Below are positions 1 to 64,000 of a stretch of 64,000 nucleotides of DNA, piece after piece. The DNA is from Saksenaea vasiformis B4078 (Eukaryota > Mucoromycota > Mucoromycetes > Mucorales > Saksenaeaceae). Each line of letters begins with the position of its first letter. Position 1 is the stretch's first letter. Location of the stretch: NCBI GenBank assembly GCA_000697055.1, contig JNDT01002287.1, forward strand, positions 1 to 64,000, given 5' to 3'. The position numbers and the translations under genes were made by a program. Under the pieces are notes generated by a model. It worked only from the letters and a program-made list of their open reading frames with translations. It searched no databases and was not told the DNA's origin.

Positions 1-620
1 TTTTTTTTTTTATTTGTTCTTTGGCTCTGTTCTCTTTAACATCCTCGGTAAGGATGTCAATATATATACATACACAATTATTCATGATTTTTTGTCTATC
101 GATAGCTTGCATGACCGCTGTCCCGAACCGTCCTGGCTGTGGTGTAGCTCCTTGTTCACCACAAGGTAAGCAAGTATTATCGCAGGCTGCCTTATCCAAC
201 TTCGACAACAGAACCTTGCCAGACGTTTGCATCGCTTCAAGTCCTCTGCACGGCGTAATTCTTAACACTGGCCGTCGTTGCCAGATTCCTCCCATGCTGG
301 CCCCACCGGACTCAGGTTCGGGCTTGGCCCAGGCTTTTTGGCCTGATTACCTTCGGGGTAAGTAAAAAGGCAATCAAATCATCTTCCATTTACTAACCGT
401 GAACAATTTTTTATGCTGCTCCAATAAATTATGCGCCCATCTGGAAACCGAGTTGATGTAAGTACAGTATTATTTTGTCGCCAATTTGTGGACTAATGAC
501 CGCATATTCAATTATTTCCTTAGCGCAAACTTGGTTCTTCATGGACGCATAGTTTATTTAGAGTAGCGTAAATAGTTGCTCAATAAACAGTAAAGTCGGT
601 ACAAACTGTACAAAGCATGG
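1..620 (+). repeat. Dispersed ~600-bp repeat, copy 1
   Basis: This stretch aligns, with divergence, to 52985-53600 in the same orientation and to about 38930-39290 in reverse. Shared landmarks in order are a T-rich run followed by TCTTCGGCTC-like sequence and TTTTAACAT; a segment around TGTCCCGAACCGTCCTGGCT; an ACTTCGGGG-TAAGTAAA-like segment; CATTTACTARCCGTGAA; a TTGTCGCCA block; GCGCAAACTTG; and a tail with CAATAAACAGTAA. No transposase is visible and the ORF through it has no recognisable domain, so it reads as a non-autonomous or fossil element. The left edge is cut by the window. Confidence 0.6.
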
Positions 621-779
621 TACTTACAATAAACCAGTCAAACAGTACATGTTACTGCGGTGAAACGGTGTAAAGCCAAAAAAAAGAAAAAAGAAAAAGG
701 AAGAACAGAAAAAAGGTGACTTTTACTGCGCGTCTACCAAAATCGCTTCTCATTGGCTGCACTAGAAATCGCACTGTTC

Positions 780-900
780 TGTATTACATGTGAGATAGCC
801 TTATTCTTGAATAGAGCTTGATTTTTATCCTGCAATTAAAGAATGACAAAGCGTTAAATTATCCTTGAATTAAAGGAACATCCTTGAATATGGTGCAAGC
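780..900 (+). repeat. AT-rich palindromic repeat, short copy
   Basis: The sequence from TTACATGTGAGATAG through CCTTGAATTAAAGGAACATCC matches the reverse complement of 17572-17790: the same order of TTACATGTGA, TTTGATTTTTATCCTGC, AATTAAAGAAT and ATCCTTGAATTAAAGG. The copy is shorter because the central block is missing. It belongs to the MITE-like family also described at 17572-17790. Confidence 0.6.
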
Positions 901-3341
901 ACTCGTGAATAGCCACAAATTTTGCAAAACTTTGGGCAAGATCTGGTCGAAGAGAATGACAATTTTCAAAAAAAAATAAACAGATACATATATAAAGAAG
1001 GTCTTTAAAAACAAAATCGTCCGCTCAGAATTTTTATAACTGTTGAATGGGGAAAGTAGACCAGGGTCAAAGTCAGAGGGTCCATAGCGTCAAGGATGGG
1101 GGATGTTACAGATGCTCCAAGCGAAAAGCCCATATACGGCAGTATATGTAACATACGCAGGTATAAAGCACCTTAGCATACAATGAATCAAATGAGTTTA
1201 GGCATCAGAGAGATATGGTCTACAGCTCAAGTCAGCTCAAGCCACCTATACAATGTCTTCCGTAACAATATCAAATTGATATAGATTCCACAAAGAGTGA
1301 GAAAAATAGCCAATCATGTATTGCCTGCAGAGCCAGATTTCATTCAGCAGAAGTGAGTGGTTAATAGCCTTTGATTTGAAAGATGCTGAATAACTATGCA
1401 ATGTCCAAGTAGCTTTCAGTATTTTAAGAAACACGCGTGATGAAGTGATAGCTACTGTCTGATAAGATAGAATTTTTCAAAAGATACTTTCATTTCATTT
1501 GTAAGAAGTCTTCTGAAAGAGACGACGCGTGATGTGCAAAATACACAGCATTCACTCAACAAACGTTTTGGAGAACTCGACTATCCTCCAATGAAATTGC
1601 CAAGAGAACTAGGTATAGCTTCTCAAGAAATTCATGAAGGTGTATTGCGTTATATGCAGACAAACTCACTGGACAAGAAGCGGAATAAATGCGAAGAGAG
1701 GTCCAAGGAAGGGCACGAATTTTGAAGGAGCCGGAAGGAACCATAATACGATCTCCATATATGGGAGCGGCATTTGAAAATAAAAAACTGTTACAATGAC
1801 TATTCAAGAGTTTCTTGCACCATAGCATATACAGGAATGCAATAATTTAGCAGTCCGCATTGGGTATCCGTAATACAGGATTTGGTAAATTTTTCAAAAT
1901 GCAGCATTTTCGACGAGGTACAGCCCGGCTTGTCTCTTGGGCGATCCCACCTGCAGGTACTCTGAGATTGTATACTAGGTATCCTAACGGTACCCAAACT
2001 AAGGGAGGAACCAGTATTCGAGCGTAATGTATATCTTTAGTTATATCACACAAGGGCACAGGTGTACAGAAAGTGTAAAAATCTATTGACTCAAAAGTTC
2101 CGTCGATATTTTATTTTACGGAATGAGTCACTCTGTATCATTCGATTTTCTCTTCTTGGCATGCCTTAATCTTGCGCTAAGTAGAGCTATCGGAGTGTCT
2201 GGTTTGCCTACTGTATTGTCTCCATTACCATCTCGACGACGTATGATTCCGATCAGCTGGCTGGACGCCTCCTGGGCTCTTAATGCCGAAAGTTGAAAAA
2301 AGCTAAGGGTGAAACTATCGGGGAACCACCGTAACCACTTTTTGGTATAGCTTCGCTACATAGATGTCACCTTGTAACTGTATCAAATACCTGTACCCTA
2401 CAGATCCTATATGAGCATGTAAAGTGAGATTCTACTGTCCTACAGCTTGTAATACAAGTTCATATAACGAAATATTACCGATCCAATCGACAGCCATAAG
2501 GGTCTTTGTGCCATCTATAGGGCATAGTTTACTGAGGATGGTGGTAGTAGTCCTTAGATTCTTGGATTACTGTCTTGTTGCCAGGTCATTGCTCACGTCA
2601 GCCTGTTTCCACTCGTTGGAGCACAGTTCAGTTCGCTTTCTTGCTGCCATCATATGCAACAATACATCAATTCTTCGGCCATAAGGTGCACCTCACCAGT
2701 TGTCTTACTTCGTTGTAGATATGCTTCCAAGTTTCCCGAATGAAGTTCACCTTTCTGATATCCCCTTAAGGAAAGCCGATCTGATGTATCGTGTTAGGAC
2801 ATCTGGCATATCATGATAGATGGAAATATATTTTTCATTGGATGACAGTGGGCGCTGCACCTCTCAATATGTCCGCGCTCGTCCAGTCCAAAAGAAAAAA
2901 GTAGTGAGAAGCCCCTGACATGGCGGTGCGGAAAAGGAAGAAGGTAAAAAAGAAAAGGAAAAAGGGGAAGGTCGTGGGTAGGTGAGACTATCATTACGCA
3001 ATAGTATCGTAATATATTCCAGGGCCGGTGACGTACAATGTTCCGAAATACATCTATTTCTCCATCCACAAGCATTGCTTTTTATTCAAACTCACATTAT
3101 ACAGTTAACATAAAAGCTGAAATTGTTAGAATGAAGGAAAAAGTACAGCTTGAATTATCATGGTATAAATATTGGTGACAACAACATAAACTGGGGAGGA
3201 TGCAATTCCATGGCCCATCGCATGGTTGTCAACTTTTCAAATAAATATGATCTTACAAATAATTGCGGCTGTTTGGTAACCTAAAACTTGCTCTTATCAG
3301 CGTAACAGAGGCTTCGTGATTTAATCATCATACTAAGATAT
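901..3341. other. Intergenic, no recognisable gene
   Basis: Open frames here are short, overlap on both strands and show no domain, splice pattern or codon preference that sets one apart. A 63-codon ORF at 1534-1725 (+) is the most protein-like stretch but has no recognised relatives. No tRNA- or rRNA-like structure was seen. Confidence 0.4.
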
Positions 3342-4980
3342 CTACGATCGTGGCCTTGGTATCTCGTAAAAATTTCTTATGCGGCGGGATTGGCGCTGCT
3401 TAATTCGTTCATATCTATATAGTAGCTTGGCGACATCCTATTTCCGTGAACCAATTCGTGCGGCTGTACCACGGGGTGGTTGCATCCCTTACCTTAGCTA
3501 TAATCAATAGGCAGCCAGCCAAGATATTTCGATGAAATGCGTCTGGAAAGTATTGTCGAACAAATTTGACATGGTTGAGGCAGCTTAAGAAAAAGCGTGT
3601 TAGGCTTATTTCATCGCATCACATGCTATATTTACCGCCCCACAAAGCTACTGATCGTTGGCCATAGAAGCGCTCCAATTACTGCAACACCAAAGTCAGA
3701 ATCTTCCCTATCATTACCCAGTATCCCGATATTTCCTTCTGCTCTTGATTGTCGTCGGGATGGGTCTTCGTTTCCTGTCATGCCAGATAGTAGAATATCT
3801 GGTGATGCAGGCGGTGGTGAATGTGCCAATGCCGCGAAATCACTCATTCGCTGGGAAGAGTTGCTGAGCAAAAGTTTCCGTGACAATTGCCTCTGTACCA
3901 CTGCGTACAGATTGTTGTATAATATTCTGCACATTTCATTCAGCATACGTTACAATTCCTGTTGAATTGAGTAACTCTACCTTATCCAAGGCAGTAGCCC
4001 CACAATCGCGGCAGGAGAGAGAGGCCACGAAAGCTGTAATGGATAAGCGGTACATCCTGTAACGCGAAGTAAAAGTACAGTTACGAGGGGTAAAATTCCA
4101 TTGGCCCAGCGAAGACGGGATGCTACCAGAGCTAGAGGAATTGCAGGCAAACCCACCCATGTACGCCAGGTCCATCTTGATGGATGACCGATCAAGCGCT
4201 CACCAGCCTCGTCACCAAATAAAACAAGGACAGTGTGGGCACCATAAGTAGTGGCAGTGATAAGGAGTGTGCAGCCAAGGCCGAGAATAGTCAGGTATGG
4301 CACGCCAGTATGTACAATGTTATCAAAGAAACTGAGCAAAGCCAAAGGGATATTGCGTGCTTCTGACAAGTGATACGGTGTGGCGCATTGAGGGCAATGA
4401 ACCTAGACACGATTCGTCTGTGATTAACAAACCAAACTGAGCGAAATAAGTCGAAGTTCTGCTTTGCCTTCTTCAAAGGTGTATCTCGCTGATTCTCGGT
4501 GATCCAGTCCAAGAGACATTGTGCATGCGCATTTAAGGAACATGGACAAGGTTTTACCCATTGTCCTTCAGAATCACCTTCCTCTCCAAAACAAATCCAG
4601 CATTGTCGTTCCTGACGATTATCCATTGAGACAGTCGGTGTTGAACATGCCGATGGACTAGCTACTGTTGGTTCAGATGTCGAACTCGATACGACAGAAA
4701 TAGGCATCTCGTCAGTGGAATTCAAAGACTTATGATAAGCATAATGGCCAGAAGCACCGACCAAGGAGGTGTTTGGACAACGAAAATGAGACATGGTAAA
4801 GTGAACCCCAACTGGAGGGAGATCCCCATTCATGTTAGCGCCACGTGAAAATGATAGCATTGGCGAAACTGAACGACTGGAAATGAAATTCCTGCATTGC
4901 GGCATTGTCCCGTTGTCGGTGAAAAGTCTCGTTGATTTTGACTGTTCAGTTACTATTCGCAACAATATAGAAAAATACAA
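3342..4980 (-). CDS. MARCH5-like RING-CH E3 ubiquitin ligase, membrane-bound
   Basis: The model is five exons (4980-4468, 4402-3981, 3926-3636, 3583-3493, 3425-3342), 1401 nt, 466 aa. The RING-CH domain is seen as CWICFGEEGD, WVKPCPCS, H..CLLDW and, after the first intron, VHCPQC. Hydrophobic segments follow, including TYGAHTVLVLFG and GLPAIPLALV, which resemble the membrane part of animal MARCH5/MITOL, an outer-mitochondrial-membrane ligase that ubiquitinates proteins controlling mitochondrial shape. Mitochondrial location here is inferred from that resemblance. The first intron (4403-4467) uses a GC donor; without it the second half of the RING is lost. The first in-frame Met at 4980 was used; a later Met is possible because the first ~130 residues are low in structure. 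The tail is basic and charged. Confidence 0.8.
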
Positions 4981-6029
4981 AACCTCTGCTTACATCCCAA
5001 CGGCAAAACTACAGCAGCTTAAATCCGCGATGGTAGGAGGATGAGATTCCCATGGGTCAATGGGAACTTCGCTGTAGCAGTAACAGCTTGCGGATATGAC
5101 ACATCTATATCCAATGCTACATATTATACAGCCAAGCAGATAGCAACACCTCACTAGCAAACTGGCCATGGCAGTGCCGCAGAGCGACAGGTCAGCCGGT
5201 ATCTGGTCTAAATGTAATGAAGTGACAGGTGCTGCGTCAAGCGTTAATGTACCTGTCTCACATCTGACGCAACTATTAGCGAGCAGCATATCAAATTAGT
5301 CAACGGCGCTTACCAGAGACGTCTTCTCACCGATGTATGAATACGTATAATCACCCTGTTCAACCACACTTTTTTCTCTAAGAACAAAGATGATGGATCC
5401 AAGACGGTCCACCGACGTAACGCGATTTATATACCAAGATACGTGATCCAAAGTGTACTATGCTTGTGGTCGCGGTAGATTGTTGACCTTATCTTATGGA
5501 GCTGGATCTGAAACAGCGATATCTTCTCACTAGGAATGCAAAGCGAACAGCTGGCAAAATTAACTTGTTTTTCAGACACTTCATATCCAACTATCCACAG
5601 AGAAGAAACATGAAGCAGCATGTATGAAAGCTCAAACATCAGTGGTTTCTGTTGGCGTGGATAATACTTTCCTTCCCGCGGTTCACGACGACATGCGGAC
5701 GGCCGACTTCCTAAAAAGGCTAGGCGTGTCAGATGAATGTCACCTTCCGAACTTTTTTTTTGGGGGGGCATAAAAAGCTCGCGATTGATATAGGTGATAA
5801 CAATCGTAAACCTATAAGACAACTAAGGACATTACTAGCATGCAAAAAATCACGTCATACGTCTTTTAGTTCTAGCGGCGTAACAAGTCGATATGGTCAG
5901 ACAAAGAGTCTGAGTATCTATATTAAGCGGGACATCGCTGTTATTGAACAGCCAATGAACTGATAACGATTAAAGCGGATTAGAAATAAAAAAGCCCAGA
6001 GCCATAGTTACATTTTCTTTTCTTTTCCC
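4981..6029. other. Intergenic region between divergent MARCH5-like and AKR genes
   Basis: This interval holds the shared upstream region of the leftward MARCH5-like gene and the rightward aldo-keto reductase. ORFs at 4990-5289 (-) and 5427-5822 (-) have no recognisable domain, and the second contains a T/G homopolymer run (5750-5768) in the opposite strand. The pyrimidine-rich run just before 6030 is a plausible AKR promoter/leader feature. Confidence 0.35.
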
Positions 6030-7131
6030 ATGACTGACGTTCCCAAGATTAAAGTAAGATAAAGGTTGTTAATGATAACAAACTCAGTATATTTGTCTCA
6101 AGCTAAATAGCGGGTACTGCTTGCCCTCTATCGGATACGGCACATTTGGTGGCCACGACGCTCCTGAGCAGGTGTATAAAGCATGTCGCGTCGCTCTCAA
6201 GGAAGGATACCGTCATTTCGATACAGCCTACCTTTGTACGTGGTCCTGTCACGTACCATCAGCCTGACTTACTTGTTTTAACTAGATAAAACGGAAGAAG
6301 CACTTGGTAAATCTATCAAGGAAAGCAATGTCCCGCGCGATGAATTATTCATCACAACAAAGCTGTGGCAGACGTTTCACAAGCCTGAACACGTTCGACC
6401 AGCTTGCCAACGGTCGTTAGATCTACTAGGCCTTGACTATCTCGACCAGTATATGATCCACTGGCCAATGGCTTGGGAATTTCATAGTTTCGAGTTCTAT
6501 GACTTAAAAGTGCGGGATGAGAACAACGACATTAAATGCATCGATGTTCCCATCATTGATACATGGAGAGCCATGGAACAGCTTGTGAAAGACGGGCTTG
6601 TACGCTCTATTGGTGTATCGAACTTCACAATTGAGATGCTCGAAAAATTACTTGCCGAATGTGAGATTCCTCCGGCGGTCAATCAAGTCGAGATCCACCC
6701 GAACATGCCGCAAGAGGAACTATTAGCTTATTGCAAGAGCAAAGGTATTGCCTTGACGGCTTATTCACCACTTGGAAATCCCGGTTACTCTCAAGGCGGT
6801 GTGATCAAGCCGCTGGAAGAACCTGTGGTACTGGAGATCGCAAAGAAATATAACAAGACCCCCGTACAAGTGTTGTTGAACTGGGGTGTCAATCGCGGCT
6901 ACAGTGGTAAGATGGAAAGAGAATCTTGATTCTTTTTTGAAACCTTACTTATCGCGCATAGTGATTCCGAAATCGGTGACACCCGAGCGTATCAAGGCCA
7001 ATCTGGAATATTTCAAGATGGATCCTGCAGATGTTGCAGCAATTACAGAATTAGGCCGTAAACGGACAGTGAGGACATGTGACCCCGTGGTAATGTTCGG
7101 GCCATCTAACGATATATTCAACGAGCATTAA
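6030..7131 (+). CDS. NADPH-dependent aldo-keto reductase, copy 1
   Basis: Four exons (6030-6053, 6103-6235, 6286-6906, 6962-7131) give 948 nt, 315 aa, normal for the AKR superfamily. Start: MTDVPKIK spliced to LNSGYCLPSIGYGTFGG, the usual AKR N-terminus. Catalytic residues fit: Asp and Tyr in DTAYLY, Lys in TTKLWQT, His in MIHWPMAW. NADPH-binding IPKSVTPERIKAN lies near the end. The enzyme should reduce aldehydes or sugars in the cytosol; the exact substrate is unknown. The third intron (6907-6961) joins RGYS to VIPKS as in other AKRs; reading through it would look like a frameshift but is not one. The gene is about 90% identical in protein to copy 2 at 23859-24965, in the same orientation. 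Confidence 0.88.
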
Positions 7132-7497
7132 AAGACAAATGACACCATAAGTCTAATGCATAAAAAAGTGTAATTTTGGAAATAGACAACCACAACCTCT
7201 TCGTCAGATCTGATCGTCTAAAAGCATCATCGATTGTACTGTTTGTTGAACAGATTTTAAATAAATTCAATGTCCTAGTCAATTTTGCTCTAAGGAAGGA
7301 ATCGAGTATGCGATCATTAGTAACAAACTGAGAGCGAAGTGATAATGCATCATAAATATTTCAAACTCCACCCAACATCGCCTCACATCCGTTCCGGCTC
7401 GCATTGCCGGACAGTGATATCGCATATGATGGCCATGTAGTCGCAGGAAAAAACGTAAGCTCGTGTTAAATCCAGAAAGATCTTTTTCTTTTACCTG
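7132..7497. other. Intergenic, nothing recognised
   Basis: AT-rich spacer between the reductase and the next coding block. The antisense ORF at 7279-7602 overlaps the start of the next gene and is not supported. Confidence 0.4.
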
Positions 7498-9721
7498 ATG
7501 GACTACTTCAGAAGAAATGCCGCCACTGAATGGGAGCCACAAAAGATTTACGAACGCTACTGTGAAATCTATCCAGAAAAAGATCGAAGCCAGGTCCTTC
7601 AAGCAATAAAGAAAGATCTTGAATTGCTGTCGCTGGAGAACTCACTGATCGGAAAAGCCGCAGCGATGATGGTAACAGACTGGAGAAAGATTTCGGTAAC
7701 AAATAGGATATCATGGAGAATGTTGGCTCACGCCGTGCGTATGCAAATACAGCCGGAGTTCATTTCGAGGACAGATTTACGCGTTGGGAATCCCCCCAAG
7801 CCAAATATTGTGATCAATAACGTGCAAGTGGTCCAGAATCTCGTAGAAATATTATTTACCCTGACTATTTGTTTTTCTGGGATATTTAGTGAAAAGGGCC
7901 TTAGAATCGATCGCAGCAACTTTGGAGACATCAAGTGCATTCTAGGAGATAAGGAAGGTCACAACGTGAATCATTCTGAAAACGCGGTGAGAATTGCTAA
8001 TATTAGGTTGCTCCTAACACAAATACTAACTGATCCTGAAAGTCGAGGGGCAACAAGCATGAAAATGAAGAGGAGATGGTATTTTCCGTGAAGGTAGTCT
8101 GTTTTACATAAATGTGTGGTTACTAAAGTATTGCAGAGACCAAAAGTGCATGAAGAACATGATACTCCGTCTACTTCCACGTTCGAGGTAGGACTGCGGC
8201 TATAATGCTTTTAATCTACATGGTACCAATTGTTATATATTTGTTTCGCAAACAAATGGTATATCTGAAGTCGCTTTACGTTGGTTCGCCGCTCATCTGT
8301 GCAACACCGAGCGATTTGGAACTGGAAGAGCAGATCGAAAGCGTGTGGCAACAATGGAGCGACTTCATGGAGGCATCAAAAACAAATGAAGAGCTCAACA
8401 AGTACAGGTACTGAAGCAAAGTACATGTGTGTATATATTAATATCATAAATCCTAAAAGTCCAGAAAAAGCGGGTGTGATTCAGTGCGGCAATGGCGTCC
8501 ATCATAGGGACAGTTTACCATCAAATCTTTTCGATCAGCTGCAACAAAGGCTTCGTCGAGAAGGACAAGAGCGACGAAACAAAGATGCGCTCTGCAATTT
8601 GAAAGAGTATATTAACGGTGTGTTAGATGCAGTAAGTCTTTGAGTCGGTGCAGTTTTAGTGTCAATGCACCAACGAAATTTTACGTAGGATGTCTTGAAC
8701 ACGATGAAGGATACTGTCAACGCATCACCGAATGGCGAAGACGCACTGGCGCAATTTGTGCAGGACATATTCCGCATTTTGTATGAACGTTATTGTTACA
8801 TATTACAAATATTAACTTCTCATTTTTCTTTAGCAGCGATTCGGTATATGAAGCTGGAAATCCGTCGCTGAATCATACAGAAGTTACCCTGAATTTCTAC
8901 CTTGTCTGGCCCGCAATTAGAGCTTGCACGAGATACATCGCACGCATAACGCATGAGAGGCCTTCTTTTTATCCCGGAGAGGAGAAGCTCACAGCGATCT
9001 CAAGTCAGCTCGCTAAGAGCGAGGCACGCCGAACTGAGCTGTACAATGCTGACGGTGTCATCAGGCTTAAGAACGCCTATGACCTTGAGGTGGTACTCCT
9101 TGAGACCTCTAACGGTCTGGGTAAAGCGGATAGGGCAAAGGTAGCTTTTGATCATATCAAAGGCATGTATGGATCTCTAGCGATGCTGAAAGAAATAGCC
9201 GATTGCTTTCCCTACGGTGATTACGACACGTTTAGCGGAGTACACGTACATTTTCTACATGTACACGGTAAGTTTATGGGAAGACAGCTTTCAGGTAGTG
9301 ACATTGATATTGCTCGAAGGAACGGCAATTCGGCACTGGACCCTAACATCGCCAAAACCAGGTCTATACCTACTTAACAAACAAGCGCGTGTAGAGATTC
9401 CACAGACCTTTGATAGAAAAGCCGACGATCTGTTGCTCTTCGTAAACTTCTTTTTAAATTTCTGTGTAAGTTATATATCTTCATACTGAATACATGAAGT
9501 TGATATTGCTAGCAGCGCATGCTTGAAGAGAGTGGTTTATCCATCGAACGGTTGCGGCGAACTCACCAAGAACGAGCAAGAGAGTATCGATTTTCCTCAA
9601 AACCCCCATATCTCCTCAGCATGGTCGTAAATCCTACCATCGTAAAACTCGCAGAAAAACAGCATGGTCCCCATCTAAAGCATGAAGCCCCAAATAGTTC
9701 GCCAGGAATTTGCTGGGATTG
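7498..9721 (+). CDS. Multi-exon hypothetical protein of an expanded fungal family
   Basis: Coding pieces with clear splice borders run through this block. The start is MDYFRRNAATEWEPQ at 7498. A small exon RPKVHEEHDTPS lies near 8136-8187. Then come exons around DLELEEQIESVWQQW (8310-8408), NLFDQLQQRL to INGVLDA (8460-8632, donor GTAAGT), and DVLNTMKDTVNASPNGED (8689-8779). The largest exon (about 8834-9267) contains YNADGVIRLKNAYDLEV and VLLETSNGLGKADRAK. Later pieces include GLYLLNKQARVEIP and SIERLRRTHQERAREY, ending at 9721. The NADG...LLET pattern recalls a family common in Mucoromycota genomes but of unknown function; that link is from memory, not a search. A diverged copy follows at 11476-13638. 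Exact exon ends in 7700-8310 are unresolved and damage cannot be excluded. Confidence 0.5.
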
Positions 9722-9898
9722 AGTATTTCCCAGTGTCCGACGTACGAATATTGACTTTTTGGGCAGACCAAATAAAAAACAGGCTTGCGTTGGGTTAGAA
9801 GTGACGGTGTGAATTGGTCACATGTTTAATTAAAACATTCCTCAGGTGGGCGGACATCCTCCATGTACTGCGTTTCATGCTGTTATTGTTTTCCTTCC

Positions 9899-10050
9899 TA
9901 ATCAAAGCTGGGTTTACAAGTCGATGTAAGTCCCGCAAACGGGATCATCAGGTATGTGCATCCGATGTTAATAATTACCCACTGACCTTACCAGATTTTC
10001 CAAGCGCGACGCCGACCGTATGCCTTGTCGTCAAACATCCTTTCCATAAT
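9899..10050. repeat. 152-bp direct repeat, copy 1
   Basis: Identical base for base to 10496-10647, 597 bp downstream. It begins TAATCAAAGCTGGG and ends CTTTCCATAAT. Similarity continues, with a ~29-bp difference, through a block containing TACTCTTCTGGTTGGCTAG. The origin is unknown; no inverted termini were seen. Confidence 0.85.
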
Positions 10051-10495
10051 CCTATTGCGCTTAAGAGGTAACTGTATTGAGGGTAGACTGATACTCTTCT
10101 GGTTGGCTAGAACGCGCTCTGCATATGTGGTTCTGTATATCACCCTTGGCGATCAAACTGACTCGATCGTGTCGAACCCTGCGGTCTGTGGAGGGTGTGA
10201 ATGTATCTGCGCGATACTTCAGTCTGTCAGCTAGGCAGCTTCCTTGGTTGATGACATTCAACTGGACATTCAGGCTAGTCTGTGGTCGATACAATGGTTA
10301 AGCAGTCAATGCTCTCGCCTCGTGGACTCGGAAAGGAGCTTCCTGACTGCGGGTCATGGTACATCTGTCAACAAGACAGCTTTTCTGATTACAGAGCCTG
10401 TTGCAGAACGATGTTCCAAGCGAATCGCGAGCATCGGTCTCCCTCATCTATTGTACTTGATGCCGCCTTATTTGACTCTTTTTTTTTTTTTTTTG
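10051..10495. other. Spacer between the two direct repeats
   Basis: No convincing gene. It ends in a 16-base T run (10480-10495) directly before the second repeat copy, which might be a retro-inserted poly(T/A) edge or simple slippage. Confidence 0.4.
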
Positions 10496-10647
10496 TAATC
10501 AAAGCTGGGTTTACAAGTCGATGTAAGTCCCGCAAACGGGATCATCAGGTATGTGCATCCGATGTTAATAATTACCCACTGACCTTACCAGATTTTCCAA
10601 GCGCGACGCCGACCGTATGCCTTGTCGTCAAACATCCTTTCCATAAT
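10496..10647. repeat. 152-bp direct repeat, copy 2
   Basis: Identical to 9899-10050. Preceded by a T homopolymer and followed by a diverged continuation up to about 10710. Just beyond, 10770-10820 carries clustered CCGAACC/CCGTACCG words typical of MITE-type ends. Confidence 0.85.
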
Positions 10648-11475
10648 TTTATTGATGGTGGGCTGATACTCTTCTGGTTGGCTAGGACCCGCTCTGCAAT
10701 GTGGTTCTGTACCGACTTGTTACCATACTGACATTTATACCGACTTTAAAAAAACTGTCAGTAATCGAGCTATTACTGTAAACCGCACGGAACCATGCCG
10801 AACCATACCGACCCGTACCGTTGGCGTTATCGATCATCGAGGGGCCTCTACAATATTGATGGCGTCCTAATCTCGAATAGTGATCTTGGATTTCTTTTGC
10901 TGGTTAGAATGTGCACGGCTTTCAAGATACCATATAGTCGCGTGAGATATCCAGCAAACAACTCCTACATCTAAAATCAGGCTAATCTTATATCCTCCTT
11001 GACAAATGAATTTTATTCAACAAAAAAAAATACTAGAAAATAGAGCAAAGAAAGAAGGGGCAGAGAGGTGTTATTCTCCCTTTAGTTACTTGAGCAGTTC
11101 ACAAGAAAAATGTAGAAAGGAATCTTTCGGATCCCTTGGTCCTTCCATATCAGGGCGGTGCTCATGTCCTTGCTTGCGGGATCCTAATATTGCCCGGATA
11201 CCGCATCTCAGGAAAGCAATATCGATTTCCGGTGGTCCGAGAAATGGGTCGGATCACCCAAGAGTCCCTAAGGCCGTGCAACCTATGGTCCCTTAAAGAA
11301 AACGCAAATATTTCGGCTTTGAAGCTATTCGAAAATGAAAACAACTGTCTGTCACGGGCGGCGCAAAGTCATTCTCAAAAAAATAGTAGTTCACTTCGGC
11401 TGTCCGAAGGAAATCCCGAAGGATATTTCCTTGCCCATAGTGATAGTTTTATATCTCCCAATGCATAGATTTTAG
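10648..11475. other. Intergenic with transposon debris
   Basis: Contains the continuation of the direct repeat, CCGAACC-type repeated words near 10790, and a relic Fanzor-transposon end at 11355-11386 (listed separately). No coding sequence is recognised. Confidence 0.4.
11355..11386 (+). repeat. Relic terminal inverted repeat of the Fanzor/IS630-type element
   Basis: The reverse complement reads CTATTTTTTTGAGAATGACT followed by TTGCGCCGCCC, close to the ends of the 30252-34904 element (CTGTTTTTTGAAAATGAG... and TAGTTTTTTGTACGTGAC..., both then TTTGCGCCGC). A TA dinucleotide (11387-11388) sits at the outer edge. No matching opposite end was found, so this is a solo or decayed end. Confidence 0.6.
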
Positions 11476-12734
11476 ATGTTGTCCACAAGGCTCATTGTGA
11501 CGTGTGCGACCAATAAAATAATGGACTACTTGAGAAAAAATGCTGCACCTGAGTGGGATCTCCAAGAAATTTACGACTGCTACGCTAAAGCCTATGCAGA
11601 CAGAGGCCGTAGTCAGCGCATTCAAGCTATAAAGAAAGATCTTGAATTACTGTCGTTGGAGAGCTCTCTAGCAGGAAAACCGCAGCACGTATGATTAGGA
11701 ACTGGAAAAAAGTATTGGTAATGATCGGGTTGTCATCAAGAATGTGGGCTTAACATCGTGTGTGGAATCTAGGCAAAGCTTGTTTCGAAGGCCGATTCGA
11801 GCTTTAGAACTGACAACTCAGCGGCGGGAAGTCGTCCGGAGTCAAATATCGTGATCAAATATGCAAGTGTTCCAGTATTTTTTAGAAATATTATTGACCT
11901 GAACACCTCCCGTCTTCTGGATATTCAGTGAAAAGGGTTTTCAAATTAATCACGGCAATGGAGATATCAACTGCGTCTTGGGAGACGTCGACAGTCGCAC
12001 CGAGGATCATGTTGAACATAGGGTCAGAATTGTTGACATTAGGTTGCTCCTGATAAGGAGGCTAACTGGTCCTTAAGTTAGGAGTTAATACGCGTAAAAA
12101 CGAAGAAGAGGTACGACTTCCCGCAAAGGTCGTCTATTCGATACATATTTTCTGGGTTCCTAAACTATCGTAGAGCCCAAAAGCGCAAGAACACGATATA
12201 CAATCGAACTCCTCTCTTGAGGTAAAGCCATGATACTCCCTTTTAATGTATATAATACTAAACGTTATCTTGTTTCGGAACATGACATCGACTTTATATG
12301 AAAAGCAGAACGACATTTATAATGAAGAGATTCTGGCGGAATCTGAGGGTGAGTAAGTCAGCCCTGCTTAGAGATGCACGAATAGAAGCTCATGCATAAC
12401 GTTTGTTTAGTAGCAGTCGGGTGTGACGAAGAACGAAGTTAGTGTAGTGAGGTAGCAATATAAAGCGGGGTAACCTGTTGTAAAATTAATACCGTCTAGG
12501 ACATGTGGGATCGTTTACAAGGTTCTGTCGAACACAACAATCAAAAAAATTTCCGTGAAACACTGTACAAGGCAGTATTCAAGACGGTAAGCGGGAATCA
12601 CAGGAATATATCGAGTCAAGATTAGGCCGAGTGCAGATAACACATACGACACTGTAGCTAGGGAAAGGTTTATGCATGAGCGATGTTGCCGAAGTGAATG
12701 CGCTCAAGCAGCGCACTCAATCAAAGACTTGTGG

Positions 12735-12864
12735 ATAGGGCTTGAAATGGGTCAGACCCAATTGGGCCATCTATGTGGGCCCAAAGCTGACCCAAGGCCC
12801 AGCCCAGATTGGCCCAACCCAGTTAGGCCGAGCCCAACTGGATCTGACCCATTTCAAGCCCTAT
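12735..12864. mobile_element. 130-bp MITE with perfect 22-bp inverted ends
   Basis: The arms 12735-12756 and 12843-12864 are perfect reverse complements, beginning ATAGGGCTTGAAATGGGTCA. If the outer TA is the target duplication, the element starts GGGCTTGAAA and is flanked by TA, as in Tc1/mariner-type MITEs. The interior is made of GGGCC/TTGGGCC words and has no coding capacity. Confidence 0.8.
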
Positions 12865-12899
12865 GACGAACCTTAACTGGTAGAAAAAAAACAGGCCTT

Positions 12900-13151
12900 A
12901 CGGGAAAGTAGAAAATTTGGGAATTTGGGAATTTGGGAAAATGAGTGGGGTGCGCCTAACTGGGCTGGGCCTAACTGGGCTGGGCCTAACTGGACTGGGC
13001 CTATTTGGGCTGGGCCTATTTAGGCTGGGTCAACATCTTAGCCCGAGGCCCAGTTGGGCCATCTATTTGGGCCCAAAGCTGGCCCAAGTCCCAGTGAGCT
13101 GGGTCTAACTGGGCTGGGCCTTGGGACATCCTAATCCAGTTTCAAGCCCTA
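12900..13151. repeat. GC-rich minisatellite ending in a MITE-like terminus
   Basis: About five tandem copies of a ~15-bp unit, GGGCTGGGCCTAACT and variants (…TATTT), run from ~12955 to ~13030, preceded by three GGGAATTT units. The interior words match the neighbouring MITE, and the block ends TTTCAAGCCCTAT, the same terminus. It looks like a MITE relative with internal repeat expansion and a lost left end. Confidence 0.65.
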
Positions 13152-13764
13152 TTTGTGGAGAATGGTTTGACAGCTTCTCAGCCACTCTTTTATTTACTGA
13201 TCTCTCGAACGACAATACCATGGATCTTTTGAAGTATACCTTTACTATAAATGACATCTGCCCGCTGACATTGCTTATTAATACTTCTAGACTATCGACC
13301 TCACGCATTCTGTATCTAGTTAACGGCAACATGTCGAGCATCTTCCACGAATACTTTCGTAGTGAACCTGTCATGACGCGAACTTGGGATCGAATTGATA
13401 GTATTCAGGTATCAACACGCGGATCTATGAATATAAGTACATAGGAGATGTTGAAGGCTATATTGGAGGTATAGATATTACGTTCATCAAATATAGGCTC
13501 TCTTACAATAGGCTTGGTATTTTCTAGGAGGGCGAGGACGGAAAGTGTCTTGCAGATAAAGCAAAGATCAGAGAAAATATCTGTATGAAGAAATTAGAGC
13601 TGTTACGAGCCGCGGTACAGGATTTGGAATGCATGTAAATGCTCGATGTTCTAGAAGCAGCTGTGTGCGGTTGTGTGGACGCTGATCATACACTCCAAAT
13701 TAACAAGTCTGTGGACGGTGGTGCAAACTCCGCAACTTTCAGTTCATACTTCAAAGTCTTTTGC

Positions 13765-14418
13765 ACTAAAATCGTTTTGAGCTTACCGTAAACGTTTAAA
13801 TGTTTATGCTTTCCAGAAATAAACAAACCACATTCTTGCTGGCGATCTTATGATGAACTACTCAGGTCGACGATATTCCGCTGAGCGTCCGAGCCCACGC
13901 CAGACCGAATTAGCAATGTGATACATTGACTTGGCCGAGTTGTTGCAGACTGTTATACCATGATGGGAGATGCGATCGGCTGTTGCTACCTTGCTCAAAT
14001 CTCTTGTTATGCAAGCATGGCAAACCTAGAGCTAATATTTCAATAACCACGAACATAAAATAAACCGAACCAACCTGAGATGTGTAAAATTCGTCTATGG
14101 TCACCGCGACCAGCTCACCACGACACTTTCTTCTTTTAAGCGTTGGCCATACTTGTTGAACACCGCTGCTTTTTTTTTCCTTTCCACATGCCGTGCCCAC
14201 TCGCACCAAACATCCCGGATCCAAAGACTATCAAGGGAATTTTGTCCGTTGTTCGAATTGAAGACGGATTCCATTTTATTGTTTGCGGATGAGGTTTATT
14301 GACAGTAGATCTCCACGTCGATTCCGTTAGGCTGAAACGGAAGGCTTTCATCAATATCTACACCTATGTATGTATAAGATTACTTAACCAGAGCGCCACT
14401 GCAAACCTTTGGTGTTCC
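13765..14418 (-). repeat. ~655-bp inverted duplicate, copy 1 (Fanzor 3' end)
   Basis: This piece is repeated almost identically, in inverted orientation, at 22344-23005. Only scattered substitutions separate the copies, and they share the A9 frameshift and the RuvC-III deletion. Both end just beyond a TTTACGGTAAGCTCAAAACG sequence. Confidence 0.9.
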
Positions 14419-15325
14419 TTGCGGTTACAATCTCGCCTTTTTCTTTTCTTCCGATTGCGCCTTGTGTTCTTTCTCCTTCCTTTACAGTACTTCTTGCCTC
14501 CATTTACAAGCACATTTACGAGTTCCTCTGAAGCTTGCTGTGTACCTTGGTAGTTTCTAAACCGTGCCGCTGCCATTATAGAATCCATAAACAGCTACTA
14601 ACGTCGGGAAGTTTTCAAGGAAACATGTCACAAATTCATGATGACAGTCTGAAAATGCCGTTTTGTTTGTGAGCAGATTTGTTTCTATCTCGGTAATTCC
14701 CTGTGCATCTTTTTCTTTCTGAAACTTTCTTGCTCTTCTCTCGGAGCCGGTCATTGCGTAGTATTCCTTATTGGGGATCCGTTGTAGCTGATGCGACCCG
14801 GAGCCACTTCCATCTACGGCTGTAAAGACTTGGTTATGCCCCGGATCAAGAGCCCATGGCTCAAAATGACGCTTGACCTCGTCAATGCTGAGATCTTTCA
14901 AGTGCAACGCAGTGCTCGCCACGCCTCTCCTTGCCCTTCTTGCAAATAGTAAATCAACTGTGTATCCATCCGTAAGAACCTTGCAAGCAAACGATGATCA
15001 GGATCCTCAATAAACTCTTCCCAACTACAAATGTATAAAGAAATTATCATAATTAGTAATTGACGCGTTGAACTCTCCAGGTTCCATACCTATTAAATCT
15101 AAAATGGGAGAAATCAAGAACATCAAAGGATACACCAGAGTATTTATTCGGTTGCTGTGGCTTCCTTAGAGAGACGAAGCTGGACATTAGCTCGGCATTT
15201 ATCGATATAAATCGCCATTTTGTATGTGGTGCTGGGAAGACGGAGAAGAGGCGAGGCAGGGACGCATCGTCGGGTTGCTCTTCTTTTATAGCAGGACAAG
15301 ATATATTTCACACTGTAGGGAAGGC

Positions 15326-15459
15326 GGTTCCGACAATTCACCTGTTTTTGTCATTTTCAGGTAGATAGTCGTTGCAGTGTAGCACATTACTGCCAAATAT
15401 GACACAATGATTCCGACTATTTACCTGAAAATGACAAAAACAGGTGAATTGTCGGTACC
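15326..15459. mobile_element. 134-bp foldback element
   Basis: Arms 15326-15371 and 15414-15459 (46 nt each) are reverse complements with two mismatches, separated by a 42-nt loop. Each arm contains CACCTGTTTTTGTCATTTTC. It lies within the broken Fanzor copy A and would form a strong hairpin. No target duplication was resolved. Confidence 0.8.
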
Positions 15460-16934
15460 TTTTCCCCATAGTGTCAATGCCGCTAAGTAGGACCGGAGAC
15501 TCTGAAATGGCCTCTTGTGTAGCTTGTTTTAGTACGAGGGATTCTAAATCGTTGCATAGACTATCGGTAAGAGCTACCGAAGGCAGTATTGGCTCCACGC
15601 AGCCCGGCCACTCAGGAGTACCGCCTTCGATGCGCTCAAATGCATATTTGGAAGCTATTTCCATAGTGTTCCCTTTCTTAAGAATCTAAAAGAATGATCA
15701 GAAAAAGCGGTATATCATAGCAATCCGTACTGGAAACCATACATAAATTTGTGTTGTATGAACGAACATATTCTTGACTGGAAATTTTCCACTATGTTGC
15801 TTGTATAAGCGGTGGCAAGTCGAACACAGCCCTCTGTCAGTACGTCAGATGCTCGCAACCGAGTGCGTGGTGGAACAAGCAATAAAGGATGTTTTTCGCC
15901 GAATTTCTCCCACGACCCTTGAAGGTCTGGCGGTATCTTACCATTCGTCGTTGTCATCGATTTGCCAACGATAAGTTGCATGATCGAACAAAACAGGTTT
16001 TGGGTGAAACAGATTGGGGAAATATCATCGTGGTCAATGATATATTGATTAACAAATAGTTGTGTCGCAGACACAACCATTCTCAGGTACGCGGATAATT
16101 CTCGGGCGCCTGATCGAACTCGATCGCAGTACTGTTCGCGAACAATCGCGTCCAGGGTACATTTGCGAGTACATCCCTCCCAGATTTTCCAAGAGCATCT
16201 TCCAGAAGCTCACCTGTTGACTTATTGTGTGAAGTACAGTTCTTGGGCCTCATGCTTCTGTGGTCGGTCGATCCATACCCTGACAAGGAGCGGGAACGAA
16301 ATGGGTGTTGGCAGTGCGGGCTCTCCTATTCATCCGTCCGCGCTCCTTTGCCATTCCGGAGCTTTCGGCTTGTGCTTCCAAATGGTATTTTCGTTTTCTT
16401 CCAACTACCAACGACGATTTTAGTCAAAACGCAGCAACAGGGAAATAATAATGACTACCTTTGGCTTCCTTCTGAGGTCACTGGTAAGAGCGACGATCTC
16501 GGTGACCGTGTTGGCCACATGATGAACATACAAGCTGGAGTGCTGTCGCATAGTTTATCAGATTTTATGTCTTTGAATAAGCGCACATCTAACCTTTTTC
16601 GGCTTCCTCTTTTTGTAACACCTTCTGGTGCAGGTCAAGGTCAGAGGCTTTCTTCCCTTTTTTTTTCAGGAGAAGTGTAAACAACGAGCGACATCATAAA
16701 GAGCGACCATATCAATGAATGTACTTCAAAATCATAACCGTCCATCTTAAAGGAGAAAGAAAGAAAGAGGAATAAGAGGATAAAGAATGAAAAGGAAGAA
16801 AAATAACATTCACAGCAACCCCATTGAGCTTATTCTTTTAGACAGCAACTTCATGACGCAGAGTATTAGATAGACAGTAGGCCATATACATTGCTGGCTT
16901 TAATAATAGATATAAAAAATATTGGTACTTTTAC

Positions 16935-17571
16935 ACTAGGGAGCCGCCAATGCATCGATTTCGCGAGAGGCCGCATGTCAAGTATCCAAAGAAATCGTGG
17001 ATCCAGTAGTCGTCTCCTATTTGATCTTGTTCACTTTCGTTTTATACGATTGTACCTTTTGCCGCCAGATACCAGGACGTTAACCATCTTTCCTTGCTCT
17101 TTGCACCTCTTGATAGCCGTGAAACCTTATCACCGCTCTTCCGGACCGTAGAACTCAAGTACGGGGCTCATATGAAGAAAAATGCACTCCGTATAGTGGT
17201 TATACAATCCGATGTCAGACGTCTTTCCGGATTCCAGAGAGCTCTCAATCTCTTCGACCTCTTGTTCTTTCTCTTCGGCTTGCATCTGTCTATTTCAGTT
17301 CGATGAGCCCATATATGAATAATACTCGTTCGTAGATTATCGTCTTATTTCATAGCATTCATTGTTTTGGCCGTACGCAGCAGTAAGAGACCGACTAATA
17401 CCAGGATCTATGGCACATGGTATGAAATGGTCATATACATTCTCCACTGTAAGATCGTCAATCGAAAGGATCATACCCATGATTGCAACTTCCGGCTTCC
17501 GCGCTCGAGCAAACTGCACACCAATGCTGTGTCCATCACTCAGAACGACAGCCGCGCTACGGGAAAAATAA
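16935..17571 (-). pseudogene. Fanzor fragment, RuvC-I region only
   Basis: Leftward from 17519 the frame reads DHFIPCAIDPGISRSLTAAY, then EVEEIESSLESGKTSDI, VLEFYGPEER and, after a frameshift, MVNVLVSGGKRYNRIKRK. This matches the middle of the intact Fanzor (CAIDPGVRDLFTASYG, IETNFPTGKTSDI, IFDFYGPQDR, LANILINGGKKYN). Both ends are missing. Its upstream edge is cut cleanly by the AT-rich repeat beginning at 17572. Confidence 0.75.
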
Positions 17572-17790
17572 GGCTGAGAATACTTGAATTAAAGAATTCT
17601 CAGCTTTATTCAAGGATGATCCCTTAATTCAAGGATAATTTAAAGCTTTATTCAACAATCGATCCTTTAATTCAAGGTTAACAAAAAATAAAATAAAACA
17701 GTATTTATTCTTTAATCGCAGGATAAAAATCAAACTTTATTCAAGGATTGATTCATGATTCAAGGATAAGACTATTTCACATGTAACACA
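17572..17790 (-). repeat. AT-rich palindromic MITE-like repeat
   Basis: Built from alternating TTTATTCAAGGAT and CCTTTAATTCAAGG words that pair with each other, with a terminal hairpin GCTGAGAAT...ATTCTCAGC at 17573-17604. The reverse complement matches 780-900. It abuts a truncated Fanzor fragment. Confidence 0.7.
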
Positions 17791-18479
17791 GGCTGTAATT
17801 CTGTTGAATCAACTTTTTATTCGTCGCAAAATGACTTCACAAAATCACAATAGATGCTTTCTAACTACAATCGAAATACCACCTTGCTTTTACCCGATTT
17901 TGTGTTGAAAAGGGCTTCTAGTTTATTGCATTGTGTAAGCGTGCAACTACCAGAGTCATTCTATACTTAAGCAGTTAAAAACGATTTCTATGTAGCTTGC
18001 AACGTCGCTGCTTTCAGGTGTCATATCCGCATAATCTTCAGGTAGGACTTCAAAGCTGATAGGTATACTTTTAGATTCTATCGCACCAAAAAAAAAAAAA
18101 ATTGGTATACCTTGCAATCTCCTCATCAACAGTATCCTGGTATCATTGTCTTAGTACACAACAAGTATGGCATATTTTGTACCTTTTCGCGTCGCTTAAG
18201 ATATTGTTGCACATTGCCCCACTTATATTGCAGCAGCCATTTGGCAGCCCATGAACTTTTACATTCATTCAATGGCATTCCCACGCTGGCAGCTTACCGT
18301 TCCAAAGCGAGCACAGCGTCCCGTTGACGAGGGGCAGGGATTTCACTCCAGGGGATAGAGGAGTCCTCCAGTCCCAAAGCGATGCAAAGCTTTGTTATGG
18401 TATCAAAGACGAAAGAGCGAAGGTGGGCCAAAGAAATTCTGGCGTACATACGATACCAGAAGGGCCATCGACAAAGGCC
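17791..18479. other. Intergenic, no recognisable gene
   Basis: Short unsupported ORFs only. The right part (18250-18479) may be the 3' part of the leftward ORF that follows, but frames do not join cleanly. Confidence 0.35.
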
Positions 18480-18824
18480 TCACCTTCCTTCTGTTGTTGA
18501 CGATGACAACTGGGCGAGGTCGTTCCTTGTTACTTCCCGGGCTACAATATTGGAGGTCTCTTGCTCCGCGTTATCGGTCTCCGTTTCCTTCAAATTGTCA
18601 AGCTTCCCCGATATCGCACGGATTTCATTCTCTTGCCAATCCAGCCTCTGCTGTTGCTCAGCAAGAGTTCGCTCAATCTTTTCGAGACGGTTTGAAACGC
18701 GTTCAATGGCAATAAGAATATCTCTAATGGTGATCTTGGGTTGAGAACAGAAACGAGGCACAAATTTACAAACTAAGTTACTCATAATTAAAATGGGCAT
18801 CGCTAGGTTGCACAAGATAATCAT
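18480..18824 (-). CDS. Hypothetical coiled-coil protein
   Basis: A 114-codon ORF with a hydrophobic start and then a heptad-like charged region around IAIERVSNRLEKIERTLAEQ and LDWQENEIRAISGKL, a likely coiled coil. It reads out at TTEGR where a further exon may follow. No family is recognised. It lies head to head with the CACTA-type transposase and may be a companion ORF of that element or an unrelated fragment. Confidence 0.35.
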   Translation of the reverse strand: MIILCNLAMPILIMSNLVCKFVPRFCSQPKITIRDILIAIERVSNRLEKIERTLAEQQQRLDWQENEIRAISGKLDNLKETETDNAEQETSNIVAREVTRNDLAQLSSSTTEGR

Positions 18825-18875
18825 GAGAACATTTGAGATAAGCCCCGTTGAACTTTTTCTTCTTCACTAACTATC

Positions 18876-21869
18876 ATGAAGAATCAACGTCGCATTAGGA
18901 GAAAAAAGGTTGTGGAAAGCAATCGTATTAGATGTGCCTGGTGTCAGAAACGCGTATTTCGAAAGAGCTACACCAAACATTCCAGAGAATGTTCGCAAGG
19001 AAATTCTGGGGGAATGTTTACAATGCAAGTCGAGGAACAGCTTTTGCCGTAAGGTCTAGAAGATGTCCTAGCGTGGAATAACTGTTTAGTACACATATGT
19101 AGCCAATTATCCTCACAGGCTGCAGAGTCGCAGGTGAGTTTACGTCAAGTGTGGACACTACAAACCAAATTGACAATACAGATACCATCATGGATGATTT
19201 CTATGACTTTGATGATGAAGTCGAATCTGTTAATACCCGCAATAACGTTAGCACAGTTGCAGACCCAGGTACATAACCTTGCCTTTAAGCGAAGCTAACC
19301 GTTGTAAAGAGGGGGATGACCACGAAGGCTGTACACCACTAGAGTATGAGTTTGACATAGAAGGCCATAAGGAAGACCCTGTGGTAGCCGATAGTGTAAA
19401 GATGCTTCAGGTTATGATCAAGAATGGAGTATCTGAGGCCACATAATGAAGTTCTTCAAATGGTCAATGACATTGTCTCGCGAGCAAATCCAGGTACATC
19501 TCAGGTACGTAGCTACCATAATAACTGCTGTATAGAATAGGAGCACCTATTGTCGCCGCGCATGTCTTACAAGGCTGCAGAAAAGTTATACCCCGTCAAG
19601 CTCAAAAGCTATGACATGTGCAAGAACGGGTGTGAACTGTATGTGGATAATGACGAGTCTGAGACATGCGGGCACTGTCATGAGCCTAGATACATGCAGC
19701 GCAGATATAATCAAGGACGTCCTGTGCCGCATGCTGTCGCAGAGATGCTCCCACTCGGCAAGCAATTAGCCTTCATGTTGCATGACCCTGCAACACGGGA
19801 GCTTCTTGCATATCGCGATGAGAGTGAGCGTCAGGCCGGCAATTACAGAGACGTCTTTGATGGGTCTGCAAATCGCGAAATGGCAAGAGACCTGTTCAAG
19901 AACAAGCATGATATCGCAATCGGCTTGTATATCGACGGTTTCCAGCCCTTCAGTAACAGTCCTTACAGCATGACGATAATTCATGCAGTTATACTGAACA
20001 TCGATCCTTCATTGCGGTACTATTTGGTCTCATATACATGTTTCTGACTATCTAATTAATTAGCTACGAAAACAAGCACATGATTCAGCTGTGTTTGATA
20101 CCAGGTCCAAAGAAACCAAAGGATCTGTTGTCCTTCCTTTCACCTATTCTAACAGAGTTAGAGGCGCTACAGAGCGCAGGTATGAAGGTAAAGACTGGAT
20201 CTGCAGATATACGGGCCAAGGTCCACCTGCTCTTTGTGACAGGGGACATACCAGGTGTCTCCTCCATTGCGAATCACTTCGGACATATGTCCTGGCATGG
20301 TTGTCGTGTATGCAAGATCAAAGGGAAGAAGAAGCCAGAAGGGCCTAGCGGTATATATTTTCCGATGGCGTCTGCCTCTGAGTGGCGATCTCTGGAGGAA
20401 TACCGCACTGGAAACATGGTAAGCTCATTTTTGCAAAATGATACCGTATTGATGTGCGACCGAAAGCATGGGCTTGCACAGCCAGCCCGCTTTGTGTCTT
20501 TACAGTCCTTCCGCGGTCCAGAGTTCTGGGGCCTTGATGAGATGCATCTCTTTGGGCATGGTATTGGCCACCAATTCTTTCTGTCCTTACAAGGCAAATA
20601 TACCTTGCCTGATAAAACTGGCCCGTTTGACCTGTAGTTCGAGATAATTGAGGGTATCATGAAAGATATGGAGGCTTCCTGCAATCATATACTGACAGCC
20701 TTTCAGGGCAAGGCAAAGTAAGGGCAGTAGACTGGATTGGTTTCCTCCTCTACGTTGTCCCTACACTTGTTGTCCCGAAGATCGCAACACCAGAAGCCCG
20801 AAAGGCTATCTTGGCCCTGGTTCGCGCGTGCCAGCTGACCCTCCAGTACCAGATAAGTGAGTTGGAGATAACCGATATTCAAAGATAACTTGGCCAGGTT
20901 TTTTTTCTTGAGGAATGCTACTATAACTATCCTCTTCCTACAATTAGAGCCATATCGACTTGGCACAGTTTCCTGCAGCAAAGTGTCGACGAAGGGACAT
21001 TCTCCCTTGCTCTATTTACACCAGTGCAACACTACTTCTCCCAAGCGCCTGACATGATCCAAAGGCTTGGACCCCTGCGATATTTCAGTGCCAGGTCAAT
21101 GGAAAGAACAATTAGACTGTACAGCAGGTTCATCAAGTCAAACAGCGCACCAGGACCGAATACTGCCAAAGTCATGAAGAAGCTCGCAATGTCGCGATAC
21201 ATTGGGTTTAGGATGGAGGATGAAGAAGAACAAGCAGAAGAAGGTCAGCGCGACCCATTTCCTGGTCAGACCACCGATGCTCTTATGGAGCCAGAACTTC
21301 GAGTGAGGGCAAGATCTGTTTCCTTAGAAACGGTGGAGAAGATTGGTGACCTTGATAGCCAGGTCCTGCAACGGGCACTTGTGCGCTTCTACTTCCGAAT
21401 GGGCCTTTCTGGTGTCATAGCCAAAGACATAACTTATGGTGGCAGTCTTTGGCAAAATCACCAAGCCTTCGGGAGCCTGTTGCAGCATTCTTCATGCAAT
21501 CGCGTTGCGTATTATGTGAGGCTAAACATAAGCGTTGCCAGGTAAAGTGCAGTATACTTTCTATGTCCGTAATAATTCTCGATAATAGATATGCGACTTC
21601 CAGCCGTCCCACGCAGATGGAGAGTAGGTGGTATTTTGGCCGCGTATACTTTTATTTCCAACATGTCCACAATGGTGAAAGGCAGACTCTTGTGGCGGTT
21701 GGCATATACAGCCCAGTTACCGACCGACTATCTGGAAGCATCTACTTCCAGCCGTCTGCGGCGGACAAAATCATAGTTGTCGACGCTCGGGCTATAGATG
21801 ACTTCGTTGGGCTGTTGACCGAAACGCGTTCAGGAGTTGCTATTGCTCGTTATGCCATTTCGCCATGAA
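18876..21869 (+). pseudogene. CACTA/EnSpm-type transposase (Tnp2-like), decayed
   Basis: The N-terminus MKNQRRIRRKKVV carries a zinc motif CAWCQKRVFRKSYTKHSREC. Introns at 19049-19118, ~19270-19310 and ~19504 connect it to the core: SYDMCKNGCELYVDND, GHCHEPRY, then GLYIDGFQPFS with a likely catalytic Asp, LCLIPGPKKPKDLLSFL, TGDIPGVSSIANHFGHMS and CRVCKIKGKK. This pattern is known for Tnp2 (Transposase_21) of CACTA elements. The C-terminal part runs through MERTIRLYSRFIKSN to RWYFGRVYFYFQHVHNGE, stop near 21869. Damage includes a frame break near 19445, an in-frame TAG after GPFDL (20636) and a frameshift near 20715. CACTA termini were not identified. This is a relic of a cut-and-paste element. 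Confidence 0.78.
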
Positions 21870-22029
21870 TGGTAACAGAACACAGTGGCGGCAATATTGG
21901 CAGTCTTCGTCTGATTTAGCGCATAGCGAGAGAGGTAAGTGTTCCACGTCGAAATAGCTCTCTAACAGGCATTGAAGCCAATGGCGAAGAATAGCATTGA
22001 TTTTATACGTGGATAAACCATCAATAATA

Positions 22030-22330
22030 CATGAATTCGCTAATAAAAGAATTCCTATCCTTTAAAATAGAACGTGAATAAGACATGCATTCAAGGATAC
22101 GTGCGATTTAATCCTTTAAAATAAGACATGAACAAGACGTGGAATCAGCGATAAGCATGTTCTTATCCTTTAAAATATGCCTTGAATAAGACATACATTC
22201 AAGGATAAGTAAGTGCGATTTAATCCATTAAAAATAAGACATGAATAAGACCGGCTTAAGCAGAATTCAGACCTTATTATATCTTATTTTCATGTCTTAT
22301 TAAAGGATGCATCCTTTAATCCAAGCCTAA
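22030..22330. repeat. Tandem ~55-bp AT-rich repeat array
   Basis: About four imperfect units, each beginning ATCCTTTAAAATA and containing GACATGAATAAGAC, often with CATTCAAGGATA. The array ends with a larger palindrome around AAAGGATGCATCCTTTAAT. Word content resembles the 17572-17790 family. It directly precedes the translocated Fanzor fragment. Confidence 0.65.
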
Positions 22331-22343
22331 TTTTTCTCGTAGT

Positions 22344-23005
22344 GACCGCAAGGAGCAGCAGAGGTTTGCAGTGGCGCTCTGGTTAAGTAATCTTATACAT
22401 ACATAGGTGTAGATATTGATGAAAGCCTTCCGTTTCAGCCTAACGGAATCGACGTGGAGATCTACTGTCAATAAACCTCATCCGCAAACAATAAAATGGA
22501 ATCCGTCTTCATTTCGAACAACGGACAAAATTCCCTTGATAGTCTTTGGATCCGGGATGTTTGGTGCGAGTGGGCACGGCACGTGGAAAGGAAAAAAAAA
22601 GCAGCGGTGTTCAACAAGTATGGCCAACGCTTAAAAGAAGAAAGTGTCGTGGTGAGCTGGTCGCGGTGACCATAGATGAATTTTACACATCTCAGGTTGG
22701 TTCGGTTTATTTTATGTTCGTGGTTATTGAAATATTAGCTCTAGGTTTGCCATGCTTGCATAACAAGAGATTTGAGCAAGGTAGCAACAGCCGATCGCAT
22801 CTCCCATCATGGTATAACAGTCTGCAACAACTCGGCCAAGTCAATGTATCACATTGCTAATTCGGTCTGGCGTGGGCTCGGACGCCCAGCGGAATATCGT
22901 CGACCTGAGTAGTTCATCATAAGATCGCCACCAAGAATGTGGTTTGTTTATTTCTGGAAAGCATAAACATTTAAACGTTTACGGTAAGCTCAAAACGATT
23001 TTAGT
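22344..23005 (+). pseudogene. Fanzor C-terminal fragment, inverted duplicate
   Basis: Near-identical inverted copy of 13765-14418: MMKAFRFSLTESTW, VFGSGMFGASGHG, frameshift in an A9 run, DEFYTSQ, a GT-AG intron, VCHACITRDL, then the same loss of the RuvC-III aspartate. It lacks everything upstream and is not functional. Confidence 0.85.
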
Positions 23006-23858
23006 ACATTCTTCTGAATGTTTCGCCTCCCATCTTGTCCAACTATCATTTGCTATATACATCACTTGGGTAAGTGAGCATTCTTTATTCAGACAAAACT
23101 GTTTTCTCACCATCTCTCCGTATCTCTTACTTCCAGGGCGATGCCAAACTTGCTCTATCGGTTCATGCAAAATTATTTCTGACTTGGCGCAAATTGTTTT
23201 ACAAATCCAGTACATGATTAATTACAATGGTACTGCTTGTTTTCGAAGGGACGAACGTATATATATATTGATGGGAAAGATGCTCCCTCGGGATGCCAAT
23301 TGATGCACCATAAGGTAGTCTCGGCTGACGACAATGGTCGGGACCTTTAAAAACTGAAGCAAAATCGCGCCCTAGATCTTCTTCGGGCAATGGAACCATC
23401 ATAATAGATACACTCATCACGGAAGCGAATGATCTATCCGAAGCACTTCTTTTATAATATTATCCTTCTTGGTGCTCTAGGGAGGCATGTTAAATAATTG
23501 GACAAAGGCACAAAAAAGTAAATCGGGTATTATTCGCCCAATATGTGGCCGTTATTTCATCTTGCGATGTGATGTTTCAGATGAGCCTCATCTAAGAGCG
23601 TCTGAAGTAACTCAGCAAACTTTGAACTGCTAAAGCTGTTTCTGTCGCGTTAAATTTAACTATCATGCACCCATTTATCATGTTGACGCTACAAAATTGT
23701 CTTTCTAAAGTTTTCATCTCGCAAATGGGCATCCAAAATGTGATGTGGTAGCAGCATTGCGGGTTGTAGTTTTGGCGCCAGTAGTAGAAAGAGTCTGAGT
23801 TTGAAGTAGGAAACCTATAATGGACTAAAACAATACACGCTTCTTTTCCTTTTCTCCT
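23006..23858. other. Intergenic, no recognisable gene
   Basis: Only short ORFs without domain signals on either strand (for example 23592-23960, -). The last ~150 bases before 23859 should carry the promoter of reductase copy 2, including a pyrimidine-rich leader. Confidence 0.4.
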
Positions 23859-24965
23859 ATGATCGACGTACCCAGGATTAAAGTATGGATGCAAAAACGT
23901 GCAAATAGCAAATTCATAACGACTTTTCAAGCTTAATAGTGGATACGACTTCCCTTCCATCGGTTACGGCACATTTGGTGGCCATGATGCGCCTGAAAAA
24001 GTGTATCACACCTGTCGTGTCGCTCTTGAAGAAGGATACCGCCATATAGATACAGCCTATGTTTGTATGAGGTCTTGCCATACGCATCAAAATTGGGTAA
24101 CATTATGATAGACGAAACAGAAGAGGCTGTTGGTAGAGCCATCAGGGAAAGCAACGTGCCGCGCGATCAACTGTTTATTACAACAAAACTATTCCAGACG
24201 TTTCACAAGCCTGAGCACGTTCGACCAGCTTGTCAACGATCGTTAGATCTCCTAGGTCTTGACTATCTTGACCAATACATGATCCACTGGCCAATGGCTT
24301 GGGAATTTCGCAGTTTCGAATTCAAGGACTTGAAAGTGCGAGACGAGAACAACGACATTAAATGTATCGATGTGCCCATCATTGATACATGGAGAGCCAT
24401 GGAACAGCTTGTGAAGGATGGTCTTGTACGTTCTATTGGCGTATCAAATTTCACGATCGAGATGCTGGAAAAACTACTTTCCGAATGTGAGATCCCTCCA
24501 GCTATCAACCAAGTGGAGATCCACCCAAATTTGCCACAAGAGGAACTATTAGCTTATTGCAAGAGCAAAGGTATTGCGTTAACGGCTTATTCACCACTTG
24601 GAAATCCTGGTTACACTCAAAGCGGAGTGATCAATATTATTGAAGAACCTGCGGTGTTGCAAATTGCAAAGAAATACAACAAAACTCCCGTGCAAGTGCT
24701 ATTGAACTGGGGTCTCAATCGCGGTTACAGTGGTAAAGCAAAAGACGAACTACCATTTTCGAAACCTTACTCATCGCTCATAGTGATTCCAAAATCCGTG
24801 ACGGCTGAGCGTATCAAGGCTAACTTAGAATATTTTAAGATGGATCCTGCAGATATTACTCAGATCACAGAACTAGGTCGCAAACGGACAGTGAGAATAT
24901 GCAATCCTGCCGTGATGTTTGGACCATCCAATGATATATTTAACGGACATCTGGAAGACAAATAG
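23859..24965 (+). CDS. NADPH-dependent aldo-keto reductase, copy 2
   Basis: Four exons (23859-23882, 23932-24064, 24112-24732, 24784-24965) give 960 nt, 319 aa. The N-terminus MIDVPRIK joins LNSGYDFPSIGYGTFGG. The catalytic set is present: Asp/Tyr in DTAYVY, Lys in TTKLFQT, His in MIHWPMAW, and IPKSVTAERIKAN for NADPH. Trp in the TTKLWQT loop of copy 1 is Phe here, a change next to the active site. Intron positions are the same in both copies. The third intron (24733-24783) happens to be open in frame, so an unspliced reading gives a spurious 17-residue insert before VIPKS. Copies 1 and 2 point the same way and are separated by 16.7 kb of decayed elements. Confidence 0.9.
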
Positions 24966-25262
24966 CGCTATAACTCTAAATCTATTTTTTTTTAAAAAAA
25001 ATTATCGCCTTTGAAATACGCGAGATACAGCCACATCCACCCCTTCGTTGTATCCGGCTGTCTAAAAATGTCATTGACTGCTGTTCTACAGAAGGACCTG
25101 CCGCCCGTGACAATTGTTTGCAAACAAGTATCACGAGCGGCGTTACACATTAACTGTTTAGCATCATGTCCATAAAGCATCAAACGAGGACTTAACCGAA
25201 ACGAGCTCTGAAGCGGGAAATCAGTGTCAGTGATAAGAATTTTCGTCACAGATCACAGTACG
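24966..25262. other. Spacer between AKR copy 2 and the Fanzor 3' end
   Basis: No gene. This is where the right end of the Fanzor-bearing element should lie, but no convincing counterpart of the TTTGCGCCGCC terminal repeat was found, so that end is lost or too diverged. Confidence 0.4.
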
Positions 25263-25310
25263 TACCGTAAAAATCTAAACCCTTGCGGGTCCCGCATTCG
25301 CAGCGGTGAT
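25263..25310 (-). ncRNA. Candidate omega-RNA 3' region of the intact Fanzor
   Basis: Read leftward, the end of the Fanzor gene contains ACCC-GCAA-GGGT, a 4-bp stem with a GNRA-type tetraloop, followed by TTAGATTTTTACGGTA (ending 25263). The equivalent place in copy C has a different but still pairing stem (TCCCC-TTTCGA-GGGGA), then TTAGGATTTTTACGGTA. In known TnpB/Fanzor systems the guide RNA scaffold overlaps the 3' end of the nuclease gene and the element's right end, so this is the expected location. RNA expression is not shown by sequence. Confidence 0.4.
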
Positions 25311-28046
25311 ACGGTCGGGGCGACAGAAAGCGCTTGGCCTTCCACCTCCGTCCCAAATAGAATGTGCAATGTAAAACATATTTTTACTGGCATTAACGTC
25401 GCGATTCCACAACATTCCACAGTTTTTACAATCTTGAATGCCGTGATGCTTGACGTTGCCAGTAATCATATTCTGCATGTTCCTCGTTTTACATTGATGG
25501 CACACCTATTGATCATGTCAGACAAAATATTACATGGGTGATAAGTATTTGCCTGTGAGGTAAAGTATTCGTCAATTTTCAAAACCAACGCTTCACCACG
25601 GGCTTCTCGTCTCTTCAAACTTCCCCACAACTTGTTGACTGCTGCTTTGCGATGCCCCTTGTAGCGACAGGTGTTCCCAAACATGCCAACCCCAAAGACA
25701 AGTAAAGGCATTCTTCCACCGTGGCATGGATTTGACTTCGCTGCTTTCCATTTCCTTTTGCGGCACGTCATATTGACCGTGGAGCGTACAGCAGATATCG
25801 GCTGCTCTGGAATCCTGTCATTACACAACGTTTAGCAACCGTTGACTTGATATTTAACAATTTTTCATGTCCCACCTGCCACTGGTTTTCCTCTTGTATT
25901 TCTTGTGTTGCTCACGATTCTTTTTCCTTTTCTTCCTGTTTGTACTTCGATGCTTCCGTTTTCGACGGTTGTATTTTTTTCCTCCGTTTATCAGTATATT
26001 TGCTAGCTCTTCTACTGCTCTCTGTTTGCCTTGGTGATTACGGAATCTTCTTTCCCGGTCTTGTGGTCCATAGAAATCGAAAATTTGATTGTTGTGTATG
26101 AAGAAGTAACTGACTCTTTCGTGATACCGATCAATGTCCGACGTTTTCCCGGTTGGGAAGTTCGTCTCGATAACCTCAATACCGACCAGCTTTTTCTGTT
26201 TTTGCAGTTGCCTGTTTCTTTGCGGAGAGCCAGTCATACTGTAATACTGTTTCGAAGAGCAACGGCGAACTTCATGTTCTGTCTCGCCTGCGCCGTAGGA
26301 TGCGGTAAAGAGATCCCTCACACCAGGATCTATCGCGCAAACGCGGTAATATCTGTCGACTTTCTCCGTGGTAAAGTCCTCCAATTCGAGCTCAACTGCC
26401 TTGGGCTTTGCATCGCGAGCAAATTGGAATACTACACTAAATCTGTCTGTAGATATCTGGTTCGTGAATATACCGCAGTTCATGCTAAATGTAATGCTTA
26501 GCTCCATATCATTGTCACTTGATAATTTCCTGACCTGCGAAAATCGTATTTGTCCAAGTCGAACACTGTATTGAACAATTGCAAATTCCCGTCATAGTCG
26601 TCGGTATTGCTGCGGATGTGAAGTAGTGACTTCATTGCCTTTGCGTTAAGTGTAACGAAGCGAAAGTGAAAAGAAGGTTGTGGAGCTAAGGAGAATAACC
26701 TAGGCAATGTCTCCGAGACCTCGTCGTCGCTTTGCTGGTGCTCTTGCTCGTATTCCTTCAATATAGCATACAACACCGGGGCGCACGTTCCAGGTTGTTC
26801 CGATAAGGACTCGAGTGTACATACGCTGGGCATGAATGGCGCAAGAAAGTCGCGGACTTGAATGACTGCCAAGAACAACTCGAGGGAGATACGCCCCATG
26901 TTTGTTGGCCAACTAGGCTCACCATTAGCAAGGTCCTCGTATATATAGTCATAAGCTATTTGGCTGGCAGATGATTTTGATAAGTCCTACAACGGAAAAT
27001 AAGAATGTCAATGCGACAGATAATTGACGTCTATAAAACCTACCGGAACGAGTTTTTGCAGTCTGTGTATGATAAAGCCACAAACCCTTTGTTGAAAATT
27101 CTCGACCACGTCATTGGTATATGACTCCTGTAAAGTGGAGCAAGCTGCCGCGAGGGCATCGCTGTAACCGCTAAATTCATTCCGCGGGAAGACAATACCA
27201 GGATGACGCTGACGAAATTCATTCCAATAACGAAGTACGTTCTCAGGCATGTGTGGATTATCGTTCGAAACCGTAACATCCATGACTAGCTGAGCGATAG
27301 AGTACCAAAAGGACTGCGAGTAAACGTATGTAGGTATTGTTGCCTGTCCATATGTAATAATGTACGCGTTGACGTATAACTGCGTGCGTACAATTACGTT
27401 TCGAATAAACGTTGACATTGCTTCAATCCGACTTTGTAAACTATCTGCAAATTCTGGGCGTGCAATGCTTGAAAGCGGTAACTTCCGCGAAAAGCGCTCG
27501 TGGTTGTTGCCAAGACTTGTTTTCAGAGTTTCTTTAATGGATGGCTTATGGCCTGGACACTGAGCAGAACGTGCAGATGCGTGTTCCAGAGATCCACACG
27601 ATGTACAGTTGCTCTGCCTACGAAGGGGATTGGTGTTTACAGCATCCTTAGTCAGACGTCCTTTTTTCTTCCTGATTTTTTCGTCTTCAGTGCTGATTTG
27701 TGTCGCCTTATGTTTGCCAGCTAGAACAGAGCGCAAAACCGATGAGAAAGTCAAAAGCTATTGATCAAGCTACTAACCACGTTTGCTGGGTTCATGGAGA
27801 GGACATTTTTTGTTGGTTCTCATCTTGTGACCAGCTTCACCGCAATCACGACATACAACTTTGACTTTATTTACATGCATATACTATATAGTCTGATGAC
27901 ATACCTTCACTGACAGCTTCCTCTTGTTTTTGTTTTTTTTCTGCTTTTTTGAACGCTGTGTATAGTAATGGCGGATAAACAATGATGCTTGCTGAAATAA
28001 ACATAGCCGAGAGCAGTTCAATGAAGTCGTACATATCTGAAAGCAT
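25275..28046 (-). CDS. Fanzor (TnpB-like RNA-guided nuclease), apparently intact
   Basis: Seven exons (28046-27905, 27858-27778, 27720-27044, 26986-26535, 26484-25876, 25814-25553, 25505-25275) total 2454 nt, 817 aa, with no frame breaks. Residues ~8-32 are hydrophobic. Zinc knuckles follow: CRDCGEAGH...C (50-66) and CTSCGSLEH...C (113-129). A helical recognition region runs ~140-450. RuvC-I Asp503 is in CAIDPG. A highly basic arginine/lysine stretch lies at ~620-650. Glu736 is in KIDEYFTSQ. Cys743/746/767/770 form the zinc site, and Asp777 is in WNRDVNASKN. This D/E/D plus CxxC layout is that of Fanzor proteins, which cut DNA guided by an omega-RNA. The last intron (25506-25552) uses a GC donor. 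A broken DDE transposase lies upstream on the same strand. Confidence 0.88.
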
Positions 28047-28439
28047 TATGATTAAAAAAAAGAAAAAAGGGAAGAGTGTAGATGAAGAAAAAAGATGTAT
28101 TCCGAATTTTGGTCCGGTTTTTGCTTTTGACAACATTTTGTATCTCACATGCAGTCACCTTCTGGTTAGGAGCAGAACAGTAGAATGGACGTCAATTGCT
28201 CATTGTTAAATAAAATAATTATGTTTTTGTCGATGTAATACAGAAACAAAGGAATACACAGTAAGTCTCGCCTGGTATCAATGGCGCTGATTCCGAGAAG
28301 TTAAATGGATCACGCAGACAACAGAGTGATTACTGGTTAAAGCAATCTGATCTCGTCGTTTTGTCTACTGACTCAAATTCAATCCATAAGTTATTCATCT
28401 GCTTTTAATCCGTTTCTCCTAATACCAGCTTTTAACTCT
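28047..28439. other. Fanzor upstream region
   Basis: Probable promoter of the leftward Fanzor. It should also contain the missing catalytic half of the upstream transposase, which is not recognisable. A short segment (28270-28330) loosely resembles 5S rRNA but not convincingly. Confidence 0.4.
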
Positions 28440-29600
28440 GACAAGATGTCTTCAATAACATCGCGAACAGCGCCTGATCCGTCAATTGGTGCCTGTCCTC
28501 CACCTCTATCCGGTAACTTCATCGCCTTCATTCGATCAATTCAACTACTGACCCTCTGTGCTTCCTTTTCATTAAGCCTCCACTCTTCGGATGCAGCACT
28601 TATTCCAGTTTCTTCAAGGATATATCTATTACTCCAGCCTCAGATATGGTGCCTAATACAGTAATCATAATTCCTTTCCAGTTGGTATAGTGCCTTTCGC
28701 TGCAGTTCCGTTCGCACAACGACCAAAATTTCTTTGCGTATGCAAGTAAAACTAGCTCCATCGATAAAAGCGCGGTTCTCAGTGAAGTTTAAGACTTGCA
28801 TTGTTTCTCATTGAGCAACTTTATCCTTTTGCAAAGTTATCACCCCGTCATAACTCCTTGCTGCAGGAACCTCTTTCAAGTTTTCGAACATTACATGACT
28901 TTTATTGACACTGTCTTCAGACGTCTCTCATATCAGATCCTTTGTATATCAGTCAGGATAGAACGGGATTTCTGTCGATGTAATCTGCAAGAAACTGGGA
29001 GTGAGCTTCAGTCGGCTTCCCATAACATCTAGTACGACGCTTTCTGTGAACACCAGGTAGACACTGTTCTTCATCCCGGTTGTATGTTTCGATATAATTT
29101 TGAGCCGTTCGCACATCTATGCCTGTGATAAGCGTTGCTTTCTTTGCTGTTCATTCTTCTTCAATCACCAAATGAAATATCTTTTCGATTTGCTGCGGGT
29201 GTATTTTCTATAGGAAGCTCTCGTTCTAGCTTTATGCTCACGCTACACACATAGTCTGTCTGGAAAGTGGATAAAGCCTGTTAAGCTTTCATCTCTGTTA
29301 TCCTCAGCAAATATTCAGGCTTCTGTCAATGTACGCATTCGCATAAGATTGATGTCTACATGACTACCTCCTTCCCGCCATCTTTCAGTTAAAACGGATG
29401 GATTTGAGCGAGACAGTTCTGCCCACTCGTTTTGTGTATCATCCGCAGACATATCAACATCCAGTAAGGTGACATCATTTACATTCGATGGAGCGCCATC
29501 AGCCTCCATGTGTTCACATAAAGCGTTCATATCGAAGAAGTGAAAAATGAGTTTGCTACCAACCTTTTCTTTGCAAATGACTGAGTTCATGCAACGCAAA
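28440..29600 (-). pseudogene. IS630/Tc1-type DDE transposase remnant, upstream of intact Fanzor
   Basis: The frame starting at 29599 contains LTERWREGGSHVDINLMRMR, matching ILGEDWRESSSHVNNAFVRM in the transposase at 33480-34760. Nucleotide similarity continues to about 28440, including stretches equivalent to the helix-turn-helix region and the first catalytic region. Many stops are present and the second half of the catalytic domain is missing. It sits in the same place and orientation relative to a Fanzor as the other copy. Confidence 0.65.
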
Positions 29601-29642
29601 ATTCATTAGCAGCCGGCGCAAAGTCACACGCAAAATCAACTA
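29589..29642 (-). repeat. Left terminal inverted repeat of the second Fanzor element
   Basis: Read leftward from 29642 it begins TAGTTGATTTTGCGTG then TGACTTTGCGCCGG and, further in, ATTTTGCG. The corresponding end at 34904 begins TAGTTTTTTGTACG then TGACTTTGCGCCGC and AGTTTTGCG. This marks the transposase-side end of the element that carries the intact Fanzor. Confidence 0.65.
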
Positions 29643-29910
29643 GCATTGCATTGGTTGCCAAGTCACAGTGACAAAATGCGAAAACATGGTATCCTTTGTA
29701 TGTTCTCCTAGCCTCGGTGGCACAAACCATGATCGCGACAGCTGTTCTGGCCCTATCATCACTCAACGCCAGTAAAAGCCAAATTATGCAATAGTATACG
29801 ACGCAGAAACAGGGACAATGATACCGATTTCCATTTTTGGCTTTTTGGTTATGTTTATTATTACATTGGCTGTACAAGATGAAAAAGATGAATATGACGG
29901 TTGATGGCTA

Positions 29911-30138
29911 TCAAGTTTCTTTGGGTTCTGGTGCTGCTTGCGCTTTCTTTCGTTTTCTTTCATCTTTCAGACCTTGATGCAATTGGTGAAGTTGAGCAGC
30001 CACTGTATTGTTTGCTGCATGTATAGCTACACCATGGTGCAGGAATTTGTCAAGGAATGATGCTGCCGAGGAGATGGAGGTATCTTCTGTTGATTCGATT
30101 TTTACATTGAGTGGAAGAACTTCTTGCTTGCGATTCAT
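29911..30138 (-). CDS. Small hypothetical protein between the two Fanzor elements
   Basis: A 75-codon ORF starting MNRKQEVLPLNVKIES and ending KAQAAPEPKET, with a charged C-terminal helix. It lies in the ~610 bp between the two element ends, so it may be the original host sequence at this site. No family is recognised and it could be part of a longer, disrupted gene. Confidence 0.35.
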   Translation of the reverse strand: MNRKQEVLPLNVKIESTEDTSISSAASFLDKFLHHGVAIHAANNTVAAQLHQLHQGLKDERKRKKAQAAPEPKET

Positions 30139-30251
30139 GGTGATTTGGAGGAAAAAAGGGAACAGGAAAATTTCAAAGAATAATGCCTCGCCCCTTCATT
30201 AACAGCCAAGCCACCTGTCAGTTCTGTCTTCAATCACATTTGCCCTCATTA

Positions 30252-30297
30252 CTGTTTTTTGAAAATGAGTTTGCGCCGCCTAAAATGACTTTTTGCG
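30252..30297 (+). repeat. Terminal inverted repeat, Fanzor-side end
   Basis: 46 nt matching 34859-34904 in reverse at roughly 70% identity with no gaps. The central TTTGCGCCGC is perfectly conserved. Confidence 0.75.
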
Positions 30298-30379
30298 TCA
30301 TACGAGAACTTACCGATGCGAACACCTAAAAGATCGATCAGTTAAATTGTTCTAAGCTTCACCTATCTCATGACAAGCT

Positions 30380-30440
30380 TACCGTAAAAATCCTAATCCC
30401 CTCGAAAGGGGAACCCGTGTTCGTTACGATGATTTCTTTT
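30380..30440 (-). ncRNA. Candidate omega-RNA 3' region of Fanzor copy C
   Basis: Just past the stop codon, leftward, is AACACGGG, then a TCCCC-TTTCGA-GGGGA hairpin, then TTAGGATTTTTACGGTAAGC. The hairpin differs in sequence but not in pairing from the one in the intact copy, which suggests selection on RNA structure. The element end lies 128 nt further on. Confidence 0.4.
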
Positions 30441-33199
30441 CATTGTGATCGTGGCCTTGAAAAACGCTGTGGTCTTCCTTCTCCGGCCCAGATCGACGCG
30501 GAAATTGCGAACATATTCTTACTCGCATTGACATCCCTCTGCCACAACATTCCACAGTGTTTGCAAACTAGAATGCTATGACGAGGGGCACCGTCCACTG
30601 TAGTCACCTTTTCCAGTGTTCGATTATTGCAGTTGTGACATATCTATGAACAGCTTTAACGTCCTATTCGATGTATATAGTGGTATCTGAGATGTCAGAT
30701 ATTCGTCCATCTTCACTGCAATTAGTTCTCCTCTCCGTTCTCTTCTTTTTAACGTCTTCCACAGCTTCCCTACAACTCCTGACCGGTGACCTTTGAACTT
30801 CATGCCGTCCTTCCCAAACATAGCATCACCAAATACTATTAACGGCATCTTGCTTGTCTTTTCATATACTGAAGGTTTCCACTTTCTTATGCCTTTGCAA
30901 CGAGTTAGCGATGCTCGCATTGCTGATATGGGTGGATTTGATCTACTAGCAATCCAGCCAGGTTAAACAAGTTTAGTCGGCTATTCATACCTGTTGCTTT
31001 TTCTCTTATCTTCTCGTCTCTTGCGGTTTTTCTTTCGCTTTTTACGGTTCCGCTTGGTATGCTTCTGCCTTTTCCGATTATATTTTTTCCCGCCTGTTAC
31101 CAATATGTTTGCCATCTCTTCAGCCGCCCGTTGGCGACCCTGGTAATCGCGAAACCGTGCTTCGGCCCTTGATGGCCCGTAGAATGCGAATAAGACGTTC
31201 AGATGTCGAAAAATGCAACGAACGTAGGTATTGTAAGATTCAACGTCTTGTGTCTTCCCGGTCTCCAAATCTGTCTCGATTGCTTCAATTCCAGCTGCCT
31301 TCTTTTCCGATTGAAGCTTTTTTTGTCGCAGTGGTGACCCTGTATACGTGTAATACTCCCGCGTAGAGCATCTTCGGGTTTCATGCGGGTTCCTTCCATC
31401 TCCATATGCCGCCGTGAATACTTGTGATCGTCCAGGATCAACAGCGCACGGTTTGAAATGGTCATTGACTTCTTGAGTGAAGTCTCCAGGAGTCAGCTCT
31501 GTGTCCAGAGTTTCCAGTTCAGCCTTCTTCGATTTTCTTGCAAACAGAAAATCAACTGCAAATCCATCCGAATTGATCTGGTTCGTGAACATGGTCCCCT
31601 TCTCGGCTGCGGACTCTTTTAGCTCGTCAAGACTAGATATCTCTGAAAGTCAGTTTCTTCTCTTATCTTAAAGAGCTATTACCTCGCGTATCCTAACTTC
31701 TTGAAGTTAAAGATAGTGTGAAACATGGTGAGATTTTCATCATAATCCGCTCCGACTGACAACGGTGACAAACACGCTAAAGCTTTCGCGTTAATGCTTG
31801 CAAACCGCCAGTGCAAAGACGGTAACGGTGATAGGCTGAAACGTCGGGGAAGGTTCTCGTCTGATTCCTCAATATTTTGATATTTCTTCGTCGTATGATT
31901 GTAAAATGTGAGCAAGCGTTGGAATGAACTTTCCTGGTGAAGCGGATATCGCCTCGGCTGTGGCGGGAACAGGGATGATATCAGACAACTCCTCGCAAAT
32001 AGAGATTACTGCATTAATAATATCCGTGGAGATAAGATCGATAGATGAAGGCCACTGAGAGTCTCCACCGGCAACTTGTTCATAGATGTATTCCGAAGCG
32101 ACGGCTTTGGCGGAACCATTGGATAGCCTCTGATAAAATAAAAAGCCAAAGCTGCATTAGTCTTTCTTTACGAACTTCGCTGTGCATACCGGCACTGAAG
32201 CCTTCAGTTTTCGAAATCCAAACTGAACAACACGATTTTCGAAGTTTTCGACAATGTTATTCGTGTACGTTGTAGCCAATGTTTTACATGCAGCTGATAA
32301 AGAATCACTATACCCAGAGTAGTGGTGCGCAGAAAAAACGATCTCAGCATGTTGTAGCCGGAACTCGTGCCAGCAGACAAGAATATCACGGGGCATGTTG
32401 GGGTTTTCGTTTGTTATAGTTTTCCCCATGACCAATTGGCACACGGAATACCAGAACGCCTGTGTATAGATGTACGTGCTTATCTCTTCGTGAGCATGAG
32501 AAACGATATACCCATTGACAAATATCTGTGCTCGGAATATGACTTGTCGCAGGAAACTGCAAAGATTGACGATATTTCGTTGGACTTGATCGCGATAGGC
32601 CGGCCGGATCACGGATTCAAGTGGAAGCTTTCGAGTATATCTTTCGTGATTTTTGCCCAATTCGTGGACGATTCTTTCTTCCATTGTTCTTCGATGATTT
32701 GCGCACGCCTTTGACCTAGACGAGGAATGGTCTTGCGAACCACACGAAGGACATGGGGTCAGACCAGCGTTCGGGTTTCTTGAGCTTTGACCCCTTCTCG
32801 ATTCGTCCTCTTCTTTTTGCTTGCGAATGTTCTTTTTCCTCCATTTCTGTAAGTTTTCTTTTCTTCCCCACTGTGGTCCGCCTGTGAGCGATCTGTGCAT
32901 GTTAAGGATTTTCTCCCTACCACGATCTCTGCCAAAATCCTTATTCAATGGGCATGTTTTGGATCTTTTCGTTTTGTGCCCTTCACCCGCACAGTCTTTG
33001 CATATGACTGTTTGAAAATATACATTAATGCGAACGGTTGAGATAGGTATTGCAAGCTTCGTTTTCGTTTTTCGTTTTCTTCTTTTTCTTCAGCAAGTTT
33101 TATTGTCTTTTTTAGGAGCACAAGTATGAATGTAACGTTTATAAAGATATCGATAGAAGCAAGCAAGATCTGTGTTAACGTCAGAAAGGGTGGAAGCAT
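30440..33199 (-). pseudogene. Fanzor-type nuclease copy C, lightly damaged
   Basis: Architecture is the same as the intact copy. Exon 1 (33199-33058, 142 nt) is hydrophobic (LTLTQILLASIDIF...FILVLL). A zinc knuckle CKDCAGEGHKTKRSKTC and a second CPSCGSQDHSSSRSKAC follow. The recognition region includes TYTNNIVENFENRV. RuvC-I is CAVDPGRSQVFTAAYGDG, then an Arg/Lys-rich stretch, VFGDAMFG, KMDEYLTSQ, ICHNC, CKHCGMLWQRDVNASKN, stop 30442. Damage: one inserted base near 31870 breaks the frame in the recognition region, and the last intron starts AT instead of GT or GC (…TCTCAG|ATACCA). The first intron (33008-33057) has a GC donor. All three catalytic acids are still encoded. Confidence 0.8.
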
Positions 33200-33479
33200 G
33201 GCATAGAGGGTGGTGAAGATGAAACGAAAGAGAGATGAGGGATAAAATCAGAAAATGTCGTCAAAGCAGAGACATCAAATTAGACTCGTCACAACACTGT
33301 ACTTTGCTTAATTAACCGCTTCAAAACGTGGGCAGTCAAAGACAACAAAAAAGTATCATCCTTCAATAAACCGTATTGTTAGGAATACCTACAAGCTATT
33401 GCTTCACTTTACCAAGCAATAAGGTAATGAAAAAAGGTCAATGTAAGAACCTTATTCCGGTGTACCGATCATTACTGCT

Positions 33480-34760
33480 CAGGTGACAGCTATGATGTTT
33501 ACCCTCATCGTTCTCGTTCTTCATTGGTGGTATGATCCGGTCACTTTGTTTACTGAATCACATATTCGATCTGCAAGTCTATCCTTGGCTCTCAGAATTT
33601 TTGCTGATACTGGCTTTTATCTTGGACAGGAGCCCGTCAACGGGGGGTCAAGTACAAACATTTATAGCCTCTGGTCTCAATCAGTTCGCGAACGATTGTT
33701 GGAGTATATATAGGAGAATCGTCCATCACGATATAATGGGGCTTCACATCAGCATATCACTTGCGTTTGATATACAAGTCAGAAGACGTTCCATTCTTGT
33801 ACCGACCCGGCCATTAACTGTCATCGCTTCCTTTTCATTAATCCTCTCTTTTGGACACAAATGCAGTCTGAGACTTCCTTACAAATATATTGACCAGATA
33901 TGGCACCTAATATAGTAATCGTAATTACCTTGTGTTGGTACAGAACTCCTTACGGCTGTTTCCCTTTGAGTATGCGAATTGAAAACAGTTCTATCGATAA
34001 ATACAGAGCTCTTAGTGAAGTACAAGGATTGTACATTTTCCCACTCTTCGACTTTCCCCATTCGTGAAGTTGTCGCTCCATTAGAATTCCTTGCTGCAGG
34101 AAGCTTTTCCAACCTTTTGAGGATTATACTGCATTTATTGACTAAACGTCTATACAATACTGATTCGGAGATAGTCAAGTCTTCAAATGCTTTACAAAGT
34201 CCTTTCTTTATGTCAGTTAGGATAGCAGTCGGGTTCCTGTCAACGTAATCTTCAAGAGACTGGGAGTGAGCATCAGTTAGCTGACCATAACATCTAGTAC
34301 GAGGCTTCCTTTGAACCCAGGTAGACGCCTTCCTTCATCCCGACTGTATGATTTGATATAATGTTGAGCAGTTCGGACTTTTATACCCGTAATCAGCCCT
34401 GCTTTCTTTGCCATTCGTCCTTCTTCAATCGCTAAATCAAACAGCTTCCCTATTTGCTGCACAGTATATCTTCTGAATGATCCTCTTGCTCTAGCTTTAC
34501 TCGTCTCTTTACGCTTTTCTTGTGTGCGTGGTCTGCTTGGAAAGGGAACAAGGCCTGTTAAGCGTTTCTCTCCAGCATCCTCAGCAGATGATCTAGAATC
34601 TGCCAATGTGCGCATACGCACAAAGGCATTATTCACATGACTACTACTTTCCCGCCAGTCTTCGCCCAAAATAGCTGCGCATGAATGAGGCAATTTAACC
34701 TGTTCATTCGGTTCATCATCCTCAAACAAAGTAACATCATCTATATCTAACGAAGCATAT
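33480..34760 (-). pseudogene. IS630/Tc1-type DDE transposase, decayed
   Basis: The N-terminal part (34729 leftward) has a helix-turn-helix-like FRRYTVQQIGKLFDLAIEEG followed by KVRTAQHYIKSYSRDEGRRL. Then come LEDYVDRNPTAILTDIKKG, SVFIDRTVFNSH (first catalytic Asp kept in FID), PHYIVMDDSPIYTPTIV (second Asp, near 33730), RGYKCLYL and, after a frameshift, SKIKAS and DRICDSVNKVT. The NPIE-type third acid region is lost in a frame break. The order and spacing are those of IS630/Tc1-family transposases. It cannot be active. It lies just inside the element end at 34904. Confidence 0.75.
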
Positions 34761-34858
34761 TCTTCGGAGGAGAGCGGGCAATCTCAGCGGAGTTGCTATA
34801 ACGCAAAATGTCCCTTGGCATTGATTCCCAGCCAATGTAGACTTTGTCTATTGGTCAG

Positions 34859-34904
34859 CGCAAAACTTCTATCCAAGCGGCGCAAAGTCACGTACAAAAA
34901 ACTA
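34859..34904 (-). repeat. Terminal inverted repeat, transposase-side end
   Basis: Partner of 30252-30297. The outer edge is followed by TA (34905-34906) and then, two bases later, by the ATG of the next gene. Confidence 0.75.
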
Positions 34905-34908
34905 TAGC

Positions 34909-35944
34909 ATGTTTTCTCTCAGGCGACATCTACACCTATCTTGCTTACGGCAGCAATCGCTGCGTTATTACACGACGCCTACTACAGTTCAACTGTCGTT
35001 TGATAAGCATGACTCGAAAACTTCCTCCACACAGCCACCTATTGTCATTTGCCATGGGCTCTTCGGATCCAAGCAGAATTGGAAATCACTAGCACGAGCC
35101 ATGAGCAGTCGGTTGTCTCGCGAAGTTTACGCAGTTGTAAGTTACCTTGTACTCCACAAAGTTATATTCAAGCTGTGATTTAGGATCTACGTAATCATGG
35201 AGAAAGTGCACACGATCCCGTTCATACATATGATGCCATGGCCGAGGACTTACTGGCGTTCCTTGCAGAACATAAGATGGATTCAGCCGTACTGCTCGGT
35301 CATTCAATGTAATTCATTCGTTTGATTTATTTCGAGCGCTTATAATTTAATGGAATAGGGGTGGTAAAGCAGTGATGACTGCTGCACTTCGGGATCCTTC
35401 CAGAGTCTCTAAATTGATGGTCGTGGACATGCCACCCGTTGCGTTAGGGCTATCGAAGAACTTTGCAACTTATATTGCGGCAATGAAGGAAATTGAAGAA
35501 GCTCGACCAAGCAAACAGAGCGAGGCCGATAAGATCCTGGCCAAATATGAGCCCAATGTTGGCATACGTACATTCCTGCTCACCAATTTGAAGCGCAACG
35601 GTGATGGCGAGTTAAAATTCAGAGTGCCTTACAACATCCTTGGCAATTCTTTGGGTGCTATTGGTGAATTTGATGCAGGATCATCCATCTACGACAAACA
35701 TACACTATTTATTGCTGGTGGAAAGAGCCCCTACTATCCTCCGTTCTTAAAGTATGCCAAGGACATCGAAAGCGTATTCCCGAAATCTCGGCTCGAGGTG
35801 GTGCAAGGCGCAGGTCATTGGGGTAAGTTGACATGAGAAGTGGGTCAAGAAAACAGCTTGGAATCTGATAATGGATGGATAGTACATGCGGAGCAACCCG
35901 ATCGTGTTCTTCAACTAGTTTCGCAATTCGTCAACGATCCATAG
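34909..35944 (+). CDS. ABHD11-like alpha/beta hydrolase
   Basis: Four exons (34909-35136, 35184-35308, 35359-35822, 35883-35944) give 879 nt, 292 aa. The N-terminus MFSLRRHLHLSCLRQQSLRY is basic and amphipathic, fitting a mitochondrial targeting peptide. The hydrolase core shows ICHGLFGSKQNW (oxyanion hole), DLRNHGES, nucleophile elbow LLGHSMGGK with the Ser, VVDMPP and a C-terminal GAGHWVHAEQP with the catalytic His. This matches the ABHD11/yeast Imo32 family of mitochondrial hydrolases linked to lipoylation and lipid metabolism. The ATG lies 4 nt after the end of the 30252-34904 transposon, so the native promoter has been displaced. No later in-frame Met precedes the conserved core. Confidence 0.87.
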
Positions 35945-37623
35945 ACTTATACACAATAGATAATAGAATAAAACAGTGCCATCTTGGTGGCAACGGATGA
36001 ACGCAGCTAAATATCAAAATATCATATCTACAGTATCGGAAGCCTCGCTTCCATTTCATCGCTGAGGTTAACTCATCTAAAGCTGAAAAGTCATATTCTT
36101 CATCTTTGTCGACGAATGGCTCCGTACGCATTGGTGGTATTACTGTATTCTAGGATTTACATTTGGCCATAGTTTGACCTTCATTTCCGTTTCGGTTATT
36201 CTTTGGCACGATGACATAGCTTTGCTACGCAGTAAAAATTCAAGCATACAGCCTAACACAGATCTGACTATTATTGACTGCCGACATCAAGTGTCCAGCT
36301 GACGTCCAGCATATAGGGAAACGCTGTTTACGATTTCTTCAGGTTTTCAACTGTTTAGTAAACGCACCATTAAAATCACAGTCAGAGGACGAAGGTAAAG
36401 TTGATTTCAGTTGTGTAAACAGTAACCATGTAGGAAAGGAAGGCTGCAAGTGAACTGGAGCAACATAGGAATTAACCTCTGAACTAAAAATGGAAGTTAC
36501 AGGTTGTCTACACGCATGACTGAAGCGGATCCAGGGGTATGTGCTTGTGGCAATTTCTACAAGCACCCATGTGGATAGTATAACTGTACCAAACAAGCTT
36601 TTTCAAGGAGCGGTACAATCTCATATTCCAGCATAAAGCCGCCTACTATGCAACGTGCATTTCAGCTACATCTGCAACGTACCAGAGTCCTAAGTGAGAA
36701 TCGCAGGAGATTGAGTATGTACGCACTGCAAACCGATGTATATATCTCCTATGTCATTGTTTTCAAGGTAGAAAACTATTGAAAGGCTTAGCGATCGCAA
36801 TAAATTGATACCGGGTAATATAAAATGGAACGTTGCGAACGGTAGGGCCTCTTTAAGCGATTTATAGGAATTGACAGATCACGAAAGAATTTTCAACTTA
36901 AAGCCGGCATAGGTACGGCTTATGGTGTCAGGCTTCCAGTCGGTATATACGCCCTTGTATACTCTGGGCATGCAGAACAAAACTGCTCCTGCTTGGAAAG
37001 AGCAGCTATTTGTTTTATGCCACAATGAGTCTAGACTGAATGATATAGAGCCTCGCTTCGATATATTTCCTATAACAGCAACCATACACGTATAGATAAA
37101 TGGAAACAAATGTGTAGCATATTATCTATTACGAGCCCAAGAAAAAGTAGAATATAGATGCATAAAATTGTTTTCTAGATCAGATAATCAGCTGTTGTAA
37201 ACGAGAGACTATATAACTAGAACTGAGTTAATAATTAAGATCCCGCTTCTGATAACTAAAGGGCAGAAGCCAGGGTAATGTTTTTAATTGTTCTTCTAAA
37301 GAATAAAGCTCAGTCTCACGTACTCTCGTATCGCCTGACCTAAGCAAACAACACATCAGCATTTCTGCAGACAAATGGTCTTTGTCTTCTTCATAACGGT
37401 TATTGCAAAAAAATTTACTTCTGGTAGACAAGAAGTTACTAGTTTGTAGTGATAGATGGCGCAGCACATTACGTTCATCATACAGTAACCGATAGGATTC
37501 ACATTCTGAACAAGATCTGAACGACAAAAAGGGGGATGTAATATAATACAAAGTTACATTATTTAGGGCAAATCAACGAGATGAAGTTAACATTGTATAA
37601 AGTGTACTACAATAGATCGAATG
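35945..37623. other. Intergenic, no recognisable gene
   Basis: Convergent 3' flanks of the ABHD11-like and bZIP genes. ORFs (for example 36339-36596 and 37228-37551, both -) are short and without domain signals. Confidence 0.4.
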
Positions 37624-38248
37624 TCACAGAGGCGGAGGAATCATAAATGCGCTTAGTTCTCCTGTCGGGTGCATTCCTCGTAACGTGGTGGGAGGATGGG
37701 TTCCTTGAGTGAGCATCCTTTGTGGCACCATAGCATCTGGTTCGGGTATAATAGATGGGTGTTGCGGATTAAACCCAGGCATTAGAAACGGCATCCCTGG
37801 AATAGGACGATTAATCACATCGAGGACTGCCTGTTTATTGACATGGCAATCTTTATGTGTTAATAAAACGGTCCGAAGATTCATTACTTCATCCCTTAGA
37901 AAATTCGTCTGAATTTGGAGTTGTTCGTTGTCACTTGTCAGATACTCCACCTTGGCTTGCAATGTCTGTAGCCATTGCTTTTTACGCTGTCGACATTTAA
38001 GGGCAGCTGCGATAGGCAAATAATGGATAAGTCTGCTAGGTAGCTTCATTTCTGAACAGTATACCTTGTCGATTTCGTTCCAAAAAGCTTTTTCGTTTTT
38101 CTTCGTCGTCTGCTGATTTTCCAGGTTGTGTTGTGCTCCGCTTGATAACTTTCTTTTTGTTTGCACTTCGGGAATAGGGGATGAACGTCGTCTGGACTTT
38201 CGAAGAACCAACCCATTGACCAAAATCAAGCTGCTGTTCCCGGTACAT
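37624..38248 (-). CDS. bZIP transcription factor, ATF/CREB type
   Basis: Two exons (38248-38065, 38006-37624), 567 nt, 188 aa. The basic region is assembled across the intron as RNRQAALKCRQRKKQWL, then a leucine zipper LQAKVEYLTSDNEQL...LRDEVMNLRTVLL and HKDC. This is typical of fungal Atf1/Sko1-like factors that bind CRE sites in stress responses. The start MYREQQLDFGQWVG was chosen because earlier Met codons lie in a hydrophobic, unlikely leader. The protein is short; longer homologues carry N-terminal regulatory domains that are absent here. The C-terminus is proline-rich. Specific targets are unknown. Confidence 0.85.
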
Positions 38249-38929
38249 AGCTTGTTTGAATCGGAGCAAAGGGAAAAGAAAGAAGGGATGGAGCCTCAAT
38301 GTATGAACCGACCTGACATTAATAAACGGTGCATGGCTCGGATATGCAAACAAAAGGAAATTGGCGGAGCTCGACGGCACATCTATGCATTCGATCGTAA
38401 TTCACAAGTACAGTTGCATAATGTTGCTATTTTAACTCGACGAGGCGTGTCTCTGTTCAACCGACCTCGGTCACTACTTACCTTGAAGTCATATTTGCTA
38501 AGAAAATTGTAACACCTAAGCACTTCCAAATGTAATAGTGTTACATTTTGATATCAAAAGATGCTTGGGGAGATTTCCCACTTATAGATAAACTTCCTTG
38601 GTTGCCTGAAGTTCGTGGAGCTTTAAAAGAGCAGTCATTGCGTTGAACTGGTGGCTATTACATATACACATTCTGCGAGCCATAGGTACAACTATTACCA
38701 TTTATTGAATACATTGTTACACTAATCTATATAAATCTTGAGCGCGTGAAGGGTCAAGTTTGCCCTGAGAACAGATTGAATATGCGGTTGTTAGTATATA
38801 CTTCTGGCGACAGGCCCGTACTCGACTTGTATTACCTTGGTCCCTCGATGGACACAAAAATTCATATAGAGAGGCGCGAAAATACATTCTTGGTTAGGGG
38901 ACGGAATAAAACTTGAATATCATTCTACT
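38249..38929. other. Intergenic, bZIP upstream region
   Basis: Putative promoter of the bZIP gene; the ORF 38126-38512 (+) is antisense and unsupported. Confidence 0.35.
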
Positions 38930-39290
38930 ATCCCGAAGTGTACTATCGCCGATGGCAATAACCGGAGCTGTACCAATGTGGTGAGGTCGGCGAGAGTGGA
39001 ACCTAGCGAAAGCGGCTATCCATTGCGGAAGATGAATGATACTGGGTGTACGACGACATTCGCTGCTTTCAGTAATAGGCGAAAAATACCACCAAATCTA
39101 GGACGGTTCCGGACAACATCTTGCAGCCTAAATGACAGACAAAACGTATGTGAGCAATCGTGAATATGCAATTCCATCGAAAATACATACCAGGGATGTT
39201 AAAAGAGATCAGAGCCGAAGAGAAAAAAAAGATTTGTGTGTCCCGCTAAATACTCATCACAACTCATTTCTAAACAAACGTTACGGTTGG
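38930..39290 (-). repeat. Dispersed ~600-bp repeat, copy 3 (inverted)
   Basis: The reverse complement matches 53000-53340: TTCTTTTTTT-like run, TCTTCGGCTCTGATCTCTTT, a TGTCCGGAACCGTCCTAGA segment, and GTCGTCGTACACCCAGTATC then ATTCATC. Truncated relative to the other copies. Confidence 0.65.
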
Positions 39291-40576
39291 GCACTAGAAC
39301 CAGATAATATATCAATAATATACCAGCGAAATACATTTTTGAGCGTTGCATAATGTCCGCTTTCCACGCACAATCCAAGAGTCGATAAGCAATAAGGGAA
39401 CCACATGCAGTGTAAAGTTTGTCTCGAGCCAACGTCAATTAGTTGAGAAAAAAAAAGCGCAGAATAATACGACATGATCCAGTAAATCGAACGACATATT
39501 TCAAGACCGTTGTAGGTTCAGTGCGTACGATTATTCAAGCATAGCATTATAAATAGCTGTCAAGGTTCTGGAGGCGCTTCTCAGTATATATACTCTGTTG
39601 TTTCCGATTGTAGACTGTTTGATCGGCGAGAAGTGAACTGTGAGGTCTTGGGGAGCAAGAAAGAGTAAAAAGAAATTCCTTTGCCTATCTGCCTTAAAAT
39701 TCATGTTGATTTGCATGTTTTACTTTCTATCACTTTTCATGCCGTCCTACTTTCCGCTACGTAACTAAGATGGCAGTGGCATTGGAATGAGGACATTTCT
39801 CAGCATTGTTTTCGGGAGCAATAATGCATCAGTACAGACTACACTGTGCTTTTGAAGGAGTTGGAATAAGTTCTGCGTCAATTGACTCGTCAAGCTGCGC
39901 AGACGACAGTCTAACTTCCTGTTATTTAGTTCCAATGTAGTCTTTCACGGAAGATTGGACTTACGCAAACTTGGCTCGTTCTTTACCTGGGAGACTTTCA
40001 GATGGGCATCGCATCTTACACGCTTTGCTTTGTAGGTACCCTGGTACAACTGCTGTTTCCTTGTGTTACTCTGTTCTAACTTCAGAGCCTTTTTGATCGC
40101 TGCGATATCGGGACAGTTCAGTCAGGGGTGCATTTCCGTTTGGATTGAGAGGATCAACCAAGGACAAGATACTGGGCGAATCAACACTCCCCAAAAAGGG
40201 TCAGCAACGTTTGAGAAAGGATTAACGTGACGGATAAATCCAACAAATGCCAAGATGTCATGTCAGAAGTGCAGAAACTTTCTTTATCCATAAGAGAGCC
40301 GAGATAGATAACCTGAGAATAAACTGCTCCAAAGTAGATTACATAAAAAAAGAAAGGGAATAAGCTTTGGCGCATCTTCTGCGTTAACAGCAACCACGTG
40401 CCAACAACGATGAAACGAGAATATCATACGTCGTGAGTAAAAAAAGCAGCAAACGAAAGAACGGAGAGAAACCGAAAGAAAGGAAAGACAATGACTCCAA
40501 TTGAAATATTTTGCCGATTTGTTGTCTCACGTTATGTTTTCTTCTCTTGCGTCCATTTGTCCACTTCTCATTAACT
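39291..40576. other. Intergenic, no recognisable gene
   Basis: AT-rich sequence with several A/T homopolymers. No domain-bearing ORF. The final ~100 bases should hold the promoter of the DUF4112 gene. Confidence 0.4.
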
Positions 40577-41396
40577 ATGCAAAAGTTTGCCAAGCGTCTT
40601 GCCATTAGCAAGGCATCTGAACATTTCAACAAACCATCTGTTGTTGAAACTGATGCCGAACTGCGTGCTGCGATTGAGGAAGCTTCGACCGCAAATAAAC
40701 GTCATTGGTGGCACAGACAACCTCAACCTGATATTATTCTGAGTGCTCATGATCGCGCTGTCCTACGAGCTGTCAAATCCCGTGCATGGTACCTTGACAA
40801 AGGTTTTCAGTGCTGTTGTTTCACTGTTGGCCTTGATCCGCTTATAGGTAAAACAACATAGTCAATGTAGCATGGAGAGTTCACTTCGATAGGCCTTATC
40901 CCCGGGATTGGAGACGCTCTGGGGTTGGTTTTAGGCCTTCATGTGGTACGCTTGGCATGTAGAGCAAATTTGCCTAAATCGCTTGTGATGAAAATGCTAG
41001 GCAACGTCCTCGCAGATTTCGCGGTAAAGAAGCTAAATAGAAAGAAAAGGAAGAAAACGCATCGTTGGAACCTTTGACTTACACTGGATGTCACTGGGCT
41101 CTTTTTCCTTTTAGTTGGGTTTGACACCTGTGGTAGGAGACATTCTGGATGCTATATTTAAGTGTAACTGGCGTAATGCTATGCTACTGGAGGAACATCT
41201 GATGTTACGCCGTCGCGACGAAATACGAGCCGAAAAAGGGCTAATTGACCATACATCGGGCGGCGAAAGTAGCTCACGTCCCGCGCGTGAAGCTAACAAT
41301 CCTGTCGTCGACATTGCGCCAGAAAATAGAGAGCCATCGAATGAAGCTTCAAGAAAACGAGGCTACGGCACCTTTTTCGGATGGTTTCGATCATAA
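40577..41396 (+). CDS. DUF4112 membrane-associated protein
   Basis: Three exons (40577-40847, 40893-41023, 41115-41396), 684 nt, 227 aa. The DUF4112 signature is present twice over: GLDPLIGLIPGIGDALGLV and, after the second intron, LGLTPVVGDILDAIFKCN with NAMLLEEHL. These glycine-rich hydrophobic halves probably lie in or on a membrane. The N-terminus MQKFAKRLAISKASEHFNK is basic and the C-terminus is polar and disordered. Function of the family is not established. Splice borders are canonical and the frame is unbroken. Confidence 0.85.
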
Positions 41397-42171
41397 GTTG
41401 ATCTATACCATATGTATGTATGCTATTATATATTAACTGCAAGACGATTTTTTTTTTACCCATAACCTATTGGTTATAGCAGCATAATGCATTTATGTCA
41501 AATCCTTTTTTCCCTGTGTGGCAATGGATAGCAACGCTCGTTCTCGTGTGGGCTAGCGTTCGACGCAAACATGGATGTATGAAACCATTTAGTGTCTGCA
41601 ATCATTGGTCGACAGTAATGTGAGAAACGTGCATTTCAATGCTTACGATGCTTGATATCTCACTATGAGATTTTCATTGTTGTCACCAATTATTCCATTT
41701 CTCTGACTATTCTCGCTTGTGCGACTAATGCAGTCAGCCTAAACAAGAAACCCATCCAAGCGTTGCAATTGAAATCGTCTGTCGTTTTGAATACGATCGC
41801 TATACCAGTTCTGGTAGGATGCTAGGAACTGGTGTTTACCGTTTCTCAGCATCCATGTTGTATGTGTCGACGCGGAAAATGTGCCGTCTAAGGCCTGGCA
41901 TACATCCCTCCCACGATAGTAGCTTTTGTGCAGTCAATCTCAGTCGATTGGGAATGACTAGGTCTAACAGTGATATTGCAGTTGCGTTTTATTATGACAA
42001 AATGAGGCGCGCTGGAAAACCTTGTCATTAGACGGGAACCGCTAATTCCCAATGGAGAGTTACGATCTATATAAATGAAAACGAGAGAAATACAATGGTT
42101 GAATGAGTGCTAGCAGGCAAATGCAAGCATCCTCAGTTTATGTACAAGCTGGTCCCAAATTGCCATGTGTT
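41397..42171. other. Intergenic, convergent 3' flanks
   Basis: Lies between the ends of the DUF4112 and PA2G4-like genes. The ORF 41819-42031 (+) has no supporting features. Confidence 0.4.
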
Positions 42172-43744
42172 CTAATCCATTTCCATCTCAACATCTTCCG
42201 TCTATTAACAAAATGAGCAATTGTTATGCAAAACCATCGTCTCTCTTACCTCAGCTCGTCGTTCACCGAATACGACTTCCACATCTTGGAGTCCCTTAGG
42301 TTGTCTATGTTCCTTGACAGGAAGGCTGCCCAAAACGTTGGAAGCATTGGTCGGCGTGGGTATGCAATATTGAGAGTGCACAAATGGAAGCTTCTGCGGC
42401 AAGGTTGTACGCAACTGTTCATCAGGCATAACCAACACAGTTGTCTTAAAGTGCGCAACCAAATCCGACGTTGCAGATGAACGCATAACAGGGTATGGCG
42501 TAACGAGGTTGTGTGTCAAAAGCGAGGTCAGACCCAATCGTGCTTGGTTACCAGAGAGAGCACTATATACAATCATAAGTACCACAGCAACCATCAAAAG
42601 TATTCCCATACCGAGTAGCGAAGGGGAACACTGTGTGCTTTTCATTGATCTGACGGTATGCAAGGCGGGCGGACTTCATCTTCAATTGATATGAGCTGTT
42701 GACGTCGCGCTGATGAACGAAGGATTTGTGTTCCGAAGCTTTCACCTAATTTCTTTTGTTGGAAATTTCGAACGTCTTTTGCACGAATTACGTTACCTTG
42801 CCATCGCCAGTTGTTAACAAAACATTCAGCTGGTACACCTGATTGGCTTCAATCTCGAAATCCGATTTCTCAAGCTCTTGCACAGTCAAATCGTCAGCAA
42901 ATCGGTTCTCGATATCCTTTCCGGCACGGAGCACGAATCGCTTCATAGGTGATGAAAATGTACCCTCCACAGGTTTGCATCGATAATATGCCGCAATTTC
43001 AGTGATGACGCGTGTGATCTCAGAGCTCTAAAATAATAAGACAAAAAGTGCATGAGCAATCGTTACAAGCCTATAGTTACAGTACCTTCACACCGGGCTT
43101 CAACATACGAACGGCGGCTTCAAGAGCAAAGTATGTAGCGCAAACGACATCAGCAGCACGACCATCAATTGGTTGCGAAGGATTCACATTGACAACAGTG
43201 GTGTGGGCACTGGTTGCAACATAGCCATCAACGTGTGCACCCAACTCACTAAATGCAAAACTTAACTCGTATCCCCATTTATCTATCATCTTACATTTTG
43301 ACAACGTCACCTGGGCAAAGGTGGTAATCAGCATCTGCCAAAGGAGAAAAGTACTGGACAAGATTGTTGACCGTAGCACAGGTTGGTACTGCAACACCTC
43401 TTTCAGAAGATTTGTACAAGTTTTTGGTCTAGCCATAACAATAATGTATAAGCCGTTGGTTCTTTTGCTTCAGTTAAAATCGAGACTTACATGGGCTTCA
43501 ATGAGATCGTCACCATATTGACAAAGATCGCAAACAGAAACGCCCGGGGCGAGCTTAGCGAGGACCTCCGACATGACGGCTACAGAGCATGAATAAGAAG
43601 CGAATTCGTGATAGAAAATACTAAATTACCATTGACAATGTCAGCAGCTAACTTGTACTTTTGCACAACGGCAGGGTCCGACAAGGCATTGTCCGCAGTG
43701 AACTTGGAAATAGGGTAGTTAACGGTCAGTTCCATGCCAGACAT
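42172..43744 (-). CDS. PA2G4/EBP1-like protein (M24 peptidase fold)
   Basis: Eight exons (43744-43630, 43579-43491, 43428-43295, 43248-43086, 43027-42797, 42745-42612, 42562-42250, 42201-42172) give 1209 nt, 402 aa. The pita-bread fold is seen in VAVPTCATVNNLVQYFSPL, GDVVKIELGAHVDGYVATSAHT, GRAADVVCATYFALEAAVRM, VEGTFSSPMKRF, VNSSYQLKMKSAR and ARLGLTSLL. The family lacks aminopeptidase activity and works in ribosome biogenesis and translation control (human PA2G4/EBP1, yeast-type Cdb4/Arx1 relatives). The very short last exon encodes an acidic tail instead of the lysine-rich tail of animal EBP1. Head to head with the Jip5 gene across 353 bp. Confidence 0.87.
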
Positions 43745-44097
43745 TGTAAGAGGAAGGTCAATGGTTGTGATCTATCGAAAAGAACCTTTTTTTTTTTGTA
43801 CTCGATAAGCCACTGCGTACTGGCTTTGAAAACGCATTGTTGGTCGCACTGACCGCGCTTGTGTGGTTGCCTTCGCGATTCCCACACGTTCACTTATAAT
43901 AAAAAGTTTTTATAAATCGTCACGACATACACATGGATATCGAATGATTAAATAGGATAGTACAGCGTATGAAATTATTAGCTTAGTTGAAGGTGCCTCT
44001 AGCAGTAGGGAAAGGGCCAAAGCAGTGAATTTGTTCCCAATCATTTCTTTCTCCGCTTGCAAAGCCGTTGCGATTCATACCTCATTCCTTCGTCCTC
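43745..44097. promoter_or_regulatory. Bidirectional promoter region, PA2G4-like and Jip5
   Basis: 353 bp separate the two start codons of divergent genes. It contains a T10 tract (43789-43798) and AT-rich stretches around 43890-43985. No defined operator was recognised. Because both products act in ribosome production, shared regulation is plausible. Confidence 0.45.
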
Positions 44098-45471
44098 ATG
44101 GCAGAGCAACTGGTGCCCAATGCGATTACGTTTGAGGACCATGTATTCGACTTCTCTTTTCATCCTACAACCAACATCGTGGTTGCAGGACTAATTACGG
44201 GACATGTACACTGGTAGAGCGGAAAACTTTCTGACAAAAAAAGACTATGATCTAATTCGCGAAGTTACAACTACACTACTGAAACCAACACAAAACTATG
44301 GGAAAATCGATGTTCAAAAAAGTCTTGCAGGGGAATCGAATTTAGTGAAGATGGTTCAGGTGATTACAAAGGACGCTAGTAATGGTGCGAGACTAAAACT
44401 TGGCAAAGTGTTTACTGTTATCTCACGAGACCGCTCTATCCAAACGCTGGACATGGCTACCGGAAAACTGATGCTGAGAATTCCCAAGGCACATAAGTAA
44501 GTCATTAGTTTCTATGATGACGCTGTTTTCTTACTTCTTTGTTCAATGACATAGACATCCTATCAACAAACTATGCATAATGACCTCATCGTTAATGGCA
44601 ACGGGAGATGACGAAGGTCTTGTCAAGGTATTTGAAGGATTTTACCGAATAGGTGGATGGTCGGTAACAGAGACATCAGTTATGGGACACGCGAACAAAC
44701 AAGGTAGCTCAGGAGTACCATTCACATGATGATTTTGTCGCAGATATGTTATTTTCGGGATCGGCATCGACATTAGTTGTGGCAGGGTAAAGTGGCGTTA
44801 TCCACTTTTTGTACGGTACACAACCTTCCCGTTTCTTATATTCTTTATAGAGGTGATGGAAAACTTTCAGTACATGACATACGACAAGCCAGCAAAACAA
44901 CAGCGACTTCGGGTGGACTGGAAGACGAACTTTTGTCCTTGAGTTTAGTCAAGGTACGAAGGACGATGAATGAATGGAAAAGGACACGTTACTGAACAAG
45001 GAATAGGATGGCAAACAAATCGTTGCTGGCTCACAGAGCGGGGCTCTGTATTTGTGGCGGTGGGGAGAGTGGGAATCTGCGGAAGATAAGTGGATTGGAC
45101 ATCCTAGCTCCGTCGATACGATATGCAAACTGGATGAACTAGCTATTTGCACCGGTGGCAGTGATGGATTGTTACGACTTGTTTCGCTTGAGCCATACCG
45201 CTTTGAAGGCATACTTGGGGATCATGGCGAGGATTTTCCCATAGAGCGTGTGCGATTGACCTATGATCAGCGCTATCTGGGAAGTTGCGGGCATGATATG
45301 AATATACAGTTTTGGGATGTGGGATTTTTATTTGACGATGAAGATTCAAAAGGTAGCATGACTTTAAACGAAGGCCTCAAGCGTACAGCAGGCGACGAAA
45401 AAGAGAGTGATCAAGAGCCAGTTAACAAGCGAGTCAAAAAACCACACGGCGATTTCTTTGGTGATCTGTAA
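44098..45471 (+). CDS. JIP5: WD-repeat ribosome biogenesis protein Jip5/WDR55
   Basis: Seven exons (44098-44213, 44265-44359, 44409-44496, 44555-44627, 44680-44786, 44851-44953, 45007-45471), 1047 nt, 348 aa. Family-typical stretches appear in order: DFSFHPTTNIVVAGLITG, KKSCRGIEFSEDGS, VISRDRSIQTLDMATGK, HPINKLCIM, MATGDDEGLVKLWDTR, ADMLFSGSASTLVVAGGDG, DGKQIVAGSQSGALYLW and GSCGHDMNIQFWDV. This is the WDR55/Jip5 beta-propeller, a nucleolar factor for 60S subunit assembly. The C-terminus is lysine-rich (NKRVKK) as expected for nucleolar import. Frame is intact; introns are short and canonical. Confidence 0.9.
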
Positions 45472-46113
45472 CATAGAAAATCTGTCCAACGTAATCCAGT
45501 TCAGTTTCCTTTTTCCTTTTCTTTTTTTAAACCCACTAATTGATCATCCCACCGATTAACATTTTACCCACCTAGCCCTTACTCCCTCGTTCTTTATTCT
45601 GTTAATTTTAGCATTTTCTTATCAGTTGCGGTCAATATCACAGTATGAACGTGTTTTTCTGCATGCTCCGCAGAAGTTTATCCGTTATAGTGACACAGAA
45701 AAATAAAAACTCCAGGCAACCCGAAGTAGGGTAGTACAAAGACAAGCACATAATTAGATAAGAACCTGGTGGAAAGCGTAATCGGTGTGGGGTGAGTCTA
45801 TTCTTCCGTCTCGGGAACATGGTAAACATACGTTGGTCATTTTCGTTTCCGGCCACGTCCGAAACTATCTTTCGCCAAGATGAGGGATGGACTAAATTAC
45901 GTCAACGTGTTGGATATACATATGCAAAAACATATTTCCACCTATCCATGCAAGCCATCCTTTGTTACTGCGGGATAACTCCGCCCATACGCGTGAGTAG
46001 GTGATGATGTGATGCGAAGAAGAGGCCATGCAAAAATATATATATAACCATGCTACTAACCTCTTTCTTTATACTTTTTTTATCACTTCTTTTTCCAACA
46101 TTATCTACAAAAT
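45472..46113. other. Intergenic, no firm gene
   Basis: Jip5 3' flank and carbonic anhydrase promoter. Overlapping ORFs 45638-45856 (-) and 45792-46004 (+) contain a hydrophobic stretch each but no recognisable domain. Confidence 0.35.
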
Positions 46114-47103
46114 ATGCCTCCCTTTGTCGCTGATTCTAACACAACCGCTGAGCACGGTACATCTGCGTCTATCACAGTAAATACAGCAGCTACTGAGAGA
46201 GGTAAAAGGGGAAGATAAGTCTCCCTGCAACTACTCTAACAAAAGTGTTGTAAAGAAACTACCGAGCCTAGAAGCAGCAGTCCTCGAAGTGCAGCCGGCA
46301 ACAAGTTTGACCCTACAGATGACACTCTTGATGGTTTACTGAGTAACAACCACAAGTGGGCGAAGGCCGTCGTTCAAGAAGACCCGGAGTTTTTCAGACA
46401 TATTGCCATCCGGCAAGAACCCAAAATCCTTTGGATTGGTAATTAACGAGCAGTGGATAGAAAGCGTTAGCTTAACATTTCCCCAACAGGATGTTCGGAT
46501 TCACGAGTGCCGGCCAACCAGATTGTGCAGCTAGGTCCAGGCGAGATCTTTGTGCACCGAAATATTGCCAATGTTGTAAATCATTCGGACCTAAATTGTC
46601 TCTCTGTTCTGCAATATGCGGTAGAGGTTCTAAAAGTTGAACATATTATTGTTTGTGGTACGTGACTTATGGCGCAAAGTAGCAAGTATTGAAAAGTTTC
46701 ATGTTTAGGGCACTACAACTGTGGTGGTGTGGCAGCCGCTTGCGGTCACACGCAATACGGTCTTATCGACAATTGGCTCCGCAATATTAAAGACGTCTAC
46801 CGATGTAAGGAGAAGGTACTAAAAAGGTCACGGGAAAACTTATATCAAACGGGTATAGTGCACCGCAAGGAATTAGAGACAATTGAGGACGAGACACAAC
46901 GCACGCGACGATTATCGGAACTTAATGCAATTCATTCCGCTGAAAACGTTTGCTACTCCACAATTGTCCAGAACGCCTGGAGCAAAGGCCAGAAATTGGC
47001 TGTGCATGCATGGGCTTACGACATTGAAGATGGCATGGCCAAGAAGCTTGACTGGTGTGTCAGAGATTGCCAGGCCATTAGGGGAATATATCTTGCCAAA
47101 TGA
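46114..47103 (+). CDS. Beta-class carbonic anhydrase
   Basis: Four exons (46114-46201, 46256-46438, 46490-46657, 46709-47103), 834 nt, 277 aa. It catalyses reversible hydration of carbon dioxide to bicarbonate. Zinc ligands and the Asp-Arg dyad lie in [13 protein letters not shown] (Cys, Asp, Arg), with His and Cys in [26 protein letters not shown] is the conserved strand. The C-terminal [16 protein letters not shown] is typical. The N-terminal ~60 residues are polar and disordered, without an obvious mitochondrial peptide, so cytosolic location is likely. Frame intact with canonical introns; the third splits the HxxC motif. Confidence 0.93.
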
Positions 47104-49260
47104 TGTTTCGTAGGGGGAAATGAGAAATCAAATGAGAGAGGAATTTTTTCTCTTGATGAATGGTTGTATATCACGCGTAACGAGTAACAATAAACTGTAT
47201 TATGATTAAATCATCGCGTCTGACCATGATGTGATCACGATTTGTTTGGTTTCCTTTGCAGGTTATCTGTCTATTCCGAACTTTTACTAGCTTCCAGGAT
47301 GATACGTGTATGGTCTACGAGCGTTTCAAAAATAATACTCTTATGTAGACTAGATGAAAAGAGTATTGGCGGAAACCGCATTGCGAAACTTTGGTGTAAG
47401 AGACTTAGCCAGTAAGTTTTCTAAATAACGTATGGAAGCTATATTAGGCGATAGTCGATGAAGAGTCAGAAACTATCGAGATCTTATGCTTAGCATCGCG
47501 ACGAATATCTTCTTTTTTTCCAAGAAAAGGGCTACGACACTACGGGAATTTACAGTTCAAAGCAATCTCTCTTCTCCACGCCGTTCTAAGCTTGCTAGAG
47601 ATCTGTTGATGTCCAGATCAAGACGATTTATTACAAAAGTGAAGTAGCTGCTGTTCGAGTAGGAGTAGCGCTTCTGCCGTGGGTAGTCATATCATGGTAT
47701 GCGTTTTTGCAGAAATAACTTGAAGAAAAGACCGTAGATGTATCCCGGTCGTCCCCTTCAATTTAACGTGCGATATATTCTGTAAGTGAAAGTAGCGGTT
47801 TTCACTGAGCGGTAACAAAAAATAGGAAACAAGATGCTGATCAACGTCAGCTTCTTTGCTTTCATTGCTTTCGCTATACACAGCGATTTGGACGTGGGTG
47901 GTGGTTGCACCGCACTGTACCTTGCTACTAAACTTGCTAGTAGCTGAGAGGATCATTTCATATACATGATGCCAGCAAGAATTGCGGCTGAGCTTTGAGC
48001 CATTGTCTCGCGATTGCTTTGTCAATTTCGACAGGCGATAGTACATCTATCCACGGAGGTCAATTAAAAGAGGATTCGAAAATCATTACCATTATGCCGA
48101 TTAAGCAGATACATCCTATTGTAATGAAGGGAACATTGCGTTGTAGACGCGGAGGATCACCGTGGTTATTGAACAGCACGTACTTGATGCAGTCAATCAG
48201 GCAATGTGAGCGAAATAGTTCTCCTTCGCGGTTGTAGTCCTTCCGCAGGAAGCCTTATGTAGAAGATAATACAGTTTGTAAACGCCGGGAAGCTATTCGC
48301 CCTACAGAAGATCTTGCAAGAGATATTCATATATCTCTGCTCTGGTAGGCACCGCTTCTATAGAGGGAACTGCGATACCATAGAATTCATATTTCTCCAA
48401 AAAGTTTTTGCCTGCACCATGCAGGGAGATATGTCGGCTATTGACGGTTTTCTGGAACCATTTTCAACATGGTTATCCATACTGACCCGTTTGACCATTA
48501 CACTCTTAACTCCTTTTGCTGTATCTTCTGATACAACATATTTGCGACTATTGTCCTAAGCTTCGATTATTTTTTGACAATTTAAACGTTCCCACAGCTG
48601 TGACATTTTTGTCCAGAAAGGCGTCATGAACGTTGCGGCCGTTTCTGCTAGTCGTGCAAAATATTTATTCTCTATCGTCCCCTTTGTTATAGTTAGACTG
48701 TGAACGACAGCCATGTTCTCCTGGGTGTCCAAAGGTTGAGTGAATGCTGCATAACCACGATCACGCATCATCATCAGACAGAGACGAAGGTACCGACTGA
48801 TTTCCGATCGATTGAGCCCTTCAAAATCGCCGTATAACGAGATCATTCTCAAATCATTTCAATACCATTCGCATAAGGCATTGACCGTGATTGATGATAA
48901 TAGGCCCTTCTACGATCCTGGTGCAGTAAGAAGGTAGCTATTCTCGCCCCTCCAATCTGCGTACAAAAGCTCAGAGATGCTGTTATCAAGTTCCACATAC
49001 AGGCGCTCGTTTTGTAAGCGTTCCACTGTGTCAGTGAGAGCTTATGGTAAATGAGGTGGCTGATGGGTTCGGTGGGATGCGTCATCGCTGCTCCTATCAT
49101 CGTGTAAGGTCGCTTCATTGGCAATAGGAATACATTTAAAGGGCGAGCATCCGGGTCGCCATGCTGCGATTCGCTTAATGTGGGAGTTTTTTCTGATGTC
49201 CCAAGGAAGCTACGCACTTCGTGATGAAGCCTTGGTAGGCTTGCCGCTTGATAGATCATA
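47104..49260. other. Region with protein-like leftward ORFs, unassigned
   Basis: Several minus-strand ORFs might belong to one gene or a decayed element. 49259-48849 and 48852-48556 (with GYAAFTQPLDTQENMAVV) come first. A piece near 48370 reads KYEFYGIAVPSIEAV. A piece near 48150 has a hydrophobic run VPFITIGCICLIGIMVMIF, a possible membrane helix. 48046-47687 ends the set. They do not join without frame shifts and no domain is recognised. No confident gene call is made. Confidence 0.3.
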
Positions 49261-50161
49261 TTTTTCTATCATCTGCATCCTTACTACCTCTTCTGCTAAG
49301 CATAATACTAAAGCTAAAGTAAAGAATAAAATAGATATTCACAATGATTATTTTGAGAAAAAGAGAAAAAAAATAGTAGACAAGATTGCGTTAGAGAGAA
49401 AATGGAGCTCTACGTTGTTCTATTTGTCAACACAAACCCTGTGCTTATTTCCAAGGTTTCAATGAGTCGTTGTCGACGGCCAAGGGTGCCATAGTCCGTT
49501 GCTTTAGCCACAACAGTTTCATCATTTTTAAATGGGATTCGCTGAAATGATTTCTTCGCATTAAAGAAAAAATCGCAAGCATGTAACGGAGAAAAAAAGC
49601 ACCTAAGTACACGTTAAATAGTGGGTACATAAGACGGGCAGCCATGTATAGTTAGGCAATAAATAGCTGTTGAGTTCCAATGAGGATATCACCGGTTAAA
49701 CTACAGTACTACCGCACGTTTAGGTATACGCTAAGAGTCTTTATACTTCTCACAAGACATACTTCTCACAAGACAGACGTCGGTTCCGAAGGTTAAAAAC
49801 TATATGCACATTAGGAAGATATTTTTCCTTTCCGGGTATATGTATACCTCTATCCATCAGGTGCACTCCTGCATATCGCAAAGCAGCCTCGAAAAAGTTA
49901 AGTTGGGCAAGTTGCAGATGTTTCTCCTCTCTCTCTGATAGCTACGCGTTCTGCACTTGATAGCTTCGCTTCCTTACAGTGCTGCTCATTTGTGCCGCGT
50001 TCGAATACAAATATATATGATCTTACGAATGACGTGGTAGACCTTTACATGTATGTCGAATTTGCAGATCACGCTATCAATAGGGTTCTGAACCTTTCTT
50101 TGGCATGTATTCTTATAATCTAGTATTACATGTATATCAGCTCTTTATAGTAAAAATTATA
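49261..50161. other. Intergenic, nothing recognised
   Basis: AT-rich. It includes a short direct duplication ACTTCTCACAAGACA at about 49746 and 49762. Confidence 0.4.
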
Positions 50162-50332
50162 CAGTCAACCCCGTTTAAGTTACCCCCGCTTTAGTTATAA
50201 CCTCGTTATAGTGATAATATTTTTGTCTGATTCAGAACACACTGAACTAGCTAAGACCCCACTTGCGTTATAACGTCGATATAGTTATCAAAAATGGCGC
50301 AAATTTGGTATAACTTAAACGGGGTTAGACTG
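50162..50332. mobile_element. 171-bp pogo/Tc1-like MITE
   Basis: Ends are inverted: CAGTCAACCCCGTTTAAGTTA at the left and, reverse complemented, CAGTCTAACCCCGTTTAAGT at the right. The interior repeats the GTTATAAC theme. A TA precedes the left end. The CAGT...ACCCCGTT terminus is typical of pogo/Fot-type elements. It has no coding capacity. Confidence 0.8.
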
Positions 50333-50862
50333 TGCAGGGACTACTAGCGACACTAAACCAACTCCACAGTAAGTAGGATGGAAAAAAGGGCCAACCCAAC
50401 AGGACGCTACGCCCAAACTCATGCAAAAATGTATAGTACCTTGTAGGGCCGATGAGAAGTCTGAAATCGACTGCTACTATAACAATGCCTCACTTTCTTC
50501 AAGCCGGAATTTTAGATATCCACTCTCTCGCGGATACTATGCTTCGAATATCTGCCTTCTCCCACTGTTTTTGTGTAATGTGTCTTGTAATAGCGTTTTA
50601 TGCGAAGGCTGTAAGCCCCTCCTCCCTTAGCTCGCAGAAAAGGAGGATGATCTGGGAAGATCTAGCGCTCCTCTTTCCTGTACTACTGCTGGTTGCTACG
50701 ATATAGACCTGCAAAAAACGTTTCTACGTCTTAAGTGAGTATATTTATATAAGATAAGCAAACGCCAAAGTGATCGACATTACCGATCGACATTACTGAT
50801 CGAATTACTGAAAATGGTGTAGTCGGAAAAAGATAAAAAGCACAAAAAAAAGGTTATTTGTC
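50333..50862. other. C2H2 gene upstream region
   Basis: No gene recognised. Close repeats GATCGACATTAC (50772-50800) lie 60-90 bases before the ATG and could be a binding site or simple duplication. Confidence 0.35.
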
Positions 50863-51824
50863 ATGGAGGTCATTGAGTTACTCAATGCCGAGGCTCAACA
50901 AAGCCAGAGCAAGCCTCACAAGTGTACGATCGGGTCGTGCTTAAAAGCCTTCGGTAAGTCTATATTAGTTTCGAACAAATGTTCGATCGTATTCATGCAA
51001 CATGAAGGCCGTCGCTCGGACCTGGCTAGACATCTTCGAATCCACACAAACGAACGTCCCTTTATGTGTCAAGAACCAGGATGTGGAAAAAGTTTCATTC
51101 AGGTGCATAGAAAAGGGTTACATCTTGATAGTAATAACACCATGATAGCGATCAGCACTGAAAGTCCATGCAAGAACGCACTCAGGAGAGCGTCCCCACG
51201 TTTGCGAACACGAAGGCTGCAATAAAAGCTTCGGTGATAGCAGTTCCTTGGCGCGACACAGGTAAAATAAGTACTAGTCAATAGGAGAGATCTAGAATAA
51301 ATCAGGACCCTTCATAGCAGTCTTCTAACAAGTAATGTCCAATGTCTGATTCTTCTAGACGTATCCACACGGGCAAAAAGCCGTACAAATGCCGTTACGA
51401 TGGCTGCAATAAGAGCTTTGCCCGTAAGACCGTACTGACGACACATCAAAAAGCAGCACATGGATCGTCCACAAAGCGCACATTGCTCCAATGGCGCCCA
51501 TGTAACGAAATCCGGGACAAGTACCGCACCGCAGCGCAATCGAAACATATTGAGGACAGCCCTGATTCGTCATCGTCCGACCTCTCGAGTCCTGAACCTT
51601 CACTTTATTCACCAGGCACTTCGTATTACATGAATTCGTCCGTAGAAGCGAACTCGACTTACATGTGTGAAGGCGTAAACTTCGTGGCGCCATTGTCGAA
51701 GCAAGCCTACCCAGAGACTTTGCAGCTTCCACCTGTCAATGTCCCATTGTCTTGCTATCATTACTCGCCTTATGTCGACCATCGTTTCCCATCCTATGCT
51801 TACCAAACCCAATACTGGTATTAG
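50863..51824 (+). CDS. C2H2 zinc-finger transcription factor, four fingers
   Basis: Four exons (50863-50953, 51008-51102, 51149-51261, 51359-51824), 765 nt, 254 aa. Splicing assembles four tandem fingers: [37 protein letters not shown] with [19 protein letters not shown] with [19 protein letters not shown] with TTHQKAAH. Linkers are of the TNERP/SGERP/TGKKP kind, so it should bind DNA in the nucleus. Each intron falls inside a finger. The C-terminal half is serine-, proline- and tyrosine-rich and ends YAYQTQYWY, a possible activation region. Resembles fungal Azf1-like regulators; the target is unknown. Confidence 0.88.
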
Positions 51825-52984
51825 GTGCATTTCCGGATAGATAGTTCTAACTACATGCCTTTCTTCCATTATTATTATTTGTTTATGTCTTTCTTGTTGT
51901 TATTTATGCCTTTTCTTTTCCCTTGTTTGCTTTTATTTGCTTTGTTCATTGTTACTTACTACTTCTGATTTTCTTTTTCTATCAGTCATTCCTATGCTCT
52001 TTTTTACAGGGATCCCATAATGCTCCTTTTTTTCGACTTTATGCTTAGCCTTTTATGCGAACTTGTATGCCTTCTAGTCTCTTTTGCTTTTCATTCTAAA
52101 GCGTCATAATGATCGGCATTGGTCCGTTTTACTTTTCAATTTTACATAGTAAAACATCGATCCACGGAAATAACATAAAATTGAAGAAACTACGACTGGG
52201 ACGTATTGTTGTCCATTTGTTACGTCTAGTTTGAGTACGCTGACGTCTTCACGTCGTGCTCATTAAATTAATTTTGCAGTCATGGATTAGTGGAGCCGTA
52301 ATAAGAAAGATCGAAATATGCATCCAACTGATTATGGAGGATAATGATACACACAAGTCCAAGAGTGGTCCTGGGTATGTATTCCATCAAAAAGTGTATG
52401 ATGGATGTGGAAAGTAAACAGAGACGAAAAAGAATCCATAGGTCCCTTTAAATACTTGACGTACGCCGTTATTTTACGTATTCCGATTGGGGCATTAGGG
52501 GATCCTATCAGCGTAACGCACTTTTGGATCAATGTAAAATTACCTTCTTTTCTGCGCAAGACTGATTTGGCTTCAATACATATATCTTATTTGGATCCTG
52601 TAATTGTGAACAGATACAAAGTTACACGCAAAGACGTGTAATTTCCATTTCAGGAGGAAAAAAAAGTCGAGAAAGGTAGCATTGCATTGGTCACAAAGAC
52701 CGCTAGTCATAGACACGTCTTTTAAAAATCAGCGGCTGCCCTCCACCTCCACCTCCTTCTCATTCAATTTAGGATCGTCAATTTAATGAAGTTCCCCTAT
52801 TATTCTGCGCTATTTCAAATTACTTAGTGTTGACTCCAAACAAACTTTACGTTGGAAGGAGGAGAGTTTTTTGCATGGTATCTTCTTGGATTTTGCGTGG
52901 GAAGCATATATTTATGCATCAACTCATAGTGCATTTATGCTGGTGTATTATTGGTTCCATTGTTTAATTGCAACAGTTCTTTTA
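51825..52984. other. Intergenic, no recognisable gene
   Basis: Starts with a long pyrimidine-rich 3' flank (51840-52100) rich in CTTTT/TTTGCTTTT words. No domain-bearing ORF. Confidence 0.4.
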
Positions 52985-53600
52985 GATAATCAGATGTAAT
53001 GGGTATTTAACGGAAAGCGTAAGTCTTCTTTTTTTTTCTTCGGCTCCGTTCCTTTTAACATGCCCGCTATGCATTTCCGATGAAATACACATCCGGAATC
53101 ACTCATTCTTTTCTGTCTATTATTTAGTCTGCGAGACATCTGTCCCGGAACCATCTTGGCTGGTATCGTCGTCTTCACCCATTATTTCAGGAAGTGCATG
53201 TCGTCGTACGTTCAGTATCATTCATTTGGTGTAATAGATAGCCAGACATTGTACCGCTTCAAGACCTCTACAGTACGTAATAGCTTACCATTGGCCAACG
53301 CCCTCAGGTTCCCATTTCGCCGCCCCACCTGACATGGTGCGGGACTGGCTATTGCCGCTGGCCGTATTACTTCGGGGGTTAAGTAAAACGCACATTTACT
53401 AGCCGTGAATGTATTTTTATACTACCCTATATGAGTTCTCTCTGTTCAGAGACCAAATTGATGGATGTAGAGTATGAACTTGTCGCCATTTCGTATGCTA
53501 ACAACCGCACATTCGATTTTTTTTCTCAGCGCAAGTCTTGCTCTCCAAAGAGGCAGAACCTATATAGATTAGTGTAAAAGCACATTCAATAAACAGTAAT
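52985..53600 (+). repeat. Dispersed ~600-bp repeat, copy 2
   Basis: Full-length-looking copy matching 1-620 and, inverted, 38930-39290. Shared landmarks include TCTTCGGCTCCGTTCCTTTT, TGTCCCGGAACCATCTTGGC, TCGTCGTACGTTCAGTATCA, CATTTACTAGCCGTGAATG and CAATAAACAGTAA near the end. A weaker relative may lie near 58230-58480 (CTTCGGGG-GAGTAAA). Confidence 0.65.
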
Positions 53601-53793
53601 AGGAGTAGCTTACTGTGTGGGATTTACGTGATTCACCCCTGCGATTCATATTTCCATGTGGATAAAATGGACAGTACACGAGGAGGGCCAAGTAAGATCT
53701 CCTTTATTTTGCTTTCTTCTTTCCGCACCTTCAGTATGATAGAACACTTGTCAATTTCAGTCTTTACTTTTTAAAACAAGATATTTTCTGATT

Positions 53794-55427
53794 ATGCACT
53801 GCGATATCGATAAAACAACATCACAACCATTTCAAATATCGTCCTTAGTTACATTGGCAGATAATCTTTCATCCGAGAAAGATCGAATCCGATATAAGAA
53901 AGTAATTGCCAAGTCTGAGTATATACAGAAAAGATTGGATCGTGTGAGACGACGACGAGAAAAGGTTGTTCGCGCACAAGCGTCGACTGCGAGATGTGAA
54001 AAGAGACGACAAAATGGAACGGATCAGGCTACAGTCGTTGGTGCTGATAGTGAGGATATGCATGCTCGCCTTCTAGAAAAATCAAAACATCTAAGAAAAC
54101 GAATTGAAAATCATGGAAAGGTCGTTGATCAGCAGCCGAAGTCAAATGGGCAGAGGAAACGAAGCAAACCTGGGAAAGGTATTAACATTTCCTTGTCTGT
54201 GATCTATCTTACCTTAACACTTTTTATTTTTATTTGCTAGGCCCTAGCCAGGGTGATCCTGAGTCTAGCGATAAGCCCTTGACCACTGTGGAAACAACCA
54301 AAAAGTCTATCGTTGCACCATTGACGACAGTGTCCAAACCTTATTCTTGTGCAGATGGCGAAGAATGTCTACGATGCGACTCCGGCGTTGATCTAGCGCA
54401 CGGTCCACCTGCTGAGAAAATACCTCCCAACCAACTTGAATCAACTTCCATTACACAAACTGAAGCGATTGACACGCCACCGCCAACTCCTCAAAAGCCA
54501 GAACTTATCCCTAAAGCCACTCGCCAAGAACAAGCTGTCGGCGCACCACCACCAGTTCCGCCAAGGCCGGAAATAACTCCAAAAATCATCCATCAAGAGC
54601 AATCCTTCACTGCTGGTTCGCCTGCTCTTCAACAACCAAAGCCAGTTGCAAAAGACAGTCATCAAGGGGATGAACACGTCGTTACACCGCCGCCGCTGCC
54701 GCCGCCACCACCACCACCAATTCCTCAGAAACCAGAACCGATTGCAAAAAATGCTTACCCAGAACAATCTTTCACCATCATACCGCCAACTCCTCAAAAA
54801 CCACCACCAGTTCCGCAAAGCCAAGGGAAACCCCTTGTTGTCACACCACCCGTCTCACCACAAACAGAAAAACAGCAATCCAATACAATAGACATAAAGT
54901 GTCCCATTATCCACGTTCAGAAGGTAAGGACCGACTCGCGTAACATAACGATAACACTTTGGATAGCGGATCAATGGCATTCGAGGCTTCCTCACACGAA
55001 CCTATCAGCTTAGTGATATTGTCATGTCACGCACTCTCATTTCACCTCTTGGTCTATTCACAGCAACTGATGGCGCAGGCCAGTCTAAAGCAGTTCTGAA
55101 AGTGGTCATTACGGCTACACAAGATCTACAGAGTTTCACGTTTTATTGGAAGAGGAAGACGCCAGCGGGGAAGAGGAATCGCGTTTATGATGTAGCTAAA
55201 TTTGCACTTGTTCCTGATGATTTGGTCAAGAAGGAATTGACGGTGTGGATTCAACAACAAAATGGACTGGTTAGTCGATTAATAATGATGTTTTGTTTGC
55301 TCAAACGTCCTGTTTCTTTCAGCCATCGTTAACTTTTGCCAGTCATATCCTCAGAGAAAGTTTACGGATTTACGTTGTTTACGATCGACATATGTTTTAT
55401 GACGAACGACGCATGCTTTATACATGA
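53794..55427 (+). CDS. Proline-rich protein of unknown function
   Basis: Four exons (53794-54178, 54241-54923, 54967-55269, 55323-55427), 1476 nt, 491 aa. Residues ~20-125 are strongly charged with a likely coiled coil (RLDRVRRRREKVVRAQ). Residues ~170-355 contain repeated proline cassettes such as DTPPPTPQKPELIPKA and PPPPPPPIPQKPEP, the kind bound by SH3 or EVH1/profilin domains. The last ~135 residues look folded (RGFLTRTYQLSDIV, FTFYWKRKTPAG) but match nothing recognised. An adaptor or actin-related role can be imagined but is not shown. Splicing is canonical and the frame unbroken. Tail to tail with Aha1, 291 bp apart. Confidence 0.7.
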
Positions 55428-55718
55428 ATCGATTATTTTATTTTTCTTCGCATGTAATGCCATTCCTTCAAATCTTTGTAAATACCTTTTCCATGATAAT
55501 AGTTATGAGTTTTCGTTAAAAAAAGTATAATTCTTCGTCCACATCCCACTGACGCATGATAACTCAACTTGCACACCATGACGCTAATTGTTCTATGCTG
55601 TTGTGATCCACATAGCAATGAAATGTCTTTTTGAAAACCATGATCATCATTTTTTTTGGCGTTTTTCTTTTTTTTTTTCTAATGCAAATTACATTGCCCT
55701 TTATGGCATTAACATGAT

Positions 55719-57048
55719 CTAGAAAACAGCACCGAAACCAAACGCTTGTTTGATTGATCTCCAATAATATCCTTCCCAATTTCGCTGTGTTAGTTCCTCC
55801 TCACCAATTGGAACCCCTGTCTGCTTGATGTGCAGCTTCACATAGTCGCTACCCTGATCAAATGTGAAGGTGACCGTAGAATAATGACCTACAAGAAAAA
55901 AAAATTACATAAATATAAATGCATACAAAATGGTAGCTTTTTCCACTTACCTGCTGGCCATGACTTCAATCGCCACGATTGGACAATCTTCTTATCAGAC
56001 TCCTAATATAGGCGTTAGTTTTCTTTTCTTTCTTTCTTTCTTTCAGTTACACTTACGAGCTCCTTAATTTCACCGGAAACATTGCCGTTGAACAACTCAA
56101 ACTTTGAGCCAATTTCTTTAGAGATCTTGGCAGGACCACGTGTCCAGATCGATGCACGCTGAGGATCGAGAAGGGTTTCGTAAAGCTCGTGGGCTGAAGT
56201 TTGGAATTCCACAGTGTCGTTCAGTGAAGTTGTGTTCACTAACTGAGCAGGAGCTTCGGCTGCGCCTGAGTTGTCTCCACTGTTGACCAACGTGGCACCA
56301 GATCGCTCCTTCAAAGGAACATGTACAGCACGAGGAGCAGCGGCTTGACCCAACTGAGATGGCTCAATGTACACGTCAGAAGCATGATCTGTTACAGCCA
56401 CATAGTTAATATCAATGTACTACTATTTTTACCAATGAAACATACGCTTAATCAAATCACTCGAAAAGGTGGAAAACACATCACGGATCTTGGGGGTCAA
56501 CACTTTCCTCACAACTTCACGGATGGGCTGCTTGGCATTGCTGTCCTCGTTGACCGATACATCAAACTTATGTCCAGAAGTTGAGTACTTTGAATAAAAG
56601 TATTTGCCACACCGTACTTACCACATAATCATCCTCATCGGTATCGTGAGCTACTTCAGGAATGTGGATCTTTCCGGTAGCAGTGGTACCATCCGCGGCA
56701 GTACCTAGTCATGAGGTCAATTTCTTTCATAAAAATTATGCGGATAATATGTTGTCACCTTCCCACGTGAGCTTCAACGCGACGTCGTAAATGGTGATAA
56801 TTTTGCCTTTTCTCTGGTTCAAGTCAACGTCACCGGTGCATTCGTCGAGGCTTGTGATCTTGGCAGTATGGCCATCCTTCTCTCCCTCAAGTCCCACTAG
56901 TTTTTCGGTAAAATGGGCTTGGGACCAGTTCAAGCAGTTCTTGGTGACCCTAGCATCTCGTTATCAGTCCATCCTTCTTTAAACAAACAAAGTTTAATGA
57001 TGTTACCAGTGCCTGTATGATCGTTGTTAGTCGCCAGTTGTGTACCAT
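55719..57048 (-). CDS. AHA1: Aha1, activator of Hsp90 ATPase
   Basis: Seven exons (57048-57035, 56949-56759, 56704-56622, 56587-56446, 56388-56057, 56002-55951, 55888-55719), 984 nt, 327 aa. The N-terminal Aha1 domain shows VTKNCLNWSQAHFTEKL, GDVDLNQRKGKIITIYDV and KPIREVVRKVL-type sequence. The C-terminal AHSA1 domain shows FQTSAHELYETLLDP, VQSWRLKSWPAGHYS, TFDQGSDYVKLHIKQTGVP and ends WRSIKQAFGFGAVF. It binds Hsp90 in the cytosol and stimulates its ATPase. The start is the least certain part: a 14-nt first exon (MVHNW) joined through a GC-AG intron of 85 nt restores the frame; a different first exon is possible. Introns are more numerous than usual for the gene. Confidence 0.9.
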
Positions 57049-58833
57049 GTAACTGTCTCCATTACCAGTTATTAACGTTTTTCCAGTTGGACATGAACGA
57101 AGTGATGAAGTGAACGAAATGAAGTTTCTCCGAAAGATATTATCGCTTTTCATTTTTCTGGATGTTTCGGCGAAAGTCACGGTCAAGATTTTTTTTTGGG
57201 CAATTTGACTCTTTTGCAGACTGAATGCCTACAACTAAGCGGAAGAATTGAAGCAAAACTGTGAACTCCTTTCTGCTATATACCGCAGCAGACAATGGTG
57301 GATTGAAACCGCTATGAGTCTTTAACCCCTCGGTCGGTACGATGGTTTGCTAGTGGTGCATTCGCAAGCGAGACTCCTGATGCATCCGAATTTGGTAGTA
57401 TATTGGAGTACCTCCTCTAAATAAAGTTTGCGTTGAGATAGCACCTCCTTTCAGATTAATAAAGTACTTGTATTGGTGCGTTGTATCTCTCTATACTGTG
57501 TTCATGCTGGAGACTAGTTCCATTATCTTATGTATTGCAGATAACGGCATATAATGGTGTTTAGGATATTTCTTTTTACACTTGTCATATTATCCCATCA
57601 ACTCGTTCGATGTGTTAGTTGCACTTATCTATCCAATGTACGACAGAGCCACCAGATGTATGAAAACACGCAGGCGCGAAAGAGATGCAAACGTAGTTCT
57701 AATCGTACGATCCCAGTATGTCCAACTATGAAAGGGACTAGGCGGCATATGCAGAGCCTTTAATAAGGGTAATTTTGATGACGAGAAGTATTAACCGTTA
57801 GCAGCATACCTAACAATATGTTAAAATTTTTGGAAGGAAGCTAGTTACAAAATATCTCGTAAAAAGGAGCACTTAACAGGACACGACACGACATGTTCAT
57901 GTCATTCTTATGATGGAACCGTTCAATCTTGGAAAGCAACAGAACTTAGCCTGTGTGATCAGGTATCCCTGGTTGAATACGTAGTTACCACCATTGGTAT
58001 AAATATCAACGATTACAGCAAGCACCTGATCTAAGATAAGGAGCATGACGCGGTTGCGGTACTCCGAGCAATATTGAACTCTCATACATACGCAGGAACA
58101 CGTATATAGTCAGTATGCTTATCCCTAACATAGCATATTCCTTATAATCTATAAGCACAGCAAGTGAAACATGCTTCATGCAATAGCAGATAGGCTCTCC
58201 TTGTATCAGATGCCTATTCACGGTTTACGGCTCTTGCTCAGCCGCACTCACTATAGATCTGGTACGTTGCAGTTCCCCCCTGCCAGCAGCGGCATACCTT
58301 CGGGGTGAGTAAATGCCAGAAACGTATCATTTCATGTAGGATCGAAATTTTAGCGGTTTACTTGGGCTTTTACATGAACAAGCAACCTCTTCGGATACCA
58401 AATTCCCGGCCCGGAGATCAATAATGTTTAGAGTAGTTTCGGTGGGTCTGCGATTGCGCAAGATATGGCTCCAAAAAGTGCGGGTCGGATTAGGTACGGC
58501 TCCTAAGAGATCTGCTCATCATCTCTTTTAAAAAGATCTTTTCTAAATAAAACGAGTGTATTTCCTTTTAAAACATTTGTACTATCGTACAGCAGCAATT
58601 ATTTCAATCAACCGTGTTTCTTAGAATGCTAGGAGTTGCTTGGACATTGCATACTCATTCGTCGTCTTTGAATCGGAAAGCGGTTTCGTATTTCCAGTCT
58701 CGCGCACTCATATTATATGGCAAGCAGTTTTACGTTCCTCCCAATTTGCAATATTTGTTTGGCGTGTTAACATCGGCTTAGCATAAACCTTATGGAATTT
58801 AAGCGGAGCGATTCCGAGCGCCCAGATTGATAA
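57049..58833. other. Intergenic, no recognisable gene
   Basis: ORFs are short. A segment at about 58230-58480 weakly resembles the ~600-bp dispersed repeat. The last part carries the promoter of the following large gene. Confidence 0.4.
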
Positions 58834-61800
58834 ATGGATGACAGACACTACGACTCATTTTTCTTTACTTCCAATGAGTTCTTACAATCCAAACGAGAAG
58901 CTATCAGCAAGTGTAATGAGAAAAGGTTTACTATGTTCTTGTGCTGTTACCTGATGTTATCAGTAGTTAAGTCAATTTTTGGCGTATGACGTTATCAATC
59001 GATGTTCACGAGGTCTTCATTTTGACGGATACACTGCTGAGCACTCTGCAATAGAGATTGAAGAGGGAAAGGAGAACGTTCTGAAGCTTCTTTACGAATA
59101 CTCTTACGACAAACCATTCGTAGAACATACTTGCACGAAAGCCATCGAGGGGGACAATTTCATGGGTAGACTGCTGATGGATGACAGCGCCCACTGTTTT
59201 CCGTCTAAAGCGTTTGCTTATGATATTGCCGCTGAAATTAGTTTCAATGCACGTAAATGGAACCAGCCGTCTTTTGCAGAGGACTTAGTTGAATATACTG
59301 TTTCCTATGTTTCTTGGGGAGAAGTGACGAATCAAGCAGACATCTTTGAATGACCCAATTTATGGCGTCCCTATAGGTGCATCTGTCTTTGGAGTATGCC
59401 AAAGCAACCACACGTTTCAAAGAATCTGTGCGAAATGCCCTAAACGAGGATACTGACAAGAACAAATATAAAGCTCTGCAAACTGTATTTGAACGGTTTG
59501 GATATTACTACCCATCAAAGATCTTGCTCGGTACTGCGATTAATACATATGTAGAGCTACCTAACCATCTCCTGACTTAGGCGGTGTACTCGCTTGCAAG
59601 AGAAAGAATCCAAACGTACCAGAAGGAAGCGACTGTGAGCTAGAGAACGAGCATACAGCAATACAGTTCAGCGAAGACGTAGCGGAAAACATTACCAACG
59701 CAATCAGAAATCATAAACACTGGGAACTTATAGGTAAATTTCACGCATCTCTCTGATATTTTCTAGACAAACTTGCGATAGGTGGTGATCCAGGGTCCTT
59801 TTTCGTGGATGGATTAGCGAAATGGAGAGAGACTACAAGATCCAGACCGGCCATTATCCAGTTCAACGATGTGAAGCCAATTTATCATATCCTTGAGAAG
59901 GATGAACGTCGACAAGTGGAGGAAGTTTACGAGAAGGCATTTTCCGATGGCTATTTTAGAAATCAAGCAGAAAAGAATAATATCAAGATTTCCAAAAAAT
60001 GCGAGAAAAGAGATGAAGACCAGCGAAGTAAGATTGATGGCACGGATTGTTTGTTGCAAACAATCGAACAGGCACCCAATTGCGAAAATGAAACACATCA
60101 AAGCGAACTTGAATATATGAACCGCCGGCTGCAGGATTTGGATCAAGATGTCAACATAACAATTGATCATTGGCAGGAAACTGCGCAAAACGAGCCTGAA
60201 GAAGACTTGTTCAGCGAGGAGGGCATCGATGACAATGGAGATATCGACAATTGTAACCTTGAAGGAAGGGCCATTGATTCCCAAAATGAAGATACAGAAA
60301 ATAGGGCTGCAGATCTGCAGAGTCATGAAGACAATGCAAACGGAGACCATACATATATTGATGGAAACGTGCAACTGGCTGAGCAAGGGAATGAATATGT
60401 GCTAAGCGAATCCGAAGGCGACGGATCCGGCAAGAGCGGCACTGCAAATGAAAGTATCATCAAGGTGGACCCAATGGCTGTCTGTCAGGAAAATGAAGGT
60501 GCTCACATTAGCTCTGACGATATGTATAGTCGTGGAAGCAGTGTGGATGGAGACCGCGATAACATTGATCAGAAAATTATCAATGAAGACCTGCAAATTG
60601 AACTTGCGAACGCATACAGCGACGAGGATGATGGAACTAGGTATTACGAAAAGGATGCTATTATCTACGATGATGCATTCGATATAAACGATGAGTTGAA
60701 GCAGTTCGAGCTTGGCGAGAAGTATTACTGCGGAATAGACGTGGATAGAGACTACGTTAAAGCAATGGAATGGTACAGGAGAGCGGCAGATCAAGGAAAC
60801 AAAGATGCACAAACTAAACTTGGATGGATGCATTACTGGGGATTTGGTGTGAAGCAAGATAAGGTCAAAGCAATTGAATGGTACAAAAAAGCAGCGGATC
60901 AAGGAAACGACGACGCGCAAAAAGTAATTGGACATATGTATCGTTGGGGAGATGGTGTGAATCAAGACATTAACAAAGCGATTGAATGTTACGAAGTATT
61001 GGCATATCGGGGAAATGAAGAGATGCAAATGACGCTTGGATGGATGTACTATTGGGGAGAAGATGTATACAAAGAATTGAACAAGTCGATCCACTGGTTT
61101 AAAAAAGCAGCCGATCAGGGAAATTCAGATGCACAAATCAGACTTGGCGATATGTACCAGTATGGACGAGGTGTAGATCGAGATTATCTTAAATCTGTTG
61201 GATGGTACAAAAAGGCAGCTGCTCAGGGAAATAGCGATGCACAAGCCAAACTTGGAGAAATGTACAAATATGGAAGAGGTGTGCCTCGAGACTACAAGAA
61301 AGCAGTCGAATGGTACGAAAAAGCAGCAAATCAGGGACATGGTATTGGGCAATATAATCTTGGTCTTATGTATCGGTTGGGGCTGGGCGTGAAGATGGAC
61401 CATGAGAAAGCGAACAGATTGTACTCCAAGGCGTCTGAATGGTGCAAAAACGCAGCTGATCAAGGAAATGAAGATGCGCAACACACACTTGGATGGATGT
61501 ATCGTTGGGGCCATGGAGTGAAGAAAGACATTGACAAGGCAATTGAATGGCACCAAAAAGCGGCGGAGCAAGGGAATGAAGATGCGCAAAAGAGATTGGG
61601 ATATATTTACAGAGAAGAAAAGGAAGACATCGACAAAGCAATTGAATGGTATCAAAAATCGGCGAATCAAGGAAATGAAGGTGCGCGAATATCACTTGGA
61701 GATATTTACAGATGGGAAAAGAAAGACATGGACAAAGCAATTGAATGGTACCAAAAAGCAGCGGATCAAGGAAATGCGTGGTGGGTGCAAGGTGCACTTG

Positions 61801-62009
61801 GAGATATATACAGATATGAAAAGAGAGATATCGACAAAGCAATTGAATGGTACAAAAAATCAGCAGATCAAGGAAATAAATATGCGCAAGAAGAATTGGA
61901 AGATATTTATAGAGATGAAAAGAAAGACATCGACAAAGCAATTGAATGGTACCAAAAAGCGGCGAATCAAAGAAGCTGGGAGGCACAAATCAAACTTGGA
62001 TATATTTAA
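58834..62009 (+). CDS. MACPF-like domain fused to Sel1-like repeats
   Basis: Five exons (58834-58925, 58972-59323, 59377-59530, 59581-59733, 59767-62009), 2994 nt, 997 aa. Residues ~30-290 resemble the MACPF/perforin-like fold: FERFGYYYPSKILLGG recalls the MACPF signature, and IGGDPGSFFVDGLAKW with NDVKPIYHIL fits the end of such domains. This assignment is by pattern and is moderate in certainty. Residues ~330-550 are acidic and disordered. From ~560 there are about 13 Sel1-like repeats, for example AKLGEMYKYGRGVPRDYKKA VEWYEKAANQG. The later repeats are shortened by ~3 residues (GYIYREEKEDIDKAIEWY). Sel1 repeats mediate protein contacts. No signal peptide is visible, which argues against a simple secreted pore-former. 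The last intron (33 nt) is unusually short. Confidence 0.65.
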
Positions 62010-62132
62010 AGAGATGAAAAGAATGGTATCAATAAAGCAATTGAATGGCACCAGAAAGCAGCGGATCAAGGGAATTCATGGGCGAGAAGCGCACTTGATG
62101 GCTTAATGAGAGAAGGATGGAGAATTGAGTAA
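62010..62132 (+). pseudogene. Read-through continuation of the Sel1 repeats beyond a stop
   Basis: In frame after the TAA at 62007-62009 the sequence continues RDEKNGINKAIEWHQKAADQ and ends MREGWRIE at a TAA. Equivalent positions in other repeats read TAC (Tyr), so the stop is a likely one-base change that removed the final repeat. Confidence 0.7.
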
Positions 62133-63893
62133 AGTAATTGACGGTTTCTATTTTATTTTATTTTCTTCCTCAATCTCTGGTTTCCGCTTTGTCGTGCAAA
62201 CCGAGAAGAAAAAAGAGATACATTTCCCTTGACGTCATGCAGGCTAAGCGATAGATAGAAAGACATGAATCCTTTAACGAGATTGTTTTGTGAAAAACAG
62301 TGTCAAAGAGAGAGAAAAAAAGAAGATCCATGCGTGCGTTTAGACACTACTTATTTTAAGTGGAACCCGTTGTTCACGCCCTCCAACAGGATAACTGAGA
62401 AACCATCACCGGACTACTATGATGTAAGGCTGAGTGCATCCTGGCAAAATGTACCATTTCTCAGTGTAGACACGCATCACTTCTCATCACAGAACTTATT
62501 CGACTTGAATGTAACATAGTATCTATTTGATGCAAACGGTCATTCATAAGCCCTCCTTATTTCTTGCAGTCGGATATTTATTTTTGTCATAAGTGACAGC
62601 GGGTTGCGACATTTGATTCTGGGAAATAGTATGCACAGAGTACAATCTTGGTATGACTGAGAGAAATATGACAGGTGGAATCATCATAACCATGTGCTAT
62701 TTTAGGCAATGTGTGACAAGATAAGGTGTGCAGACGATCGACGATCTTTGCGGACACTCTTCGCCAGAAAGTCCCGCTATAAACACACTGCATTATCGAT
62801 AACTGAGATAAGCGTTTGAGCTGCTCAGAAATTTGTCAATGTGGAGAATTAACGAAGAAACACTTACCTAGTATTCAACAGAGTCTTCGTACAGCCTACT
62901 CAGGTAAGCTGAACGAAGTCCCTTCACAATTCTTCGAGAGTATATCGAAAAGAATCCTCCCGCTGCACTCGCCGACATGCGAGAAATATTTATGAAATAT
63001 TCGAAGATACCATTATGTCGGGCCTATTGTGTGCAGACGCTGTAGTACATTCATATTAAAACAAACACCCACCATTACTCCGTCTGTTCGGAAATCTGAT
63101 GCCAGAACTCACACGAGCATAAAAGATTACAATGAAGTTTCACGCACCCCGTCATCTGATTTCACACACACAAATTAGCTAGCGCTGCAGGATTGAATGC
63201 AGTTCCACGACTAGCCATTATGAGTCTGAGATAGAAAACCAAGTGACTTGTCGAAGCGAAAGAGTAAAGGATTTGACTTACCGTCAAGCAGCGCCTAAGG
63301 TGGTCTCACTTTTAACACAATGACGAAGACCCTGCCTGCATTTCAACCTTAACTCTACGTAGACATACAGTCAATACATGATGCATAATTTAAATTGTAT
63401 CACCGGGTAATAATTTTCCTTTTATGTAGCAAAATTCCACTTACTGTCTTTGCTATTATGGAATATGAAAACGTGGACTAGCAACTACCGATGATCGATG
63501 ATGGTTACAAGTAATTTGTACAGTAAATTGTGTAAATTGATAAAATCAAAAAGAAGGCTATACGGAATCATACATCCCAGAGATCTTCGTCCTCGCTGAG
63601 TTTACACCGATTCGCACATGCCTGTATCTCTCGAACTTACCTATTGCGGTGTTTCTATAATCGGACCGACATGGCCTCGAGAATCAAACCTCTTACTATG
63701 GAAACTATCTTTTTCTTTCATCGAGCTCATTTAAATCTCTGCAGACCTTTCGATTTTTTCAAGATCAGCCAAGGTTTTCTCTAGAGACTCTAGATCTTGC
63801 CAATCAGTTTGTCGGTTGTTCGATTCGGCTTTGAAACATTTGAATATTTAAATGGAACGGCTCGCTTGATAATTCCTCATCTTTTTCATCAAC
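62133..63893. other. Intergenic, no recognisable gene
   Basis: No domain-bearing ORF. The part at 62310-62345 faintly resembles the inverted ~600-bp repeat. The last ~100 bases should hold the promoter of the following secreted-protein gene. Confidence 0.4.
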
Positions 63894-64000
63894 ATGAAGG
63901 CATTCTCCATCATTTCTGCTACTGTTACCGTCTTACCAGCCCTTGCTTACGGCCTCGTTGGCATCGACTGGAGCATGTCCAACGTGCCCGCGAATGGCCT
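63894..64000 (+). CDS. Secreted protein, N-terminus only
   Basis: The ATG at 63894 opens MKAFSIISATVTVLPALAYG, a clear signal peptide, followed by LVGIDWSMSNVPANGL before the window ends. The family cannot be judged from 35 residues. The TCATCAACATGAAG context and pyrimidine-rich leader support the start. Confidence 0.6.
   Translation, partial: MKAFSIISATVTVLPALAYGLVGIDWSMSNVPANG

Follow-up and report, generated by a model that had tools for sequence, protein, structure and literature searches.

A Fanzor1-type nuclease gene in a TA-flanked Tc1-type transposon group of Saksenaea vasiformis, better kept than the transposase beside it

Fanzor genes have been known in Tc1/mariner elements since 2013 (Bao and Jurka 2013, PMC3627910). 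In the accessible part of that report PGv-1, PUl-1, PUl-4 and HMa-1 are Fanzor1-carrying Tc/mariner elements, and elements with mariner ends that carry a Fanzor only are also described. An algal virus is the place of PGv-1 and a Hydra contig of virus-like character that of HMa-1, and MuDr-type elements are given for three Mucorales fungi (PMC3627910). For Spu-1 (SpuFz1) of Spizellomyces punctatus, the available portion of the text reports no transposase flanked by Spu-1 ends (Saito 2023, PMC10432273). The guide of PpFz1 from Parasitella parasitica (Mucorales) starts near nt 50 of the RNA (PMC11423790, available portion). TnpB of IS605/IS607 and element retention by cut-and-copy are named in the accessible parts of PMC10432273 and PMC10711439. 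The question at stake is what makes transposons of eukaryotes retain an RNA-guided nuclease. TnpB is such a nuclease and would favor retention of its own element; the PUl elements are from Pythium. The Saksenaea genome offers many Fanzor elements in which a transposase is still readable beside the nuclease.

The window analyzed is a 64,000 nt stretch of Saksenaea vasiformis B4078 (contig JNDT01002287.1, positions 1 to 64,000). Positions 30252–34904 constitute an element of 4,653 bp with imperfect inverted ends and TA at either border. Its features are:

30250..30251, no strand: TA target-site duplication, left
30252..30297: left inverted end, the 3′ end of the genes, reading ...CAAAAAACAG followed by TA in gene sense
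30252..30313, minus strand: putative intron 2, for which the last bases of the element itself, CAG/TA, would act as 3′ splice site
30314..30325, minus strand: putative 12-nt exon GTGTTCGCATCG
30326..30382, minus strand: putative intron 1 (GTAAGC...TTTTAG), lying between the scaffold and the end of the element
30378..30433, minus strand: conserved RNA block with two hairpins, a candidate omega-RNA scaffold (covariance model, 69 bits)
30440..33029, minus strand: Fanzor1-type gene with short spliceosomal introns, exon limits predicted from homology and GT-AG
30440–30643, minus strand: last Fanzor exon, with C4 zinc finger and RDVNASKN
30675–30920, 30981–31592, 31682–32033 and 32157–32948, minus strand: Fanzor exons
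32949–33029, minus strand: Fanzor exon with zinc knuckle
33539..34729, minus strand: Tc1-type transposase pseudogene, homologous to an open 465-aa DDE_3 protein on contig C150
34859..34904, no strand: right inverted end, the 5′ end of the genes
34905..34906, no strand: TA target-site duplication, right

The inverted arms (30254–30297 and 34859–34902) are 44 nt long and complementary at 75%. An earlier note had placed the borders at 30252–34904, with TA at both and with a DDE transposase followed by a Fanzor on one strand between them. The TA at 30250–30251 and at 34905–34906 shows these borders to be exact, and both genes are found inside them on the minus strand, transposase first.

A search in which 40 of 138 candidates were scored gives five near-full-length copies of 95%–96% identity, i.e. 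the window copy (C569), C561, C380, C441 and C267. The flanks of all five are different, thus the insertion sites are unrelated. Both ends are present in C569 and C561; C380, C441 and C267 are short by 30–47 bases on the left, or Fanzor, side. In copies broken off by contig ends (L014, L015, L019, L031 and L033) the 3′ part of the Fanzor reaches the left end. The joined flanks of the window copy, which represent its empty site, match only themselves in this genome. The placement of the Fanzor within a TA-flanked IS630/Tc1-type element is supported by the two copies with both ends, by the one-ended copies and by diverged subfamilies that share ends and gene order.

A second element of the same architecture neighbors the first, at about 25.2–29.64 kb. 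Its left end was not found. Its features are:

25230..29642, minus strand: second element
25261–25310: RNA block
25314–27874, minus strand: Fanzor exons, lesion-free in those portions that served as query
28382–29530, minus strand: transposase remnant
29641–29642: TA, with the 5′ end below it

The Fanzor identity of the window gene is given by a PF07282 match over cut-off. In a search of solved structures, SpuFz1 is matched by the RuvC-I profile (9.4e-6) and by the C-terminal profile (7.3e-5), two of the three profiles; no Fanzor is matched by the third, N-terminal one or by either of two exons searched singly. The Fanzor1 motif, D-X(125,275)-[TS][TS]-X-X-[C4 zinc finger]-X(5,50)-RD, is present in the window exons as CAVDPG, TSQ-ICHNC..CKHC and WQRDVNASKN, with the spacing judged on the joined predicted exons. 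The D and RD of the motif are invariant in A4 (4/4) and A2 (5/5). The gene is thus of Fanzor1 type, with RNA-guided DNA cleavage as its predicted activity. For the joined exons the matches listed include a single Fanzor relative, that of Apophysomyces ossiformis; no copy of greater than 60% identity in this genome is among the matches listed. The window Fanzor has one frameshift in 641 compared residues, and at one of its 5′ splice sites it has AT, as against GT in all seven other copies that align at this site.

At the Fanzor stop is a block of 54 positions which displays two covarying hairpins. In seven of the ten helix pairs both sides vary, 91.8% of cells are paired compared with 79.3% in shuffled alignments (0/500), and RNAalifold gives the same two helices. 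The alignment covers 14 of approximately 30 3′ ends of the clade, near-identical rows and the broken L057 and L062 being excluded. Two near-identical copies that had been kept out of the block model, and that accompany further Fanzor fragments of the window, were recovered by it; an Rfam search of the window gave no match. The block is a candidate guide-RNA (omega-RNA) scaffold and offers a concrete sequence for such an RNA. It could also be an mRNA element, e.g. a signal for splicing or stability within the transcript of the Fanzor, and no guide scaffold. A donor-like GT follows the block in all 16 elements examined, part of the block is coding in most subfamilies, and single-sequence folding, insufficient by itself as support for an RNA, surpasses that of shuffled sequences just slightly (z −0.98 to −1.69), all of which would suit such a signal. 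However, two helices carry compensatory changes, the block is located at the 3′ end of a nuclease gene as are known omega-RNAs (PMC10432273, accessible part), and the eight matches of the model on 50 other loci are all within the Fanzor clade. An mRNA signal is therefore an unlikely explanation of the block. By eye, the RNA loop may pair with the putative 12-nt exon, and ACCG with CGGT across the block.

The candidate scaffold ends at the donor-like GT, 131–291 nt before the element end, and in most cases the 3′ end of the element reads CAG/TA. It is conceivable, although doubtful, that the Fanzor guide RNA is made by the spliceosome, one or two introns being removed and CAG/TA, used as a 3′ splice site, linking the scaffold with a guide in the flank. 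With similar reservation, the scaffold might then overlap the end of the nuclease gene. CAG is found at 8 of the 9 3′ ends located by core sequence and, mirrored, at 1 of 27 5′ ends (Fisher 2.6e-6), in a test that was chosen after the data were seen and in which seven of the nine ends belong to one family. A larger count gives 16 of 18, nine of these ends having been located partly by that reading. Both circumstances lower the odds of a spliced guide. Outside both counts, the window has one more 3′ end at ~11.39 kb, which reads TAG/TA. No spliced Fanzor guide is reported in the accessible parts of the open literature searched. If the reading is true, the transposon end serves transposase and spliceosome alike, and any element with AG at its border could adopt a Fanzor.

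The transposase is of a different state of preservation. Its open relative on C150 matches DDE_3 with an E-value of 1e-25 and displays D266, D372 and E407. The latter two are separated by 34 residues (DD34E), and a 34-residue distance between the last two catalytic residues is the Tc1 spacing. Named relatives include sequences of Rhizopus, Mucor, Parasitella, Circinella and Phycomyces. The six copies read at the third catalytic residue, the window copy included, lack the sequence surrounding it. All five copies of family A have sustained 7–9 lesions each, and four frameshifts are common to all five. In the neighbor subfamily (seven copies, two of which end at residue 317), the five copies whose alignment reaches there have stop codons at 340 and 427 and a frameshift at 433. 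The transposase was dead before these copies spread, although this order in time is not strict, as segments have been exchanged (below). Lesions number 2–17 in each of 16 tabulated Fanzor-bearing elements, and the transposases of L039 and C492 are likewise broken. A working transposase is found in the same element in none of these, and no contig was seen to link an open-frame transposase with a complete Fanzor. The nearest case is C492, whose transposase has three frameshifts and four stop codons and whose last Fanzor exons are absent from the stretch examined. C150 and C208 were considered as intact, Fanzor-free helpers that carry a transposase only. This was dropped because both contigs stop ~2.0 kb past the transposase and because C492, 95%–96% identical up to that point, continues into a Fanzor.

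The earlier note had called the transposase decayed and allowed for decay of the element as a whole. Decay holds for the transposase; the Fanzor of the window copy is nearly open. In all 15 compared elements lesion density is higher in the transposase than in the Fanzor (2.49 vs 0.27 lesions per 100 residues), with 0–5 Fanzor lesions per copy. Pooled pN/pS of the Fanzor is 0.247 (7 copies) and 0.428 (5 copies), beside 0.728 and 0.653 for the transposase; the transposase values of 0.65–0.73 are themselves below 1. In four element pairs the contrast of synonymous and nonsynonymous changes gives P = 0.0056, 0.010, 0.0004 and 1.5e-7, and it fails in some pairs, e.g. Fanzor WN-L047 (0.62, P = 0.16) and transposase WA-L010 (0.49, P = 0.027). 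The Fanzor looks selected beside a dead transposase.

These data bear on the alternative that the Fanzor is a passenger, recently captured or homogenized by gene conversion, without benefit to the element. The dS values are discordant within the same elements, 0.028 in the Fanzor vs 0.227 in the transposase for WN-L047 and 0.217 vs 0.050 for WN-L045. Segments have thus been exchanged, which speaks for a passenger, and such exchange could help the Fanzor stay intact. Most Fanzors are also away from a listed DDE_3 match: among 137 PF07282 entries and 150 of 157 DDE_3 matches there are only nine pairs within 8 kb, and a general Fanzor-DDE_3 association by profile was rejected on this count. The nine pairs are however an undercount, since decayed transposases escape the DDE_3 profile. 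Moreover, pN/pS of 0.25–0.43 beside 0.65–0.73 in the linked transposase needs selection at the protein level, beyond exchange, and open Fanzor exons recur in subfamilies ~45% identical to one another. A passenger Fanzor is accordingly improbable. The better-kept Fanzor beside a broken transposase suggests that the nuclease keeps these elements alive.

The end pattern, with up to three mismatches, occurs 159 times in the genome compared with 19 times for the reversed control, and is commoner than chance. TA is at the exact offset in 22 of 27 distinct 5′ ends and directly after 8 of the 9 3′ ends located by core sequence. Nine further 3′ ends have TA in eight cases but give no independent test of TA, since they were found partly by reading CAG-TA. 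Local alignment, used to look for inverted ends automatically, yielded noise. At 47 genome ends with at most one mismatch, 23 have a Fanzor entry inward within 5.5 kb and 2 have only a transposase entry; at 7 the contig is too short, and at 15 no gene is listed. Five of these 15 were examined and all are 0.45–1.46 kb from a contig end, three with transposase fragments; shorter relatives of the element without a Fanzor may exist among the other ten. The further copies thus do not assign the ends to a shorter element, the ten remaining ends leaving room for such relatives, and no separate borders of the Fanzor were found among the genome copies.

Where a transposase is within 4 kb of a Fanzor, it is on the same strand and 5′ in 24 of 26 cases (83 of 145 Fanzor entries and all 101 transposase entries compared, C267 counted twice). 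In C146, which is one of these two exceptions, another transposase piece on the same strand precedes the Fanzor on its upstream side. The order recurs across diverged subfamilies, and in 17 of the 21 elements with an inward 5′ end (57 end places entered) this end is 1.6–2.03 kb upstream of the Fanzor N-exon. Nesting of a Fanzor element in a Tc1 element, as two transposons with separate borders, does occur in kind here (in L042 a Tc1 transposase frame is between two Fanzor parts), but the shared order, the regular 5′ distance, the reach of the 3′ RNA block to the Tc1 end and a next longest inverted repeat of just 30 nt (73%) within the window element make it a most remote explanation.

The borders and number of the copies, the order of their genes, the dead transposase beside a constrained Fanzor, and the covarying RNA block are together probably best explained by a Tc1-type fungal transposon group of several subfamilies, whose nuclease is kept for a transmission advantage. 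The element has the order 5′ end, transposase, Fanzor1, RNA scaffold, 3′ end and is inserted at TA. The elements would now be moved in trans by the transposases of relatives. The Fanzor would bind RNA from the 3′ end of the element, with a guide copied from the flank, and may cut the empty or sister target site, whereupon repair would copy the element back in. This would give a transmission advantage and place the nuclease gene under selection. The opposite fates of the two genes suggest that the nuclease benefits the element which carries it, where transposition comes in trans. The earlier proposal that the nuclease helps the element persist is still put conditionally, and is now backed by selection on the Fanzor where the transposase is dead.

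The Saksenaea element resembles TnpB of IS605/IS607 in having an RNA-guided nuclease that would favor retention of its own element. Unlike those single-strand or serine-recombinase elements, it is a double-stranded DDE transposon at TA. Like PpFz1 its Fanzor1 is from a Mucorales fungus (PMC11423790, available portion); PpFz1 is absent from the solved-structure matches of the window profiles, of which SpuFz1 is the best. Similarity to Spu-1, as accessible in PMC10432273, includes a multi-copy fungal Fanzor1 between inverted ends with an RNA at the 3′ end. Unlike in Spu-1, a transposase is present, though decayed, and the scaffold is at a distance from the element end. Like PGv-1, PUl-1, PUl-4 and HMa-1 it is TA-flanked and combines a Fanzor1 with a transposase of mariner-like type, and it differs from what the available text gives for that group (PMC3627910) by a fungal DD34E/DDE_3 transposase in several subfamilies, by the death of these transposases, by a constrained Fanzor and by a covarying RNA block. 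Within the literature accessible here, the Saksenaea element is a new variant beside the known Fanzor-bearing Tc1/mariner elements.

The window element is a Tc1-type element that carries a Fanzor and displays a dead transposase, a constrained nuclease and a structured RNA at its 3′ end. Its arms and other related features of the window are as follows (window coordinates).

30254–30297 and 34859–34902: inverted arms of the window element, 44 nt, 75% complementary
25230–29642, minus strand: second transposase-Fanzor element (the neighbour element), left end not found
17010–17546, minus strand: decayed Fanzor fragment
11360–11390: lone 3′-type element end, reading ATAG-TA

TA stands immediately outside both borders of the window element (30252 and 34904). 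A search of the genome (38.7 Mb, 666 contigs) with the element DNA gives at least five near-full-length copies of 95–96% identity, with 40 of 138 candidates scored, i.e. the window copy (C569) and those on contigs C561, C380, C441 and C267. The flanks differ among these five copies, and each copy contains both the transposase and the Fanzor. This bears out the earlier note, which described a TA-flanked, inverted-end element with the two genes; the further genomic copies that it sought are present. Both ends are found in the window copy and C561, and C380, C441 and C267 keep the right (5′) end and have lost 30–47 bases on the left, Fanzor side. Several additional copies are interrupted by contig ends; the left side is readable in five such copies (L014, L015, L019, L031, L033), where the 3′ part of the Fanzor reaches the element end.

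The end pattern occurs 159 times in the genome at three or fewer mismatches, versus 19 for a reversed control. TA is at the exact offset in 22 of 27 distinct 5′ ends and follows eight of the nine distinct 3′ ends located by core sequence. For nine extra 3′ ends, eight of them with TA, the CAG-TA reading itself helped to fix the position.

The neighbour element Fanzor is only about 44–55% identical to that of the window element, and therefore belongs to a different subfamily. Three more Fanzor fragments are found in the window besides the two elements. Positions 13762–14428 and 22342–23008 form an inverted pair (667 bp, 98.5% identity), each consisting of a Fanzor 3′ part and RNA block. No recognisable gene is found inward of the lone 3′-type end in the region inspected (5500–11500).

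Gene order was surveyed with 57 end places, 83 of 145 Fanzor rows and all 101 listed transposase rows, the latter obtained by scoring 91 of 531 candidates. A transposase is present within 4 kb of 26 Fanzor rows and none within 4 kb of 57. Among the 26, 24 have the transposase 5′ on the same strand (C267 counted twice) and two have it on the opposite strand; one of these exceptions, C146, displays a further same-strand transposase piece upstream of the Fanzor. The inward 5′ end is 1.6–2.03 kb upstream of the Fanzor N-exon in 17 of 21 elements and 2.7–3.4 kb upstream in four. The earlier note had considered that the ends might belong to a shorter element lacking the Fanzor. Of 47 ends with one mismatch or less, 23 are followed inward by a Fanzor row no more than 5.5 kb away; the other 24 show a transposase row alone (2), too little contig (7) or nothing listed (15), and shorter relatives lacking the Fanzor may exist among the last. 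In the five of these 15 that were inspected the contig stops 0.45–1.46 kb away, and transposase pieces are seen in three.

In the C492 element about 2.6–2.8 kb separates transposase from Fanzor, and the first 2.0 kb of this spacer is common to C150 and C208 (95–96% identity). Antisense open frames in the spacer may represent a third gene. In L042 (C576:1–4500) an open 352 aa Tc1-like transposase frame lies between the RuvC-I and C-terminal parts of a Fanzor gene belonging to another clade; this is a nested insertion.

C150 encodes an open 465 aa relative of the transposase with a DDE_3 match (1e-25) and D266, D372 and E407, i.e. DD34E. The region around the third catalytic residue is absent from the window family transposase in the six copies read there. 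Named transposase relatives are found in Rhizopus, Mucor, Parasitella, Circinella and Phycomyces; together with the intron-like gaps in the genes, they point to a Mucoromycota-like fungus as host. The Fanzor exons are parted by short GT-AG introns, with exon limits inferred, and the PF07282 match covers the C-terminal zinc finger and RDVNASKN. Fanzor profiles of four and five loci match Spizellomyces punctatus Fanzor1 (SpuFz1) at 9.4e-6 and 7.3e-5; searches with an N-terminal profile and with two single exons retrieved no Fanzor. For the joined exons, P0124 of Apophysomyces ossiformis (45% identity, 428 aa, annotated as hypothetical) is the sole named relative among the matches listed, which places the clade in another Mucorales genus.

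The two genes show opposite fates. Frameshifts and stops were counted by frameshift-tolerant alignment in 16 tabulated Fanzor-bearing elements. Lesions total 130 in 5,215 transposase residues (2.49 per 100) versus 25 in 9,127 Fanzor residues (0.27 per 100); these totals omit L039, with a single Fanzor exon, C492, split over two loci, and the neighbour element, source of the Fanzor query. In L039 the Fanzor exon has 1 lesion across 89 residues and the transposase 15 across 357; in C492 the transposase has 7 across 465 and the Fanzor 1 across 438. The transposase is the more lesion-dense gene in 15 of 15 elements, which are related copies and so not independent. Four transposase frameshifts are common to all five window-family copies, and stops 340 and 427 and frameshift 433 to the five neighbour-subfamily copies whose alignment extends there. 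Four transposases without a listed Fanzor (L030, L034, L035, L036) have 1–5 lesions, a partial control, as they are nearer the query (72–76% identity) than the Fanzor-element transposases (52–67%). Fanzors at 44–49% identity to their query have 0–5 lesions.

Pooled pN/pS is 0.247 and 0.428 for the Fanzor and 0.728 and 0.653 for the transposase. Some single pairs lack the contrast, for instance WN-L047 (Fanzor 0.62, P = 0.16) and WA-L010 (transposase 0.49, P = 0.027). Synonymous distances are discordant between the transposase and Fanzor parts of WN, L044, L045 and L047, which shows exchange of segments between elements and points to recombinational mosaics. Such exchange complicates selection as the explanation without replacing it.

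A block directly after or overlapping the Fanzor stop codon, a candidate guide-RNA scaffold, is conserved between subfamilies. Alignment A1 holds 14 of about 30 clade 3′ ends, leaving out near-identical rows and the broken L057 and L062. Two hairpins, named from the A1 rows themselves, are paired in 91.8% of cells versus 79.3% when shuffled (0 of 500 as high) and 30.6–54.9% when slid. In seven of ten pairs both sides have changed, a level reached by 8 of 500 shuffles; further pair types are not raised in the block (497 of 500 shuffles). RNAalifold gives the same helices, one pair shorter, and folding of individual sequences gives a weak signal (z −0.98 to −1.69).

A covariance model from A1 recovers both known window copies and finds two not used in building it, 22924–22988 (plus) and 13782–13846 (minus), each just 3′ of a Fanzor fragment; as near-identical inverted copies (98.5%) they count as one. 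Among 50 other loci there are eight matches, all of this clade: L048 and L050 are in the model, L052 and L059 close to its rows, L045 and L049 cut by contig ends, and L046 (49.4 bits) and L053 (69.5 bits) more independent. There is no match in the tested Fanzors of other clades, transposase-only loci, L057 or L062, nor in the C492, C150, C208 and C389 stretches.

A donor-like GT follows the block within 30 nt in 16 of 16 elements examined (GTAAGC, GTACGT, GTTAGT, GTAAGT, GTGAGC), five being one family and some others close relatives. In these a second GGTAA is 56–107 nt after the GT and the element end 131–291 nt on. CAG immediately precedes the border in eight of nine core-located 3′ ends, versus 1 of 27 for the mirror-image position of the 5′ ends, a contrast picked after seeing the data and with seven of the nine from one family. 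It is conceivable, although rather doubtful, that splicing removes the scaffold-to-border stretch, with the border CAG as putative 3′ splice site; the rival reading is an ordinary 3′-UTR intron. A separate Fanzor clade, L064–L069, which has ends of its own, displays a donor-like GTAAGCC about 50 nt before a CAG, the splice-like junction being 7 nt before the border. L064, L065, L066 and L068 diverge directly after GTCAGGTGACTG-TA, and L067 and L069 read variants. This junction may offer an alternative answer to the problem that a spliced guide would address.

In the likeliest mechanism, transposition would be supplied in trans by relatives, an RNA-guided cut would fall at the empty or sister site, and repair would then copy the element back. 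Such copy-back after RNA-guided cutting is discussed for TnpB and Fanzor in PMC10432273. Bao and Jurka (2013, PMC3627910) describe Tc/mariner elements that carry Fanzor1 beside a transposase, as well as Fanzor-only elements bounded by mariner ends, and mariners are listed alongside Fanzor1 in PMC10711439. The pairing of transposase and Fanzor1 is therefore already known. The literature search found, in the excerpts available, no report of this fungal Tc1-type Fanzor group, of opposite gene fates in it or of a guide apart from the element end. Relative to those excerpts, the group, the contrasting fates of transposase and Fanzor and the putative separation of guide and element end appear to be new.
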